From Cyclobacterium sp. SYSU L10401 (GTDB lineage: Bacteria > Bacteroidota > Bacteroidia > Cytophagales > Cyclobacteriaceae), in the NCBI RefSeq assembly GCF_010993705.1, contig NZ_WOFO01000001.1, positions 124,001-188,000 of the forward strand: a stretch of 64,000 nt of DNA, in the 5' to 3' direction. The notes beneath the pieces were generated by a model, which was not told the DNA's origin, made no database searches, and worked only from the letters and a program-made list of their open reading frames with translations. Both the position numbers and the translations under genes were made by a program. Shown piece after piece: positions 1 to 64,000 of this stretch; within the stretch, counting starts at the first letter, position 1, and each line of letters starts with the position of its first letter.

Positions 1-1
1 G

Positions 2-1351
2 GACTGGAGCCTGTTGGCCTATTTCGCCAGGGCCAATTATTCTTTCAATGATCGGTACCTTTTTTCAGCATCCTTCAGGAGAGAGGGAAGCTCCCGATTT
101 GGTGCCAACAACAAATGGGGAAACTTTCCTGCTTTTTCTGCAGGTTGGAGAATATCTGAAGAATCCTTTATGCCCCAGACCAACTGGATCACGGATCTAA
201 AGTTACGGGCAAGTTATGGTGTGACCGGCAACAATGCCATCGGTAACTATTCCAGTTTGTCTAATATGAGTATTTCCAACTATGTATTGGGAGGATCTAT
301 TGCCAATGGTCAGGTGCTGGCCAATTTTGCGAATGCCAACCTGGGTTGGGAGCAGTCCCAACAAACAGATATCGGCCTGGACTTGGCCATGTTTGACAAC
401 CGCCTTATTTTCACCGCTGAATATTACAACCGGTTAACTGATAACATGTTGCTTTCTGTAGAAATGCCGGTCATCTCGGGTTTTACCCAATCGCTGGATA
501 ATGTGGGACAGGTTCAAAATAGAGGCTTGGAACTGGCCCTGGATTACAGGACCCGGATCAACCAACTCAACCTGAGAAGTAACCTGAACCTGACCATCAA
601 CAGAAATAAAGTGCTTGAAATCAGGGGTGAGAATGACGAAATCTGGTCCGGAGGCTTCTACAGTACCTATAATGTTTCCAAGGTAGGTCGTCCTCTGGCC
701 ATGTTGCATGGTTTCCGAATGTTAGGTATTTTCGATACCGAAGATGAAATCGAAGCCTGGCCAACCCAGGATGGGGCGATTCCAGGTACCTACAAATATT
801 TTGATGCGAATGGCGACGGAGAGATTTCCTACGATCAGCAAGACATGATAGAGATCGGTAATCCCCATCCGGCTTATATACTGGGATTCACCCTGGGAGG
901 AGATTACAGGAATTTTGATTTTAATTTCATGTTTACCGGAGCTTTCGACTACGATGTTTTCCGGAATATAGAAGCCACCACCATGAACATGGATGGGGTG
1001 TTCAATATCCTTCAGTCAGGTGTCAACCGGTGGAGGTCAGCAGAAAATCCCGGAGACGGCCGTGGCGCTACCACCAACACCTGGAAGTGGCAACGGGAGT
1101 CCAATTCCAGGTATGTGTACGATGCGTCACATGTGTGGTTGCGAAACATCACCCTGGGTTACAGCGTCCCTCAAAATCCGGTGATTCCCAATGCGAGGGT
1201 GTTTTTCAGTGCGGAGAATCCTTTCCTTTTCACCTCATTTCCCGGGACCAACCCGGAGATCAACAGAAGGGGAGGAATCAATATCGGGGTAGATGACGAA
1301 GCTTATCCCATGCCCAGAACCTTTACCCTGGGTGCGACCATCAGATTCTAA
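2..1351 (+). CDS. SusC/RagA-type TonB-linked outer membrane protein, 3' part only
   Basis: C-terminal 449 residues of a SusC-like TonB-dependent beta-barrel that would import oligosaccharides or glycosides with the SusD lipoprotein encoded 19 bp downstream. The open frame runs in from the left window edge, so the truncation is an artefact of the window and not a pseudogene. Visible family signatures are the SYGVTGNN..GNY block, the NRW.SAENPGDG block near the end and the terminal PRTFTLGA...F strand ending in phenylalanine. These blocks recur almost unchanged in the SusC at 3240-6335, so the two are close paralogues. The N-terminal signal, carboxypeptidase-like domain and plug lie outside the window. 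Confidence 0.93.
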   Translation, partial: DWSLLAYFARANYSFNDRYLFSASFRREGSSRFGANNKWGNFPAFSAGWRISEESFMPQTNWITDLKLRASYGVTGNNAIGNYSSLSNMSISNYVLGGSIANGQVLANFANANLGWEQSQQTDIGLDLAMFDNRLIFTAEYYNRLTDNMLLSVEMPVISGFTQSLDNVGQVQNRGLELALDYRTRINQLNLRSNLNLTINRNKVLEIRGENDEIWSGGFYSTYNVSKVGRPLAMLHGFRMLGIFDTEDEIEAWPTQDGAIPGTYKYFDANGDGEISYDQQDMIEIGNPHPAYILGFTLGGDYRNFDFNFMFTGAFDYDVFRNIEATTMNMDGVFNILQSGVNRWRSAENPGDGRGATTNTWKWQRESNSRYVYDASHVWLRNITLGYSVPQNPVIPNARVFFSAENPFLFTSFPGTNPEINRRGGINIGVDDEAYPMPRTFTLGATIRF

Positions 1352-1370
1352 ACATAAAACTACCGAAGAG

Positions 1371-2879
1371 ATGAAAAAATACACGCAAATAAAAACATTT
1401 TGTTTGGGCACTTTGCTGGCCTTCACGGCTTGCGATGAAGAGTTTCTGAACAAAACCGACCCAACCGTATTGGTAGCCGAGAATTTCTACCAAACCGAGA
1501 CTCAGGTTATTCAGGCAGTAAATGGGGTATACGGACAATTACGTCCATTGCACTTAAACCAGTGGCAATACACAGAATTTATTTCCGACAATACCACCCT
1601 GCATTTTAATCCCGGGAACAGAGGTTCCGGACCCTCGCTGGAAGCCCTGGAATTTTGGCAATACAATCCCGCTACTCCTAACATTACCAACCTGTATAAC
1701 AGTACCTATGGGATCCTGGTAAATGTAAATACCACGCTTCAAAAACTTCCGGAGTCTAATGCAGGCGATGCCATCAAAAGCCGTTCGGAAGGAGAATTGA
1801 AATTTATACGTGCATATCTATATTTCCATCTGGTACAACATTTTGGAGATGTGATTGTCATCACCGAACCGGTGAGTTCGCCAGCGGAAGCCTTCGAATA
1901 CCAGAGACAACCGGTAGAAACGGTTTACCAGCAGGTTTTTTCCGATTTGAATGCTGCTGTAAATGCACTGCCCGCAAGCTATGATGGGGATAATATAGGC
2001 CGTGTCACTAAAGGTGCTGCCTTGAGTCTTCTTGGGAAAGTTCATTTGACGAGAAAAGAATATCCTCAGGCGATTGAAGCACTGAATCAGGTCACCACAC
2101 TGGGATACGATTTATTGTCTGATTATGCAGATATTTTTGACCCCCAGAACAAAAACCACCAGGAATCTATCTGGGATATTCAGTACCAGGGAGACAATCA
2201 GTTTGGCGTAAATAGTAATTTCATTTATACTTTTGCGCCCAGGGAGTCCTTTGGAGCAGTGATTGATTTTCCCGGGCAGGAAGGCGGAGGCTGGAATACG
2301 CCCAGCAATGATATCATTGCCGCCTATGAAGAGGGTGACCTGAGAAAAGAGGTTTCCCTGAAAGAAGGCTATACCAATCTGGAGGGAGAATACGTAGCTG
2401 TTCCTTTTATCAACAAATACAATCACCCCCATTCTATTCGGGGTGTCACCAATGATAACTGGCCGGTGATCCGGTATGCAGATGTTTTACTGATGCTGGC
2501 GGAGGCCATTAATGAATCAGATGGTCCTACCGGAACAGCCTATGGCTACCTGAATGAGGTGAGAGAAAGAGCAGGCCTGGATCCCTTAAGTGGTCTGGGG
2601 CAGGATGCTTTCCGTGAAGCCCTGATGCAGGAACGAAGGATAGAGCTGGCATTTGAAAATCACCGCTGGTTTGATTTGAAGAGGACCATGGGTACCCAGG
2701 AGTTGGTAAGTTTTCTGAATGATTATGGATTGAGAGAACGGGCAGACCCCACTACATCCAGGGAAGGCATTCCATTTTCCAACGGAGATTTTATCTTTGA
2801 GGCGCATGAAATTTTGTTTCCCATCCCTCAGGATCAAATCAGGATCAATTCGGAACTGACCCAGAATCCAGGCTACTAG
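1371..2879 (+). CDS. SusD/RagB-family nutrient-binding outer membrane lipoprotein
   Basis: 502-residue SusD-like protein that would cap the preceding SusC barrel and bind its ligand on the cell surface. The start chosen is the ATG of MKKYTQIK, because it gives a signal peptide ending in a lipobox (LLAFTAC) followed by DEEF. Family features are the N-terminal TPR-type helices, the RAYLYFHLVQHFGD block (about residues 150-165), IIAAYEEGDLRKE near the middle, and the C-terminal RRIELAFENHRWFDLKR block typical of SusD. It ends in a normal stop followed by a strong terminator. The specificity cannot be read from sequence; the neighbouring keto-sugar locus suggests a glycoside ligand. Confidence 0.95.
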   Translation: MKKYTQIKTFCLGTLLAFTACDEEFLNKTDPTVLVAENFYQTETQVIQAVNGVYGQLRPLHLNQWQYTEFISDNTTLHFNPGNRGSGPSLEALEFWQYNPATPNITNLYNSTYGILVNVNTTLQKLPESNAGDAIKSRSEGELKFIRAYLYFHLVQHFGDVIVITEPVSSPAEAFEYQRQPVETVYQQVFSDLNAAVNALPASYDGDNIGRVTKGAALSLLGKVHLTRKEYPQAIEALNQVTTLGYDLLSDYADIFDPQNKNHQESIWDIQYQGDNQFGVNSNFIYTFAPRESFGAVIDFPGQEGGGWNTPSNDIIAAYEEGDLRKEVSLKEGYTNLEGEYVAVPFINKYNHPHSIRGVTNDNWPVIRYADVLLMLAEAINESDGPTGTAYGYLNEVRERAGLDPLSGLGQDAFREALMQERRIELAFENHRWFDLKRTMGTQELVSFLNDYGLRERADPTTSREGIPFSNGDFIFEAHEILFPIPQDQIRINSELTQNPGY

Positions 2880-2904
2880 GCCACAAAATAAATTCATGAT
2901 TTTT

Positions 2905-2954
2905 ATCACCGGAAACCAAAGGTTTTGGCTTTGTTTTCCGGTGATCTTTTTTTT
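2905..2954 (+). terminator. Rho-independent terminator after first SusC/SusD pair
   Basis: Inverted repeat ATCACCGGAAA / TTTTCCGGTGAT followed by a run of eight T. It closes the first SusC/D transcription unit. Confidence 0.85.
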
Positions 2955-3239
2955 GCCGTTGCTTAAATTTCAGTAGTAAATTTCTTGTAGATGGAAATTT
3001 TTCGACAAAATTTTATTTATTCCATTTTTATTTCTACAAATCAAAATTAAATTTTTATTTAGAATGATTTTCCCATTAAAATTATAGACTTGATAATTTT
3101 TTCAAAATGAGTATCGGAAAAATTCGTTCAGCACAGTACAGGATGGCTGTAATAAAAATATATGATTAATTTAGGAAGATTTTCACAGGTACAACTGTGG
3201 GAATGCTTGAATAAATCCATGTAAATTAACCTATGTATT
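2955..3239 (+). other. AT-rich leader/promoter region of second SusC/SusD pair
   Basis: With the terminator this makes a 360-bp gene-free stretch. It is strongly AT-rich and has no plausible gene. A TAATTTAG box at 3167-3174 is one base from the Bacteroidota -7 consensus TAnnTTTG but has no convincing -33 partner. A short inverted repeat CACAG/CTGTG lies at 3184-3199. Promoter function is inferred only from position. Confidence 0.35.
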
Positions 3240-6200
3240 ATGAAAAAAGATTGTTACCCAATTTTGGATAGCAGGCGCCTGATTGCTTTTATGGCGGCCA
3301 TGCTATTGACTTTCGTTTCCTATGCCCAGAGCACCGTTTCCGGTGTGGTGCGCTCTGAGGGAGACAATGAAACATTACCGGGAGTTTCCGTCCTGGTAAA
3401 AGGAACCACCCGCGGGACGGTTACCGACCTGGACGGTAGGTTTCAGGTAGAAGCGGCTGCCGGTGAAATACTGTCCGTAAGCTATATCGGATATACTACA
3501 CAGGAAATTCCAGTACAGGGAGGCCAGACGGAATACGAAATCGTACTGGCTTCCTCCATGAGTGACCTGACAGAAGTAGTGGTAGTAGGTTACGGTAGCC
3601 AGTTAAAAAAGGAAATCACTGGTTCGGTACAAACCGTCCAGGGAGATGACCTGATGGACATCCCGGTTCCACAGATGGCCCAAAAACTACAAGGGCAGCT
3701 TGCCGGTGTGCAGATCAACCAAACAACTGGAAAACCCGGTCAGGGAATGAATGTTCGGATACGTGGACAGTTATCTGTTTCCGCAGGAAGTTCCCCCCTA
3801 TATGTAGTGGATGGATTCCCTATCACGGGAGATATATCCACCCTGAATCCGGATGAGATTCAGGATATCACCATCCTCAAAGATGCTGCATCTACTTCTT
3901 TATATGGATCAAGAGCGGCTAATGGTGTAGTACTTATCACGACCAAAAGAGGCAAGGCCGGACAATCGACCGTTTCTTTGAATGTGTATAAGGGTTTGCA
4001 AAATGTGCCGCATTATAACCGTCTTGAAATGATGGATGCGGTGGAATTTGCTCAGTTTAAAAAGGAATACTTTGAAGATGCAGGAAGATCCGTTCCTGAC
4101 ATGTTTCAGAATCCCTCGCAATACGAAGGTCAAACTCAGGATTGGTACGATGCCTTGCTTCAGACCGCTCCTATTTCCAACTATAACCTGACCATTAATT
4201 CCAACACAGAAAAAATGAGAACATCTGTGGTAGCTGGTTACTTTGATCAGGAGGGTGTGGTCTTGAATACTGACTATGAGCGGTTTTCTTTGCGTATCAA
4301 TTCCGATTATACAGCATCTGATAAGTTAACGCTAGGATTTAACCTGGCGCCAACCTATGTTCAGGATAACACTCCCAGGACAGATGGTTCCAGAGGTACC
4401 GGGATACTGTTCAATGCGCTGCATACCTGGCCTAACATGCCCATTTACGATGATGAGGGTGAGTTGACCTATTTCAACCGATTCCCAGGTGAAACTGGAA
4501 ATATTTTCGCTTATCCAAATTACGTGCGTTCTGCGCTTGAAATTACCAATGAAACCAAGCAGACCAATCTGCTTTCCAATGCCTATGTGCAATACCAGCC
4601 AATAGAGGGTCTTGAAATCAAATCAACATTTAATGCGGAAATCAGGAATAGTAAGTATTTCTATTTCAACCCTTCTACTGCTACTCCAGGTATGAACCAG
4701 GCCATTCCTACTGTAGCATCATCGGTTAGGGACAACCGGGAAGTTTTCAGCTGGTTGAATGAAAATACCATCACTTATACCAAATCCATTAACGACCATA
4801 ATTTCCAGTTGTTGGGAGGTTTTACCAACCAGAAATTCCGTTTGGACCGTACGCAGGTAGCCGCCAATACTTATGCGGATGACCGGCTGCCTACTGTTCA
4901 GGGAGCCATCAACATCAACAGGGGAAGTACCATTTCCGATGTTCAGGAGTGGGCATTGACTTCTTTCCTTAGCCGATTGACATACAATTATCAGGGTAAA
5001 TACCTGGTGACTGCGGCCATCAGGGCGGATGGTTCTTCCCGATTCGGTTCAGAGAACCGCTGGGGTGTATTCCCTTCTGTTTCTGCCGGCTGGGTAATGT
5101 CTGATGAAGGTTTTTTAAATACCAGCGATAAGGTTTCTTTCATGAAATTGAGAGGTAGCTATGGGGTAACCGGAAACAACAATATCGGTAACTATACCCA
5201 ATATGCCTTGGTAAACAATACCGTTAACCACGTTTTCAATAATTCGGTGGTTCCGGGTGCTGCGATTACCTCGCTGCAAAACCCATTCCTTGGATGGGAG
5301 ACCACCCAGCAGTTTGACATTGGATTAGACCTGGGATTATTGGACGATCGCATCCAGTTTGTTTATGATTTCTATACCAAAAACACCACCAACCTGTTGT
5401 ACAATGTGCAGATTCCACAGGAAGCTGGGTTTGGCAGCTTTACCGACAACATTGGAGAAATCAAGTTCTGGGGCCATGAATTTGCCATAACTTCCCGAAA
5501 TACCCAGGGAAAACTGTTATGGACGACCAATGCCAACATATCGTTTAACCGTAACCAGGTAATGGATCTTGCCGAAGGTATTGACCGTGTATATGGTCAA
5601 TTTCATATCACACAGGTAGGGCAACCATTCGGACAGTTCTACGGATTGAGGAAGCTGGGAAATTACATGAACGAAGAGGATCTGAATAACTCTCCTCAAG
5701 TTCCCGGAAGGTCCACAGTGGGTTCCATCAAATTGGAAGATGTCAACGGAGATGGTATCATTACCATTGGTGGTGACAACGATGACCGTACCATTATTGG
5801 AAATCCGTTCCCGGATTTTACTTATGGTATCACCAATAATTTCAAATATGGAAAGTGGGACCTGAATATCATTGGCTCCGGATCCCATGGAAATCAGTTG
5901 TACATGAGACATCTTTTCAGTACGGCGAACCTGGACGGTGTATTTAACATGGTTCGTAAGGCCAATGACAGATTCCGTTCTCCTGAAAATCCGGGTGAAG
6001 GAATATTCGGAACCACAGTAGGTGGAGGAAACGTGACCGGTATCGAGCGGGACTGGGCAAATAGCAACTTCGTCTGGGATGCTTCATTCTTTAGCATCAA
6101 AAACATCACCCTGGGTTACAATGCCGGTCCCATAGCCAATGTGGTAAAATCAGCCAGGTTCTATGCATCTGTTCAGAATGTGTATATTTTCACGAATTAT

Positions 6201-6335
6201 TGGGGTGGGCCCAATCCCGAAGTAAGTCAGCAGGACAATGGACAAGGTGACGGTGGTAACTTAAGTCCCGGAATAGACCTTACAGGCTACCCCGTTCCAC
6301 GCACGTTCACCGTAGGCGCTAATTTTACGTTCTAA
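3240..6335 (+). CDS. SusC/RagA-type TonB-linked outer membrane protein
   Basis: Complete 1031-residue SusC-like importer. Order: signal peptide ending near SYAQS, a carboxypeptidase-D-like beta-sandwich (about 30-105; VSGVVRSEGDNETLPGVSV), the SusC signature around LTEVVVVGYG (about 110-120), a TonB plug (about 120-230, containing LYVVDGFPI and ANGVVLITTKRGKAG), then the barrel ending in PRTFTVGANFTF. It would work with the SusD encoded 30 bp downstream. It shares long blocks with the SusC that opens the window, so this is a tandem duplication. The substrate is unknown; synteny with the keto-sugar enzymes downstream suggests a glycoside. Confidence 0.96.
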   Translation: MKKDCYPILDSRRLIAFMAAMLLTFVSYAQSTVSGVVRSEGDNETLPGVSVLVKGTTRGTVTDLDGRFQVEAAAGEILSVSYIGYTTQEIPVQGGQTEYEIVLASSMSDLTEVVVVGYGSQLKKEITGSVQTVQGDDLMDIPVPQMAQKLQGQLAGVQINQTTGKPGQGMNVRIRGQLSVSAGSSPLYVVDGFPITGDISTLNPDEIQDITILKDAASTSLYGSRAANGVVLITTKRGKAGQSTVSLNVYKGLQNVPHYNRLEMMDAVEFAQFKKEYFEDAGRSVPDMFQNPSQYEGQTQDWYDALLQTAPISNYNLTINSNTEKMRTSVVAGYFDQEGVVLNTDYERFSLRINSDYTASDKLTLGFNLAPTYVQDNTPRTDGSRGTGILFNALHTWPNMPIYDDEGELTYFNRFPGETGNIFAYPNYVRSALEITNETKQTNLLSNAYVQYQPIEGLEIKSTFNAEIRNSKYFYFNPSTATPGMNQAIPTVASSVRDNREVFSWLNENTITYTKSINDHNFQLLGGFTNQKFRLDRTQVAANTYADDRLPTVQGAININRGSTISDVQEWALTSFLSRLTYNYQGKYLVTAAIRADGSSRFGSENRWGVFPSVSAGWVMSDEGFLNTSDKVSFMKLRGSYGVTGNNNIGNYTQYALVNNTVNHVFNNSVVPGAAITSLQNPFLGWETTQQFDIGLDLGLLDDRIQFVYDFYTKNTTNLLYNVQIPQEAGFGSFTDNIGEIKFWGHEFAITSRNTQGKLLWTTNANISFNRNQVMDLAEGIDRVYGQFHITQVGQPFGQFYGLRKLGNYMNEEDLNNSPQVPGRSTVGSIKLEDVNGDGIITIGGDNDDRTIIGNPFPDFTYGITNNFKYGKWDLNIIGSGSHGNQLYMRHLFSTANLDGVFNMVRKANDRFRSPENPGEGIFGTTVGGGNVTGIERDWANSNFVWDASFFSIKNITLGYNAGPIANVVKSARFYASVQNVYIFTNYWGGPNPEVSQQDNGQGDGGNLSPGIDLTGYPVPRTFTVGANFTF

Positions 6336-6365
6336 TGAACCTTTTCATCTAAAATTGACTGGAAA

Positions 6366-7871
6366 ATGAAAAAAATATATATCATCATAGCACTCTTGGG
6401 AATTACGCTGTCAAGCTGCGAAGAATTCCTGACCATAGCTCCTGAAACTGCATTGAGTTCTGCCACCTTCTATCAGACGGAGACAGATTTTGAGCAAGCG
6501 GTGAATGCAGCCTATGCCCCCATGCGGACCATTGCCAACGACCGGTCCTGGTTATTGTGTGAGATGCGTTCAGACAATACCATCTATGCACGGAACATTA
6601 ACTTTGGCGCTACGGAACAGCAGGAAGACCTTTCGGATCATGCACTGCCTGAAGCTCAGGGGATCACGTCCAATGTGCATGTACTGAATCAATACCGTCA
6701 GGACTACCTGATCATTGCGAGAACCAATCAGATATTGTCCCAGATAGACGATGTGGAGTTTAATCAGACAGCTAAAGATAACCTGAAAGGTCAGGCGTTA
6801 TTCCTACGCGGTTATGCCTATTATGAATTGGCCCGATACTTCGGTAGTGTTCCCCTGCACCTGACTCCGGTGACTACCCGGGAGGAAGCAGCTTTGCCTT
6901 TGACACCAGAAGCCGAAATTTATACCCAGCTGATCGGTGACATTCAGTCTGCGGTTAATTTATTGCCTGTTAGGTCTCAGCAAGCCGTGGGCAGGGCATC
7001 CAAGGGAGCTGCTCAGATGCTATTGGCGGATGTGTTTATTACCCAGAAGCGATGGGCAGAAGCAGAAACCTTGCTGAAGGCGATTGAGAGCAGTGGAGAA
7101 TATGAATTGATAGAAAACTACGAAGATGTGTTTTCAGAAAGCGTGGGCAATAAGAACAATGCAGAATCTTTGTTCGAAGTGCAGTACCTTGAAGGACCTG
7201 AAGGTTTGAACAGCAGTTTTCTATATAGCTTTATGCCACGACCTATTTCTCCTCAGGAGTTATCTCCCATCACCGGCACCTCCAATGCACAGCCTTTGGA
7301 TGGAGAGGGTAATAACATTCCTACTCCTGATATCATCGCAGCCTATGAGGAAGGTGATTTAAGAAAGGATGCTTCCATTGATTATGTGGAAATTGCAGGT
7401 AGTGACCGGGATGACAAAGTGTATCCTTATATTAAAAAATATGCCAAGCACCATGATTTGCATGGCAATCACGGAATTAACTGGCCCATTTATCGTTATG
7501 CGGAAGTATTGCTTTTCCTGGCAGAAGCGCTAAATGAGCAGGGTAAGACCGAAGAGGCTGCCGGATACTTGAATCAGATACGAAACCGTGCCGGATTGGC
7601 AGATACCAATGCATCTGGTCAGGCCGATATGAGAGAAGCCATCTTCAAGGAGAGAAGGGTGGAACTGGCCTTTGAAAACAAAAGGTGGTTTGACATCACC
7701 CGTGCCGACAGGGTACAGGAAATCATTGGCGATTTCGGACAAAGGGCTTTGGCCAATCCTCTGGATTATTACTATCCTGACGGAGCAACTTTCCGGTCCA
7801 ATGCTTTTACCAATATCACCAAATATTATGCGCTACCTGCTGCAGAAGCGGAGATTACACCTCATTTCTGA
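6366..7871 (+). CDS. SusD/RagB-family nutrient-binding outer membrane lipoprotein
   Basis: 501-residue SusD homologue. A short signal peptide ends in lipobox LSSC (about residues 15-18), giving a surface lipoprotein. Family blocks are LRGYAYYELARYFG near residue 150, IIAAYEEGDLRKD in the middle and RRVELAFENKRWFDITR near the C terminus. The last two are nearly the same as in the SusD at 1371-2879, supporting duplication of the whole SusC/SusD pair. The gene is followed within 50 bp by a terminator, so the pair is a unit of its own rather than clearly cotranscribed with the enzymes downstream. Confidence 0.95.
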   Translation: MKKIYIIIALLGITLSSCEEFLTIAPETALSSATFYQTETDFEQAVNAAYAPMRTIANDRSWLLCEMRSDNTIYARNINFGATEQQEDLSDHALPEAQGITSNVHVLNQYRQDYLIIARTNQILSQIDDVEFNQTAKDNLKGQALFLRGYAYYELARYFGSVPLHLTPVTTREEAALPLTPEAEIYTQLIGDIQSAVNLLPVRSQQAVGRASKGAAQMLLADVFITQKRWAEAETLLKAIESSGEYELIENYEDVFSESVGNKNNAESLFEVQYLEGPEGLNSSFLYSFMPRPISPQELSPITGTSNAQPLDGEGNNIPTPDIIAAYEEGDLRKDASIDYVEIAGSDRDDKVYPYIKKYAKHHDLHGNHGINWPIYRYAEVLLFLAEALNEQGKTEEAAGYLNQIRNRAGLADTNASGQADMREAIFKERRVELAFENKRWFDITRADRVQEIIGDFGQRALANPLDYYYPDGATFRSNAFTNITKYYALPAAEAEITPHF

Positions 7872-7917
7872 TCTCCATGGTAACATGACAATAACGGTAT
7901 AACCCAGCCTTTAAGAT

Positions 7918-7951
7918 ACAGCGGAGAGCATACAGGCTTTCCGCTGTTTTT
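7918..7951 (+). terminator. Rho-independent terminator after second SusC/SusD pair
   Basis: Stem ACAGCGGA / TCCGCTGT with a 14-base loop running into a T tract. It separates the SusC/D pair from the dehydrogenase gene. Confidence 0.8.
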
Positions 7952-8094
7952 GGTTAATTATGACCAAAGGTATAATTTTCCTATTACTGGCTTTAATTAA
8001 CGGGGTATTTGGGTTAATTTTAAGCAGGTTTCTTTACAATTACTTGAATAAAGAATTGCCAATTAATGATAAACATATGTATAATAAAAATTCA

Positions 8095-10737
8095 ATGAAA
8101 AACTGGCTGATGGCTGCCCTTATCCTGCTGATTGCAGGAGCTTGTGGGGATGGGGGCAGTGGTGAGCAAAAGGATGTACACCCCAAGGTAGCCAAATTAA
8201 AATTGCCGTCTGGTTTTGAGGCGGAGCACCTGTACAGCCCCGGGGCCAACGAGCAGGGATCCTGGGTCGGTATGACTTTTGATGATAAGGACAGGTTGTT
8301 AACCGTAGATCAATACGGTGCCATTTATCGGCTTGAGGTTCCAGCCATTGGTTCTGATTCCCTGAGCCCAAAGGTGGAAAAACTCATTATCGGAGAAAAT
8401 GGAGACGATAAGATAGGTATGGGCTATGCCCAGGCCCTTTTATATGCGTTTAATAGCCTTTACGTGATGGTGAATCACCGGGCAAACGATGAATTCGATA
8501 AAAATACGGGCATCTACAGGCTTCAGGATACCAACGGAGACGATCAGTATGATCAGATCACTACCCTGAGGGAATTCACTGGTAGCCCTGGAGAACACGG
8601 GCCCCACAGCATGGTGGTTTCTCCTGATGGACAATCCATTTATATCGTGGTAGGAAACCACATTGACGTACCGGAAATGGATCATTACCGTATACCCAGA
8701 GTCTGGGCGGATGATAACCTGATCCCGGAAATCAAAGATCCCAGAGGGCATGCGAATAACAGAGGTGCTCCGGGAGGATGGGTAGCTAAAATTGACCCTG
8801 AAGGGAAAGAATGGGAGCTGATCAGTGTGGGTTACCGAAATCCATTTGATATCGCATTCAATGAAGTTGGAGATCTTTTTACCTATGATTCCGATATGGA
8901 ATGGGATTTTGGTATGCCCTGGTACCGACCTACCCGTATCAACCATGTAACCAGCGGAAGTGAATACGGATGGAGAACAGGAAACAAGAAGTGGTCTCCC
9001 GACTATACAGACAACCTCCCTGCCATCCTTAACATTGGCCAGGGCTCTCCTACCAATGTGTTTTATGGTACCAATGCCAAATTTCCAGCGGACTACAGAA
9101 ATGCGCTGTACGCCTTTGACTGGAGTTTTGGGATCATGTACAAAATCAACCTGGAGCCTGAAGGAGGCTCTTATAAAGCTACCGGAGAAGAGTTTATTTC
9201 AGGATCACCCCTGCCCCTTACTGATGGGGTAATTGGGCCTGATGGGGCTTTGTATTTTATGACCGGAGGGAGACGACTGGAGTCTGACCTGTACCGGGTT
9301 CATTATACAGGCGATTTAAGTGGGGATGATAATGGAGGGCTTACAGAAGCCGATTTGCCGGAAGAACATCAGATCCGCAGAAGCCTGGAGGCATACCATG
9401 ATGGACCCCAGGCAGGTGCGGTAGATTTTGCCTGGCCTTACCTGAAGCATGCAGACAGGTTTGTTCAGTATGCGGCCAGGATTGCTGTAGAGCATCAGCC
9501 TATTTCAGAATGGCAAAGCAAAGCCCTCAATGAAAAGGATCCAAGAACACTGACTCAAGCCATGATTGCCATGGCAAGGCACGGAAATGCCTCTCAAAGA
9601 AATGCCATGATACAGGCCCTGATGGGGATAGACTATGCGGCCCTTAATGAAGAAGATCAGTTAAATCTTTCCAGAGCCATCGAGGTAGTGATAGACCGGC
9701 ATGGCAACCCTACGGGTGCTGTAAGAAATCAGCTGATCAGCTATCTGGATGAGCATTTTCCTGCTGAGAGTAACAGCCTGAACCGGGTACTTGGTAAGGT
9801 AATGGTTGCCCTGGAGGCTCCATCCGCCGTACCACAGTTGCTAAGTCTGCTTGAAAGTGCAGAGGACGATCCGAATTTCCAGAAAACACTAACGGCTTCT
9901 TCCGATTTGATCATGAGAAACCCGCAATACGGATTGGATATTGCCAATATGTTGGCCAATGTTCCTCCAGCGCAGCAAACCTATTACGCCACGGTATTGG
10001 GTGGTGCCAAGGCCGGTTGGGATGAGGAGTCTTACGAAAAATATTTCAACTGGACCCACAATGCTTTTCAATACAAGGGAGGAAGAAGTTATGTAGGCTT
10101 TATCGACCGGGCGAGGAAAATGGCCCTGAGTACTGTTCCCCAAAGCGAATTTGACCGATATGATGAACTTTCCGGTGGCAAGCTGTTGACCGGATCGGGC
10201 AATGATATTGCCGCTTCGGAAATACAGCCTGAAGGCCCCGGAAGACGATGGACGATGGATGAGGCCACACCACTGGTGGAGGACCTGGAAAACCGGGACC
10301 TGGAAAAAGGAAAGGCCATGTACGCCGCAGCACTTTGTAGTTCCTGCCATGCCATAGGCGGAGAAGGTGGTGCCGTAGGTCCGGACCTGACCCAGTTGGG
10401 CAACAGGTTTACTCCTAAAGATATTCTGGAGGCTACCCTTGACCCAAGTGCGGTGATCTCGGATCAATACGCAGCCATGGTTTTCGTTATGGGAGATAAA
10501 TCTTCTGTAGTGGGCAGGTTGATCAGGGAAGATGATGATACTTATTATGTGTCTCAAAATCCTTTCGCACCTGAAGTGATCAAAGAAGTTTCTAAAGATG
10601 AGGTGACCAGTATCAAAGAATCTGATGTATCTGTCATGATGCCTGGTTTGGTTAACCGATTGAATGAAGAGGAGCTAAAAGATCTGATGGCTTACCTGGT
10701 CTCCGGAGGCAATCCAAACCATGAAGTTTACCAATAG
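8095..10737 (+). CDS. PQQ sugar dehydrogenase-like propeller / helical repeat / cytochrome c fusion lipoprotein
   Basis: 880-residue periplasmic lipoprotein. The start is the ATG of MKNWLMAAL, because it places a lipobox (LIAGAC) directly after a signal peptide; an in-frame ATG at 7960 would prepend a second hydrophobic stretch and lies only 9 bp past a terminator. Residues about 30-430 resemble the soluble aldose/glucose dehydrogenase beta-propeller (GEHGPHSMVVSPDG, GYRNPFDIAFN, GSEYGWR). Residues about 440-690 look like helical (HEAT-like) repeats. Residues about 735-875 form a cytochrome c domain with heme motif CSSCH at 748-752 and a later MMPG that could supply the axial methionine. Inferred role: periplasmic sugar oxidation with electrons passed to its own heme. 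Whether PQQ is really bound cannot be told from sequence. Confidence 0.85.
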   Translation: MKNWLMAALILLIAGACGDGGSGEQKDVHPKVAKLKLPSGFEAEHLYSPGANEQGSWVGMTFDDKDRLLTVDQYGAIYRLEVPAIGSDSLSPKVEKLIIGENGDDKIGMGYAQALLYAFNSLYVMVNHRANDEFDKNTGIYRLQDTNGDDQYDQITTLREFTGSPGEHGPHSMVVSPDGQSIYIVVGNHIDVPEMDHYRIPRVWADDNLIPEIKDPRGHANNRGAPGGWVAKIDPEGKEWELISVGYRNPFDIAFNEVGDLFTYDSDMEWDFGMPWYRPTRINHVTSGSEYGWRTGNKKWSPDYTDNLPAILNIGQGSPTNVFYGTNAKFPADYRNALYAFDWSFGIMYKINLEPEGGSYKATGEEFISGSPLPLTDGVIGPDGALYFMTGGRRLESDLYRVHYTGDLSGDDNGGLTEADLPEEHQIRRSLEAYHDGPQAGAVDFAWPYLKHADRFVQYAARIAVEHQPISEWQSKALNEKDPRTLTQAMIAMARHGNASQRNAMIQALMGIDYAALNEEDQLNLSRAIEVVIDRHGNPTGAVRNQLISYLDEHFPAESNSLNRVLGKVMVALEAPSAVPQLLSLLESAEDDPNFQKTLTASSDLIMRNPQYGLDIANMLANVPPAQQTYYATVLGGAKAGWDEESYEKYFNWTHNAFQYKGGRSYVGFIDRARKMALSTVPQSEFDRYDELSGGKLLTGSGNDIAASEIQPEGPGRRWTMDEATPLVEDLENRDLEKGKAMYAAALCSSCHAIGGEGGAVGPDLTQLGNRFTPKDILEATLDPSAVISDQYAAMVFVMGDKSSVVGRLIREDDDTYYVSQNPFAPEVIKEVSKDEVTSIKESDVSVMMPGLVNRLNEEELKDLMAYLVSGGNPNHEVYQ

Positions 10738-10757
10738 CATCTCACAATAACTTAAAA

Positions 10758-10790
10758 TTTCAGGCCAGGCAGCATTTGTTTGGCCTGAAA
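10758..10790. repeat. Perfect inverted repeat between dehydrogenase and DUF1080 genes
   Basis: TTTCAGGCCA / TGGCCTGAAA, a 10-bp perfect stem with a 13-base loop. On the plus strand it is followed by AATTTAAA rather than a T run, so it is at best a weak attenuator or an RNA-stability hairpin in the operon. Confidence 0.55.
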
Positions 10791-10814
10791 AATTTAAACC
10801 TAAACCAGTACCCA

Positions 10815-11612
10815 ATGAAGAAATTTTCACAAGTAGCCTTGCTGGCTGCGATTTCCACGTTTGCATTTGCCTGTGGTTCAGGACAGCAAAATGATACCGA
10901 AACTGAAAGTGTGGCAGAGGCCATACAAGTTCAGGACGACAATGACGGATTTGTACAGATTTTTGACGGAAGCAGCTTAAATGGCTGGGATGGTGACCCG
11001 ACCTATTGGCGGGTGGAAGATGGAACCCTGGTGGGAGAAATTACTGAAGAGACCACCCTGGATAGGAACCACTTTATCATCTGGCAAGGTGGACAGCCGG
11101 CTGATTTCGAATTCAAGGCAGAATTTAAAATAACGGAAGCAGGAAATTCGGGGGTGAATTACCGCAGTGAGCCGGTAGAGGGCCTGGCCCATGCATTGAA
11201 AGGCTACCAGGCGGATATTGATGGCCAAAACAATTATACCGGGCAAAACTATGAAGAAAGAAAAAGGACTACCCTGGCCTATATCGGACAAAAAACCAAA
11301 ATCAATCCCCAGGAAAAGGAGGGGGACCTGAGAGCCAATGTTGAAAGAAATGCCTGGCTTGGGCTGGAAGTAGTTGAGGAACTTGGAGATCGGGAAGAGA
11401 TGAAAAAGGAGGTCAAATCCAATGACTGGAATGAAATCCATATCATCGCCAGGGGTAACAGGCTGCAGCATTTTATCAACGGTACCCTGATGAGTGACGT
11501 TACGGATGAAGATCCGGCCAACCGGACCATGGAGGGATACCTGGGCATGCAGGTACATGTAGGTCCGCCCATGCAGGTTGCCTACAAAAACATCTATTTA
11601 AAGGAACTTTGA
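10815..11612 (+). CDS. DUF1080 / 3-keto-disaccharide hydrolase-type lipoprotein
   Basis: 265 residues. The start at MKKFSQVAL gives a signal peptide and lipobox FAFAC, so the protein should sit in the periplasm or on the outer membrane. The remainder is one concanavalin-like beta-sandwich of the DUF1080 family, seen in DGSSLNGWDG, the FEFKAEFKI...NSGVNYRSE block, KGYQADID, and the end GYLGMQVHVGPPMQVAYKNIYLKEL. Characterised members cleave 3-keto-glycosides. Its neighbours (sugar dehydrogenase upstream; isomerase and Gfo/Idh oxidoreductase downstream) fit cleavage of an oxidised glycoside. The precise substrate is unknown. Confidence 0.88.
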   Translation: MKKFSQVALLAAISTFAFACGSGQQNDTETESVAEAIQVQDDNDGFVQIFDGSSLNGWDGDPTYWRVEDGTLVGEITEETTLDRNHFIIWQGGQPADFEFKAEFKITEAGNSGVNYRSEPVEGLAHALKGYQADIDGQNNYTGQNYEERKRTTLAYIGQKTKINPQEKEGDLRANVERNAWLGLEVVEELGDREEMKKEVKSNDWNEIHIIARGNRLQHFINGTLMSDVTDEDPANRTMEGYLGMQVHVGPPMQVAYKNIYLKEL

Positions 11613-11640
11613 TCATTTACTGCGATTTTTATGACCATTT

Positions 11641-11660
11641 TTTCGGGGGCAAACCCGAAA
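11641..11660. repeat. Intercistronic hairpin
   Basis: TTTCGGG / CCCGAAA with a 6-base loop between the DUF1080 and DUF4432 genes. No T tract follows on the plus strand, so an RNA-processing or stability role is more likely than termination. Confidence 0.45.
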
Positions 11661-11716
11661 GAACAGGATGGTTGGAAAAGTTAGAATAATTAAATTGAAT
11701 CCATTATTCATATTTT

Positions 11717-12784
11717 ATGGGTGAAGGCAACAAACCATGGGAAGGAAAAGTAGGTAATGCCCAACAAATAGGAGGCATTGAAACGGCTGTTTTAGATAAT
11801 GGCTCAGGTAAAGGTGTACGCATTGCCTGGATTGATACCGGAGCAGGCTTGCGATACAAGCTGGTACTTGACCGTGCCATGGATGTTGCTTCGGCATCCT
11901 TTGGGGCTCATGCCTTGTCATGGATCAGCCAGGTAGGTATTACTCCCCCTTCTCCGTTCACATCCGAAGGCTTGGATTGGTTGCGTACTTTTGGCGGCGG
12001 ACTGGTCACCACCTGTGGCTTGAGTCACGTAGGCGGTCCGGAGGAGGATGAGCAGGGAAAACGAGGCCTGCATGGCAGTATTTCCAATCTTCCCGCTGAA
12101 ATTTGTTCTGTCAAGCAGCCGGATTTAGGCAATGGAGATTTGGACATGCACATTAGCGGTATTATCAGGGAAAGCAGCGTGTTTGGCCCTCATCTGGTAT
12201 TGAAAAGGACCATTTCCGGAACCCTGGGGAAACCTTATCTTAAAATCAGGGATGAGGTCACCAATGACTCCAATCTGGCGGCTCCTCACATGTTGTTGTA
12301 CCATGTTAATTTTGGCTGGCCGCTGATTGACGAGGGAAGCCAGATCATTTGGAGTGGGAAATGGGAATCCAGGGATGGGGATCTGGAAAATCGGATATTT
12401 AATGAAAAGAATGACTTTAAATCCTGCCCTCCTCCCCTAAAGGCCCATGCAGGTTTTGGAGAGGATGTAGCCTTCATTCAACCGGAGCCGGAATCCGACG
12501 GCTTGTGCCGGGCAGGAATATATAATCCTGACCTGGGATTTGCCCTTCGGATGAGTTTCAGCAAAAATCAATTGCCCTGGTTGATCAATTGGCAACACTG
12601 GGGCGAAAATGAATATGTGACAGCCCTGGAGCCGGGAACGCATCCACCTATTGGTCAGCAGCAGGCCAGGAAGGATGGTAGCCTGATCATGCTCAAACCC
12701 GGAGAAAAGCGTCAATATGAGCTGCAATTCGATATCATAACGGGTCAAAACGACATTGCATCATTTGTAAATCATAATCAATAA
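11717..12784 (+). CDS. DUF4432 / aldose 1-epimerase-like protein
   Basis: 355 residues, no signal peptide, so probably cytoplasmic. The overall pattern (GLRYKLVLDRAMDV, LRTFGGGLVTTCGLSHVG, HMLLYHVNFGWPL, TALEPGTHPP) matches the DUF4432 branch of the galactose-mutarotase-like beta-sandwich fold. The histidine in LLYHVNFG and the glutamate in TALEPGT are at positions typical of mutarotase catalytic residues. Family members are poorly characterised; a sugar epimerase or mutarotase acting on pathway intermediates is inferred. It lies 104 bp after the DUF1080 gene and 28 bp before the cupin gene, all on one strand. Confidence 0.78.
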   Translation: MGEGNKPWEGKVGNAQQIGGIETAVLDNGSGKGVRIAWIDTGAGLRYKLVLDRAMDVASASFGAHALSWISQVGITPPSPFTSEGLDWLRTFGGGLVTTCGLSHVGGPEEDEQGKRGLHGSISNLPAEICSVKQPDLGNGDLDMHISGIIRESSVFGPHLVLKRTISGTLGKPYLKIRDEVTNDSNLAAPHMLLYHVNFGWPLIDEGSQIIWSGKWESRDGDLENRIFNEKNDFKSCPPPLKAHAGFGEDVAFIQPEPESDGLCRAGIYNPDLGFALRMSFSKNQLPWLINWQHWGENEYVTALEPGTHPPIGQQQARKDGSLIMLKPGEKRQYELQFDIITGQNDIASFVNHNQ

Positions 12785-12812
12785 GCAACAACAATAAATC
12801 TAATTAGAACCT

Positions 12813-14018
12813 ATGAGTTTGGCAAAAAAAGCATTAGAAGAGGGACAGGGCATTTTACGTTTGGCTCCTACCTGGGTACCCAGGTCTTTTTGCGTTCCCG
12901 GAAGAAGGATAAAACTGCATCCGGATGATTATTATGTACTTGGAGGAGAAAGAGGCGGTATAGATGAGCGTTGGCTTTCTTCCACTACACCGGCTGAAAA
13001 TGGCCCCCTTACCGGAAAGCATGAAGGCCTGAGCAAGGTCGTAGTCGGCGCAGCGGGTAAGGAAGAGCAGCTCCTTTTGAAAGATGTCATTGATGAATTA
13101 CAAGGGGAAATTATTGGAGACCGGATCTGGGGAGAGCACCAAAGTTGGCCCATGTATTCCAAATTTTTTGACAATATGGGTCCTTTGCCTCATCACATCC
13201 ATCACAATGATGAACATGCGGCTAAAATTGGCATGAAAGGAAAGCCGGAAGCCTACTATTTCCCACCGCAGTTAAATAACCACGGAGGTGATTTTCCTTA
13301 TACATTCTTCGGTATTGCCCCAGGTACTACCAGGGAGCAAATCAAGGAATGCCTGATGAATTTCAACAAAGGGGACAACAAAATAACCAGTTTCTCCCAG
13401 GCCTTTAAACTGGATCCGGGTACGGGTTGGGATGTGCCTCCGGGCATGCTGCATGCGCCTGGTAGCATGTGTACCTATGAGCCCCAAAAGGCTTCCGATG
13501 TATTTGCCATGTACCAATCATTGGTCAACGAAGCCATTATTCCGGAGGAGCTCCTATGGAAGGGAACTCCGAAAGACCGGATGGGTGATTTTGACCAGCT
13601 GATGGAAGTCATTGACTGGGATTTGAATGTGGATCCAAATATCCTGGAGACCAGATTCATGGCTCCTGTTCCTGTGAAAGATACCACTGCGATGGAAGCA
13701 GAAGGATTTATTGAAAACTGGATATGCTATCGGTCCGATGCTTTCAGTGCCAAAGAGCTGACGGTCATGCCCGGACAAACGGTTACGATTAAGGACAATG
13801 CGGCTTATGGCATGATCATGATGCAAGGTCATGGGACCATGGGTGTTTGGGATGTAGAGACCCCTGCCCTCATCCGATATGGACAATTGACCCATGACGA
13901 GTACTTTGTTACTGAAAAGGCGGCCAGAGAGGGAGTAAAAATCAGCAATCACTCTAAAACAGATCCGATTGTGATGCTCAAACATTTTGGTCCAGGAAAT
14001 CCAGACCTTAAACTATAA
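12813..14018 (+). CDS. Cupin / phosphomannose isomerase-like protein of unknown substrate
   Basis: 401 residues, no signal peptide. The core resembles a type I mannose-6-phosphate isomerase cupin: a histidine-rich metal site HHIHHNDEH at 127-135, a PEAYYF segment that could supply a glutamate ligand, and GWDVPPGMLHAPG (205-217) matching the family's G...PPG..HA motif. A second cupin-like half (about 275-400) contains LTVMPGQTVTI and a glycine-rich GHGTMGVWD strand. The kinase-neighbour and substrate features of classical ManA are not evident. In this locus it is probably an isomerase for a keto-sugar or related intermediate; that is inference. Confidence 0.65.
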   Translation: MSLAKKALEEGQGILRLAPTWVPRSFCVPGRRIKLHPDDYYVLGGERGGIDERWLSSTTPAENGPLTGKHEGLSKVVVGAAGKEEQLLLKDVIDELQGEIIGDRIWGEHQSWPMYSKFFDNMGPLPHHIHHNDEHAAKIGMKGKPEAYYFPPQLNNHGGDFPYTFFGIAPGTTREQIKECLMNFNKGDNKITSFSQAFKLDPGTGWDVPPGMLHAPGSMCTYEPQKASDVFAMYQSLVNEAIIPEELLWKGTPKDRMGDFDQLMEVIDWDLNVDPNILETRFMAPVPVKDTTAMEAEGFIENWICYRSDAFSAKELTVMPGQTVTIKDNAAYGMIMMQGHGTMGVWDVETPALIRYGQLTHDEYFVTEKAAREGVKISNHSKTDPIVMLKHFGPGNPDLKL

Positions 14019-14040
14019 GTATATCCTTATATATAGCGGC

Positions 14041-14068
14041 AGAATCCTGTTTTATACTGGGATTCTTT
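14041..14068 (+). terminator. Weak terminator-like hairpin
   Basis: AGAATCC / GGATTCT followed by only three T, between the cupin and isomerase genes. The remaining part of this 173-bp gap shows no other element. Partial read-through to the isomerase gene is likely. Confidence 0.35.
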
Positions 14069-14191
14069 CAGTTATTTATTAAATTGAAGGGGATTTTTGG
14101 AGGAAGATCTCCGGTAAAGAGCTGGAGACTCCTCTCAAACAGAGTTTTATTTTAATTTCAATCAATTATTCATAGTAAAAAAAATAATATT

Positions 14192-15223
14192 ATGTCCCAA
14201 AATAATTTTCCAAAGTTACATAATGCCACCTGGCCTGGAATCGTAGGAAAGGGGCCCGATTCGGAACCCATCATTTCTTTTGATGAGATGTTGGAAAACA
14301 CCGCCAAAGCGGAAGTTGACGGAGTAAAGTTTGATGGAGTGGACATAGGTCTTTTTGATCCGCATATCGATCTGGAAATGGGCGATGATGGGGTGAAAAA
14401 GCTTGTTGACAAGGTATCTTCCTACAATCTTGAAATCGGCTCGGTAGTGGCTCCTATCTGGGGAGGTCCCATATTGGGTTCAAAAGAAGACCGGGCTACC
14501 TACCTGGATTTACTGGAGAAATCCTGTAAACTGGCTTCAAAGCTCCGGGAAGCAGGAATCCGACCGAATGGAATTGTCCGGGTGGATACGGCCAGTAGTC
14601 CCGAACAATGGGCAAAGGATCCCAAAGGCAGTCAGAAGATCATCGTGGAGACCTTTAAAGAGGCTTGCAAAATTGCCGAGAATTACGGCGAAAAGTTGGC
14701 GGCTGAAGGAGAGATTTGCTGGGGAGGCATGCACAGCTGGAAAACCATGCTGGAAACCCTGGAATCCGTAGACAGTCCATACCTGGGCTTCCAGGCGGAT
14801 ATGGCCCACACCCTCTTATATACCCTGGGTTATAACTACCCAGAACACAGGATTTTGCCTGAGGGCTACGATTGGAAGGATAAATCCGTATGGAAAGCGG
14901 CATTGAAGGAAATGACCGATGCCTTGCGCCCCTGGACCATAGACTTTCATGTGGCTCAGAATGATGCCACTGTTTTTGGTTCCGGATCTCATGACAAAAC
15001 AGGCCGGCATTGTCTGGCCAATGACCCCAATGGGAAATTGGACATTGCTGAAGATGCGGGATACTGGCTGAGGGATGAAAAAGGTGAACTCACCAAAGCC
15101 TTTAACCATATCTGCTGGGACGGTTGTATGTTTCCCAATGCGGTGATGAGTAAGCAGGACACCTGGAATAACATTCTGGCTGCACTGATTCAGGTTCGCA
15201 ACGCACACGGCTGGAAGGCTTGA
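14192..15223 (+). CDS. Xylose isomerase-like TIM-barrel sugar isomerase/epimerase
   Basis: 343 residues of the sugar phosphate isomerase/epimerase (AP endonuclease 2-like) TIM-barrel superfamily, cytoplasmic. Likely metal ligands are E172 or E174 (AAEGEICW), D203 (GFQADMAHT), H253 (IDFHVAQND) and D310 (ICWDGCMF). Members beside Gfo/Idh and DUF1080 genes have been linked to 3-keto-glycoside elimination or hydration in Bacteroides and Agrobacterium, so a lyase/hydratase or epimerase role on a keto-sugar is the leading guess. It is 48 bp upstream of the Gfo/Idh gene, which makes cotranscription likely. Confidence 0.83.
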   Translation: MSQNNFPKLHNATWPGIVGKGPDSEPIISFDEMLENTAKAEVDGVKFDGVDIGLFDPHIDLEMGDDGVKKLVDKVSSYNLEIGSVVAPIWGGPILGSKEDRATYLDLLEKSCKLASKLREAGIRPNGIVRVDTASSPEQWAKDPKGSQKIIVETFKEACKIAENYGEKLAAEGEICWGGMHSWKTMLETLESVDSPYLGFQADMAHTLLYTLGYNYPEHRILPEGYDWKDKSVWKAALKEMTDALRPWTIDFHVAQNDATVFGSGSHDKTGRHCLANDPNGKLDIAEDAGYWLRDEKGELTKAFNHICWDGCMFPNAVMSKQDTWNNILAALIQVRNAHGWKA

Positions 15224-15271
15224 TCTAGATTTTCCGGATGAATCTTTATTTTCCAACAAAAATCAAAAAAC

Positions 15272-16426
15272 ATGTCAGAAAAGAAGAAAATTAGAATTGC
15301 AATGATCGGTACGGGTCTGATGGGAAGGATCCATACCAACGGATATAAGAGATTGGGAGACTTTTTCCCTGAATATGAGTACCGGCCTGTCTTGCAGGTA
15401 GCTTGCTCCAGAAGAGAAGAAAAGATCAAGGCTTTTGCCGAACAGTGGGGATATGCTTCCTATGAGACGGATTGGAAGAAGGTGATCGAACGGGATGACG
15501 TGGATGCAATAGACATTTGCACCCCGAATGATACCCATGCAGAAATCGCCATCGCCGCTGCAAAGGCAGGAAAAATGATCCTTTGTGAAAAGCCTTTGGC
15601 CAGGACCCTGGAAGAAGCCGAGGAAATGGTGAAGGTCATAGAAGGAGCCGGGGTAAGGAATACCGTATGGTACAATTACCGGAGGGTTCCGGCAGTAACC
15701 CTGGCCAAACAATTGGTGGATTCCGGAAAACTGGGTAAAATTTTTCATTACAGAGCCAATTTCCTTCAGGACTGGACCATAAGTCCTGATCTGCCTCAGG
15801 GTGGCGATGCCCTTTGGAGACTGGATGCAGATGCAGCCGGTTCAGGAGTTACGGGTGACTTATTGGCCCATTGTATCGATACAGCCATGTGGCTGAATGG
15901 GGGGATCAAAGATGTATCGGCGATGGCCGAAACATTCATCAAGGAAAGGGTCCATCAGAGTAGTGGAGAGAAGAAAAAGGTGGGTATAGATGATGCCTGT
16001 ACCTTCCATTGCCATTTTGACAATGGATCCCTTGGTTTGTTTGAAGCTACCCGCTATGCCAGGGGGCACAAAGCCCTTTATACCTTTGAAATCAATGGGG
16101 AGCATGCCTCCATCCGTTGGGACCTGCATGATTTGAACCGCTTGGAATATTTTGATCATCGGGATGAATCTGTGGTCAGAGGCTGGCGTTCCATACATGT
16201 AACCGATGCCGACCAACCTTACATGGATCGTTGGTGGATTCCAGGCACCTCCATAGGCTATGAGCATTCCTTTATTCACCAGGTGGCTGATTTCTTTAAG
16301 AGCCTGGAGGGGGACGGACCTTGTGCACCTACGTTTAAGGATGCCTATGAAACCCAAAAGGTCTGCCAGGCGGTATTGGATTCGGCAGCTTCCAGAAGCT
16401 GGAAAGATACCGGTGTGGATTGGTAA
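15272..16426 (+). CDS. Gfo/Idh/MocA-family NAD(P)-dependent sugar oxidoreductase
   Basis: 384 residues, cytoplasmic. An N-terminal Rossmann fold has the nucleotide motif GTGLMG (13-18). The catalytic lysine is K107 in CEKPLA, and the active-site D...H pair is D196/H200 in GDLLAHCID. The C-terminal alpha/beta substrate domain is full length. The family oxidises or reduces sugar hydroxyls, often at C3, with bound NAD(P). In this locus it could make or reduce the 3-keto group handled by the DUF1080 and isomerase proteins. It is the last gene of the unit and is followed by a strong terminator. Confidence 0.92.
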
Positions 16427-16457
16427 TTCTCGGGAGACCGAGTTAAAGACTGTATTT

Positions 16458-16487
16458 AATCCGGGTCAATTTGGCCCGGATTTTTTT
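16458..16487 (+). terminator. Rho-independent terminator between keto-sugar locus and ebo cluster
   Basis: Stem TCCGGG / CCCGGA with flanking AA/TT pairs, followed by seven T. It separates the two gene groups at the transcript level. Confidence 0.88.
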
Positions 16488-16592
16488 GCTTTTACCTTTT
16501 CCGATCAGGTGAAAATATGATTATTCTCAGGATTAAAAAATGGAAATATAATAAGTGTTATATTTACAGAGAATTAAAATGAACAATTGATT

Positions 16593-17477
16593 ATGGCGCT
16601 TTCTTCCATCAGGCAATTTTTGATTGCCATACTTTCCCAGGCGGCTAAGGCGGAATCCATGGGCTGGCTGGATGATCAAATAGCAAGGATAAATGGTGCC
16701 AGAGGAAATATGAAGTTATTTCTGGCATTCAGCCAGGCATCCAGGTATTTCTCAAAGGATACCTTTCAGCTTACTGATCAGCAAGTGGCTGCTGCTCAAG
16801 AATTAAGACCCGGTTTTCAGCCTTCATTCTGGACAGCACTGCAAACGGCCCGAACGGTACTGGTATTGGGGGTATTATCAGAGGAAAATGAAAGCTGGAT
16901 GCCCACTTTGGACCAGTTGTTCGAATCGGCTGACATGCACGAACTGGAGGCGCTTTATGCAGCCCTTCCTTTATATCCTTTTCCTGAAAAACTTAAAAAA
17001 AGAGCATCGGAAGGTCTCAGAACCAATATTACTTCTGTATTTGATGCCATTGCCCTGAACAACCCCTATCCATCGGAATATTTAGATGAACCTGCCTGGA
17101 ATCAATTACTGCTGAAAGCGATATTCATGCAGCGCCCACTTTACAGGATTACCGGAGCGGAGGAGAGAGCCAATGCTAATCTGGCCAAAACTTTGGTGGA
17201 TTACGTTCACGAGCGTTGGTCGGCCGGGAGAAATGTGATGCCCGAATTATGGCGCTTTCTTTCCCCTTTCGTAGATCAGGAAACATTAGGCATGTTTGAA
17301 AAAGTATTGAAAGAAGGTGATGAATTGGACCGTAAGGCGGTATCACTGGCTTGCTTTCATGGTAAGGGAGCGGAATGCAGGGAGCTGTTGGATCAGTTTC
17401 CGGATCATCTGGAAGCGATAGAAAAGGGGGAGCTGAATTGGGTGCTGGTAGGTAAAGCCTTTGATTCGGAAAGGTGA
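16593..17477 (+). CDS. eboA: EboA-type protein, first gene of ebo cluster
   Basis: 294 residues, all-helical by appearance, no signal peptide. The ATG of MALSSIRQ is preferred to a TTG two codons upstream. EboA-like conserved blocks are LPLYPFP (125-131), GLRTN (141-145), FDAIALNNPYP (150-160), AWNQLLLKAIF (168-178) and HERWSAGRNVMPELWR (206-221). The biochemical function of EboA is not known. In Nostoc the ebo genes are needed to move a scytonemin precursor to the periplasm. A TATATTTA box at 16559-16566, one base from the -7 consensus, is a possible promoter. Five further ebo-type genes follow on the same strand. Confidence 0.85.
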   Translation: MALSSIRQFLIAILSQAAKAESMGWLDDQIARINGARGNMKLFLAFSQASRYFSKDTFQLTDQQVAAAQELRPGFQPSFWTALQTARTVLVLGVLSEENESWMPTLDQLFESADMHELEALYAALPLYPFPEKLKKRASEGLRTNITSVFDAIALNNPYPSEYLDEPAWNQLLLKAIFMQRPLYRITGAEERANANLAKTLVDYVHERWSAGRNVMPELWRFLSPFVDQETLGMFEKVLKEGDELDRKAVSLACFHGKGAECRELLDQFPDHLEAIEKGELNWVLVGKAFDSER

Positions 17478-17582
17478 TATTTATCTGGTAGCAACCGTTT
17501 CCCCTTAATATGGTCCGTTCATTTGTTATTGCTATGATTTGCATATAAAAAAGTTTAGGTTAGCAGGTAAATTTGATTCATT

Positions 17583-18494
17583 ATGATGTATATCGATCCA
17601 CACATACATGTGACATCCAGGACAACAGATGACTATGAAGCCATGCAAAAAGCAGGCATTGTAGCTGTGATAGAACCGGCTTTCTGGCTGGGTCAGCCGA
17701 GGACTAAAGTAGGTAGTTTTCAGGATTATTTCAGTAGTCTGGTAGGTTGGGAAAGATTCAGGGCCAAGCAGTTCGGGATCGTCCACTATTGCACCATTGG
17801 CTTGAATTCCAAAGAGGCCAATAATGAGGCCCTCGCTGAAGAGGTGATGGAGCTCCTGCCCCTGTATGTGGGCAAGGAAGGAGTGGTGGCCATTGGAGAG
17901 ATCGGTTACGATGACCAGACTCCTGCTGAAGACAAGTTTTACCGCTTGCAACTGGAGTTGGCCAAGGAAGTTGACTTACCGGTAATGATCCACACCCCTC
18001 ACAGGGATAAAAGGAAAGGTACGGTCCGCAGTATGGATGTGAGTGAAGAGCATGGCCTGGACCCAAAAATGGTCATTGTTGACCACAATAATGAAGAAAC
18101 GGTCAAAGAAGTACTCGATAGGGGTTATTGGGCGGCATTTACCATTTACCCTCACACCAAAATGGGAAGCGAGCGGATGGTAGAAATAGTCCGGCAATAT
18201 GGTCCGGAAAGAATCATTGTGGACAGTGCTGCTGATTGGGGTATCAGCGATCCACTGGCCGTTCCCAAAACAGCTGCCTTGATGAAGGAGAAAGGGATTC
18301 CGGAAGCGCACATACAGATGACCTGTTATGGGAATGCCTTAGAGGCTTACGGGCAAAGTGGTCAAATGGAAGAAAAAGACTGGCTGGAAAAAGAGCCCAT
18401 TGATCAAACCAAAAAGCACGGGGGTAATACAGTTTTGAGAGGAGGGCAAAAGCCGCGGGTAGATAACGATTCCTCCAATATCATAGAGAATTAG
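17583..18494 (+). CDS. eboB: TatD-like metal-dependent hydrolase, EboB
   Basis: 303 residues, amidohydrolase TIM barrel of the TatD type, cytoplasmic. Putative metal ligands are all present: H7 and H9 (DPHIHV), E106 (AIGEIGYD), H137 (MIHTPH), H168 (IVDHNN) and D214 (IIVDSAADWG). An intact site suggests real hydrolase activity, but the substrate is unknown. It lies 105 bp after eboA and its stop is 8 bp before eboC. A second ATG immediately follows the first; either could be used. It is called EboB from fold and gene order. Confidence 0.85.
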   Translation: MMYIDPHIHVTSRTTDDYEAMQKAGIVAVIEPAFWLGQPRTKVGSFQDYFSSLVGWERFRAKQFGIVHYCTIGLNSKEANNEALAEEVMELLPLYVGKEGVVAIGEIGYDDQTPAEDKFYRLQLELAKEVDLPVMIHTPHRDKRKGTVRSMDVSEEHGLDPKMVIVDHNNEETVKEVLDRGYWAAFTIYPHTKMGSERMVEIVRQYGPERIIVDSAADWGISDPLAVPKTAALMKEKGIPEAHIQMTCYGNALEAYGQSGQMEEKDWLEKEPIDQTKKHGGNTVLRGGQKPRVDNDSSNIIEN

Positions 18495-18502
18495 TCTGTT
18501 TG

Positions 18503-19393
18503 ATGTCGGTAATCACTGCACACCTCAGACTCACCAGGCCTGCCAATATTGTAACGGCGATTGCCGATATTTTGGCCGGAGCTGCCATTTCTGGCGGATT
18601 GATCCTTTTCAGTCCTGAGGTAGACTGGAGCAAAATCGGTTGGTTGGTATTGTCTACTATAGGACTTTACGGTGGAGGGGTTGCTTTCAATGATGTTTTT
18701 GATGCGGAGCTGGATAAGGTGGAACGCCCGGAGCGTCCCATTCCCAGTGGGAAAGCCAGCGTAAAAAGTGCTGGTCTGATGGCCTTTTTGCTGCTTTTGG
18801 TAGGAGTATTGGCTGCCTGGCAGGTCAGTGATCAATCTGCATTTCTGGCGTTTTCGGTGGGGGTCCTGGCAGTCGTATATGATGCCTGGGGAAAACACCA
18901 ATCCTTTATAGGCCCAATAAATATGGGTCTTTGCCGGGCAGGAAATTTATTGTTGGGCATGAGTTTGGTTCAGGGGGCATGGGGAGAATTCTGGTTTATT
19001 GCCTTTATACCACTATTTTATGTCGCTGCCATTACCATGGTAAGTCGGGGGGAAGTGCACGGTAAAAACTTGAGTGCCCTGCAAGGAGGTGCATTTATTT
19101 ACGGCTGCATCATTGTGTTTATTTTTGGAGTAGCTTATTTGTACAATGACCACTGGTGGGAAAGTTTGCCATTCCTGGTATTGCTGGCTGCTTTCATTTT
19201 TCCACCATTGCTCAAGGCAATAAGGTATCAGGAGCCGGCCTTGATTGGAAAATCGGTTAAGGCAGCTGTATTGGCATTGATTATCGTTAATGCCGCCCTG
19301 GCAGCTGCCTTTGCGGGTTGGATGGTGGCTTTGGCGATCTTGCTATTACTGCCCCTTTCCCTTTTACTGGCCAAGGCATTTGCTGTCACCTAG
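18503..19393 (+). CDS. eboC: UbiA-like integral membrane protein, EboC
   Basis: 296 residues with about eight or nine hydrophobic segments. The start is the ATG of MSVITAHL, one codon after a TTG and 8 bp after the eboB stop. The first Asp-rich motif of UbiA prenyltransferases is intact (NDVFDAELD, 63-71). At the position of the second motif, usually a run of aspartates such as DRDDD, the sequence reads VSRGEVHGK (178-186), with one glutamate and no aspartate. Prenyl transfer to a small molecule is the usual guess for EboC, but the altered second motif makes ordinary prenyltransferase chemistry uncertain. Confidence 0.85.
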   Translation: MSVITAHLRLTRPANIVTAIADILAGAAISGGLILFSPEVDWSKIGWLVLSTIGLYGGGVAFNDVFDAELDKVERPERPIPSGKASVKSAGLMAFLLLLVGVLAAWQVSDQSAFLAFSVGVLAVVYDAWGKHQSFIGPINMGLCRAGNLLLGMSLVQGAWGEFWFIAFIPLFYVAAITMVSRGEVHGKNLSALQGGAFIYGCIIVFIFGVAYLYNDHWWESLPFLVLLAAFIFPPLLKAIRYQEPALIGKSVKAAVLALIIVNAALAAAFAGWMVALAILLLLPLSLLLAKAFAVT

Positions 19394-19463
19394 TGAACCA
19401 AAACAGGGTTTTATTACTTATTTATATTGAAATGAAAAGTTCTTGGGAACTGTCAAAATAAAA

Positions 19464-20624
19464 ATGAAAAAATTGGCACATCAATCGATTGAGCAGGCTT
19501 TTAATGTTCCTTTCAGGTACAAGGTGTTTTTTACCAAAAGTTTGTTTTCACCAGAAAATCAGCTTTTTGCTGACCTTGTCAAAGGGGATAAAATTCCCAA
19601 GGTTTATTTTGTTCTGGACGAAGGTGTTGTCCAACATCATCCCCATCTGATTACGGCTATTGAATCATATGCTCAGGCGAATACAACCTCCTTTACTTTG
19701 TGCGCAGAACCATTGGTGGTTCCCGGAGGGGAGCAGGTAAAAAACGATCAAAAGTATTTCCAGGAGGTTTTGAAAGCCACCCATACCTATGGCATCGACC
19801 GGCACTCCTATATCATTGGAATAGGCGGAGGAGCTTTATTGGATATGGTTGGTTTTGCAGCTGCCGTAGCCCACAGAGGGATCAGGCATATTCGCATTCC
19901 GACTACTGTTCTATCACAAAATGATTCAGGGGTAGGGGTCAAAAATGGTATCAATGCTTACGGAAAGAAAAATTACCTGGGCACCTTTGCGCCTCCTTTT
20001 GCTGTGATCAACGACCCGGAGTTTCTTCAAACCCTTGAAGAAAGGGATTGGCGTTCAGGTATTTCTGAAGCCCTTAAAGTAGCCTTGATTAAGGACGCCT
20101 CTTTTTTCGTATGGATAGAAGAACAGGCAGTCGATTTGATGGACAAAAGCCATCACTCCATGACAGAATTAATCTATCGTTGTGCCCAAATGCACCTGGA
20201 TCACATTGCTTCCGGGGATCCTTTTGAAACAGGTTCATCCAGGCCCCTGGATTTTGGACATTGGGCGGCACATAAATTGGAACACCTGAGTGACTACAAA
20301 ATCCGGCACGGTGAGGCAGTAGCTATAGGTATCGCATTGGATACTACCTATTCTTTCCTTGCTGGCATGATTTCGGAGAATGAGTTGAACAGAGTTTTGG
20401 ATCTCATCATTAAGTTGGGGTTTGATTTGTATGTGCCCGAATTGTCAGGGGATGCGCTATTAAGGGGATTGAATGAATTCCGGGAGCACCTGGGTGGGGA
20501 ATTGACCATCATGCTGCTGGATAAAATTGGTAGTGGGGTGGAGGTCCATCAGATGGATCCTGCATTAATTTTCAAGGCAGTAGAAAAATTAAACCAACTA
20601 CAGGTGGCCTATCAAAAAGCCTGA
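19464..20624 (+). CDS. eboD: Dehydroquinate synthase-like sugar phosphate cyclase, EboD
   Basis: 386 residues, cytoplasmic; start at MKKLAHQS. NAD site: PGGEQVKN (87-94) and GGGALLDMVGF (121-131). Metal ligands of dehydroquinate synthase are conserved as E202 (GISEALK), H266 (DFGHWAAH) and H282 (RHGEAVA). The usual VGGKT segment reads VGVKN (157-161, in QNDSGVGVKNGIN). That difference and the ebo context suggest a non-shikimate cyclase of the DHQS superfamily acting on a related sugar phosphate. It is 70 bp after eboC and 37 bp before eboE. A shikimate-pathway aroB is expected elsewhere in the genome. Confidence 0.87.
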   Translation: MKKLAHQSIEQAFNVPFRYKVFFTKSLFSPENQLFADLVKGDKIPKVYFVLDEGVVQHHPHLITAIESYAQANTTSFTLCAEPLVVPGGEQVKNDQKYFQEVLKATHTYGIDRHSYIIGIGGGALLDMVGFAAAVAHRGIRHIRIPTTVLSQNDSGVGVKNGINAYGKKNYLGTFAPPFAVINDPEFLQTLEERDWRSGISEALKVALIKDASFFVWIEEQAVDLMDKSHHSMTELIYRCAQMHLDHIASGDPFETGSSRPLDFGHWAAHKLEHLSDYKIRHGEAVAIGIALDTTYSFLAGMISENELNRVLDLIIKLGFDLYVPELSGDALLRGLNEFREHLGGELTIMLLDKIGSGVEVHQMDPALIFKAVEKLNQLQVAYQKA

Positions 20625-20661
20625 TCAGCTCTTTTACAAATTTTAAAGGAAATACCGGACC

Positions 20662-21870
20662 ATGCAAATTGAAGATTATCACCTTACTTATTGTACCAAC
20701 ATACATCCAGGAGAAAGCTGGGAGGCTACTTTCAACAACCTGAAAAACCATGTACTTAAGATAAAAGCTGAACTTGCTCCTGATAAGCCCTTTGCCATTG
20801 GTCTCAGAATATCGGATGAGGCCAGCAAGGAACTGGTAGCCAATAATGAATTGGAAATACTTACTTCCTGGCTTGATGCCCACAATTGCTATGTATTTAC
20901 CCTAAACGGTTTTCCATACGGTGGTTTTCACAGGCAAGTGGTCAAGGATGAAGTACATCATCCGGATTGGTCCAGCAGTGCCAGAAAAGAATATACCCTT
21001 CGCTTATTTGATATCCTTTCCGCCATCATGCCGGATGATATGGATGCCGGAATTTCTACTTCCCCTTTGAGTTACAAACATTGGCATAAAAGTGAAGCAG
21101 CCAGGAATGAAGTTTTGCAAAAATCCTGCACCCATATCATGGAAGTGGTGGACCGGCTGTACCAGCTTAAGTTGGAAAAGAATCAAATCCTGCACCTGGA
21201 TATAGAGCCGGAACCCGATGGAATGATTGAGAATTCCTCCGGGCTGCAGGCCTTTTTCGAAAATTGGCTGCTTCCGCAAGGCATTCCGCTGCTGACCAAA
21301 ATGCACGGTGTTTCTCCCGGGGAAGCCAGGGGAATTATCCTGGATCATGTGCGGGTTTGTTATGATGTATGCCACTTTGCTGTAGCTTATGAAGATCATC
21401 AGACCGTATTGGATAATTTCAAAAAAGAAGGCATTAAAATTGGAAAGTTCCAGCTGAGTGCGGCTTTAAAAATAGCGATTCCAGAGGAGATCAGCGAAAG
21501 GAAGATGGTGGAAAAGGCCTTGTTGCCCTTTGTAGAATCCACCTATCTGCACCAGGTAATAGGTAAATCAGCTGGCGAAAAACTGACCGCCTACCCCGAC
21601 CTGCCGGATGCCCTGCTGGGCCTGGCCGATACCCGGGAAAAGGAGTGGCGCATACATTTTCACGTTCCGGTATTTTTGCCTAACTATGGCACCCTTCAAT
21701 CCACCCAGGAGGATATTCTGGCCGTTTTGGATCTGAACGGACAACACCACTTTACCAGTCAGCTGGAAGTAGAAACCTATACCTGGGAGGTCTTGCCGGA
21801 AGATATCCATTTATCCCTTGACCAGTCCATTATAAGAGAGTTGGAATGGGTGAAAAAACATATCAAATGA
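20662..21870 (+). CDS. eboE: Metabolite traffic protein EboE, TIM-barrel
   Basis: 402 residues, no signal peptide, xylose isomerase-like TIM-barrel character. Distinctive blocks are HLTYCTNIHPGE (7-18), LNGFPYG (81-87), HHPDW (99-103), LDIEPEPDG (179-187), CYDVCHFAVAYED (233-245) and GKFQLSAAL (261-269). These are candidate metal/active-site segments, with E182 and H238 as likely ligands. The reaction is unknown. Its TGA stop overlaps the ATG of eboF (ATGA), a strong sign of translational coupling. Confidence 0.87.
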   Translation: MQIEDYHLTYCTNIHPGESWEATFNNLKNHVLKIKAELAPDKPFAIGLRISDEASKELVANNELEILTSWLDAHNCYVFTLNGFPYGGFHRQVVKDEVHHPDWSSSARKEYTLRLFDILSAIMPDDMDAGISTSPLSYKHWHKSEAARNEVLQKSCTHIMEVVDRLYQLKLEKNQILHLDIEPEPDGMIENSSGLQAFFENWLLPQGIPLLTKMHGVSPGEARGIILDHVRVCYDVCHFAVAYEDHQTVLDNFKKEGIKIGKFQLSAALKIAIPEEISERKMVEKALLPFVESTYLHQVIGKSAGEKLTAYPDLPDALLGLADTREKEWRIHFHVPVFLPNYGTLQSTQEDILAVLDLNGQHHFTSQLEVETYTWEVLPEDIHLSLDQSIIRELEWVKKHIK

Positions 21871-23234
21871 AAAAAACTGTAGTACTAAATGTCGTGGCAC
21901 TTTCTGGTAGGGTGCTCGGGGAGCACACGCCCTTCCTGAGCCAATGGATAGGAAAGCGCAAGCAATCTGCCATCAAACCGGTACTTCCTGCTGTCACTTG
22001 TTCCTCCCAATCTGTTTATTTGACAGGTAAGTGGCCTCAGGAAAACGGGATTGTCGGTAATGGTTGGTATTTTAAGGATGAATGTGAAATTAAATTTTGG
22101 AGGCAGTCCAATCATTTGGTACAATCTCCCAAGGTCTGGGATGCGCTGAAGGCTGAGGATCCCAATTTTACTTGTGCCAACATGTTTTGGTGGTACAACA
22201 TGTATTCTACGGTCGATTATGCCGTTACGCCAAGGCCTTTATACCCTTCAGATGGCAGAAAGCTACCGGATATCCACAGTCAGCCCATGGATTTGCGGGA
22301 CCGTTTACAAAAGGAGCTGGGCCAGTTCCCTCTTTTTTCTTTCTGGGGTCCAAACGCCAACATTGCCTCCTCCAGGTGGATTGCAGAAGCCTCCATGAAG
22401 GTAGACGAATGGCATGATCCCACCCTTACTTTCATTTACCTTCCGCACCTGGACTACAGCTTGCAAAAATACGGAATTGATTTTGACCATATCGGTAAGG
22501 AACTGAAGGAAATTGATGCCTTGTGTGAGCGGTTGATTAATTATTATGAAAATCAGGGGGCAGAGGTCATCCTGCTTTCCGAATATGCCATCACCTCAGT
22601 GAGCCAACCCATACACATCAACCGGGCCCTCAGAAAGGCCGGTTACATACAAGTGAAGCAGGAGTTGGGATTGGAAACCCTGGATGCCGGGACGAGCAAG
22701 GCATTTGCCGTTTCAGACCATCAGATCGCCCATATTTACATCAATGATCCAGCAGAAAAAGAAACCGTAAAAGCCTTGGTCCAGGAAATCCCCGGTGTGG
22801 AAATGGTTTTGGATAGGGACGAAAAGGAATCCTATCACCTGAATCATGAAAGGGCTGGAGACCTGGTGGCAGTAGCAGACAAGGATTCCTGGTTTACTTA
22901 TTATTATTGGCTGGACGACCAAAAGGCGCCTGACTATGCGCGGACAGTGGATATTCACCGGAAGCCCGGTTATGACCCGGTAGAAATGTTTGCCAATCCG
23001 GACATCAAATTTTTAAAGGCCAAATTGGGTTGGACCCTGTTGAAGAAAAAGCTGGGCTTCAGGTATTTGATGGATGTCATTCCTCTGGATGCTTCCCTGG
23101 TTAAAGGTTCTCATGGAAGGGTTAGCGAAAGCGAGCTTGATTGGCCAGTTTTGGTTACTCCTGGTGAGACCCAGGGAAATGTTGAACCGACAGCGATTTT
23201 TTCCCTGATATACGATCAGGTGATGGAAAAATGA
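21867..23234 (+). CDS. eboF: Nucleotide pyrophosphatase/alkaline phosphatase-superfamily protein, EboF
   Basis: 455 residues; start at MKKTVVLNVV within the ATGA overlap with eboE. The fold family is recognised from PAVTCSSQSVYLTGKWPQENGI (41-62; T44 at the nucleophile position), YLPHLDYSLQKYG (191-203), LLSEYAIT (236-243), DIHRKPGYDP (362-371) and GSHGR (414-418). Several usual metal ligands are changed: no aspartate in the first strand (VVALSG), Q200 where histidine is expected, and E239-Y240 where Asp-His is expected. H364 and H416 remain. No signal peptide is seen. It may bind or act on a phosphorylated ebo intermediate; catalysis is uncertain. Confidence 0.85.
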   Translation: MKKTVVLNVVALSGRVLGEHTPFLSQWIGKRKQSAIKPVLPAVTCSSQSVYLTGKWPQENGIVGNGWYFKDECEIKFWRQSNHLVQSPKVWDALKAEDPNFTCANMFWWYNMYSTVDYAVTPRPLYPSDGRKLPDIHSQPMDLRDRLQKELGQFPLFSFWGPNANIASSRWIAEASMKVDEWHDPTLTFIYLPHLDYSLQKYGIDFDHIGKELKEIDALCERLINYYENQGAEVILLSEYAITSVSQPIHINRALRKAGYIQVKQELGLETLDAGTSKAFAVSDHQIAHIYINDPAEKETVKALVQEIPGVEMVLDRDEKESYHLNHERAGDLVAVADKDSWFTYYYWLDDQKAPDYARTVDIHRKPGYDPVEMFANPDIKFLKAKLGWTLLKKKLGFRYLMDVIPLDASLVKGSHGRVSESELDWPVLVTPGETQGNVEPTAIFSLIYDQVMEK

Positions 23235-23281
23235 GTTTGTCCTGCTGCTTTTTTGCTTAAAATCCTTAATTTAGTAACATT

Positions 23282-23692
23282 ATGACCAAAGGTTGGAAAA
23301 CGTTTTTCGGTATCAGTTCCCTGTTGTTTTTGTTGTTTGCCTTTTGGCAGATCAATGATCCGGACCCTGAATGGTGGGTGCCGGTCTATTTGATTGCGGC
23401 GGTCACGGCGGGGTTCGCATTTTTTGGTAAATTCAATGTGAATATCCTGGTAATTTTTACCTTTACTTACCTGATAGCGGCCGTTTTCTTCTGGCCAGAG
23501 GGTATTTTTTCCTGGATAGGTCAGGAATGGGAACAAAAAGACCTTTCCATGAAAACACAGGGCATGGAAACCAATAGGGAATTTTTTGGTTTGGTAGTAG
23601 CAGCTGTAGTATTTGCCTTGGAAGCCATCATCGGCAGAAGGAAACGCTTGTTGGAAAACCGGGATAGATCTAAAGAAAATGCAGGTATTTAA
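23282..23692 (+). CDS. TMEM220-like small membrane protein
   Basis: 136 residues with four hydrophobic segments (about 8-25, 33-50, 55-72 and 97-118) and a basic tail. The QINDPDPEWWVPVYL block after the first segment is characteristic of the transmembrane family 220 group. No enzymatic motif is visible and the function is unknown. It lies 47 bp after eboF on the same strand and 49 bp before the kinase gene, so it may be read from the ebo transcript. Confidence 0.72.
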   Translation: MTKGWKTFFGISSLLFLLFAFWQINDPDPEWWVPVYLIAAVTAGFAFFGKFNVNILVIFTFTYLIAAVFFWPEGIFSWIGQEWEQKDLSMKTQGMETNREFFGLVVAAVVFALEAIIGRRKRLLENRDRSKENAGI

Positions 23693-23741
23693 TTATTTAT
23701 AGGCTTTACTCGAAGCCTGGTAAATTTCTTAAAATGATGTA

Positions 23742-24749
23742 ATGGTAAAAAAATATGATGTAACGGGTATAGGAAATGCCCTCGTGGATATTGAATTTGA
23801 AATTAGCGATGCTTTTTTAGAAAAGAACGGGATAGAAAAAGGGGTTATGACCCTGGTAGACGAGGAGCGACAAAGTACCCTCATGGCTACCATCAATACC
23901 AAAACCTCCAAGCTTCAGTGTGGGGGCTCTGCTGCCAATACCATCATTGCCTTGAGCCAATTTGGAGGGGAGGCGTACTATTGCTGCAAGGTAGGCGATG
24001 ATGAGCTGGGTAGGTTTTTCATGGATGATCTCCGGGAGTCCGGAGTCAATCACAACCTGGATCCCTACCAGTTGGAGAAAGGAATCACCGGGAAGTGTTT
24101 GGTGATGGTGACGGCAGATGCAGAGCGAACCATGAATACCTTTTTAGGAATTACCCAAACCTTTGGTACTGCCCAGCTGAACGAACAAGCCATCAAAGAT
24201 TCCAAGTACCTTTACATTGAAGGATATTTGATTACCTCTCCTGATGCGAAGGAGGCCATGATTCGGGCCAGGAAAGTGGCAGAGGAGAATGGTGTCAAAA
24301 TAGCCCTTACCTTTTCTGATCCGGCCATGGTGAAATATTTTGGAGAAAGTTTTAAGGAAGTGATTGGTTCAGGGGTTGATTTGCTCTTTGCCAATGAAGA
24401 AGAGGCCATGATCTATACCGGCAAGGACAATTTGTCTGAAGCCAGGGAAGCCATGAAAAAGCTGGCCAGGCATTTTGTCATTACCCAGGGGAAAAATGGT
24501 GCAATGATTTATGATGGTGATACCTTTATAGACATAGAGCCTTATCCCACAGTAGCCGTGGACAGCAATGGTGCCGGCGACATGTTTGCCGGGGCCTTTC
24601 TATATGGGATCACCAACGGCCATTCTTATGCTTCCAGTGGGAAGCTGGCCAGCATGGCTTCATCCAAAATAGTCAGTCAATTTGGTCCCCGCCTTAACTG
24701 GAAGGAGGCCGGAGAAATTCTGGATAGGCTCAGCCCGAAACAGACATAA
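23742..24749 (+). CDS. PfkB-family kinase, probable adenosine kinase
   Basis: 335 residues, cytoplasmic ribokinase fold. The first PfkB signature is seen in QCGGSAANTI (about 59-68), and the second in DSNGAGDMFAGAFLYG (about 270-285), where the aspartate of GAGD is the catalytic base. Overall pattern (GIGNALVDIEFE start, FLGITQTFG, GYLITSP) fits the adenosine-kinase-like branch common in Bacteroidota, which would salvage adenosine to AMP using ATP. It probably has its own housekeeping role rather than an ebo function, although it follows that cluster closely. Confidence 0.87.
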   Translation: MVKKYDVTGIGNALVDIEFEISDAFLEKNGIEKGVMTLVDEERQSTLMATINTKTSKLQCGGSAANTIIALSQFGGEAYYCCKVGDDELGRFFMDDLRESGVNHNLDPYQLEKGITGKCLVMVTADAERTMNTFLGITQTFGTAQLNEQAIKDSKYLYIEGYLITSPDAKEAMIRARKVAEENGVKIALTFSDPAMVKYFGESFKEVIGSGVDLLFANEEEAMIYTGKDNLSEAREAMKKLARHFVITQGKNGAMIYDGDTFIDIEPYPTVAVDSNGAGDMFAGAFLYGITNGHSYASSGKLASMASSKIVSQFGPRLNWKEAGEILDRLSPKQT

Positions 24750-24870
24750 GAATGAATTAAACGAATATGTTTAAGGTAGTCATGTACCCGCTATATTCCT
24801 GAAAAAGTTGCTATTGTAGTCATTAATAGATAAATTGATTTGCAAATTCGTAAACCCAAACCATTTTATC

Positions 24871-25272
24871 ATGACAAGTCACGCAAATTCAAAAAGTTCA
24901 TTTCGCTATGGCCTGCTATTGTTGGCCATAGGCTGTTTCGTTTTCTTCCAGGTCGATGCTTTTGAAAAAGAAGGGGACGGAGAAGAAATAAGTGTTAGCG
25001 GAGAAGTTTTGGATCTTTCCTGCTTTATGGCTAGTGGTGCCAAAGGAGAAGGACATAAAGGTTGTGCCGAAAAATGCATGGCCAATGGCATGCCTATTGG
25101 TTTGCTTGGATCAGATGGCAAAGTCTACCTCCTGGTAGAAGACCACAAGAATGCAAGCCCGTATCAATCTTTAAAGGAACTCGCAGCTGCTAATGTGGAG
25201 GTAACAGGAAATTATTTTGTTAGAAACGGCATGCCTGGTATCGTCATTAAGAAGGTATCTGAAAAGGGCTGA
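24871..25272 (+). CDS. Small exported protein with conserved cysteine/histidine motif
   Basis: 133 residues. The start at MTSHANSK gives an N-terminal signal/anchor segment (about 15-33) ending near VDAFEKE. The mature part opens with an OB-fold-like strand (ISVSGEVLDLSCFM) and the cluster C..MASGAKGEGHKGC..KC (C47, H57, C60, C64), then LLGSDGKVYLL and VEVTGNYFVRNG. The Cys/His spacing suggests metal or heme binding in the periplasm, or disulfides. It resembles unnamed bacterial proteins with the same SCFM...HKGCAEKC pattern; no function is assigned. A convergent terminator follows. Confidence 0.7.
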   Translation: MTSHANSKSSFRYGLLLLAIGCFVFFQVDAFEKEGDGEEISVSGEVLDLSCFMASGAKGEGHKGCAEKCMANGMPIGLLGSDGKVYLLVEDHKNASPYQSLKELAAANVEVTGNYFVRNGMPGIVIKKVSEKG

Positions 25273-25300
25273 TTTAGCAAAAACGATTGTATGAGAGTCC

Positions 25301-25330
25301 AGGGGTGGGAATATTTCCGCCCCTTTTTTA
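25301..25330. terminator. Terminator between convergent genes
   Basis: G-rich arm AGGGGTGGGAA pairs, with one wobble and one bulge, with TTCCGCCCCT, and six T follow. It lies between the exported protein gene (plus) and the lipoprotein gene (minus) and overlaps the lipoprotein stop codon. It has a T run only for the plus direction. Confidence 0.7.
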
Positions 25331-25864
25331 TTCCCCGTACACCACATGTGTAAAGCAATAGTCGGTGTGTACCAGGCTGTCCTTTTCGGATGGAAGATAT
25401 TGTAAATCAAAAACCACGCGGTTTAGGTCCAATGCGTTATTGATAACTATTTGGTAGGCTTGTTCACCGATTTTGGTGAGTACATAATCAGGGTATTCCG
25501 GAAAAGTAAATTCGATTTTGCCACTAAAGCCCAATGGAAACCGGGCCTTTAAATAGAATTTGTCCTCAAAAAGGAATGCATCCTGTACTTGTGGATAAAA
25601 TTTATTGTAAATCCTTTCTTTGTTAACCAATAGGCTTTCAAATAAGGTGATTTTGCCTTCCAGGTGTTTTTGTCTGGTACTGTCCCCATCCTTTTCTGCT
25701 ACCCACCCGTTTTGGTTCGCTGAAGGTTTGCTATTCTGAGCCATAACCTCTTCTGTTGTATTATTTCCGGAAGTTTTCGCTTCCTTTTTTGGGTTGCAGC
25801 CTAAGGGTCCTATCGAGCACAATAGGAATAGTTGAAAAATTACCTTATTTAATTTTTTTTCCAT
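25328..25864 (-). CDS. Lipoprotein of unknown function
   Basis: 178 residues. A signal peptide ends in a lipobox-like SIGPLGC (cysteine near residue 23), followed by a low-complexity K/N/S/T linker and a C-terminal beta-rich domain (LFEDKFYLKARFPLGF, IEFTFPEYPDYVL). I do not recognise the family. Its start overlaps the end of mnmD by 16 bp, so it is the distal gene of a small operon with mnmD, though the functions look unrelated. Confidence 0.7.
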   Translation of the reverse strand: MEKKLNKVIFQLFLLCSIGPLGCNPKKEAKTSGNNTTEEVMAQNSKPSANQNGWVAEKDGDSTRQKHLEGKITLFESLLVNKERIYNKFYPQVQDAFLFEDKFYLKARFPLGFSGKIEFTFPEYPDYVLTKIGEQAYQIVINNALDLNRVVFDLQYLPSEKDSLVHTDYCFTHVVYGE

Positions 25865-26538
25865 GCCCGGGTCATTTCTTTTTTTCCGGGAGGGCCGGGA
25901 ACCTCATCCAAAGTCATTTCCAAAGATACCAGATTTTTTTTGAGATGCCCTGCTGCGCAATAGGTGACAAAAACCCCTTGCGGATTCATGCGCTCATGAA
26001 TCTTTTGAAGCAAGGCATGCTCCCATAATTCAGGTTGTTTTTTAGGAGAAAAGGCATCAAAGTACACAATATCGGCAGGATACAATTTAACTTCCTGTAG
26101 GCTTATTTTGTCTTTTTTGATATTGAAATAATCTGTCATAGGCTTTCCTGAATCCCAATCCATTTGGTGCAGCCGCTTGAAATACCCGTTGTAGTGTGTC
26201 AGGGTTTCATCCATTTGCGTAAAATTGAGTTCATTGTAAATATCCGCAGAGAGGGGAAAGGGTTCTATGGTATGGTACAGTACCGGTACCTGGTTTTGTT
26301 CTGCCCAAATCAATGTCAGCCAGGCATTTAATCCGGTACCAAAGCCCACCTCAAAAATTCTGATGGGAAATTTCCCCCGGTTTCTGGCATACCAGGCTTC
26401 CAGCCCATAAAGTAAAAAAACATGGATAGATTCTCTGTAGGCTCCATGGGAGGAATGGTAGCTCTCATTGATGTCAGGGAGATAAACAGAATGTGAACCG
26501 TCTTCTGTGGTAATGATTTTAGGTCCTTTATTTGTCAT
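25849..26538 (-). CDS. mnmD: tRNA 5-methylaminomethyl-2-thiouridine methyltransferase, stand-alone MnmD
   Basis: 229 residues, cytoplasmic SAM-dependent methyltransferase corresponding to the methyltransferase half of MnmC. It would methylate nm5s2U to mnm5s2U at the tRNA wobble position. SAM motif I is FEVGFGTGLNAWL (about 62-74); the downstream DIVYFDAFSPKKQPELW block is the family signature. There is no attached oxidase domain, which is normal for Bacteroidota and many other bacteria. The gene is 10 bp from ispF on the same strand. Confidence 0.88.
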   Translation of the reverse strand: MTNKGPKIITTEDGSHSVYLPDINESYHSSHGAYRESIHVFLLYGLEAWYARNRGKFPIRIFEVGFGTGLNAWLTLIWAEQNQVPVLYHTIEPFPLSADIYNELNFTQMDETLTHYNGYFKRLHQMDWDSGKPMTDYFNIKKDKISLQEVKLYPADIVYFDAFSPKKQPELWEHALLQKIHERMNPQGVFVTYCAAGHLKKNLVSLEMTLDEVPGPPGKKEMTRAWKKN

Positions 26539-26548
26539 TGTTCTTTTA

Positions 26549-27028
26549 TTACTGATGGATCAGGGCCACGCAGTAGGCAGATACTCCTTCCTCCCTACCT
26601 ACAAACCCAAGTCTTTCGGTGGTGGTGGCCTTGATGGAAATCTTGCTTTCTGCTACTTTCATGACACCGGCCAGGCAGACTTTCATGTCCGGTATGAATG
26701 GATTGATTTTAGGTTGTTGAAGGCAAAGGGTAACATCCAGGTTACCCAGCTGAAATCCATTGTCCTCCAACAGCTCCATGACCCTTTTCAAAAGTAATTT
26801 GCTGTCAATTCCTTTGTATTGAGGGTCCTGATCGGAAAAGTGATAACCAATGTCCCGGAGATTGGCAGCCCCGAGCAGCGCATCACAGATTACATGTATG
26901 ACCACATCGGCATCGGAATGTCCAGTAGCCCCTTTTTCATGCGGCACCTGGATACCGCCCAGCCAAAATGCTGCTCCTTTTTTCAGTTGGTGCACATCAT
27001 ATCCGAATCCCACACGGAATGTACTCAT
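26549..27028 (-). CDS. ispF: 2-C-methyl-D-erythritol 2,4-cyclodiphosphate synthase
   Basis: 159 residues, the usual length for IspF, which cyclises CDP-methylerythritol 2-phosphate in the MEP isoprenoid pathway. Metal-site residues are present in GFGYDVHQL (about 7-15) and GHSDADVVIHVICDALLGA (about 37-55), followed by the DIGYHFSD loop. The C-terminal ATTTERLGFVGREEGVSA is the family's second signature. Cytoplasmic trimer by family. It sits between mnmD and an M16 peptidase gene. Confidence 0.96.
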   Translation of the reverse strand: MSTFRVGFGYDVHQLKKGAAFWLGGIQVPHEKGATGHSDADVVIHVICDALLGAANLRDIGYHFSDQDPQYKGIDSKLLLKRVMELLEDNGFQLGNLDVTLCLQQPKINPFIPDMKVCLAGVMKVAESKISIKATTTERLGFVGREEGVSAYCVALIHQ

Positions 27029-27074
27029 AGGTCAAGCTTTTTGAATTTTATAATTAGTTTTTGTTTTAAACCCT

Positions 27075-28313
27075 TTACGCCTGGCATTTGTAGTAAACCA
27101 CAGAGGAAACATCATTATCCAGGTAGGTCATGGCTGCCTGTTGGATTTGTTCCCCTGAAATTTCCATTTTTCTGTCATATTCATCATTGATCAGGGAAGT
27201 GTTTCCCAAATAAGCGTAATAGGCAAGCCTCATGGCCCTTCCCAATAAAGATACAGATTCATAGGTTTTCATGGCCTCAGTCTGATTTTTTATTTTTTGC
27301 AAAACCTGATCCGGAATGGCTCGCTTTTTGAAATCTTCTAAAACCTTTTCAAGGGCTATTTCTCCTTCTTCTGCCGCTACTCCTTTTTCCAGTTTTCCGG
27401 TGACTACCAAAAGACCCGGATCAATATTTCCCAACACATAGGCCTGACAACTGGCAAAAATGGCATCGTTCTTTACCAGTTTTTGCTCCAAAACAGCTGA
27501 CCTGCCAAAGCTCAATACATCTGTAATGAGATCGCAGGATAAAAAGCCTTCTTCCAACCTGCCTGGAATGCGGTATACTTTATACAAGGCTTCTGTGGGG
27601 ACATTTCCAAAAACCTGTTTGCTTTTTTTCTTTTTTTGCAAGGGTTCTGAAACCGGAGCCTCCTTTGCCTGTGCCCCTCTTGGAATCTCCCCAAACCAAT
27701 GGTCTACCCGCCTACGAACATCCTCAAAATTCACCTTTCCGGCAATACAGAGTACAGCATTATCCGGGGTGTAATGATTTTGGTAAAAATCCACCAGGTC
27801 AATTTTTTCGAATTGTTCTATATCCGCTATCTTTTCCCCGATCGTGGGCCAGCGATAGGGGTGTTGTTCGAAGGCCAGGCTACGCAAATGGTGCATGGCA
27901 TCCCCATACGGTTGGTTCAGGTATCTTTGTTTAAACTCCTCGATGACCACCTGTTTCTGCGTATGGATATGCTTGTCTTGCAAGCTGAGCTGCAGCATGC
28001 GGTCAGACTCCAGCCATAAGGCTGTTTCCAGATTCACAGCCGGTAGGGTAATGTAGTAATTGGTGATGTCCGTATTGGTGAACGCATTGCTTGAACCTCC
28101 TGCCCTTTCCAAGGCACTGTCAAATGCTGGAATATTTTGCGACCCCGAAAACATGAGGTGCTCAAAATAATGGGCCAGTCCGGTTTTGCCCGTTTTTTCA
28201 TTTCTTGAGCCCACTTTGTAAAGCAGGTTGACAACGGCCATTTCAGAGGAAGGGTCTTCATGCACTAAAACCTGTAAGCCATTGTCTAATACAAATTCCT
28301 TATAGTTGATCAT
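27075..28313 (-). CDS. M16-family zinc metallopeptidase
   Basis: 412 residues, a single-unit pitrilysin/mitochondrial-processing-peptidase-type protease. The inverted zinc motif HYFEH is at 48-52, with a likely third ligand in VVIEEFKQRY further on. Two M16 halves are seen, with the active site in the N-terminal half. No signal peptide is obvious, so it may be cytoplasmic. Bacteroidota often carry a second, inactive M16 partner next door; none is present here. Confidence 0.92.
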   Translation of the reverse strand: MINYKEFVLDNGLQVLVHEDPSSEMAVVNLLYKVGSRNEKTGKTGLAHYFEHLMFSGSQNIPAFDSALERAGGSSNAFTNTDITNYYITLPAVNLETALWLESDRMLQLSLQDKHIHTQKQVVIEEFKQRYLNQPYGDAMHHLRSLAFEQHPYRWPTIGEKIADIEQFEKIDLVDFYQNHYTPDNAVLCIAGKVNFEDVRRRVDHWFGEIPRGAQAKEAPVSEPLQKKKKSKQVFGNVPTEALYKVYRIPGRLEEGFLSCDLITDVLSFGRSAVLEQKLVKNDAIFASCQAYVLGNIDPGLLVVTGKLEKGVAAEEGEIALEKVLEDFKKRAIPDQVLQKIKNQTEAMKTYESVSLLGRAMRLAYYAYLGNTSLINDEYDRKMEISGEQIQQAAMTYLDNDVSSVVYYKCQA

Positions 28314-28361
28314 AACAATGGGTCAAAAGTAATCAATTCCCCTACCTTTTCTGCTATTCGA

Positions 28362-28568
28362 TCAGATAGATTCTCCTTTATAGCCAGATTTTTCAAGGGC
28401 CATTTTGATGGCTTCGGTGTCTACATTTCCCTGCACTGTCAGGATGCGGTCTGGTGATTTTAGGTCTACTTCCCAGTGCTCAGCCGGCAGGCTGTCCATG
28501 GCTGGTTTGATAGTTGCCACACAAGCAGCACATTTGACGTTGGTCTTTAGTTTGATGGAATTTTCCAT
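28362..28568 (-). CDS. Heavy-metal-associated (HMA) domain protein, copper chaperone-like
   Basis: 68 residues consisting of one ferredoxin-like HMA domain with the metal-binding motif CAAC (about 13-16). It would bind Cu(I) and pass it to the P-type ATPase encoded 7 bp upstream in the same transcript. The last part ends in GYKGESI, as in CopZ-like chaperones. Metal specificity is inferred from the neighbour. Confidence 0.88.
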   Translation of the reverse strand: MENSIKLKTNVKCAACVATIKPAMDSLPAEHWEVDLKSPDRILTVQGNVDTEAIKMALEKSGYKGESI

Positions 28569-28575
28569 AGTTGTA

Positions 28576-30789
28576 TTATATTTTTGTTTGATTTTTGAAT
28601 TTTAATCTCAAGCTGTTACTTACCACTGATACGGAACTTAAAGCCATCGCCGCACCTGCAATCATGGGGTTAAGCAGAAATCCGGAGACGGGGTACAATA
28701 CGCCTGCTGCAAGGGGAATGCCGATGACATTGTAAATAAAAGCCCAGAAAAGGTTTTGCCTGATGGTACTCACGGTATCCTTACTTAGTTGAAGGAGTTT
28801 TGGTATGTCCATCAAGCTGGAATGCATCAGGGTGGCTTTTGCTGTTTCCATGGCAATGTCAGTACCTGCACCCATGGCAATGCCCAGGTCTGCCAAAACC
28901 AGGGCCTCACTGTCATTGATGCCATCTCCTGCCATGGCGACCACATGGCCCTGCTTCTTGAGGGCTTGAATGTATTTCCCCTTGTCTTGAGGGAGCATGC
29001 CGCTTTGAAATTTTTTGATCCCCACTGCTGCAGCCACTGCCGCAGCCGTTTTTTCCTGGTCTCCCGTTAGCATGTGTACTGCTATGCCCATTTTCTGAAT
29101 GCTGGCAATGGCCTCCCGGGAGTCTTCCCTGACCTGGTCGGCAATGCCTACCATTCCTACCAGGATTTTTTCTTCAGCCATATAGACTACAATGTCCCCA
29201 TTTTCCAGCATTTTTTCTCCGGCCTGAATGAATGACTCCTGCACCATTATACCCTCTGATTTCAGCCATTTCAATGTGCCGATGCGGTAAGTGATTCCTT
29301 CATGAACAGCCTGCACCCCTTTTCCGGTAGCGGACTGAAAGTTTGTAAATGGCAATCCGGATTTGGAGGGATTGAAATGCTGGGCGATGGCTGTTGCCAA
29401 AGGATGTTCACTCCTTGATTCCAGGGCCTGGAAAACGGACTGTAACTTATTATCATCCACCTCCTTTTGCCAGATTACTTCTTTTACTTTTGGCTTTCCC
29501 ATGGTGATGGTACCGGTCTTGTCAAGGAGCAGCACATCCGTTTTCTTGCCGGTTTCCAGGCTTTCAGCGTCTTTGATCAGAATGCCCATGGAGGCAGCTT
29601 TACCAATACCCACCATGATGGCAGTAGGCGTAGCAAGGCCCAAAGCACAGGGACAGGCAATGACCAGCACTGTAATGGCGGAAAGCATGCCTCTCAGTGC
29701 GGCATCATCAATGCCGCTGAAGGCCCAAACCAGAAAGGTGATGAGGGCAACCACCAAAACCGCAGGCACAAATACCGCAGTCACTTTGTCCACCATTTTC
29801 TGAATGGGGGCCTTGCTTCCCTGAGCCTGTTTAACGCGGGTAATGATAGAAGCCAATAAGGTGTCAGCGGCTGTTTTCGAGACACTGAACTGAAAGCTCC
29901 CTTTTTGGTTGATGGTGCCTGCAAAAACCTCGTCGCCAGGTTGTTTTGTAACAGGTATGGGCTCTCCACTAAGCATGCTTTCATCCACAAAAGATTCTCC
30001 TTCTGTCACCATGCCATCCAGAGGGATTTTCTGTCCAGGTTTTACCAATACGATGTCTCCGGTTCCTGCTTCGCTTACCGGCACCAGCATTTCTTTTCCA
30101 TCTTTGACAAGAGTCAATTCTTTTGGTTGTAGGCCGATCAATTTTTTTAAAGCCTCAGAGGTACCTGCTTTTGCCCCGGACTCCAGCATGCGACCCAATA
30201 GGATAAAAAACACGATTACAGCCGCTGTTTCGAAATAAACATGGGGATCCAGACCCCTGGCTTCCAGCCATTGGGGGAAGAAGGTATTGAATGTACTGTA
30301 ACCATAGGCAATGCCGGTACTGAGAGCTACCAGCGTGTCCATGTTGGCTTTTTTGGCTTTGCTCTGCTTATAGGCGTTGATGAAGAAAGTCCTTCCAAAA
30401 ATGAATAGGACGGGAGTTGTCAGGACCCACATGATCCAATTGCCATAGGGCAGGCTCATCCAGAACATGCCAATGATAAAAACTGGAAAGGCCAGAATTC
30501 CGGCCGCAATGGTGTTTTTACGGAGTTGCCGGTGAGCCAATTTCTGAAGTTCCTCTACATTTTCCTTTTCGTGAAGTTCTATCAACAATTCATAACCAAT
30601 TTCATGTACGTTTTTTTTGGCCTGATTTAGATCCGTTTTGGCTTCATCCAGGACCAGGGTGGCTGACTGGGTGGCATAATTGACTTGGGCTGATTGAATG
30701 CCTGGGGTTTGCTTCAATGTGGATTCTACACTTACTGCACAAGCTGCGCAGCTCATTCCCGATACCGGAACTTCTATGGTTTTCATCAT
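28576..30789 (-). CDS. copA: Copper-type heavy-metal translocating P-type ATPase
   Basis: 737 residues, P1B ATPase of the inner membrane exporting a soft metal, most likely Cu(I). One N-terminal HMA domain has C14-A-A-C17. Eight hydrophobic segments follow; the ion-path motif CPC is at 379-381 (IACPCALG), the phosphorylated aspartate is in DKTGT (423-427), and later come HPLA, TGDQ and AGDGINDS. Two terminal residues match the family's conserved Asn/Met-rich last helices. It is transcribed with a separate HMA chaperone gene; no CueR/CsoR-type regulator is adjacent. Confidence 0.94.
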   Translation of the reverse strand: MMKTIEVPVSGMSCAACAVSVESTLKQTPGIQSAQVNYATQSATLVLDEAKTDLNQAKKNVHEIGYELLIELHEKENVEELQKLAHRQLRKNTIAAGILAFPVFIIGMFWMSLPYGNWIMWVLTTPVLFIFGRTFFINAYKQSKAKKANMDTLVALSTGIAYGYSTFNTFFPQWLEARGLDPHVYFETAAVIVFFILLGRMLESGAKAGTSEALKKLIGLQPKELTLVKDGKEMLVPVSEAGTGDIVLVKPGQKIPLDGMVTEGESFVDESMLSGEPIPVTKQPGDEVFAGTINQKGSFQFSVSKTAADTLLASIITRVKQAQGSKAPIQKMVDKVTAVFVPAVLVVALITFLVWAFSGIDDAALRGMLSAITVLVIACPCALGLATPTAIMVGIGKAASMGILIKDAESLETGKKTDVLLLDKTGTITMGKPKVKEVIWQKEVDDNKLQSVFQALESRSEHPLATAIAQHFNPSKSGLPFTNFQSATGKGVQAVHEGITYRIGTLKWLKSEGIMVQESFIQAGEKMLENGDIVVYMAEEKILVGMVGIADQVREDSREAIASIQKMGIAVHMLTGDQEKTAAAVAAAVGIKKFQSGMLPQDKGKYIQALKKQGHVVAMAGDGINDSEALVLADLGIAMGAGTDIAMETAKATLMHSSLMDIPKLLQLSKDTVSTIRQNLFWAFIYNVIGIPLAAGVLYPVSGFLLNPMIAGAAMALSSVSVVSNSLRLKFKNQTKI

Positions 30790-30813
30790 TATGCGATCAT
30801 CTGAATTTCAGTC

Positions 30814-30821
30814 CAAAATTA
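30814..30821 (-). promoter_or_regulatory. Candidate -7 element for copA operon
   Basis: Reads TAATTTTG on the minus strand, an exact match to the Bacteroidota -7 consensus TAnnTTTG, about 25 bp before the copA start. No good -33 TTG partner at the expected distance was found. Confidence 0.35.
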
Positions 30822-30971
30822 CAAGGAATAGGTAGTTACCTGTTATATAATTTTTAAAAAAATGTACAAGGTGATTTCCAATAAATCGATAAAAATGTTG
30901 AACTTTAGCCTTATTATCCAGGTTTTTGAACACGAAAAACTTCAGGTATAAAAGTTTAAAATTCACTTTCA

Positions 30972-32561
30972 ATGTTAAAATCTACCATAGACCCGGCCTG
31001 TACCGGTTTGTTTTCAACTTTATTTTTAGACTATATTCAACATAAAAAGGAATTAAAACACTTTTATCAGGAGTTTCCGGAACTGGGGCATTTCAAAAAA
31101 GCCATTGCAGAGAAGGCTTTTGACCAGGAAAAGAGAAATACCCTTGTAAGGGTTTTGAAGGAGCAATATACTGGCTTTGATTCCTCCCGGGTCAGTAGCA
31201 ATATTGACAAACTAAAGCAGCCCAATACCTTTACCGTGACCACCGGGCACCAATTGAACCTGATGACAGGGCCTTCTTTTTTTATCTACAAAATAGTTTC
31301 CACCCTTTTATTGGCCAAAAAGCTACAGGAGACTTATCCAGATTGTCACTTTGTGCCCGTTTATTGGATGGCCTCTGAGGACCATGATTTTGAAGAAATC
31401 AATCATTTTCATTTTGACGGAAAGGAATATCGCTGGGATTCCGATCAGAAAGGGCCTGTGGGTGATTTTGTATTGGACAAGTCTGTTAAGCAACTGATGC
31501 AGGAATGGGATTTTCTGCCCGATTTTTTTAGGGAAGCCTATACCCACAGCAAATGCCTGAAAGAAGCGGTTAGAAAATACGTGCACCATTTATTTGCCGA
31601 TCAGGGTTTGGTGATTCTCGATGCCAACGATAAGGCATTGAAAAAATCATTCTTGCCCATTATTAAGGATGATCTGTATTCCCAAAAGGCCAATGAGCTG
31701 GTCAAACAGCGCAATGAGGCATTGCAAGCTGCCGGGTACCCTACACAGATATTCCCCAGAGAGATAAATTTTTTCTACATGGAGCCAGGAAGAAGGGAAC
31801 GATTGATTCACCAGCAAGGTCTGTTCAGGACCCATGATGGGAAGGATGAATGGACAGAAAAGGAGATGGAGTCCCTGCTGGAAGAATATCCGGAAAAATT
31901 CAGTCCTAATGTAGTCATGCGTCCCTTATATCAGGAAGTCGTTCTTCCCAATTTGGCTTACCTGGGAGGGCCGGCAGAAATTGCTTATTGGTTTCAACTG
32001 AAGGGAGTTTTTGACCACTATAAGGTCGATTTTCCTTTCCTTTTGCCGAGAAATTTTGCCTTGATCGTTCCAAGGGTAATCCAGCGAAAGATAAAAAAGT
32101 TGGGTTTCAAACCCGAAGAGCTTTTTTTATCCGTCGATAAGCTAAGGGTTGATTACGTTTATGAGCACTCAGAGGAAGATTTAAAATTATTGCAGGAAAA
32201 AGAACAGCTGAAAAGCCTGTTTTTGTCCCTGGAAGAAAAGGCTGGTGGTCTGGACAGTACTTTGATATATGCGGTGAAGGCCGCACTGAACAGGACTGAT
32301 AAGATTATCAATCAGTTGGGGGTGAAATTCAGGAAAGCTGCGGAGCGCAAGCAAGAGGATGCTGTCAGGCAGATATTTGAAATAAAAGAAGGTTTGTTTC
32401 CCAACGGAACCTTGCAGGAAAGAAAGGTCAATTTTCTGGAATTTTATTTAAAGGATAAAAGTTTTATTGACGGGCTTTACAAAACATTTGATCCTTTGGA
32501 TTTTAATTTCATAATTTTGCAGGAGGATGGAAGCGAAGAAAGAGCTAAGGAAGACTTTTAA
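30972..32561 (+). CDS. bshC: Bacillithiol biosynthesis cysteine-adding enzyme BshC
   Basis: 529 residues, the usual length. It joins cysteine to glucosaminyl-malate to finish bacillithiol, the low-molecular-weight thiol of Firmicutes and many Bacteroidota. Recognised from VTTGHQLNLMTGPSFFIYKI (about 91-110), PVYWMASEDHDFEEINHF (about 128-145) and YLGGPAEIAYW in the middle, with a coiled-coil C-terminal part. Cytoplasmic. The last 35 bp overlap the start of the formyltetrahydrofolate cyclo-ligase gene in another frame. Confidence 0.94.
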   Translation: MLKSTIDPACTGLFSTLFLDYIQHKKELKHFYQEFPELGHFKKAIAEKAFDQEKRNTLVRVLKEQYTGFDSSRVSSNIDKLKQPNTFTVTTGHQLNLMTGPSFFIYKIVSTLLLAKKLQETYPDCHFVPVYWMASEDHDFEEINHFHFDGKEYRWDSDQKGPVGDFVLDKSVKQLMQEWDFLPDFFREAYTHSKCLKEAVRKYVHHLFADQGLVILDANDKALKKSFLPIIKDDLYSQKANELVKQRNEALQAAGYPTQIFPREINFFYMEPGRRERLIHQQGLFRTHDGKDEWTEKEMESLLEEYPEKFSPNVVMRPLYQEVVLPNLAYLGGPAEIAYWFQLKGVFDHYKVDFPFLLPRNFALIVPRVIQRKIKKLGFKPEELFLSVDKLRVDYVYEHSEEDLKLLQEKEQLKSLFLSLEEKAGGLDSTLIYAVKAALNRTDKIINQLGVKFRKAAERKQEDAVRQIFEIKEGLFPNGTLQERKVNFLEFYLKDKSFIDGLYKTFDPLDFNFIILQEDGSEERAKEDF

Positions 32562-33102
32562 GACCCATAGAGAAGCACTGGGAGCAGGTGAGCGGGAATT
32601 ACGTTCTCAGAAAATTACCAGCCAAGCCCTGGCTTTTCTAGCTCATTTTCCTGAAGTACAGCATATTCATTTATTTTTACCCATCAAAAAACTGTATGAA
32701 ATCAATACGGTATTATTATTGCAGAGGCTTTTTGATAGTGGGTATCAGGTGTATGGTTCCATTACGGACAGGGCGGCGCATCGGCTAAAAACGGTGCGGT
32801 TTTCCACCAATACATTTTTCCGGGAAGATCCGATGGGAATACCGGTTCCGGAACAGCCTGAATATGCCAATGAGGAGTTGATAGATTTGGTATTTGTACC
32901 CCTACTTGGAGTAGATGCGGAAGGTAACAGAATAGGTTACGGTTTGGGTTTTTATGACCGGTTTTTTCCACAGCTAAGAAAAGAGGTGGTCAAAGTGGGG
33001 CTGTCTTATTTCAAGCCTGAAGGTAGTTTGCCGAAAGATGCGCATGATGTGCCCTTAAATGCTTGTGTGTTTCCAGATGGATTTGTAATTTTTAATCAAT
33101 AG
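32527..33102 (+). CDS. 5-formyltetrahydrofolate cyclo-ligase
   Basis: 191 residues; ATP-dependent conversion of 5-formyl-THF to 5,10-methenyl-THF in folate recycling, cytoplasmic. The family's signature GYGLGFYDRF is near residues 138-147, preceded by the LVFVPLLGVD strand and an N-terminal KKELRKTFK...R helix. The chosen ATG lies inside bshC (35-bp overlap) but is needed to complete this N-terminal basic helix, and suggests translational coupling. Confidence 0.92.
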   Translation: MEAKKELRKTFKTHREALGAGERELRSQKITSQALAFLAHFPEVQHIHLFLPIKKLYEINTVLLLQRLFDSGYQVYGSITDRAAHRLKTVRFSTNTFFREDPMGIPVPEQPEYANEELIDLVFVPLLGVDAEGNRIGYGLGFYDRFFPQLRKEVVKVGLSYFKPEGSLPKDAHDVPLNACVFPDGFVIFNQ

Positions 33103-33123
33103 TTTTTCTAAAAAAGCAGTATT

Positions 33124-33615
33124 ATGGTAAAAAAATCGATGATTGTAGTTTTTGCCCTCCTTATGGGATTATCCCTGATAAATGAGAGCAAAGCCCAGAC
33201 CTATGCCACAGGGATAGGGCTAAGAGCAGGTGTAAGCAATGGATTGACGGTCAAGCATTTTATCCAAAGCGATGTAGCTCTGGAAGGAATACTTCATACC
33301 CGATGGAGGGGATTGGTCATCACCGGATTATATGAAGTGCACAAAAATATCCGAGAAGTCAGGGGCTTGCGTTGGTTTTACGGTGGTGGTGCCCATATTG
33401 GGAGCTGGAATAGTGGGAATCCTCCACCACCTTGGGCAGATTCCGGATACAGGGGGTCTACCATTGTAGGGATAGATGGGATCATCGGTCTGGATTATAA
33501 GTTTGAGGATGCACCGATCAACTTATCCCTGGATTATAAACCCGCCTTTAATATCATCAATGGAGGTGGTTTCTGGGGGGATGAGGTAGCTCTTTCTATC
33601 CGATTTACCTTCTAA
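33124..33615 (+). CDS. Small predicted outer-membrane beta-barrel protein
   Basis: 163 residues. A signal peptide ends near ESKAQT (about residue 24); the mature part alternates aromatic and polar residues, is rich in glycine and ends in LSIRFTF, a terminal phenylalanine typical of outer-membrane barrels. The family is not recognised, although similar short barrel proteins are common in Bacteroidota. It is 21 bp after the cyclo-ligase gene and closed by a terminator. Confidence 0.75.
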   Translation: MVKKSMIVVFALLMGLSLINESKAQTYATGIGLRAGVSNGLTVKHFIQSDVALEGILHTRWRGLVITGLYEVHKNIREVRGLRWFYGGGAHIGSWNSGNPPPPWADSGYRGSTIVGIDGIIGLDYKFEDAPINLSLDYKPAFNIINGGGFWGDEVALSIRFTF

Positions 33616-33621
33616 AAAAAG

Positions 33622-33653
33622 AAAAACCGCTGAAAACCCTTCAGCGGTTTTTT
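33622..33653. terminator. Bidirectional terminator
   Basis: Perfect stem AAAAACCGCTGAA / TTCAGCGGTTTTT with a 5-base loop between convergent genes. It provides a T tract in both directions. Confidence 0.9.
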
Positions 33654-33664
33654 ATCATCTTTTT

Positions 33665-34810
33665 TTATTCCTGGGGGACCAATTTGATCAACAAACCTGT
33701 CCCCTCTGTAACAGCATAAATGTATCCGTCAGGGCTTTCGGCCACATGTCTTACGCGGCCAATGTCCTGCAATAATTTTTCTTCATTTGCATAGTTGTTA
33801 CCAGCTAGTTCAACCCGGGCTATATGTTGGCTTTTGAGAGCACCTACCAATAAGTTTCCTTTCCATTCAGGGTATCGGTCAGAGGTGACGATCATAGAAC
33901 CACAGGGAGCAATGGATGGCCTCCAGAAATGAATGGGCTGCTCCATACCCGCTTTCACGGTGTCTTCGGTGATAATGCTGTCGTCATAATCAATGCCATA
34001 GGTGATTTCAGGCCAGCCGTAATTTTTTCCTTTCTCAAGGATATTGATTTCATCTCCTCCCTTGGGACCATGTTCTATACCAAAAATCCGATCATTGGCC
34101 TTGTCATAGACCAAGCCCTGAGGATTTCGGTTGCCATAGGTCCAGATAGAAGCTACAGCCCCTGTTTCGTTGACAAATGGATTGTCTTCAGGGACCCGTC
34201 CATCATCATGTATCCGATGGATTTTTCCATGGAAGTTCTCCAATGTTTGGGCATTTTCAGGATTGCTTCCTCTTTCACCATTACTAAAATAAAGGTAATT
34301 GTCTTTGTCAAAAACTATCCGGCTGCCAAAATGTCTGCCACCTTCTACAGCAGGAGCGGTGATGATCAAGTCTTCCTTTTCGACCAGTGAATTTCCCTGA
34401 ACTTTGGCCCTCATGATGGCAGTAGCTCCGCCACCTTCCACCGGTTTGGCATAGGATAGGTAAATCCAACCATTGTCCGCATGATTGGGATGGGTTTGAA
34501 TGTCAAGCAAACCTGCCTGATTTACCTCATGTACAGCAGGCACTCCTGCTAATTTTTCTCCTGTGTATTGATCATCTTTGAATACCAGGATTTCACCTTT
34601 CCTTTCTGTAATCAGCATGGTACCATCTGAAAGCCAGGTCATTCCCCATGGGTTTTCCAATTCCTGATACAGCGTATCCACCTTGAAAGAAAGCTTTTCA
34701 GAACTTATGGCAAAGGGATCAGGGGCCGCCTGCTTTTCCTTTCCTGACTGACATGCTGCTATCAGGCCAGCTGAAATTAAAATAATATTACTAATAAGTT
34801 TTGTTTTCAT
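33665..34810 (-). CDS. PQQ-dependent aldose (sugar) dehydrogenase-type lipoprotein
   Basis: 381 residues. A signal peptide ends in lipobox LIAAC (C20), so the protein is periplasmic and lipid-anchored. The rest is a soluble glucose/aldose dehydrogenase six-bladed propeller, with ENPWGMTWL, the GGRHFGSRI block holding the likely catalytic histidine, and the family hallmark EHGPKGGDEINILEKGKNYGWP. It would oxidise sugars to lactones using PQQ and calcium. It stands alone on the minus strand with no link to the sugar locus at 8095-16426. Confidence 0.92.
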   Translation of the reverse strand: MKTKLISNIILISAGLIAACQSGKEKQAAPDPFAISSEKLSFKVDTLYQELENPWGMTWLSDGTMLITERKGEILVFKDDQYTGEKLAGVPAVHEVNQAGLLDIQTHPNHADNGWIYLSYAKPVEGGGATAIMRAKVQGNSLVEKEDLIITAPAVEGGRHFGSRIVFDKDNYLYFSNGERGSNPENAQTLENFHGKIHRIHDDGRVPEDNPFVNETGAVASIWTYGNRNPQGLVYDKANDRIFGIEHGPKGGDEINILEKGKNYGWPEITYGIDYDDSIITEDTVKAGMEQPIHFWRPSIAPCGSMIVTSDRYPEWKGNLLVGALKSQHIARVELAGNNYANEEKLLQDIGRVRHVAESPDGYIYAVTEGTGLLIKLVPQE

Positions 34811-35301
34811 TATTATTTAGTTTTATAAAGTGCGAATATACGATTTTTTCAGTAATTTCTTCGGGTCTTTGCCTGAGTTTAAAATTTCACCCGCTGGTAA
34901 TTTAACCTTTCATTATCCTGTAGTCGTTGCAGCTACCAGCAAGGCTTCTACCCCTATAAATATCCAGAAAGGATAAAATGCATTTGGTAGGATATTAACG
35001 TCAAAATTCATTATTTCAATGAATACGTAAATAATATATTGTGTTTTACACTAATAAAAAAATTTTGTACTTCATATTTCACTTATTTTTTATATTTATC
35101 TTTTATGCAGGTGTAATTTATTTTACTTTTATCACTGGAAACCAACGCCTACCAAACTATTTAACCTTTCAAAATCTCAATTGAACTGCCCAAAAACTAT
35201 GTTCATCGAATATTTTCATTTGCCTTGATAAGATTTCGGATCTTAGAGGTATTAAACAGCAGCATGAATTAAGAAAGAGAAAGATTTTAACACCAAATAA
35301 A
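34811..35301. other. 491-bp AT-rich divergent intergenic region
   Basis: Lies between the aldose dehydrogenase (minus) and a lipoprotein gene (plus), so it must hold both promoters. A TATATTCG box, one base off the -7 consensus, reads on the minus strand near 34830-34837. A loose CGGGT/ACCCG repeat spans 34862-34893. No convincing gene, RNA or strong operator was seen. Confidence 0.3.
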
Positions 35302-35736
35302 ATGAAAAACAGCAAAAAATTTAACGGATTGAAATTATTGTTAGTATTTGGATTGTCTGTTATTACTATGGTCTCCTGCATAGATCAGCCCATAGAAGGA
35401 CCAGCGGGATCAGGTAATACGCAATCCATCGAGACACTACAGGCTTCCAATGCCTTTGATTGGAAAACGTCAGAAAAGGTACTTGTTTCAGTAAAGGGCT
35501 TATCTGCGGATATTGCGATCAGCAGGACCCTTACTTTTGAAACCGAAAATGGCAACGAATTTTATGCAGGGGTGCAGCAGATGGGAGCCGATTTTGAGAT
35601 GGCTTTTGATTTGCCTGCACACATCAGGGAAGTCACCATGAGGTTTGGTAGTTTGGAAAAAAAGGCCGAGGTAACCAACAACAAGGTTTCATTTGACTTT
35701 ATCGTAGACATGGGACAGGATGATGTTGAGCCATAG
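35302..35736 (+). CDS. Lipoprotein of unknown function upstream of LruC-domain gene
   Basis: 144 residues. Signal peptide with lipobox TMVSC (cysteine near residue 27) followed by IDQPIEGPAGSG. The remainder reads as a small beta-sandwich (WKTSEKVLVSVKGL, ISRTLTFETENG, REVTMRFGSLEKKA). No family is recognised. It lies 56 bp before the LruC-domain gene on the same strand, and the two are probably cotranscribed and may form a pair on the cell surface. Confidence 0.68.
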   Translation: MKNSKKFNGLKLLLVFGLSVITMVSCIDQPIEGPAGSGNTQSIETLQASNAFDWKTSEKVLVSVKGLSADIAISRTLTFETENGNEFYAGVQQMGADFEMAFDLPAHIREVTMRFGSLEKKAEVTNNKVSFDFIVDMGQDDVEP

Positions 35737-35792
35737 CCGAGGGGTTTAGATCCATAAAGGAAATTGTTTTAAAAATTTTTAAAATTTAAATC

Positions 35793-37340
35793 ATGAAAAA
35801 AACAGCGATATTAACTTATATTTTAAGCTTTTTGGTCTATCCATTATTTGCACAGGATCATACCGTGGAAATAGATGCTGAGTTGGGAGACAGAAACAAC
35901 TATTTCGCTACCTGCTGGTCTATGGGAGCGGTTACTGTTAGTGACAACGGGGAGACCCTAATTTCTGGCGATTATAGTTTAAGGACCAATCAGGTTACCA
36001 ACGAATCCAATACCGCTACCTGGATAAAATCTCCCTGGCTGAAGCTTGAAGACGGAAACGTAACTTTCAAAACGAGGCTTGATGGCAATGCTGGTGGCAA
36101 TAGAAATATCCTGGTACAAATTATTGCTTACGACCCTGACAATGAAAGTACAGGTGAAGGTGATGTGGCTGAAATTGGCTCTTTTGAATTTCCCAATCCC
36201 ATTAACCGTCAAACTGAAGTTCACGAAGTGGCTGTAAGTATTCCAGAGAATTATATTGGAGAAACGGTCAGGGTTTTTATCAGTTTTGTGGGTTCCGGAG
36301 GATCTGCCAGAATCGGGATGGATGAGTTGGTGATTCCAGGAGAATATGCTTCGGACCCATCTGAGAGTTGTTTGCCAGTTAGCCCAAAGAGTGATGCTGA
36401 TGGAGATGGAGTGGCTGATGATGAGGAGTCCTATCCGGAGGACAAGTACAGGGCTTTCAATAATTACTTATCTGGATCAGACTATGGAACGCTTATGTTT
36501 GAAGATTTATGGCCTGCAAAAGGAGATTATGATTTTAATGATCTGGTGGTAGACTACAGGATCAATCGGATTACAGATGCTGAGGGAGATGTAGTAGAGG
36601 TTGTGATAGAGCTTATAACAAGAGCTGCGGGAGCCGGTTTCAGCAATGGATTTGGAATAGAGTTCACTGGTTTGGCTCCTGAGAAAGTGATAAAGGTAGA
36701 GGGAATAAAAACCAAGTCAGGAAGCATCCATACTTTTACTGAAAATGGATTGGAAGCAGGCAATGAGTTCGCTACCATTATTCCCTTTGACGATGTGGAT
36801 TTGGTTCTTACACATCCCGGAAAAGGTGCATTGGGTATCAATACAGACCCCAAATTTGGTTTTCAGGAGGTGAAATTGCAAACCATTGTAATGACACTGA
36901 AAGAAAATGGAGAAACCACTGAAGCAGGTCCTACCCCTCTGGAGGACCTGGAAATGGAAAACTTCAATCCCTTTTTGATAGTAGATCAAAACAGAGCTGT
37001 TGAAGTACACTTACCTGGAAAAAGGCCAACCAGGCATGCCGATCAATCCCTCTTTGGAACCAAGGAAGACGGTAGTACAGCAGGTGGGAAAAGTTATTAT
37101 AGGAATAAAGAAAACGGTTTACCCTGGGGACTGAATGTATCCGTAAGTATTCCATACATGGTAAATAAGGAACCGATCACCAAAGGTTATACCCAATTTT
37201 TCGAATGGGTAACCTCCGGAGGAACGGCTTATCCGGACTGGTACGTTAATAAGAGTGGATACCGGGATAATAAGCTCCTGCTGAATGCAAATTTAACGGA
37301 ACATGTTATCATCAGGCCCACACGACCTACCCACAGGTAA
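35793..37340 (+). CDS. LruC-domain exported protein
   Basis: 515 residues, exported (signal ends near PLFAQD). An N-terminal jelly-roll-like part (about 25-185, NILVQIIAYDPDN, VRVFISFVGSGGSARIGMDEL) is followed by a calcium-type acidic linker DADGDGVADDEESYPED (about 201-217). The LruC domain starts at YGTLMFEDLWPAKGDYDFNDLVVDYR (about 230-256), its hallmark, and fills the C-terminal half. LruC-domain proteins are surface or outer-membrane-associated in Leptospira and Bacteroidota; their function is unknown. No C-terminal T9SS signal is evident. Confidence 0.85.
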   Translation: MKKTAILTYILSFLVYPLFAQDHTVEIDAELGDRNNYFATCWSMGAVTVSDNGETLISGDYSLRTNQVTNESNTATWIKSPWLKLEDGNVTFKTRLDGNAGGNRNILVQIIAYDPDNESTGEGDVAEIGSFEFPNPINRQTEVHEVAVSIPENYIGETVRVFISFVGSGGSARIGMDELVIPGEYASDPSESCLPVSPKSDADGDGVADDEESYPEDKYRAFNNYLSGSDYGTLMFEDLWPAKGDYDFNDLVVDYRINRITDAEGDVVEVVIELITRAAGAGFSNGFGIEFTGLAPEKVIKVEGIKTKSGSIHTFTENGLEAGNEFATIIPFDDVDLVLTHPGKGALGINTDPKFGFQEVKLQTIVMTLKENGETTEAGPTPLEDLEMENFNPFLIVDQNRAVEVHLPGKRPTRHADQSLFGTKEDGSTAGGKSYYRNKENGLPWGLNVSVSIPYMVNKEPITKGYTQFFEWVTSGGTAYPDWYVNKSGYRDNKLLLNANLTEHVIIRPTRPTHR

Positions 37341-37358
37341 GCAATTGTGGTCATATTC

Positions 37359-37412
37359 AGGAAGAGAAAATTCAGGTAGGCTTAGGCACTGCCTGAATTT
37401 TCTTCCTCATTT
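37359..37412 (+). terminator. Long hairpin terminator after LruC gene
   Basis: A 16-bp stem with one 2-base bulge: AGGAA(GA)GAAAATTCAGG against CCTGAATTTTCTTCCT, followed by CATTTTAA. The T run is short, but the stem is strong. Confidence 0.65.
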
Positions 37413-37466
37413 TAATAAACCACGCTTCAATTATTATGTTGTTGATGGTCAGAGTTTAGATTTATT

Positions 37467-37496
37467 TTTGGTTTTAGGATAAAAGGACTATTTTAG
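37467..37496 (+). promoter_or_regulatory. Candidate Bacteroidota promoter for T9SS cargo operon
   Basis: TTTG at 37467-37470, an 18-base spacer, then TATTTTAG at 37489-37496 (one mismatch to TAnnTTTG). It lies about 65 bp before the start of the 971-aa gene. Confidence 0.4.
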
Positions 37497-37560
37497 CATT
37501 ATAATTATTTATTTTGTGTTTTTACCGTAGGAATAACAGCAGGTTTTTAATAGAAATTTC

Positions 37561-40476
37561 ATGGGATATTTAACTTTAAACAGGCAGCTTGTTTTTTTTA
37601 ATAGGTTTCTGCCGATGATGGCAATGCTTTTTTTGATTGTTTTTACAGGTAAGGCACAGGTTGTCACCGTCACCGGAGAGGAAAACAATGTAGCGATTGA
37701 ACAGGTAAACTATTTAATTAATGGTGAAGAGTTGATACAAACTTCTCCTGAAGGGAACCAAAACCCCAGCCCTGAAGATGCACCGGTGGTGATCAGTTCC
37801 ATCTTGACAGCGGAAGGAAGAACCATTTTTGCGACCACAAGAAATCCTTCCGTTACCAATCCTAACCCTGCCATAGGCAGTAATGAAATCAGGCCTGCTG
37901 CCATTCAAATAGTCCGGTCCGACAATACCATCATTTCACACAGAGATGCCGCATTTATTGAAAATCTGGAAGCGGTGGTTTCCACTCCTGATATCAGGTC
38001 CTACTGGGACATCAATGCCCAGCCTTCTATTCCAAGGGGAGAACAATTTGTTGATTTGATGTACAATGGACCTGTAGTAACTTCCGGTTACCTCCTCTAT
38101 ACAGAACGAGATGGCAATTCACCTACTGACTTTATTGCTCTGGGTAGGGATGGAGAGCCCATTGAAGGGGCAAATGTCATCGAAGTTAGGGGGTTTCAAT
38201 GGCAAACAGGAATCAATCACGTTGAAAATGTCCCTGAACAGGCACAGGAAATGATCCTTTTTTCTCCGGGCATATTTGAGTCCGGGGAACCCATTTATGG
38301 GATACGGATTATTGCTGTAAACGAACCCGATGGAAAGCTCGTGTTTTTTGTGAACGCTATTTCTGCCAGTCCGGATGTAGCGGAGCGGGTAAATAGTGAA
38401 CTTGGCGGCGAGGCAGTTCTGAATATTTTCGACAATGATGAACTCAATGGTTTGCCTTTGAATCCCATAGATGTGCAGCTCAACATCATTGAAGACTTTC
38501 CCGCGGGTACAGCTGTCTTGAACCCGGATGGTACAGTAGATGTCCCGCCCAATACTGCACCCGGTGATTATACACTTATTTATGAAATCAGTGCGGGCAG
38601 TGATTCAGATCAGACGGAAGTGACCATTGAAGTTATCGAATACAAACCTGAGGCATTTGATGATGCCGCTGAGTTGGAGGATAGTTTTGCGCAGGACAGT
38701 TTGTTGAATGTACTGGACAATGACATGTTGAACGGACTACCGGCTCTGATTGAGAATGTTAATCTAAGCACAGTAAGCAATGATGCACCGGATTTTATCG
38801 AACTTACAGCCGATGGCTCCATTGATATTGCCGTAGGTATTCCTTCAGGTAGCTACAACCTGGTGTATCAGATTTGTGATGCAGCAGACCCTGGCAAATG
38901 TGATCAGGCAGAGGTAAGTATTGTAGTAGCCCCAACCCTGTTGGTAGCCGTGGATGATAATTTTGGTAATGTGAATCTCAACCGCGCCGGTGTAATTGGG
39001 GACGTGGTAGCCAATGATCTTTTGAATGGAGAACCTATTGGAGAGGATCGGGTAGTCGTTGATTTGCTGGATGCTGACGGATTAGTAGGCATCAGTCTTT
39101 CACCTGAAGGAGCGTTATCCATTCCCGAAGGTCTGCCCAACGGAAACTACGAACTGCTTTATGAGTTGAAAGAAATCATTAATCCAGGAAATTCGGATCA
39201 GGGAACCATCAGGTTTTCACTGCTAGATATACAGTTGGAAGCCAATGACGATGAGTCCGTGACCAACCAAAACCAACCTGTGGATATCCATTTGCTTGAA
39301 AATGATTTTATCAATACCGGTGAGTTGCTGCCTGAAACCCTGGTGATTATTACAGATCCGGAGAATGGCAGTCTTGAACAGCAGGAGAATGGTTCGGTCA
39401 CTTACAGCCCGGATGTCAACTTTTCCGGCTCGGACAGCTTTACTTATGAAATTTGTGAAAATACAGACAGGCAATTTTGCGATCGCGCTGTGGTCAACAT
39501 TACTGTAAGGCCAATACAGCTGGAAGTATCAAAGGTTCCTAATGTAACGGAGATTCCCGTTGGAGGCATGCTCTCCTATACCCTACAATTGACTAACAAC
39601 TCAGCATTTGATCTGGAAAACGTTCGAATAGAGGATATACTTCCTGAGGGCTTGATGTTTTTATCAGCTGTACCTGCGCAGACGGAGGATAATGTTTGGT
39701 TGCTTGAAAATATCGGCTCAGGAGAAGCTTTCATGATCAATTTGGAAGTCATGGGATCAGCTTTGGGACAGGTGGTCAATATTGCTGAAATCAGTATTGG
39801 CGAATACGAGAATTTGGCACAGGCGGTACCGGTTAGCATCCTGGCCAGGCCTGTGGATATCAGTATCACCAAATCATCATTTGATATTGATATCTATGAG
39901 GGCAATGAATTTGAATATGAGATCCGGGTCGTAAACAATGGTGAGGGACCAGGGGAGGGAATTACGGTAAATGATGCCTTGCCTTCAGGTCTGACCTATC
40001 TTGGTTTTACAGGAGATGCAGAGGCATCCGTTTCAGGGAATACGATAAGTTGGACCATTGGCAGCATTGGAGCAGGTGAGGAGATGGTTTTCCGGATCCG
40101 GGTTCAAGCTACCGGCACCGGAGCGATTACCAATACAGTGACTTTGCAGGTGCCTGAAGATCAGGAGAATGTTTCCCTTGTTCAGGAAGCGAGTGATACC
40201 AATCAGGTGAATCCTTTCTTTATACCCAATGTCATCACTCCGGGAGCGGTAGATGGGAAGAATGATACCTTTGAGATCAGGGGAATTGAAAGATTTACTC
40301 AAAGCAGTTTGACCATTCTGAATAGAAATGGTGACCATGTGTTTGCTTCGGACGATTACCAGAATGATTGGGCCGCAGGCGGACTCAATGCCGGATCTTA
40401 CTATTACGTATTGGTCATTACGGACAGTATGGGAGATGCCCAAACTTATAAGGGATGGGTTCAGGTAGTCAAATAA
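37561..40476 (+). CDS. Large adhesin-like surface protein with T9SS type B (CHU_C) C-terminal domain
   Basis: 971 residues. Signal peptide ends near TGKAQV. Residues about 260-630 hold four repeated units with the pattern (A/V)xDDx...LxNDxLNGxP, cadherin-like/Ig-type folds of surface adhesins. Two DUF11-type repeats follow (about 650-770, 770-880; QLTNNSAFDLENVRIED, RVVNNGEGPGEGITVNDALP). The C terminus, about 880-971, is a gliding-motility-type CHU_C signal: IPNVITPGAVDGKNDTFEIRGIE and GLNAGSYYYVLVITDS. It should therefore leave the cell by type IX secretion. It is followed by PorP/SprF, which is known to pair with such cargo. Confidence 0.9.
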   Translation: MGYLTLNRQLVFFNRFLPMMAMLFLIVFTGKAQVVTVTGEENNVAIEQVNYLINGEELIQTSPEGNQNPSPEDAPVVISSILTAEGRTIFATTRNPSVTNPNPAIGSNEIRPAAIQIVRSDNTIISHRDAAFIENLEAVVSTPDIRSYWDINAQPSIPRGEQFVDLMYNGPVVTSGYLLYTERDGNSPTDFIALGRDGEPIEGANVIEVRGFQWQTGINHVENVPEQAQEMILFSPGIFESGEPIYGIRIIAVNEPDGKLVFFVNAISASPDVAERVNSELGGEAVLNIFDNDELNGLPLNPIDVQLNIIEDFPAGTAVLNPDGTVDVPPNTAPGDYTLIYEISAGSDSDQTEVTIEVIEYKPEAFDDAAELEDSFAQDSLLNVLDNDMLNGLPALIENVNLSTVSNDAPDFIELTADGSIDIAVGIPSGSYNLVYQICDAADPGKCDQAEVSIVVAPTLLVAVDDNFGNVNLNRAGVIGDVVANDLLNGEPIGEDRVVVDLLDADGLVGISLSPEGALSIPEGLPNGNYELLYELKEIINPGNSDQGTIRFSLLDIQLEANDDESVTNQNQPVDIHLLENDFINTGELLPETLVIITDPENGSLEQQENGSVTYSPDVNFSGSDSFTYEICENTDRQFCDRAVVNITVRPIQLEVSKVPNVTEIPVGGMLSYTLQLTNNSAFDLENVRIEDILPEGLMFLSAVPAQTEDNVWLLENIGSGEAFMINLEVMGSALGQVVNIAEISIGEYENLAQAVPVSILARPVDISITKSSFDIDIYEGNEFEYEIRVVNNGEGPGEGITVNDALPSGLTYLGFTGDAEASVSGNTISWTIGSIGAGEEMVFRIRVQATGTGAITNTVTLQVPEDQENVSLVQEASDTNQVNPFFIPNVITPGAVDGKNDTFEIRGIERFTQSSLTILNRNGDHVFASDDYQNDWAAGGLNAGSYYYVLVITDSMGDAQTYKGWVQVVK

Positions 40477-40516
40477 TTATTTTGTGTTTATCGGGAGCAT
40501 TTAAAATGGGAAATCA

Positions 40517-41491
40517 ATGAAGAATATTTTTAGCGTTTTTGGATTTTTAATGGTTTTTAGTGGATTGGGGTTTAATATTGCTGAAGCCCAGCAGTTGCCC
40601 CAATTCAGCCAGTACATGTTCAATGGATTGCATATCAATCCGGCTTATGCAGGATATAAGGGAGAGCACTACATTCAATCTACTTACCGTAGTCAGTGGG
40701 CCGGATTGCCAGGAGCCCCCACTACTTTTACCCTTACAGCTGATTTGAGTGCCAATGAGGGTTTGATGGGCTTTGGTGCTTCTATACTCGCCGATGAGCA
40801 AGGTCCTGCCAAAACCAATTCCGGTTTATTGACGTATGCCTACAGGATCCAAACGGGGAGTGCCTCATTTTTGGGCTTTGGAATAAGCGGAGGCGTCACG
40901 GAATATGCCATTGACGGTTCCATGTTTAATCCCAATGATTTTGATGATGCAGAAATTCCTGAAGGAAGGATCAACTTATTTACTCCGAATTTGAATACCG
41001 GGGTGTTTTTTCACAGTCCGGATTTTTTCGCTGGTTTTAGTGCCTATAACCTGATCGGTCGGAATGCTTTGGAAAATGAAGCGGTAGCACTGGCTTACCA
41101 CAATGTGCATTATTACCTGACCGCAGGTGGCTTGTTGCCCCTTTCCGATCAGGTGCAGTTCAAGCCTTCCTTTTTATTGAGAAATGGAGGAAGCGGGCCG
41201 AGCAATCTGGATTTAAATGGGATGTTTTTGTTTATGGACAGGATATGGGCAGGGGCTTCCTACCGTACCAATCTCAAGTTGGGACAAAATGAATTGCCTG
41301 AAGGTTTGTCTGCCAGAAATGCCGTAGCATTGATCCTTGAATTGTTTGCCACAGAAAACCTCAGGTTAGGTTACGCCTATGATGTGCAGACCAATGCATT
41401 CAGTGGTTTAAGAAATAATTCCCATGAAATCTCCATTGGCTACTATATTTCTCCAAGAAAAGTGAATATGAACAACCCTAGATGGTTCTAA
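40517..41491 (+). CDS. PorP/SprF-family type IX secretion membrane protein
   Basis: 324 residues with signal ending at AEAQQ. The family start motif LPQFSQYMFNGLHINPAYAG follows at once, then an outer-membrane barrel ending in NNPRWF. PorP/SprF proteins assist secretion or anchoring of particular T9SS type B cargo, here presumably the 971-aa protein 40 bp upstream. Its stop is 2 bp before the next ATG, so the three genes form an operon. Confidence 0.93.
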   Translation: MKNIFSVFGFLMVFSGLGFNIAEAQQLPQFSQYMFNGLHINPAYAGYKGEHYIQSTYRSQWAGLPGAPTTFTLTADLSANEGLMGFGASILADEQGPAKTNSGLLTYAYRIQTGSASFLGFGISGGVTEYAIDGSMFNPNDFDDAEIPEGRINLFTPNLNTGVFFHSPDFFAGFSAYNLIGRNALENEAVALAYHNVHYYLTAGGLLPLSDQVQFKPSFLLRNGGSGPSNLDLNGMFLFMDRIWAGASYRTNLKLGQNELPEGLSARNAVALILELFATENLRLGYAYDVQTNAFSGLRNNSHEISIGYYISPRKVNMNNPRWF

Positions 41492-41493
41492 AT

Positions 41494-43869
41494 ATGAAAA
41501 ATATTTTTACATATCTGATTCCCACGTTATTATTTGGATTTTTGTCCGTTTCAGCTACTGCGCAAAGTGGTTTACTACGATATGCGGACAGGAAGCTTGC
41601 AGAAGAAAATTATTTTGAAGCTGGCCAGGGATTTGTCGATGCCTATGCCCGGAAGCCTACCTATCAGGCGGCAAAAGGTGCGGCCATGGCTTTTGATGTG
41701 TTAAGAGATTATCCTAAATCTTACAATTGGTGGGAAAAGGCAGTCGCTTTTGCAGATGCCGATGAAAATGATTGGTTATACTATATCGCTGCGGCCAATA
41801 GGGCAGGTGAAAAAAATGCGGTTTTTGCAGCGTTGGATTCCCTGAAGTCAGGTGAGTATGATGCCATCAAAAACCTGCATTTGGATTCATTGCAGTACTG
41901 GTACCGGTCGGAAGGTAATGCCGGACTCAAAAGGCTGGAAGGTATCAACAGTTCAAGTACAGAGTTTGGTTGGGTAAAGGATCAGCGGGGCAGGATATAC
42001 TTTACCTCTGACAGGGGAGGGGAATCTGACCGTGAGAAAAAGGCTTTACGAATTGACAAGGGTTATAAATATTACAATAAATCGTCCGACTGGACAGGAA
42101 GGGATTATTTAGGAATATACCGCATGGAAGAAGATGGAACGGTATCCCCGTTCGAAGTTCCGGTTCCCGAGGTTTTTCATGCCTCGGATCCATATGTGTT
42201 GCAGGAGCAGGAAGTAATTTTTTATACGTTGACACGTGACATCAGGCGACCCAAAAATTATGAAGTTCACTCAGAAGTTTATTTCAGCCGCTTGGATGAT
42301 GCAGGAAATCCTGGTGATTTCAGGGGACTGCCTGTCAATGCAGCACTGGAATACAGTGTAAAGAGCCCCTTTGTGGACGAAAGCAACAACAGGCTATATT
42401 TCTCTTCAGATATGCCTGGGGGTCAGGGAGGTTTTGACCTATACTACATGGCATTTGATGATGATTTTGAATTTCAGGAGCCTGTGAATTTAGGTCCTTT
42501 GGTAAATTCGGAAGGCAATGAGATAGACCCTTTCATGCAGGACGACAAGTTTTATTTTGCTTCTGATGGGCATCCCGGACTTGGAGCTTTGGATATTTTC
42601 GTTTCAGATATCAGCAATGAGGCTTTTGCAGGAGTCAAAAATATGGGGCTTCCCTATAATTCACCTCAAGATGATTTTGGTTTTTATGAGACAGCAGAAA
42701 ACAGGGTTTTGATTTCATCCAACCGACCGGAAAGCAGTGGATGGGATGATATATTTGAGTTGGAGACTTTGTATAAGGATTTCCAGGCACTGGTATTGGG
42801 TTGTGATGGAGAAAGGGTTTCAGGTCCTCTGGAGGTATCCCTGACGGAAGGGGCTCAAAAAGTCAATATTGATGTAAACCAAGAAGAAGAAGGCATGCTG
42901 CTGGCCGAGATGGCCCCTGACCAAGACCATGAAATCCAGATTAAAAAACCAGGTTTTTTTGCTGTGCAGGATAAAAATCTGACTACTAAGGGATTGAGCT
43001 CGGGTACATTGGAAAAGACTTATCAGATGGTTAGAATTCCTTACAATACGGCAGTACATGTAGACTTGGTGTATTACAACCTGGATGAATCAGCCATCAG
43101 GTCTGATGCGGAAGCTCCCCTGGATAAAGTAGCAGAACTATTGAAATCCTATTCATTTTTAAATATTGTGGTAAGGTCCCATACGGATGCCAGGGCCAGT
43201 GAGGCCTATAATGAAGCCCTAAGTGAAAAAAGAGCTGACGCAGTAAGGGATTATCTGGGCAAATATGGTGTGGCCAGGTCAAGGATAGAATCAGAGTGGC
43301 TGGGAGAAACTGAGCTGGCCAATGACTGTGGAGATGGGAAGCCATGTCCGGAAGACTACCACCAATTGAACAGAAGGACCGAATTGTTGCTGCTGGCATT
43401 TCCGGAAGAAGGAAGGGCCTACCAAATACCGCCGGAATTGCAGGAGGTAGATTTGTGCGATATCAGTAACATTCAGATTCCGGAGGAATTGCCTACCATT
43501 TATTTTGGTTTTGACAAAGCAGAGCTAAAAGTGGAAGACATGATGGCTTTGGAAAGGGTGGCACTGATGCTGAGAAACATGATTAATCGTCGGCTTGCCA
43601 TTATGGGTCATACCGATTCCAGAGGTTCGGCAGCCTATAACGAAGAGTTGTCTAAAAGGAGAGCCCTGGTGGTGAAAAACTACCTGGAAGGAAAAGGAAT
43701 TGCATCCGATCGGTTGGTATATGAATTTTTTGGTAAGACCAAACCCGTCAACGATTGCGATGAGGTCCCCTGTACACCGGAAATGCATCAACGCAATCGA
43801 AGAACGGAAATGGTACTTCCCAGCATCCCCAATCCTAAGAAAAGCTGGACAAAAAAGCAGGACCAATAA
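41494..43869 (+). CDS. PorE-like protein with TPR, WD40-like repeats and two OmpA domains
   Basis: 791 residues; start at MKNIFTYL, 2 bp past the PorP stop. Signal ends near SATAQS. An N-terminal TPR-like part (about 25-120) is followed by PD40-type propeller repeats (IYFTSDRGG, LYFSSDMPGGQGG, FYFASDGHPG, VLISSNRPESSG). Two OmpA peptidoglycan-binding domains follow, about 516-630 and 666-775. Each keeps the family's HTD.R....YN..LS..RA motif and has a two-cysteine insert before NRRTE (DCGDGKPC; DCDEVPC). It probably anchors the secreted cargo/PorP complex to peptidoglycan. Related single-OmpA proteins are common; the tandem pair is notable. Confidence 0.9.
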   Translation: MKNIFTYLIPTLLFGFLSVSATAQSGLLRYADRKLAEENYFEAGQGFVDAYARKPTYQAAKGAAMAFDVLRDYPKSYNWWEKAVAFADADENDWLYYIAAANRAGEKNAVFAALDSLKSGEYDAIKNLHLDSLQYWYRSEGNAGLKRLEGINSSSTEFGWVKDQRGRIYFTSDRGGESDREKKALRIDKGYKYYNKSSDWTGRDYLGIYRMEEDGTVSPFEVPVPEVFHASDPYVLQEQEVIFYTLTRDIRRPKNYEVHSEVYFSRLDDAGNPGDFRGLPVNAALEYSVKSPFVDESNNRLYFSSDMPGGQGGFDLYYMAFDDDFEFQEPVNLGPLVNSEGNEIDPFMQDDKFYFASDGHPGLGALDIFVSDISNEAFAGVKNMGLPYNSPQDDFGFYETAENRVLISSNRPESSGWDDIFELETLYKDFQALVLGCDGERVSGPLEVSLTEGAQKVNIDVNQEEEGMLLAEMAPDQDHEIQIKKPGFFAVQDKNLTTKGLSSGTLEKTYQMVRIPYNTAVHVDLVYYNLDESAIRSDAEAPLDKVAELLKSYSFLNIVVRSHTDARASEAYNEALSEKRADAVRDYLGKYGVARSRIESEWLGETELANDCGDGKPCPEDYHQLNRRTELLLLAFPEEGRAYQIPPELQEVDLCDISNIQIPEELPTIYFGFDKAELKVEDMMALERVALMLRNMINRRLAIMGHTDSRGSAAYNEELSKRRALVVKNYLEGKGIASDRLVYEFFGKTKPVNDCDEVPCTPEMHQRNRRTEMVLPSIPNPKKSWTKKQDQ

Positions 43870-43885
43870 GAAGGGAACAGGATAT

Positions 43886-43917
43886 AAAAAAAGGAGCTGA
43901 TTTTAGCTCCTTTTTTT
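43886..43917. terminator. Bidirectional terminator
   Basis: Perfect stem AAAAAAAGGAGCT / AGCTCCTTTTTTT with a 6-base loop between convergent operons. Confidence 0.9.
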
Positions 43918-43939
43918 ATGTCCTGAATTTTACCTTTAT

Positions 43940-44512
43940 CTATTGCTCATTTGGATTTTGTGGATTGGGTGGTCTTACATCCAATACCAGCGTACCAAAT
44001 CCAGGCAAATTGGTATAATATTGGGCATACCTTCCGGTAAACCGACCATCCAGGGAGGGATTGTAGTTGTAATACTGCCCATACTGAGAATAGGTTTCCC
44101 CATCACTCGTTGTAATTTCATAGGTGATCCGAAACTCATCCCTGGAAATGCCCGACTCCAATATGCTTGTTGGTGTCTCTCCAAAATAGGCATAGGCTTC
44201 TGCTCCGGTCATGGTAATGGTGGAGGGGAAATCAGTAAAAGTTCCCAAAGAAACCTGGCTGGAACCTCTGCTCAGAAATAATTCTATGGAGGAAGCGGTG
44301 TGTACCTCAAAACCTTCGTAACTAAGGTCAAAAGAAACTTCCGAACCGGCCAGTTCATTGATGTTGAACCAGTATTTTCCCGGAGCTATGGTAGCCCTGG
44401 CAATGATTCCTACTTCATAGTCGGGCTCCTTGATGGAGTCCTCTTCAATGCAACTGCTAAATAGCATGGACAGGCTTGCAGATAGTATTAAGGTATATGA
44501 CTTTATATTCAT
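43940..44512 (-). CDS. Lipoprotein of unknown function in SusC/SusD operon
   Basis: 190 residues. Signal peptide with lipobox LFSSC (cysteine near residue 21), followed by an acidic linker and beta-rich domain (KYWFNINELAGSEVSFDLSYEGFEVH, FTDFPSTITMTG). It occupies the place of a third, SusE-like accessory lipoprotein, 28 bp after susD, but is much shorter than typical SusE/F and I see no starch-binding features. It may assist substrate capture by this SusC/D pair. Confidence 0.72.
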   Translation of the reverse strand: MNIKSYTLILSASLSMLFSSCIEEDSIKEPDYEVGIIARATIAPGKYWFNINELAGSEVSFDLSYEGFEVHTASSIELFLSRGSSQVSLGTFTDFPSTITMTGAEAYAYFGETPTSILESGISRDEFRITYEITTSDGETYSQYGQYYNYNPSLDGRFTGRYAQYYTNLPGFGTLVLDVRPPNPQNPNEQ

Positions 44513-44540
44513 GTTGTTTTTCGTTTAGGTGGATAGAAAA

Positions 44541-46169
44541 TCAGGGCTGACTCCAAAAAACCGGCTCAAACGGGTCTGGAGAATAATCTGACAAAGCCGG
44601 GTTGGTCTCAAGTTCTGAAACAGGAATGATGAACCTCCTGGGGTAAGGAGGGTTTCCCATCACCGGTGAGGTTTCTGCAAAGTCAGGAAAACCTGTCCTC
44701 CTGTAATTGTTGTAGGCTTCTATTCCATTGCCCCAGAGTGCCAACTGATATTCAGTTATGATGATGTTTAGTCTTTCTGCTTCATTTTCAGCGCTCTCGT
44801 ACTGTAGGGTTACATCCGCAATGTAATCAGCGATGGCTTCATCGGACATCTCATAATCACTTCCTGAGATGGAAGGCATTTCCGAGGCTCCAAAATCCCT
44901 TACTTTTTCCATAGAGAGACCAATAGCTTCTCTCAACAGGGTCAGGGGATCTCCTTCAACAGGAGTAGTTAGCGCCATCTCTGCGTGTAGGAATTTGACC
45001 ATAAAGGAGGTGAGCATGGGGAAAATGCCCCTACCGGTACCGTCGGATGCTGATACTGTTTTGGGCTCGTCCGTATCCACCAGTCCAGCCACCGGATACA
45101 CACCAAAAGTAGCGATCAATGCGCCTTCATTGGAAAAAGCGGAAGGATCACCAGCATCCCGACCCAGGTAGCCGTTTCCAATCAATCCTATCGGACAACC
45201 TCCTCCGGCACAGGTGACCACAGATCCTCCTCCATCACCGGGTACCTGGCGGAATATGTAGTACCTCAATCTGGGGTCTTGAACATTTCGGTAAGAAACC
45301 CTTCGTCCGGTCACGGCACTGGTAGTTCCATCATTGAGCAGGTTGGCCATGGTCCAGTTGTCCATCCAGTAAGCCGTAGCTTGATTGTAGTGGTTTACGT
45401 GCAGTGGATGACGGTTTTGGTTTGGCGTTTGCTGGGATCCGTATTTCAATTGAAAATCGTCTGCCAGCTCGGTAATCAGATCACTATTAAGCATTTGAGA
45501 GAAACCCTGAGCTGAATTGATGGAATTCTCTTTTCTGGTTTGGGCGTACATTTTCAACTTTAAGGAATTGCCCATTTTGATCCATTTGCTTTTTTCACCG
45601 CCGTAGATCATATCTCCCTGAATCAGTTCGGAGGAAGCATTGATTTCCTGAATGGCCTGATCTACCTGAAGCAAAAGATCGGCATAAATTTCCGCTCCCT
45701 GATCTATTTCAGGAAATGTGATTTCAGGATTCAGGGCTTCGAAGTAAGGGACATCTCCATACAAGTCCACCAAAAGGCTGAATGTATAAGCTTTGAGTAG
45801 CCTGGCGATTCCCTTGTATCCGGATGCTCCTTCCTCGGTACCATCCAGGATTGCCTGCAGGTTAGCCAAAGGTCTGGAGTACAGATTAACCCAGGAACTG
45901 CTGTAGGTGCCCTGATTTTGTTCGTAGTTTCTGATGGCAGTCGTATACCACATCCTGCTGAAGGAACCGGCATTGGTATTGGGTTCATCCAAAAGGTTGG
46001 AAACCAGGGATACCTGGGCAAAGGCCAATGTGTTTGGCAAGGACAACTGGGTGGAGGTATTGGGATCCTGGTTGATGTCCAGCAGGTCCTCACTGCAAGA
46101 ATGCAGCAGCAGGCTGCCAATCGTTATCAGGAAAAATGCGATGTAATATTTGAATTTATTTTTCAACAT
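44541..46169 (-). CDS. SusD/RagB-family outer membrane lipoprotein (SusD-like 2 type)
   Basis: 542 residues. Signal peptide with lipobox LLHSC (cysteine near residue 25), then SEDLLDINQDPN, a typical start of the SusD-and-RagB-like-2 branch. TPR-type helices, WTMANLLNDG and the GNGIEAYNNYRRTGFPDF block near the C terminus are family features. It partners the SusC encoded 12 bp upstream. It belongs to a different SusD branch from the two at the left end of the window. Confidence 0.93.
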   Translation of the reverse strand: MLKNKFKYYIAFFLITIGSLLLHSCSEDLLDINQDPNTSTQLSLPNTLAFAQVSLVSNLLDEPNTNAGSFSRMWYTTAIRNYEQNQGTYSSSWVNLYSRPLANLQAILDGTEEGASGYKGIARLLKAYTFSLLVDLYGDVPYFEALNPEITFPEIDQGAEIYADLLLQVDQAIQEINASSELIQGDMIYGGEKSKWIKMGNSLKLKMYAQTRKENSINSAQGFSQMLNSDLITELADDFQLKYGSQQTPNQNRHPLHVNHYNQATAYWMDNWTMANLLNDGTTSAVTGRRVSYRNVQDPRLRYYIFRQVPGDGGGSVVTCAGGGCPIGLIGNGYLGRDAGDPSAFSNEGALIATFGVYPVAGLVDTDEPKTVSASDGTGRGIFPMLTSFMVKFLHAEMALTTPVEGDPLTLLREAIGLSMEKVRDFGASEMPSISGSDYEMSDEAIADYIADVTLQYESAENEAERLNIIITEYQLALWGNGIEAYNNYRRTGFPDFAETSPVMGNPPYPRRFIIPVSELETNPALSDYSPDPFEPVFWSQP

Positions 46170-46181
46170 GTTCAGGGAAAT

Positions 46182-49100
46182 TTAAAAGGTAAAGGATAAG
46201 TTCATGCTGTATCTCCTTGCTGAGGGTACACCGATAAAGTCAATACCTCTCAGGCCGGGAAATGAACTGGTCTCAGGGTCCAGGTTTAGTCCCTCATGCA
46301 TATTCGGGGTTATAAACCACAGGTTCCTTCCTGACATACCGATTCTGGCACTGCCAAAGAGCGTTTTTTCAAGCCATTTGGATGGGAAATTATAGTTTAG
46401 TGCTACTTCTCTAAGTCTAAGAACCGTAGCATCAAAGGTGTGAAATTCCTCTGCTGCATTCCAGCCAAAACCTCCCCTGTCATACCACCAATTGAAGTTG
46501 GTGATGTTGATTTTATTCCTGATCTTTTCTCCATTGGCATCAACAGCTGCCAGGTAGTTGCCATTTTCATCTCTAATTAATCCACCGTCATCATTTCTTG
46601 CGGCGATGTATCCGGGCATGATCCTGGAAACCATCCGATCACCGGAGTCGTGGGTGAGCCCCCTGCCCACAATTTCCCGGTTGGATTTGGAGTATAGGTC
46701 GCCTCCCTGCACCCAGTCCAGAACAACATCAAGGGTCAAGCCTTTGTAGGAGAAATCATTGGTGATTCCTACTACAAAGTCGGGATTTGGATCACCGATG
46801 ATCTGCGGTTCCGGATTATCAATATACTTGCCGTAGGTAGTACCGGGAAGTCCATCGATCAGTAAATTCCCCTCAGCATCCCGGATGGCTTTTCTTCCGA
46901 TTAAAACACCAAAGGGCTGCCCATTGCGATGAGCAATCTGCACAATTTCGCTGCTGCCGGCATTGCTGGTCAGCACAATTTGATCTACCCCTTCCTGTAA
47001 TTCCAGTACCTCATTTCTATTTCGGGTAAAGGCAGTAAATATATTCCAGTTGAATCCATCGGGTCTTTCCAGTACCTTGAGGTTTAATCCCACTTCTATT
47101 CCCCTGTTTCTTACCTTACCGATATTGACTACCTGAGTGGCAGAACCACTGGAGGGAGGTACATCAATGGCCGTAATGCCATTTTTTGTGGTCCGGTCAT
47201 AATAGGTCAGGTCCAGGCCTATGCGTTGTTTCAGGAAGAGCAGCTCAGCACCCAACTCCGTTTCTGTCGTAAGTTCAGGTTTTAGGATAGGGTTGCCCCG
47301 GTTACTATTGATAGCGGAGCCATTTACGGTACCAATTTGATTGTTAAAGGGAAACTGGGTAGCTCCTCCGGAACTATTGACAGGTTGGTTAAGGAGAAAG
47401 TTATTGGTGGTCAGATAGGGATCTGCATCATTACCCACCTGGCCTACTCCGGCCCGTAATTTGGCATAATCCAGAAAACTGCTATTCAGGGAAAGTGCAT
47501 CACTGATGATCACTGATGTACTGATCCCGGGATAGAAGTAGCTCCTGCTATCTTCTGGAAGAGTGGAAGACCAGTCATTCCGGGCTGTTACATTAACAAA
47601 AGCCCATTCCTGATAGGCCAGGGATATGTCGGTAAACAAACCTGCAAAGCGTCTTCTTACGAACCTATCCTCAACAATGAATTGAGAGGAAGTATTGGAA
47701 AAGGAGCGGATGCCTCTTTCGATGACCCCATTTCCGCCAAACTGATTGGCCGTATTGGTACGTTGATTGATATTCCAGCCTGTGATGGTACGCAAATAGA
47801 AATCTTCATTCAGTTCCTTATTGATATTGATCAGTAAGTTTCCATCCAATTCTGCATTGTAAAACGTAGAGCGGCGCATGAAACCGGATTGCTCAATGGC
47901 AGAACCGAAACCTCCGGGCTCCATCATGAAAAACCGCCGGTCTGTGTAAGCATTGAAACCCAATTGGTAACCAATATTTATCCAGTCATTGATGTCGTAT
48001 CCAATCTTTACATTCCCATAATATCGGTCTACATTGCTTTCATTCATGGAATTGTCGGCCACCCAATAAGGATTGTTGGCGGTACGGTAGTACATGGCAC
48101 CGCCATCTTCCTCTCTTTGATAGGGATAGCCATCCAGGTCAAAACTGGTTGGTGCCCACAAGACCAACTGGGAAGCCGACTGATTGAATCCTCCGAAATT
48201 TCCACTGCCCAAAGCTGGATTATTCTGAACCGTACTGACATAATTCAAACCTGCACTCAATTTCAATCCGTTGTCCAATTGAGCATTACCACCTAAATTG
48301 GCAGCTATCCTGTTGACCGATGAATTGGGAATAATGCCAGTATTATCCATCCAGGAAATACCCGCCGAGAGGTTGGTTTTTTCTCCGCCGGATTGAACCG
48401 AAATCGCATGTTCCTGCAATTTACCACTACTGAAAAAATTGCGGTATTTGTCCGTAAAGGGTTGATACAAGACATTATCTCCCCGGGTGGCCACGTTTTG
48501 ATAGGAAGGTGAATTCAAAAAAGGGCCCAGTGCGGGGTTGGTATAAGGGTGAGGAACCGAATCATAGGCGGTGTAGGGAGCGCCGAATGAGCCAAAATAA
48601 TTCTCTATGTAGACATTACCATTACCCCCTTGTCCATATTCATTTTGATAATCTGGAAGCTTGGCCACTTCCTCCATTCCAAAGGAGCTGCTGTAATTTA
48701 CTTCCAGTCCCTTTTTGGAAGCACCGCTGCCGCTTTTGGTGGTGATGATCACTACCCCATTCTGTGCTCTTGACCCATACAAGGCCGCTGCAGCCGCCCC
48801 CTTTAAAACTGTCATGGAGGCCACATTGTTAGGATCTATATCAAATGCCCGGTTGGCCACACTATTTCCTCCCTGATCTGTATAGCCCTGGGTTGAATTG
48901 TCAAAAGGAATCCCGTCCACCACAAACAGGGGTTGGTTGTTACCGGTAAGGGAGGAACTTCCCCTGATGGTGATATTGGTATTTCCGCCGGTAACTCCCC
49001 CGGCTCCCTGGATCAACACACCGGCTACTTTCCCATTCAGAGCACGGATGACATCCGGTTCGGACCTTTGGGTGATGTCGTCGGAATCCACTTCCGAAAC

Positions 49101-49466
49101 CGCATAACCCAAGGCTTTCTTTTCCCGCTCTATTCCTATCGCGGTGACGACCACCTCATTCAGGGCGTTAACATTTGGGGACATGGATAAATCAATGACC
49201 GACCTGCCATTAATATTTATTTCACTGCTGGCCATGCCAATGAAGGAAAATACAAGGGTTTCATTTCCCTGAGGAACATCCAGTGAGTATTTCCCATCTA
49301 AATCCGAAACAGTACCGATGTTGGCACCCTTGACCAGTATGCTTACCCCGGGGATTGGGGCATCGTCTTCTGCGGAAACGACCGTTCCGCGTATCTCCTG
49401 GGTCTGTGCAAAAGAATATTGCACAAAAAGACCCAATAATAAAATTATTGGTAATTTCTTTCTCAT
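46182..49466 (-). CDS. SusC/RagA-type TonB-linked outer membrane protein
   Basis: 1094 residues. Signal ends near SFAQT; a carboxypeptidase-D-like domain (about 24-100, IRGTVVSAEDDAPIPGVSI) precedes the plug opening NEVVVTAIGIEREKKALGY (about 103-121). LFVVDGIPFDNS and NGVVIITTKSGSG mark the plug; the barrel ends in YSMNLSFTF. It imports an unknown ligand with the downstream SusD and lipoprotein. A perfect inverted repeat lies 97 bp upstream and may be regulatory. Confidence 0.95.
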   Translation of the reverse strand: MRKKLPIILLLGLFVQYSFAQTQEIRGTVVSAEDDAPIPGVSILVKGANIGTVSDLDGKYSLDVPQGNETLVFSFIGMASSEININGRSVIDLSMSPNVNALNEVVVTAIGIEREKKALGYAVSEVDSDDITQRSEPDVIRALNGKVAGVLIQGAGGVTGGNTNITIRGSSSLTGNNQPLFVVDGIPFDNSTQGYTDQGGNSVANRAFDIDPNNVASMTVLKGAAAAALYGSRAQNGVVIITTKSGSGASKKGLEVNYSSSFGMEEVAKLPDYQNEYGQGGNGNVYIENYFGSFGAPYTAYDSVPHPYTNPALGPFLNSPSYQNVATRGDNVLYQPFTDKYRNFFSSGKLQEHAISVQSGGEKTNLSAGISWMDNTGIIPNSSVNRIAANLGGNAQLDNGLKLSAGLNYVSTVQNNPALGSGNFGGFNQSASQLVLWAPTSFDLDGYPYQREEDGGAMYYRTANNPYWVADNSMNESNVDRYYGNVKIGYDINDWINIGYQLGFNAYTDRRFFMMEPGGFGSAIEQSGFMRRSTFYNAELDGNLLININKELNEDFYLRTITGWNINQRTNTANQFGGNGVIERGIRSFSNTSSQFIVEDRFVRRRFAGLFTDISLAYQEWAFVNVTARNDWSSTLPEDSRSYFYPGISTSVIISDALSLNSSFLDYAKLRAGVGQVGNDADPYLTTNNFLLNQPVNSSGGATQFPFNNQIGTVNGSAINSNRGNPILKPELTTETELGAELLFLKQRIGLDLTYYDRTTKNGITAIDVPPSSGSATQVVNIGKVRNRGIEVGLNLKVLERPDGFNWNIFTAFTRNRNEVLELQEGVDQIVLTSNAGSSEIVQIAHRNGQPFGVLIGRKAIRDAEGNLLIDGLPGTTYGKYIDNPEPQIIGDPNPDFVVGITNDFSYKGLTLDVVLDWVQGGDLYSKSNREIVGRGLTHDSGDRMVSRIMPGYIAARNDDGGLIRDENGNYLAAVDANGEKIRNKINITNFNWWYDRGGFGWNAAEEFHTFDATVLRLREVALNYNFPSKWLEKTLFGSARIGMSGRNLWFITPNMHEGLNLDPETSSFPGLRGIDFIGVPSARRYSMNLSFTF

Positions 49467-50032
49467 GTTTTAGTTGTTAGTGGAAACTGAATTTTAATCA
49501 ATGTTAAAAAATATCAGTCACTTTGAAACAAAATCTTAAACAAACACAGAAATAAAGGGTATAAAATACTGATAAACAGTATTTTGTAAAAAAAATCATC
49601 CATCCAAAGCCTTTGTATTTTTTATGGAATCAGTTTTGACACAAGAAAAGAGATAAAAAGTAAGTAAAATATATAAATACAGACATTAGTTTTCAATCAT
49701 TGAAATATTAAAGAATAAAAAATAGGTATTCTGTGAATTTGATCACCTGTTATATAAAAAAATCATCCAATCTGGAATGAAAATTTACATCTACTTCCTT
49801 ATTTCTGACAAAAAAATAAAATAGAACATAAAGTAAAATTTACAAAATAATTATAAAAAGAGGTTATTGATTTTAAAATTAGTAATAATTGAAGGTTTAT
49901 TCATTAATAAAGCAATGAAACGGACGTTAGATCATCAAAATGCTAATATTGAAGCTGGTTTGAATTTAAACTGAAAAAAGCTAAGCATAGCTGAAATCGT
50001 AAGTTAAAGGCTATTTTAGGAGCCTATTGGGG
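49467..50032. other. 566-bp AT-rich intergenic region
   Basis: Longest gene-free stretch in the window, between the susC start and the M23 peptidase stop. Both neighbours are on the minus strand, so only the susC promoter is needed here. Apart from the inverted repeat at 49563-49585, no exact -7 element, terminator, tRNA-like fold or credible short gene was found. A small RNA or long leader cannot be excluded. Confidence 0.35.
49563..49585. promoter_or_regulatory. Perfect inverted repeat upstream of susC operon
   Basis: AAAATACTG / CAGTATTTT, 9 bp each arm with a 5-base spacer ATAAA, about 97 bp upstream of the minus-strand susC. It could be an operator for a dimeric regulator or a leader hairpin. 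Confidence 0.4.
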
Positions 50033-51310
50033 TTAATTTTCGAGGCTAGTTAGTAATTCCGCCTTTTCTGAATAGGTCACACTATCTAACTTCGCTAATT
50101 TTTCCAATTTCACTGCTTCAAATGCCCTGAGGTTTTCTTCTGCTATAGGTTCAGCAGGAGGAATATCTTCCCTTAGCCAGTCTACTTGTTTGCCGTGCTT
50201 CCAAAATCTGAAACATAGGTGCGGACCTGTGGCGAGGCCTGTACTGCCTACATAGCCAATCACCTGCCCTTGTTTTACCCGGGTTCCTCTTTTGATACCT
50301 TTCCCGATTTTGGACATGTGGAGGTATTGGGTGGAGTAAGTTCCGTTATGCTTTATTTTGACATAATTGCCATTGCCTCCACTATATCCTGCTTCTAAGA
50401 CAGTACCATCTCCTACAGAACGAATCTCTGTTCCTCGGGGAGCAGCATAATCTGTGCCCAGGTGCGCCTTATACCTTTTTTGTACCGGATGAAATCGGCT
50501 TAAGCTATATCTTGAACTGATCCTGGTAAATTTCAACGGATCTCTCAGAAAAGCCTTCTTCAAGCTATTGCCTTCCTGATCAAAATAGGAAATGATGCCA
50601 TTCTGCTCGAAAGGGATGGCGTGGTATCCCTGCCCCATGTGTTCAAAATAAGCAGCCTCGATATCTTCAATGCCAACCGTTTCGTTTTCAACGAGTTGCT
50701 CTTTGAAAACTACCTTGAATTTGTCTCCTTTTTGTAGTCGTTGGAAATCAACCACCCAGCCGTACAAGTCGGCAAATTGGTCAATCAAATCAGGCGTCAG
50801 GCCCAGGCTGGTCATGTTGACATATAGGGAAGAAGTAATGGTGCCTCCAATTTCCCTGTTTTTGATTTCCATCGGTTTGCTTTCCTTGTATATCTCAGGT
50901 TGATCCAGTTTGAAGACCACAAACTCAGTTGGGTTGGGTTCATAAATGAAAAATTGGGCCTTTAAAGAATCCTTGGGTGTGAGCACCGTGTATTTTTTAT
51001 TGAAAGCAATTTTTCTCACATCAAAAATCTCAGCTGACTTTTTGGCAATTTCGTCTATGATCTGATAGGGGACATTAAAAGGTGCCAGAATAGCAGACAG
51101 GGTCTGGTTTCTTTTCACGATGCCTTCAGTAATGTCCAGTTGATCTATGTTTATACCATAGAGTAAATTTTCTTCTATGGGAACTACCTCTTCAATGGCT
51201 ACCTGCGCTACTTCTTGTTTTTCAATGGGTGAATTTTCCTCTTTGTCAATTATCCAAAAAACCATGCCGATAATCAAGGCAATTCCACCGTATGTCCAAA
51301 ATTTTTTCAT
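50033..51310 (-). CDS. M23-family peptidase with HxC in place of HxH
   Basis: 425 residues. An N-terminal membrane anchor (about 8-20) is followed by a long helical/beta region and a C-terminal LytM-type domain (about 265-380). Zinc-site residues H283 and D287 are present (HLGTDYAAPRG), as is H331 (QYLHMS). The usual final HLH reads HLC (364-366, GPHLCFRFW): cysteine replaces the histidine that is normally a zinc ligand. Codons CAC CTA TGT are clear in the sequence. It could be an active peptidoglycan endopeptidase with a cysteine ligand or an inactive regulator. Confidence 0.9.
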   Translation of the reverse strand: MKKFWTYGGIALIIGMVFWIIDKEENSPIEKQEVAQVAIEEVVPIEENLLYGINIDQLDITEGIVKRNQTLSAILAPFNVPYQIIDEIAKKSAEIFDVRKIAFNKKYTVLTPKDSLKAQFFIYEPNPTEFVVFKLDQPEIYKESKPMEIKNREIGGTITSSLYVNMTSLGLTPDLIDQFADLYGWVVDFQRLQKGDKFKVVFKEQLVENETVGIEDIEAAYFEHMGQGYHAIPFEQNGIISYFDQEGNSLKKAFLRDPLKFTRISSRYSLSRFHPVQKRYKAHLGTDYAAPRGTEIRSVGDGTVLEAGYSGGNGNYVKIKHNGTYSTQYLHMSKIGKGIKRGTRVKQGQVIGYVGSTGLATGPHLCFRFWKHGKQVDWLREDIPPAEPIAEENLRAFEAVKLEKLAKLDSVTYSEKAELLTSLEN

Positions 51311-51391
51311 AAAATCAAGTTTAAATAATAATTGTTATGCAAAATAAGTCAATTATCCCGATAAATTACAATTGTGTTTCCACTTTCTTTT

Positions 51392-51399
51392 CAAAGATA
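51392..51399 (-). promoter_or_regulatory. Candidate -7 element for M23 peptidase gene
   Basis: TATCTTTG on the minus strand, an exact match to TAnnTTTG, about 82 bp before the start. A possible TTG (CAA on plus, 51415-51417) is 15 bp away, slightly short of the usual spacing. Confidence 0.4.
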
Positions 51400-51506
51400 C
51401 GCTTTTTAGGTAAACAATTACGTAGTATGTGATTGTTCCAACGGATAAAAAGTACTTCCTATTGCTTTATCTTCCAGCTAAAATAGCAAACTCTCTTTTG
51501 AATGAT

Positions 51507-51514
51507 TATCTTTG
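51507..51514 (+). promoter_or_regulatory. Candidate -7 element for aspS
   Basis: TATCTTTG, an exact match to TAnnTTTG, ends 30 bp before the aspS ATG. No good -33 element is seen at the expected distance. Confidence 0.4.
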
Positions 51515-51544
51515 GCGATTAATTGCAAACAAACATTAAATTTT

Positions 51545-53305
51545 ATGCATAGAACACATACTTGTGGTGAGTTGCGGTTGGAAGATTTGAATGAAAAAGT
51601 GACCCTGGCCGGCTGGGTTCAACGGGTGAGAAATAAGGGGGGCCTGGTCTGGGTTGATTTAAGGGACAGGTATGGTATCACCCAATTGATTTTTGAAGAA
51701 GGAGAAGTTGAGGCATCCATGCTAAAGGAAGCGGGTGCCCTGGGTAGGGAGTTTGTGGTACAGGCGGAAGGAACAGTTATCGAACGTACGGCGAAGAATG
51801 ACAGAATTCCTACTGGTGATATCGAAATAAGAGTAAGTAGGTTGGAGGTTTTGAATAAAGCAAAGGTTCCTCCGTTTATCATTGAAGATGATACTGATGG
51901 TGGGGAGGATTTGCGTATGAAATACAGGTATTTGGATTTACGTAGAAATGTGATCCGGGAAAAATTGCATTTGAGGCATAAAATGATGCAGGAAACCCGG
52001 AAATACATGGATGCCAAGAACTTCATGGAGGTAGAAACACCTGTTTTGATCAAGTCTACTCCGGAAGGGGCCAGGGACTTTGTGGTGCCCAGCAGGATTC
52101 ATTCAGGAGAGTTTTATGCCTTGCCTCAATCCCCGCAGACTTTCAAGCAGCTGTTGATGGTCAGTGGCTTCGACCGGTATTTTCAAATTGTTAAATGTTT
52201 CAGAGACGAAGATCTCCGTGCGGACCGGCAGCCAGAATTTACCCAGATTGATTGTGAAATGTCTTTTGTGGAGCAAGAAGATATTCTTGAAATTTTTGAA
52301 GGCATGATCCGGCATTTGTTTAAGGCGGTCAAAGGAGTGGACCTGGAGGAAGTGGCTCGGATGACCTATGCAGATGCCATGAGATTGTATGGCAACGATA
52401 AGCCTGATTTAAGATTTGGCATGCCTTTTATTGATTTGACGGCTGAGGCACAAGGCAAAGGGTTCAATGTTTTTGACAACGCAGAATTGGTGGTGGGTAT
52501 TTGTGCCGGCGGTGCTGCTGAATACACCAGAAAACAACTCGATGAATTAACGAATTGGGTTAAAAGACCTCAAATAGGCGCCAAGGGATTGGTCTATGTG
52601 AAGTGCCATGTAGACGGAACTTTTAAATCTTCCGTGGATAAATTTTATTCTCAGGATGACCTGAAGGATTGGGCAGAGAAAGCCGGTGCCGTACCGGGAG
52701 ATCTGCTTTTGGTATTGTCCGGAGAGTTGCATGCTACCAGGAAGCAACTTTCCGAACTCCGGCTCAAAATGGGGGAAGCCCTTGGATTGAGAGATAAATT
52801 CACCTACAAACCCTTGTGGGTACTGGATTTTCCCTTGCTGGAATGGGATGAAGAAACATCCAGGTTTCATGCCATGCACCATCCTTTTACCTCTCCCAAA
52901 AAGGAAGACATCCCCTTATTGGATTCGGATCCCGGAAAAGTCAGGGCAAATGCCTATGACCTGGTGATCAACGGGGTGGAAATTGGAGGTGGATCCATTC
53001 GTATCCATGATAAGGAAACCCAAAAGCTGATGTTCAAGCATTTAGGTTTCACCGAAGCCGAGGCGCAGTCTCAGTTTGGTTTTCTGATGGAAGCTTTTGA
53101 ATATGGTGCACCCCCTCACGGAGGGATCGCCTTTGGATTTGACAGACTTTGCGCCATATTTGGTGGAAGTGATTCTATCCGGGATTACATTGCTTTTCCA
53201 AAAAATAATGCCGGAAGGGATGTGATGATCAATTCCCCAAGCATTATATCCGGGGAGCAACTGGAAGAATTATCTATAGCCATTCTGGAGAAAAAGGACA
53301 AGTGA
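51545..53305 (+). CDS. aspS: Aspartyl-tRNA synthetase
   Basis: 586 residues, bacterial-type class II AspRS; start at [12 protein letters not shown], the standard N-terminus. The anticodon-binding OB domain is followed by the catalytic core with motif 2 [18 protein letters not shown] (about 211-228) and motif 3 GIAFGFDRL (about 528-536). The bacterial GAD insert lies between them (about 285-410). It attaches aspartate to tRNA-Asp in the cytoplasm. Its stop is only 19 bp from the convergent lysoplasmalogenase gene, and no terminator is visible there. Confidence 0.97.
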
Positions 53306-53324
53306 TTTCACGCTTGAAAGGGCA

Positions 53325-54014
53325 CTATTTGATATGTAATAAATGGCTTCTGATCCCCATGATGATTAATAACTGGGCCAGAACATAGGTTCCCATGATC
53401 AATATTTTTCCATCAGGGATGGGATAAAAAAACTTGTCCATGGCCTGTAGTCCATTGGATACAAAAAAGAGGGAGGCACCAACAAACACCTGCCAAAAGC
53501 TGGCTGGATGGGTCCTCCCAAATCTTTCTCTGGCAAGGGTCACCATCATTACCATGGCCAATAAATAAATCACTACCGGAATTTTTAGCTCAAGGAGTTG
53601 TTTTTGGATCAGGAAATAGACAAATGCCGCCAATATGTAAATGGGTAAATTGTAAAAAAACATTTTGATAAAGTTTACCTTGAATGGGTTAAAGGTGTGA
53701 TTTTGGGTAAGCTTAAAAGCCACTATATAGCAGATGTGAGTCATGAAAAAAGCTCCCAAACCATACAGGAACAGGTTTTGGTACAACAGCAAAATATCTC
53801 CCGCAATAGAGAAAAACAAGGCGGCAGAGACACTGATTCTCAATAAACTTCCTTTGATAAGTTGGGTAGAATGAAGAAAATAAGCCAGCAAGGCAGCGAC
53901 TATCAATGGTTTGGTCAGGATTCGATAATAGGGTTCTGAATGAACAATCAAAGCGATATCTGCCAGGGCAACAATTAAAAATAAATACAACCAAACAATT
54001 CCTTTCTTATACAT
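53325..54014 (-). CDS. YhhN/TMEM86-type lysoplasmalogenase family membrane protein
   Basis: 229 residues with about eight hydrophobic segments across its full length. Conserved features of the family are seen in TKPLIVAALLAYFL (about 34-47), LFFSIAGDILLL (about 65-76) and ASLFFVSNGLQAM with a following aspartate-rich loop, near residues 180-193. Animal TMEM86 members hydrolyse the vinyl-ether bond of lysoplasmalogen; the bacterial function is not well settled. Inner membrane. Confidence 0.85.
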   Translation of the reverse strand: MYKKGIVWLYLFLIVALADIALIVHSEPYYRILTKPLIVAALLAYFLHSTQLIKGSLLRISVSAALFFSIAGDILLLYQNLFLYGLGAFFMTHICYIVAFKLTQNHTFNPFKVNFIKMFFYNLPIYILAAFVYFLIQKQLLELKIPVVIYLLAMVMMVTLARERFGRTHPASFWQVFVGASLFFVSNGLQAMDKFFYPIPDGKILIMGTYVLAQLLIIMGIRSHLLHIK

Positions 54015-54428
54015 TTTATTGAATTTCGGTGGGGGATGCTATTTTAAGTCCAAAAGATAAAGACTTTAATGGTAAAAATTCAAACCCAGAGTCGCAGTCA
54101 GTACATTTTATGTTTATGTTTTTGAAATGATTTTCAGAAAGGGAAGTTTTCCTAAATCATCTGGTCCGTAAAATGTGGATTTAAACATTTATAAGGCATT
54201 TTCGAAAATTTCAGGTAAAAAACACTTAATAGTAGTAGAATAGTGGTCCTTCAAAAAATTTACTTCTTAATTCTAAAGTTAGGGAATTGTTAACTACTTT
54301 TACGGTATAAATCGAAAACATAACAATTCGCAAAAAAGATAGTCTTAATATAAGGTTACCTTTGTACCTGCCCAAATAACCAGATTTCTTAAAGAAAGTT
54401 TTCTAATTCCACCTAATCATTATTAAAA
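54015..54428. other. 414-bp intergenic region before Oar-like receptor
   Basis: AT-rich, between divergent genes. A compound inverted repeat at 54127-54160 (outer arms ATGATTT/AAATCAT, inner GGAA/TTCC) could be an operator or hairpin. No gene or RNA is recognised. An exact -7 element near the right end is listed separately. Confidence 0.35.
54357..54364 (+). promoter_or_regulatory. Candidate -7 element for Oar-like receptor operon
   Basis: TACCTTTG, an exact match to TAnnTTTG, about 64 bp before the ATG. The -33 element is not clear. Confidence 0.38.
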
Positions 54429-57400
54429 ATGAGGCAACTATTACAAAAAAGTCTTTTTGCGTTATTTACCCTTGTATTGATCTCGGGTTTAGCCTATTCG
54501 CAGGGAGTTACCACCGCCAGCATGCAGGGAACTGTTTCTGACGACACTGGTGAAACCTTGCCCGGAGCGAATGTGGTCGCAATCCACGAACCTTCCGGGA
54601 CACGGTATGGTGCTGTCACCAATATAGACGGCAGATTTAATCTTCCCAACATGAGGGTAGGAGGCCCGTACACGGTTACCGTCTCTTTCGTAGGTTTTGA
54701 TGAAAAGGTTTTTGATGGTATTATCCTTTCCCTGGGCCAGAAATACACCATAGACGCTACCTTCACTGATGGGGTGGAGCTTGAAGCCGTAGAGATACTC
54801 GGAATAAGGGATGGGATCATGAACTCTGACAGAACAGGAGCTTCTACCTCCCTGAACAATGAAAGGATCAACTCCATGCCTACGATCAGCAGGGGCATCA
54901 ATGATTTTACCAGACTCACTCCTCAAAGCAACGGTACCAGTTTCGGAGGAGCAGATCAAAGGTATAATAACTACACCATTGATGGGAATCTATACAACAA
55001 CAACTTTGGCTTGGGTTCCAGCCAGTTTGCAGGTGGTAATCCCATCTCTCTGGATGCGATTGAAGAGGTTCAGGTAAACATTGCTCCTTATGATGTTACC
55101 CAAAGTGGGTTCACAGGAGCGAATGTGAATGCGATTACCAAAGCCGGTTCCAATGAATGGAGGGGCACCGCATATACCCTCTTTAGAAATGACCGGTTGC
55201 AGGGTGTCACCGTAAATGGCGGCCGGGATGTTCCTTTTTCCGAGTCGCAAACCAATATACATGGAATTGCTTTTGGTGGTCCCATTATCAAGGATAAATT
55301 ATTTTTCTTCGTAAGTGCTGAAATGGAAGTCAATGACCTTCCGGGGGACAACAGATTAGCCGCCCGACCGGAACAAGGACTGCTTCCTGACAACCAGATT
55401 GTATCGAGAGTTCCTGCTGAAAGAGCGGAATTTGTCAGCCAGCAACTAGACCAGTTGTATGGATACCAGACAGGTGCTTACGAAAACATACCTTTCGCTG
55501 ATGATGCGACCAGATTAAACCTTCGCCTGGATTACAATGTCAATGACAGAAATAAATTGACGGTAAGGTATAACCGTTTTCAGCAATTAAGGGATGTGAC
55601 CGTAAACGGAAACAGTATCAGGGGGCTTCCCGGAAATTTACGTTATAGAAATACCAACAGGGGCGGTATTGAGGCATTGACTTTCAGAAATACACATTAT
55701 ACATCTGAGGACAATGTGTCATCCATAGTGGCTGAATTGAATTCAACCCTGGGCGACAACATGGCCAATTCACTGAATATTGGTTATACCAGTGCCGTTA
55801 CTCAGAGAGGGGTACCGGGAGGTCAGCAATTTCCGATGATCGAAGTATTGGAGTTTGACGGGAATACGCCCCTTTACTACCTTTCTATGGGTACTGAATT
55901 GTTTACAAGGGGAAATCTCCTGGACAACAAGACCTTCAACCTGACCAATAATTTCAATTACTTTTTGGGTAACCATACGTTTACAGCAGGGGTTAATTTC
56001 GAATACATGACCTTTGATAATGCCTTTAACCCCACATGGGATTCCTGGTACAGGTACAATTCCTATGATAGTTTTGTAGAGGGTGTGATTAATCAGAATC
56101 CGGATGTCATTCCTGATGGGTTTGCCATCGGTTTTACTTATGATGCGGACAACCCATTTACTCTGCCTACCGACCAGGTCAGCTTTGGGCAAGTAGGTTT
56201 GTACATCCAGGATGAATATCAGGCCACCAGAGACTTGAAAATTACCGGAGGTTTGCGGGTAGACATGCCTTTCTATCCCATTGATGCCCCCAGAAATCCC
56301 CGTTTGGATGCATTAAACATTTCAGTGGAAAATCCCAGGGAGCCAGGTCAGATGATTAGCCCTGATGTGAGTCAGTTTCCTCCGGTAAATCCGGTTTTCT
56401 CTCCCAGGTTTGGATTCAATTGGGATGCCATGAGTGATGGCTCGCTGCAAGTAAGAGGGGGTTCGGGATTGTTTACAGCAAGGCCCATTTTCGTTCACCT
56501 TTCCAATCAGATCAATGCCAATGGTATCACCAGAGGATTTGTAGGAAGAACCGCAGATCAGTGGGCCGAAGGTGAATGGCAGGGCTTCCAGTCTGACATC
56601 AATTACTACCGACCAAATCCGGCAGAGCAGGAGCCTGATATTTCCAGCTCTGTAAACGTTACAGATGAAAATTTCAAACTGCCCCAAACCTGGAGATCCA
56701 ATTTGGCCGCTGATTATCAATTTGGAGACGGATTTATTTTTACCCTGGAAGCCATGCATTCCAGCGATTACAACATGCCTTTCTCAGCCAATCTGGCCAG
56801 TACCCCAACCGGCGAATCAGTCAATATCGGAGGGAATGCTTACCCGACTTACAGCCAGGGAATCAATGGCACGGGAATCAACGAGCTGTTTTTGCTAACC
56901 AATATCGATGTAGGCACCTATAGTGCCCTGACCTTGTCTTTACAAAAGGATTGGGGATCAGGGATTTTTACCAGCCTGGCCTATACCAGAAGCCAAAAAA
57001 GAGATTTTGGCCTGATTGGTGGCTCACAGGCAGCTTCTCTGTGGCCTACAGGAGTACAGACAGATAGGAATAATCCGGAAGAAGGTTTCAACCGCTTTGA
57101 CCAGCCGAATAGGGTAGTGGGTTTAATTTCCTTCAATACCAAGGGATTAAATGAATACAACAATACCCAGATTTCACTTTTTTATGAGGGTGGTGAGCAA
57201 GGCAGATACAGCTATACCTATTCTGGCAATTTTGGTGACGGTGGCGGTATACGCTTGATGTATGTTCCTGAAAGCCTTGAGGATGCCCAGTTAGTGGATC
57301 GTGTTTCAGGGGGAGTAATCACCCAAACGGCTGCAGAGCAATGGGAAATATTGGATCAATACATTGAAGGTGATCCTTATCTGAGAGCCAACAGGGGGCA

Positions 57401-57746
57401 GGTAACCGAAAGAAACGGTGCCCTATTGCCCTGGCTTCACCGATTTGATTTCAGGTTGATACAGGACCTTCACCTGACCAAGGATACCAATCAGCATAAA
57501 CTTCAGATTTCCCTGGATATCTTAAATGTAGGGAACCTATTGAAGGATTCATGGGGAGTAGGTAGGCAGGTGATACAAAGTAACCTGCTGGATCTTAATG
57601 GAGTAGATGATAGTGGCAATGCCCAGTTTACCTTAAATAGCATACAAGGTCAGTCCGGTGTTTATCCTACGCAAATTTCCCAGTCCCTCTTTAACCTCAA
57701 CCAGACCTGGAATGCCCAGGTTGGCTTAAGGTACATTTTCAAATAA
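54429..57746 (+). CDS. Oar-like TonB-dependent receptor with carboxypeptidase-regulatory domain
   Basis: 1105 residues. Signal ends near LAYSQG. A carboxypeptidase-regulatory-like domain (about 28-110, MQGTVSDDTGETLPGANV, GRFNLPNM) precedes a plug (about 120-240, YNNYTIDGNLYNNNFG, LDAIEEVQVNIAPYDV, GANVNAITKAGSN), then a large barrel ending in AQVGLRYIFK. It lacks the SusC signature and resembles Oar-type proteins, found also in Myxococcus, whose transported ligand is mostly unknown. The gene is 28 bp upstream of a fasciclin-domain lipoprotein, so the two form a likely pair. Confidence 0.92.
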   Translation: MRQLLQKSLFALFTLVLISGLAYSQGVTTASMQGTVSDDTGETLPGANVVAIHEPSGTRYGAVTNIDGRFNLPNMRVGGPYTVTVSFVGFDEKVFDGIILSLGQKYTIDATFTDGVELEAVEILGIRDGIMNSDRTGASTSLNNERINSMPTISRGINDFTRLTPQSNGTSFGGADQRYNNYTIDGNLYNNNFGLGSSQFAGGNPISLDAIEEVQVNIAPYDVTQSGFTGANVNAITKAGSNEWRGTAYTLFRNDRLQGVTVNGGRDVPFSESQTNIHGIAFGGPIIKDKLFFFVSAEMEVNDLPGDNRLAARPEQGLLPDNQIVSRVPAERAEFVSQQLDQLYGYQTGAYENIPFADDATRLNLRLDYNVNDRNKLTVRYNRFQQLRDVTVNGNSIRGLPGNLRYRNTNRGGIEALTFRNTHYTSEDNVSSIVAELNSTLGDNMANSLNIGYTSAVTQRGVPGGQQFPMIEVLEFDGNTPLYYLSMGTELFTRGNLLDNKTFNLTNNFNYFLGNHTFTAGVNFEYMTFDNAFNPTWDSWYRYNSYDSFVEGVINQNPDVIPDGFAIGFTYDADNPFTLPTDQVSFGQVGLYIQDEYQATRDLKITGGLRVDMPFYPIDAPRNPRLDALNISVENPREPGQMISPDVSQFPPVNPVFSPRFGFNWDAMSDGSLQVRGGSGLFTARPIFVHLSNQINANGITRGFVGRTADQWAEGEWQGFQSDINYYRPNPAEQEPDISSSVNVTDENFKLPQTWRSNLAADYQFGDGFIFTLEAMHSSDYNMPFSANLASTPTGESVNIGGNAYPTYSQGINGTGINELFLLTNIDVGTYSALTLSLQKDWGSGIFTSLAYTRSQKRDFGLIGGSQAASLWPTGVQTDRNNPEEGFNRFDQPNRVVGLISFNTKGLNEYNNTQISLFYEGGEQGRYSYTYSGNFGDGGGIRLMYVPESLEDAQLVDRVSGGVITQTAAEQWEILDQYIEGDPYLRANRGQVTERNGALLPWLHRFDFRLIQDLHLTKDTNQHKLQISLDILNVGNLLKDSWGVGRQVIQSNLLDLNGVDDSGNAQFTLNSIQGQSGVYPTQISQSLFNLNQTWNAQVGLRYIFK

Positions 57747-57774
57747 TCTGTGGTTTAAAGAAAACACTCCTATT

Positions 57775-58755
57775 ATGAATCATACGTTTAATAATATCCT
57801 ATTTCTTCTGGCAGCGGGCATACTGATGGCTGGCTGTATCGATGCAAATTACGAAGAGCCTGTAGCGGGTCGAACGGAAGATCAACTCCTCAGCAATGTG
57901 ATTGCAGCACAATCAGAGTTGAGTATTTTCAATGAACTTCTGGATAGCGAAGGTTTGCTGCCCTTACTGGTGAGTCGCCAGACTCAGGACCAGCGGGCCG
58001 TTTTTGCGCCTACAGATGCTGCTATTGAAGCGTTTATGTCAGAAAATGGTTTTGAATCGGCGGATGATATTGAGGGCTTGGAGAACGTCCTGGCATATCA
58101 TATCGCAGAGCCGAATATCATGCAATCTGATCTAAACCGTACCAATTATAATTTCATTCAAACCAATGCCGACCAGGATATCTTTGTCAACCGATCTGGA
58201 GGCCTGGTAAGGTTTAACAATCAAACCGTCAATATCCAGCGTTCTGAAAGCGGAAATGGAACGGTACACCTGATTGATGAGGTATTGCTCCCCAGGTCAA
58301 ATACCATGGCAGCATACCTGGATGAAAATCCGGAGCTGAGTATATTTAAGCAAGTGGTTGAACTTTTAGGGCTGAACTCACAATTATCCGCTAATTTCAG
58401 GACCATATTTATCCCCGACAATCAGGCATTTGCGGATTTATTGGCTGCACTTGGAGCAGGGTCTCTAGAAGAGTTGGTGGAGATGGTTGGTGAAGATGCA
58501 TTGGAAGAGATTGTCAGGTATCATATTGTAAACGACCTGGTCTACTCTGCCAATGTTTCCAATAGTCAGACCCTGACTCCTCAGTTTACTGGAGAGGTGA
58601 TGCCCATGATTTCAGTTGATGGAGAGAATGTCCTGCTTACCTATGGTGAAGGCCATGCATCTGCTACCCTGGTCAGCGTGAATGATGATATTTTCCAAAC
58701 AGGTTTTGTTCACACCATCGATAAGGTGATGCTGCCTGTTTTGGAAGACGAGTAA
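57775..58755 (+). CDS. Lipoprotein with two fasciclin (FAS1) domains
   Basis: 326 residues. Lipobox ILMAGC (cysteine near residue 21). Two FAS1 domains follow, about 45-175 and 185-325; each has the H1-like motif (AVFAPTDAAIEAF; TIFIPDNQAFADLL) and an H2-like end (VHLIDEVLLPR; VHTIDKVMLPV). FAS1 domains mediate adhesion or ligand binding at the cell surface. Placed directly after an Oar-like receptor, it might act as a surface-exposed partner lipoprotein in the way SusD serves SusC; that is inference. Confidence 0.92.
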   Translation: MNHTFNNILFLLAAGILMAGCIDANYEEPVAGRTEDQLLSNVIAAQSELSIFNELLDSEGLLPLLVSRQTQDQRAVFAPTDAAIEAFMSENGFESADDIEGLENVLAYHIAEPNIMQSDLNRTNYNFIQTNADQDIFVNRSGGLVRFNNQTVNIQRSESGNGTVHLIDEVLLPRSNTMAAYLDENPELSIFKQVVELLGLNSQLSANFRTIFIPDNQAFADLLAALGAGSLEELVEMVGEDALEEIVRYHIVNDLVYSANVSNSQTLTPQFTGEVMPMISVDGENVLLTYGEGHASATLVSVNDDIFQTGFVHTIDKVMLPVLEDE

Positions 58756-58790
58756 GTTTAGTTTCTTAATTTGAACTGAAAATACCTTTT

Positions 58791-58831
58791 AATCGGGCCA
58801 CCTTGGTTGAAGCAGGGTGGCCTGATTTTAT
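58791..58831 (+). terminator. Terminator after FAS1 gene
   Basis: AATCGGGCCACC / GGTGGCCTGATT, a 12-bp stem with one G-T pair and a 13-base loop, followed by a short T stretch (TTATC). Confidence 0.75.
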
Positions 58832-59115
58832 CGTTAAGTGGGAGAAACTCCGGAATCATCCCCTATACCGGGCATGAATTGCCTGCCATTGGTGTTCTCG
58901 ATTTGCCTCTCGTGTCTATTTACTTCCTTATAATAAAAATATCAGTTAGTTTGGTATTTCCTTGGAATGTTTTCAAAAGTAAAATGTTTCTTTTGTATAC
59001 AGCAAAAGACATATGAAAAATTTTAATTTCTAAAACTTAAACAAAAGCGAGAAAATTTGCTTCTTGTATAAGAAAATTTTAGCCACTAAAGAAAAATTTT
59101 ATACCATCACCCGTA
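58832..59115 (+). other. Gene-free stretch before RND efflux operon
   Basis: With the terminator, 360 bp without a credible gene. It is AT-rich and carries a small inverted repeat CTTTTG/CAAAAG at 58990-59008. No exact -7 motif was found. The promoter of the efflux operon is assumed to lie here. Confidence 0.3.
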
Positions 59116-60192
59116 ATGAAAAAACAGACCAAAATTATTTTGATAATTATCATCGCTTTGGTGATAAGCATCTTATTTTTTTACCCCAGATTGGATATCT
59201 TAAGTGGGGGAGAGGAAATAGCGGTCGCTCCCCAAAATGGTGACAATCAAACCAGTTTACCAGTGAACGTGGTAGAGCTTAAACAGGAAAAACTGGAAAA
59301 CAATTTGAACATCACAGGCTCTTTAATTCCCAATGAAATTGTGACCTTGAGGCCCGAAGTAGCCGGACTGGTGGAGAAGATTGCCTTCAATGAGGGGCAG
59401 TTTGTAAGAAAAGGAACCCCCTTACTTTACCTCAATGATGAGGAGTTGGATGCCCAGCGGGAAAGGCTGAACTATACCAAGAAATTGTACGAAAGCCAGG
59501 AGAACAGGCAAAAAGAATTGTTGTCCAGGGAGGCAATCAGCCAGGAAGAATATGACATTGTCCTAAATCAGTATAATACCAATCTGGCTGATTTAAGGCT
59601 TATAGAAGCACAATTAAACAAAATGGTCATTCGTGCCCCTTTTGATGGTGAATTGGGATTCCGGCAGGTTTCCGAAGGTAGCGTTATCGGAACTACCGAT
59701 ATTATTTCCAATATTGTCAATGTAGACCCCATCAAAATTGAATTTTCTATTCCGGAGCGTTACGCCAACGAGATCAAAGCTGGCTCACTTGTTTACTTCA
59801 GGGCAAACAATAGCAGTGAGGAGGCCGAAGGAAAAGTATATGCCATTGAGCCCAATGTAGATGCGGCCACCAGAACCCTTAAAATCAGGGCGATGAGTCC
59901 CAATAAGGAGAAGAAATTTTTGCCCGGGATGTTTGTAAGGGTAAGGTTGGTGTTGAATGAAATAGACAATGCGATTATGATTCCTTCAGAATCCCTGATT
60001 CCCGAATTGGAAGGGTATAAGGTATATATAGCCAATGAGGGAAAAATTGAATCCAGAAAGGTGACAATTGGTCAACGGTCGGATACCAGGGTTCAAGTAT
60101 TAGATGGTCTGGCTCCCGGAGAGCTGGTTTTAACTACGGGCGTGTTGCAAGCCCGGGAAGGTATGCCTGTCAACGTCAACCAAATTAATTGA
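59116..60192 (+). CDS. RND efflux periplasmic adaptor (HlyD/MFP family)
   Basis: 358 residues. An N-terminal membrane anchor (about 6-24) is followed by a biotinyl-lipoyl-like strand (PEVAGLVEKIAFNEGQFVRKGTPLLYLN), an alpha-hairpin coiled coil (about 110-165), and the closing lipoyl half MVIRAPFDGELGFRQVSEGS. Beta-barrel and membrane-proximal domains end the protein (KFLPGMFVRVRL). It links the inner-membrane pump encoded 6 bp downstream to a TolC channel. Confidence 0.94.
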   Translation: MKKQTKIILIIIIALVISILFFYPRLDILSGGEEIAVAPQNGDNQTSLPVNVVELKQEKLENNLNITGSLIPNEIVTLRPEVAGLVEKIAFNEGQFVRKGTPLLYLNDEELDAQRERLNYTKKLYESQENRQKELLSREAISQEEYDIVLNQYNTNLADLRLIEAQLNKMVIRAPFDGELGFRQVSEGSVIGTTDIISNIVNVDPIKIEFSIPERYANEIKAGSLVYFRANNSSEEAEGKVYAIEPNVDAATRTLKIRAMSPNKEKKFLPGMFVRVRLVLNEIDNAIMIPSESLIPELEGYKVYIANEGKIESRKVTIGQRSDTRVQVLDGLAPGELVLTTGVLQAREGMPVNVNQIN

Positions 60193-60198
60193 TCATTC

Positions 60199-63100
60199 AT
60201 GTCCAGTTTATCCACTATCAGCATTCGAAGGCCTGTATTGTCCATTGTCATGTCCTTAACCATCATGATTTTTGGTATCATAGGGATATCCTTTCTGGGG
60301 ATTAGGGAGTTTCCAAGTGTGGACCCTCCAGTGGTTAATGTGAGGACCACTTATGTGGGTGCCAACGCCGATGTGATAGAGGCTCAGATTACCGAACCCC
60401 TGGAAGAAGGGATCAATGGTATATCAGGCATCAAATCCCTCACTTCCATTTCCAACGACGGAGGAAGCAGCATCACGGTGGAATTTGAAGTTGGAGCCGA
60501 TATGGAGGCAGCGGCGAATGATGTCAGGGACAGGGTTTCCAGGGCTCAGCGTAACCTCCCCATAGATGCAGATCCCCCCATCGTTACCAAACAGGATGCA
60601 GATACCCAGCCAATTGTTTTCCTGAATGTACAGAGCGAGCAGCGGAGCTTGCTGGAATTATCAGACATTGCAACCAACATTTTTAAAGAGCGGCTTCAGA
60701 CCATTGAAGGGGTAAGTGAGATCAGGATATGGGGAGAAAAGGAGTATGCGATCAGGTTGAGGATGGATCCCCTGCGCATGGCATCCTATGGTATTACTCC
60801 CCTGGATGTGCTTACTAAGGTACAGAGCGAAAATGTGGAGCTACCGACAGGAAGCATTGAAGGCCAATCCATAGAACTTTCTGTCAGGACCAGGAGCCGG
60901 ATGAGTACTCCTGACGAATTCAACAGGCTGATCATCAAAGAGGAGTCAAACAATGTGGTGAGATTTCAGGATATTGGCAATGCCGAATTGGCCCCACTCA
61001 ATGAAAGAACTGTATTGAAAAGAGATGGTGTTCCCATGGTGGGTGTGGCCCTCGTTCCGCTTCCGGGCTCCAATAGCATCGAAATCATGGATGAATTTTA
61101 CCGGAGATTGGATTTCATTCAAAAGGATTTGCCTGCGGACATAAAGTTGGGAATAGGTTTTGACACCACCAAATATATCAGAAGCTCTATCAGTGAAGTG
61201 CAGGAAACCATCTTTCTGGCTTTTGTGCTGGTGGTGCTGATCATTTTTATCTTTCTCCGGGATTGGAGGACCACTTTCATTCCGGTGCTGACCATTCCTA
61301 TCAGTTTGATCGGCGTTTTCTTTATCATGTACTTTGCAGGTTTTTCCATCAACGTACTTACTTTGTTGGGCATAGTTCTATCCATTGGATTGGTGGTTGA
61401 TGATGCCATCGTGGTATTGGAAAATATTTATACTAAAATTGAAGGTGGAGAAGATCCGGACAAAGCGGCTGAAAAGGGTGCGGAAGAGATATTTTTCGCA
61501 GTAATTGCTACCACAGTAGCATTGGCGGCAGTGTTCTTGCCGGTTATTTTCCTGACCGGTACTACCGGCAGGTTATTCAGGGAATTTGGTGTGGTGGTAG
61601 CCGGGGCGGTGATCATCTCTTCCTTTGTGGCCCTTACCATGACCCCCATGCTAAGCTCCAAATTGCTTAAAAAGAGGGAAAAGAAAAATTGGCTTTATAC
61701 CAAAACAGAACCTTTCTTTTTGTGGTTAAATGACCTTTATGCAGGAGCCTTATCCGGTTTTATGAAAGTAAAATGGCTTTCCTTCGTGTTATTGGCCGTT
61801 ATGGGCTTTGGAACCTACCTTCTTTTCAATGATATACCATCAGAATTAGCCCCCATAGAGGACAGGGGACAAATAAGAATCAATCTTTCCGGACCCGAAG
61901 GCGCCACTTTTGGCTACATGGACAGGGTCATTGATGAAATGACGGAGGATTTGATGAATTTGGTGCCGGATGAGGAAAGAGAGGGATTAATTTCAGTTAC
62001 TTCGCCCGGATTTGGAACGGCCAGTACCAACTCAGGTTTTGTGAGGGTAATCCTTAAAGATGCTGAAGAAAGGGAAAGGTCACAACAGGTGATTTTTGAT
62101 GAGGTATCCGAATACCTGAAGAGCAAAACAGCGGTGAGGGCTTTTGGGGCACAAGAACCGTCAATTGGTGACCGGAGAGCCGGGTTACCCATACAGTATG
62201 TCATTCAGGCACAGACGCTGGAAAAGTTAAAAGAGATTATTCCGGTCTTTATGGAAAGGGTAGGTCAAAATCCGACATTTAGTTTTTCTGATGTTAACCT
62301 GAAATTTACCAAGCCGGAAATTGAAGTGGAAATAGACCGGGAAAAGGCCAGGAATATTGGCGTGTCTGTTCAGGAGATAGCCAGAACGCTTCAGTTAAGT
62401 TATTCTGGTCAACGCTTTGATTATTTTATAATGAATGGAAAGCAGTACCAGGTGGTTGGAGAAATGCGATTGGAAGACAGAAATGAACCCATCAATCTTC
62501 GAATGCTTTATGTCAGGGGAGAGGATGGGCAGCTGGTGCAAATGGATAACCTGGTTACCATTTCAGAAAGAAGCACTCCACCGCAGCTTTACCGCTTCAA
62601 TCGTTTTGTCAGTGCCACCGTGCAGGCGCAGTTGGCAGCAGGCGAAACAGTGGGAACAGGCCTGGAGGAAATGGATAAAATTGCTGCTGAAGTTTTAGAC
62701 GAAACCTATTCTACTGATGTGGCAGGCTTGTCCAAGGAATACCGGGATAGTTCCAGTAGTCTGGTTTTCGCCTTTATTTTTGCATTGGTATTGATTTACC
62801 TGGTGCTTTCAGCCCAATTTGAAAGCTTTATGGATCCGCTGACCATAATGTTTACGGTTCCCCTGGCGATATTCGGAGCATTGTTTTCCTTGTGGTTATT
62901 TGACTTTACACTCAATGTTTTTAGCCAGATCGGAATCATTATGCTTATCGGATTGGTCACCAAAAACGGTATCCTGATCGTGGAGTTTGCCAATCAGCGG
63001 AAAGCTGCAGGAATGAGTATTCCCGAAGCCATAGAAGGGGCTGCCGCCGCCCGTTTCAGACCGATTTTGATGACCAGTTTATCCACCATTTTGGGTATTC

Positions 63101-63261
63101 TTCCCATCGCCCTGGCCCTGGGAGCCGGATCTGAAGGAAGGGTGCCTATGGGAGTAGCCGTCATTGGTGGATTGCTTTTGGCTACCATTCTGACACTGTT
63201 TGTAATTCCGGGCATTTATTCTTATTTAACATCTAAAAAGGGCAGATTAGCAAGAGTCTAA
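60199..63261 (+). CDS. RND efflux transporter permease (AcrB/MexB-like)
   Basis: 1020 residues, the usual length of a hydrophobe/amphiphile RND pump, with 12 TM segments in a 1+5, 1+5 plan and two large periplasmic loops. The proton-relay aspartates are in TM4, GLVVDDAIVVLENI (about 396-409). The IRRPVLSIVMSL start and the TM11/12 RFRPILMTSLSTILGILPIAL block are typical. It exports drugs, dyes or similar hydrophobic compounds from the periplasm and outer leaflet. Substrates cannot be predicted. It ends 1 bp before the tolC-like gene, so the three are one operon. Confidence 0.96.
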   Translation: MSSLSTISIRRPVLSIVMSLTIMIFGIIGISFLGIREFPSVDPPVVNVRTTYVGANADVIEAQITEPLEEGINGISGIKSLTSISNDGGSSITVEFEVGADMEAAANDVRDRVSRAQRNLPIDADPPIVTKQDADTQPIVFLNVQSEQRSLLELSDIATNIFKERLQTIEGVSEIRIWGEKEYAIRLRMDPLRMASYGITPLDVLTKVQSENVELPTGSIEGQSIELSVRTRSRMSTPDEFNRLIIKEESNNVVRFQDIGNAELAPLNERTVLKRDGVPMVGVALVPLPGSNSIEIMDEFYRRLDFIQKDLPADIKLGIGFDTTKYIRSSISEVQETIFLAFVLVVLIIFIFLRDWRTTFIPVLTIPISLIGVFFIMYFAGFSINVLTLLGIVLSIGLVVDDAIVVLENIYTKIEGGEDPDKAAEKGAEEIFFAVIATTVALAAVFLPVIFLTGTTGRLFREFGVVVAGAVIISSFVALTMTPMLSSKLLKKREKKNWLYTKTEPFFLWLNDLYAGALSGFMKVKWLSFVLLAVMGFGTYLLFNDIPSELAPIEDRGQIRINLSGPEGATFGYMDRVIDEMTEDLMNLVPDEEREGLISVTSPGFGTASTNSGFVRVILKDAEERERSQQVIFDEVSEYLKSKTAVRAFGAQEPSIGDRRAGLPIQYVIQAQTLEKLKEIIPVFMERVGQNPTFSFSDVNLKFTKPEIEVEIDREKARNIGVSVQEIARTLQLSYSGQRFDYFIMNGKQYQVVGEMRLEDRNEPINLRMLYVRGEDGQLVQMDNLVTISERSTPPQLYRFNRFVSATVQAQLAAGETVGTGLEEMDKIAAEVLDETYSTDVAGLSKEYRDSSSSLVFAFIFALVLIYLVLSAQFESFMDPLTIMFTVPLAIFGALFSLWLFDFTLNVFSQIGIIMLIGLVTKNGILIVEFANQRKAAGMSIPEAIEGAAAARFRPILMTSLSTILGILPIALALGAGSEGRVPMGVAVIGGLLLATILTLFVIPGIYSYLTSKKGRLARV

Positions 63262-63262
63262 T

Positions 63263-64000
63263 ATGAAGAAATTTTTATTGCTAAGTGTATTGATCGTTTT
63301 TTCCTCCAGACTGCTGGCGCAGGAAGAAGAAATATTGACGTTTGAAAAAGCGGTTGAAATTGGATTGGAAAATAATTTTGATGTTAAAATAGCGACCAAT
63401 CAGGTGCTGTTGACAGAAAATGATCGGAAGTTAGGTACCAGTTTGTTGATGCCAATCCTTGACGTGAACAATACCAGGGGGTACCGACGGGAGGATACAG
63501 AGCAGGCCTTTGTCAGTGATCCGGAAAATCCCAGGATCATTCCGGGAGCTCAGACAAGAACCAATAATTACAGCCTTGTAGCCATTTATGGGTTTAGTGC
63601 CGATGCCGTAGTAGCCTTGCAAAGGTTAGGAAAATTGGCAGAGGTGAGTGAGCTGGAGGCCAAAGTAGTAATTGAAAATACAGTAGCAGCAATAGCGACG
63701 GCCTATTACAGGTTGGTTCTGGAGCAACAAAGGTATGATGTGTTGAACAATACCCTGGAGCTTTCTGATGAAAGGCTGGAAATTGCCAAAGCCCAATATG
63801 AATTTGGCAGGGCATCCAAGCGGGATTTTCTTGCTGCTCAGGTAGATTATAATGCTGACCTTACTGCCCTGGTTACCCAGGAGCAGGTGATTCAAAATTC
63901 CAGAGTAAACCTCAATGAGTTACTGGCTTTGGGTTTGGACGATAACTTTGCAGTAAAGGATACAATCACCATCAAGGAAGACCTATCCATGGAGGAGTTG
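63263..64000 (+). CDS. TolC-family outer membrane efflux protein, 5' part
   Basis: 246 residues are visible before the right window edge; the open frame continues, so it is partial. Start at MKKFLLLS, 1 bp past the permease stop. A signal peptide ends near RLLAQE. The rest is the OEP helical-barrel pattern: LTFEKAVEIGLENNFDVKIA (about 26-45) and AIATAYYRLVLEQQRYDVLNN (about 143-163), with FGRASKRDFLAAQVDYN. It should form the outer-membrane channel for this RND pump. Confidence 0.93.
   Translation, partial: MKKFLLLSVLIVFSSRLLAQEEEILTFEKAVEIGLENNFDVKIATNQVLLTENDRKLGTSLLMPILDVNNTRGYRREDTEQAFVSDPENPRIIPGAQTRTNNYSLVAIYGFSADAVVALQRLGKLAEVSELEAKVVIENTVAAIATAYYRLVLEQQRYDVLNNTLELSDERLEIAKAQYEFGRASKRDFLAAQVDYNADLTALVTQEQVIQNSRVNLNELLALGLDDNFAVKDTITIKEDLSMEEL

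Follow-up and report, generated by a model that had tools for sequence, protein, structure and literature searches.

What do the six genes of the ebo cluster make, and what is their product for? That question has stood since 2016, although ebo genes are found across several phyla and also in plastids. The window analysed here, a 64,000-nucleotide stretch of the Cyclobacterium sp. SYSU L10401 genome, carries a copy of the cluster through which this question can be approached by comparison.

The ebo locus and its relatives

The cluster spans 16593-23234 and consists of six + strand open reading frames arranged in the established order ABCDEF, and the reading frames and family scores bear out the complete six-gene set claimed in the initial annotation. 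It is intact and of a kind already known, ebo clusters in Bacteroidota having been published in 2016 (PMC5133447). This copy is one more member of the ABCDEF-type operon of Bacteroidota, Cyanobacteria, Leptospira and eustigmatophyte plastids described in the same paper, with the same six genes, order and strand; no feature sets it apart, and its neighbours are genus-specific. The features are as follows.

16458-16482, + strand: terminator-like hairpin, 11-pair stem and T run, separating the upstream sugar genes from eboA
16524-16552, + strand: weak promoter-like site, TTCTCA-17-TATAAT, 5' of eboA
16593 (ATG) or 16587 (TTG)-17477, + strand: eboA, all-helical protein (NF035938 match)
17583-18494, + strand: eboB, TatD-like metal-dependent hydrolase (PF01026 match)
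18503 (ATG) or 18500 (TTG)-19393, + strand: eboC, UbiA-fold membrane protein (NF035940 match)
19464 (ATG) or 19443 (TTG)-20624, + strand: eboD, sugar phosphate cyclase (PF01761 match)
20662-21870, + strand: eboE, xylose-isomerase-like TIM barrel (NF035939 match)
21867 (likelier start) or 21846-23234, + strand: eboF, NPP-fold protein with altered metal site (PF01663 match)

Spacing is tight only from eboB onward, eboA and eboB being separated by 105 bases, and an ATGA at 21867-21870 holds both the stop of eboE and the likelier start of eboF; the tight spacing and the overlap are as previously noted. The hairpin before eboA is to be read as a suggestion, the scan for terminator-like sites having returned 5 against 8.9 expected in shuffles. 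The promoter-like scan returned 17 sites where shuffles gave 12.4 (sd 3.4), which makes the one before eboA weak; a Bacteroidota-type promoter pattern gave 6 matches against 3.7 expected, none of them before eboA. Four sugar genes at 11717-16426 lie upstream. In a comparison of flanking genes, which the initial annotation had suggested, they adjoin ebo in each of the 11 further genomes from the genus and in none of the 33 other fetched loci (some of which end at contig ends). As genus-only neighbours with a terminator-like hairpin in between, they were rejected as part of the ebo system.

The six genes were also found together in other genomes, as anticipated: 45 of 118 relatives contain all six, 71 contain none, and the two with a part of the set are fragmented drafts, at presence thresholds (1e-60 for EboB, 1e-40 for EboD and EboF) that were set against paralogues and so miss remote homologues. 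The EboD matches of G016 and G083 (just 36% and 35%) were excluded as AroB-like, and EboD was counted in 46 genomes. Loci were fetched from 44 of the 45 other EboE-positive genomes, leaving out G088 (a 3.3-kb contig), and 31 of these 44 have all six genes in identical order and on the same strand, which is more than chance would give. Ten genomes retain the full set spread across at least three sites, which speaks against a mere hitch-hiking operon. That the six genes encode one pathway is strongly supported by this all-or-none presence together with the complete retention in scattered genomes.

EboD and its actinobacterial counterpart

EboD belongs to PF01761 (122.9 bits; cut-off 24.2) and to NF004852 (580.6; cut-off 333), and its family is named 3-dehydroquinate synthase (DHQS) by NCBIfam. 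By score, the nearest solved structures are DHQS, with four chains ranking above ValA. By contrast, EboD stays under the aroB cut-off (TIGR01357, 239.2 of 305), and in the alignment H251, S/A266, D270 and H349 are unlike the DHQS chains compared, with loss of positions that DHQS fills with Lys and Arg. D270 and H349 are present in all 39 sequences and align with Asp and His of ValA at sites where DHQS differs, sites which we take to be the ValA-type (sedoheptulose-7-phosphate cyclase) positions; at His277 EboD is as DHQS, whereas ValA has Pro. A separate true AroB is encoded elsewhere in the host genome (344.8 bits, over the cut-off), and on this ground EboD was rejected as the housekeeping DHQS. 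The earlier description of EboD as a DHQS-like cyclase thus holds for the family, but not for the residues at the compared sites or the aroB model, and caution is warranted in naming it a 3-dehydroquinate synthase. From its residues, EboD is probably a sugar phosphate cyclase with a heptulose 7-phosphate as substrate.

A second line of evidence comes from Streptomyces and relatives, where the SCO3242-type cluster (synthase-C-isomerase-A-B-E-F) contains the EboA domain, orthologues of EboB, EboE and EboF, and a UbiA-like protein, but differs in having an inositol-phosphate synthase and an additional isomerase-like gene, and in lacking EboD. The actinobacterial loci were the best 80 of 581 from a Streptomyces-first query, 20 of them (under 15 kb) being left out of the counts. 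EboD is absent from all 60 long loci, and a divergent inositol-phosphate synthase is adjacent in 47; of the 13 genomes without an adjacent copy, 12 encode it elsewhere, and the draft genome G127, which has the cluster, contains no synthase of this type. A second set comprised 296 genomes of the phylum, including the centre G123, picked for carrying ebo. The two sets are partly dependent, since the G123 locus (L166) shares sequence with L090 from the first one; G433 was left out because its two pieces score under the cut-off. Of 47 plasmid records with EboE, 8 were examined. Beside EboD-type clusters no inositol-phosphate synthase gene was seen, whether in the window, in 44 loci of Bacteroidota or in 7 from plasmids.

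In Actinobacteria, EboD is replaced by a dedicated paralogue of inositol-phosphate synthase, an unrelated ring-forming family in the same slot. The paralogue is distant from housekeeping INO1 (43.7 bits of 638), and we infer that it forms a ring as inositol-phosphate synthase does. The exchange of one ring-making family for another, together with the ValA-type residues at two sites, the lost DHQS Lys and Arg and the separate host AroB, suggests that EboD makes a cyclitol, which would plausibly be the acceptor of EboC. The prenylated cyclitol reading first proposed for this locus gains support from the exchange, the ValA-like residues and the separate AroB. In Actinobacteria the prenyltransferase comes from a sister family (347 bits to SCO3242, 99.3 to the EboC model with its cut-off of 250), and because of this and the extra isomerase-like gene, the two versions may make different products.

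The other Ebo proteins

EboB matches TatD (PF01026, 63.2 bits; cut-off 27), with weak similarity to TatD itself, and has the TatD-like metallohydrolase ligand set HxH, E, H, H, D; residues H7, H9, E106, H137, H168 and D218 are invariant in 118 aligned sequences, three of the sites having a gap or two. Profile searches, which might have placed EboA and EboE in unrelated families, assigned them to their own: EboE matches NF035939 (488.5 bits; cut-off 250), and EboA matches the domain model NF035938 (172.9; cut-off 50) and falls below the stricter subfamily NF035937 (269.4 versus 320). A Pfam search gave no match for either at E <= 0.01. The AF2 model of EboE (pLDDT 93.7) is a xylose-isomerase-like TIM barrel, with 72 PDB matches at E <= 0.001 (best E 1e-6), all 50 of the matches listed being xylose-isomerase-like by description. 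The best match is Art22, and others include IolI, IolE and AsbF, enzymes acting on rings; the matches point to no single reaction. The EboA model (pLDDT 96.2) is all-helical and helical-repeat-like, yet had no match among PDB folds at E <= 0.001, and the suggestion of a TPR protein (PMC6282210) was not adopted.

EboF has the NPP fold (PF01663, 188.1 bits; cut-off 23). The NPP catalytic set was presumed to comprise a nucleophile Thr and six metal ligands, four of these seven residues being replaced in EboF by V, Q207, E246 and Y247, nearly invariantly across 113 sequences (numbering from the longer frame at 21846). In common with NPP-type phosphodiesterases (PDB 2gsn), EboF retains the Thr (T51), one Asp and one His (GxHG), the latter placed by motif, beyond the aligned region. 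By its catalytic residues EboF falls outside these phosphodiesterases. Of the initial label, NPP/alkaline phosphatase-like, the fold stands and the usual two-metal site does not; because that site is gone, 'phosphatase-like' says little about the reaction, and naming EboF a phosphatase warrants caution.

In Nostoc punctiforme, whose cluster has the same gene families and serves scytonemin export, the scytonemin monomer stays in the cytoplasm with the same phenotype in each ebo mutant studied; the Nostoc eboD, located away from the cluster, was not among the genes tested in that study (PMC6282210). In the window, the 26 genes scanned include no scytonemin gene, in agreement with the initial annotation. 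The uniform Nostoc phenotype, the EboCAB complex suggested in the same paper, the helical-repeat-like EboA and the altered EboF metal site could also be accommodated if the Ebo proteins were themselves a small-molecule translocation machine, in which EboC would sit at the membrane together with EboA and EboB, the enzyme folds mattering little. This is unlikely: EboB ligands and EboD cyclase residues are invariant, the exchange of EboD for inositol-phosphate synthase would be needless for a pure transporter, and PMC6282210 itself prefers a lipid carrier or cofactor.

The membrane protein EboC (NF035940, 407.8 bits; cut-off 250) was annotated as UbiA-like and prenyltransferase-like, which is borne out for the first Mg motif but not for the second. 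NDxxDxxxD is intact (N64, D65, D68 and D72 in 85 of 86 sequences, one gapped), whereas the second Asp-rich motif of UbiA prenyltransferases is absent, a basic residue (82/86) and Glu (E185, 85/86) standing at the place where the alignment would put it. EboC homologues from Maribacter, Zobellia and Algoriphagus farnesylate 8-hydroxyquinoline-2-carboxylic acid in membrane fractions, accepting farnesyl diphosphate in vitro, in assays with crude membranes and a chosen acceptor panel (PMC9235831). The known acceptor is thus an aromatic ring rather than a cyclitol.

The one-motif site invites comparison with mycobacterial Rv3806c, in which one Mg is held by Asn73 and Asp77, with no second Mg (PMC10994848). 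EboC might by analogy be a one-metal UbiA variant placing an activated ring or sugar onto polyprenyl phosphate, an option named by Yurchenko 2016 (PMC5133447), with no prenyl transfer from a diphosphate. This appears quite unlikely, given 19.1 bits to the Rv3806c family against 407.8 to its own, digeranylgeranylglyceryl phosphate synthase as best solved relative, and the activity with farnesyl diphosphate. A prenylated aromatic or quinoline product, with EboD as the dehydroquinate synthase of its NCBIfam name and the farnesylated quinoline as precedent, is very improbable in view of the missing DHQS residues, the separate AroB, the actinobacterial synthase, which is a route to no aromatic ring, and the crude membranes and chosen acceptors of those assays.

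A proposed pathway

We infer that the ebo product is an isoprenoid-linked cyclitol, a reading previously proposed (PMC5133447). EboD would cyclise sedoheptulose 7-phosphate or a close relative into a C7 keto-cyclitol, as its residues and the actinobacterial swap suggest; EboE, as a metal-dependent xylose-isomerase-like barrel, may isomerise, epimerise or dehydrate the ring, to judge from its fold; and EboC, by analogy with its family, would couple the ring to an isoprenyl chain within the membrane. EboB would act as a metal-dependent hydrolase, its ligands being intact, EboA as a helical adaptor with no known catalytic fold, and EboF, with its altered metal site, may work with one metal, or in binding, on an intermediate that carries phosphate. 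From the published Nostoc mutants, the product is probably a lipid cofactor or carrier of the cytoplasmic membrane needed for the export of another metabolite. For this explanation as a whole, synthesis and export role together, our confidence and our doubt are evenly balanced. The farnesylation by EboC homologues and the likeness of EboE to enzymes acting on rings count in its favour. Observations that run against it are the DHQS-like H277 of EboD and its DHQS relatives among solved structures, the non-standard EboF and EboC sites, the aromatic acceptor of the EboC assays, the EboE fold matches, which point to no single reaction, and the lack of a synthase in G127, as well as, in Actinobacteria, the sister-family prenyltransferase, the extra isomerase-like gene and a synthase far from INO1.

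Nothing about the window's own cluster is out of the ordinary, and the new part is the comparison of mechanism, which narrows the chemistry of ebo in that two unrelated ring-forming enzyme families fill one slot. As a tentative and still doubtful extension, ebo may represent a widespread, unrecognised class of pathways to cyclitol-lipid cofactors, with C7 (EboD, starting from sedoheptulose 7-phosphate) and inositol (actinobacterial synthase paralogue) versions, in which a one-metal EboC would join ring and isoprenoid, EboF would bind or process the product, and the lipid would aid the export of diverse secondary metabolites.

The ebo cluster and its surroundings

Six genes lie in a row on the + strand at 16587-23234 in the ORF reading of the window, and family searches identify their products as EboA, TatD-like EboB, UbiA-like EboC, EboD of the dehydroquinate synthase (DHQS) superfamily, EboE and EboF (PF01663), which bears out the six consecutive same-strand ebo genes of the initial annotation. 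EboA passes its domain model; its score of 269.4 bits with a stricter subfamily model, under the cut-off of 320, counts against the assignment. The cluster is a well-preserved member of an already known cluster type. Features in and around it are as follows.

10776-16426, sugar-gene run of five genes: 3-keto-disaccharide hydrolase (PF06439), DUF4432, a protein without Pfam match, xylose-isomerase-like barrel, Gfo/Idh oxidoreductase
16458-16482, hairpin and T run separating eboA from the sugar genes upstream (terminator scan)
16524-16552, promoter-like site upstream of eboA (promoter scan)
16593, 18503, 19464 and 21867, +, likely ATG starts (sequence inspection)

The hairpin and promoter-like site are suggestions only, since the terminator scan gave 5 sites where 8.9 were expected and the promoter scan 17 where 12.4 (sd 3.4) were.

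In the flank comparison proposed with the initial annotation, all six genes occurred together and in ABCDEF order in 31 of 44 Bacteroidota loci. The sugar run, which looks like a keto-sugar breakdown set, lies beside ebo in this genus only (four of its five genes tested): the four upstream genes (11717-16426) adjoin ebo only in the 11 other genomes of the genus, and the downstream TMEM220 and PfkB genes also follow ebo at L049, L053 and L054, three loci beyond these. Elsewhere the window encodes a BshC-type bacillithiol biosynthesis protein (30972-32561) and, at 37561-43869, a large protein that carries a type IX secretion signal domain, and then PorP/SprF and an OmpA-family protein.

Co-occurrence and an actinobacterial replacement of EboD

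The host genome measures 5.9 Mb. Among 118 relatives, EboA, EboC (over cut-off), EboD and EboE are each present in 46 and EboB and EboF in 47, EboD being counted at identity of at least 45% with two AroB-like matches left out. The initial annotation had staked its reading on co-occurrence in other genomes; all six genes are found in 45 relatives, none at these cut-offs in 71, and partial sets in two drafts of ~720 and ~900 contigs (G088, B-F; G019, A, B and F), counts which are not independent, as the genomes are related by kinship, and to which no probability is attached. Ten genomes of five families (G074, G075, G090, G093, G094, G101, G105, G108, G109 and G112) retain all six although the genes lie at three or more separate sites; G075 is a single contig of 9.0 Mb, while most others are drafts whose contig ends may conceal neighbours. 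Because scattered genes still stay together in presence, this is strong evidence for one shared function, EboD included. In the Nostoc ebo study, EboD is outside the genes tested (PMC6282210). The EboC frame of G109 (C1:433051-434124; open frame 368 aa) gave three separate matches, with short stretches between them unaligned.

A Streptomyces plasmid region contains inositol-3-phosphate synthase, an SCO3242-family prenyltransferase, an isomerase-like gene, EboA, EboB, EboE and EboF, with EboD absent. In all seven other plasmid regions examined (Deinococcus, Ketogulonicigenium, Mycetohabitans, Azospirillum, Salipiger twice, Roseivivax) the cluster includes a gene annotated as 3-dehydroquinate synthase, with products 46-56% identical to EboD (six compared; one Salipiger copy left out). 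Salipiger sp. CCB-MM3 carries clusters on two plasmids (L081, L082), and the Ketogulonicigenium vulgare cluster (L078) sits on an IncP plasmid that is typed as conjugative.

Among 60 actinobacterial loci of at least 15 kb, from the best 80 of 581, EboD occurs in 0, the synthase gene in 47, an extra isomerase-like gene in 58, and A, B, C and F in 59, 60, 56 and 58. The 13 loci that have no synthase gene beside them all come from Streptomyces by their titles; 12 of these genomes encode a synthase of this type at another place (56-60% identical to the gene of locus L076), and none of that type was found in G127. Whole-genome searches of 37 of the 60 found no full-length EboD in any; the matches were at 27-36%, with one piece of ~115 residues at 42%. 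In a second set of 296 genomes of the phylum, taken to lessen query bias and including the ebo-bearing centre G123, EboE is over cut-off in 13 genomes at 15 loci, 13 of them with the synthase gene; EboD was found in 0 of these 13 genomes (matches 29-36%). Two Actinobacteria have two ebo-like loci each, G123 (L166, L174) and G282 (L168, L169), and the two synthase-less loci are the second loci of these genomes, whose other locus has the gene. Conversely, the synthase gene was found at 0 of 44 Bacteroidota loci, at 0 of the seven other plasmid loci and nowhere in the window.

Both inositol-phosphate-synthase domains of the L076 synthase pass their cut-offs, but with the model of the mycothiol INO1 family (cut-off 638) it reaches 43.7 bits; on these scores it is a divergent, dedicated paralogue of putative exact reaction. 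The adjoining prenyltransferase passes the cut-off of the SCO3242 family, not that of EboC. In a search that covered little of the subscription literature, no publication linking ebo genes with inositol was found, and 'inositol' is missing from the main text of the ebo papers examined; within this literature, the EboD/synthase swap looks previously unreported.

Active-site residues and predicted roles

All 39 EboD sequences compared carry Asp at D270 and His at H349, and these align with Asp and His of the sedoheptulose-7-phosphate cyclase ValA (chain 4P53). The corresponding residues are Ala and Thr in chain 5tpr, and Asn and Val in the dehydroquinate synthase 3zok. We take ValA D281 and H360 to be the EEVS/DDGS-distinguishing sites, consistent with a six-residue chain offset. 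Two such fingerprint sites are described in a vertebrate EEVS paper (PMC4426668). H251 and S/A266 of EboD occupy the places of a Lys and an Arg in the DHQS chains 3okf and 6lk2 (the 5eks alignment is displaced by one at the first site); H277 is the same as in DHQS. These Lys and Arg residues presumably bind the DAHP carboxylate. Since D270 and H349 are ValA-like, the Lys/Arg sites altered and H277 DHQS-like, EboD is probably a heptulose-phosphate cyclase, neither DHQS nor a standard EEVS. The heptulose idea was reached earlier from a tree by Yurchenko 2016 (PMC5133447). One Salipiger EboD (L081:7073-8974) has 633 residues, whereas the remaining named copies have 390-426.

In EboC, N64, D65, D68 and D72 are conserved in 85 of 86 sequences, the remaining one being gapped; the expected place of the second Asp-rich motif holds a basic residue in 82 of 86 and Glu in 85. 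Its closest solved relative is digeranylgeranylglyceryl phosphate synthase, an enzyme that makes prenyl ethers. According to two studies, the UbiA fold can function with one Mg (Rv3806c, PMC10994848), and EboC homologues farnesylated a quinoline in membrane fractions, purification being unsuccessful and change of the conserved Arg145 without effect (PMC9235831).

EboB keeps TatD-type ligands in alignment. The EboA model is confidently all-helical (pLDDT 96.2, pTM 0.91), with no fold match in the PDB at E <= 0.001; Arg, Lys or Glu make up 8 of its 13 invariant residues, which would fit a protein that binds a partner or an anionic ligand. Deinococcus sp. QL22 lacks EboA and has a protein of 112 residues (L077:7809-8147) in its place, the situation that Yurchenko 2016 describes for EboG (PMC5133447). 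The EboE model is also confident (pLDDT 93.7), and its fold matches, among 50 listed, include Art22, IolI, IolE, AsbF and many xylose isomerases, a range that does not fix its reaction.

For EboF (numbered from the longer frame), what we take to be the catalytic set of NPP chain 2gsn (D54, T90, D210, H214, D257, H258, H363) corresponds to V17, T51, D203, Q207, E246, Y247 and H423, the last assigned by its GxHG motif beyond the printed alignment. All but V17 (111 sequences) are invariant in 113 of 113 sequences. Because it is so strongly conserved, the site is judged to be in use, and EboF would hardly be an ordinary two-metal NPP; with PF01663 matched and four of the seven canonical residues replaced, its NPP/alkaline phosphatase-like label is put in doubt.

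Overall, the comparison makes the phosphatase label of EboF doubtful, and for EboD and EboC it favours the published isoprenoid-cyclitol hypothesis, under which the product and its cellular role are predictions.
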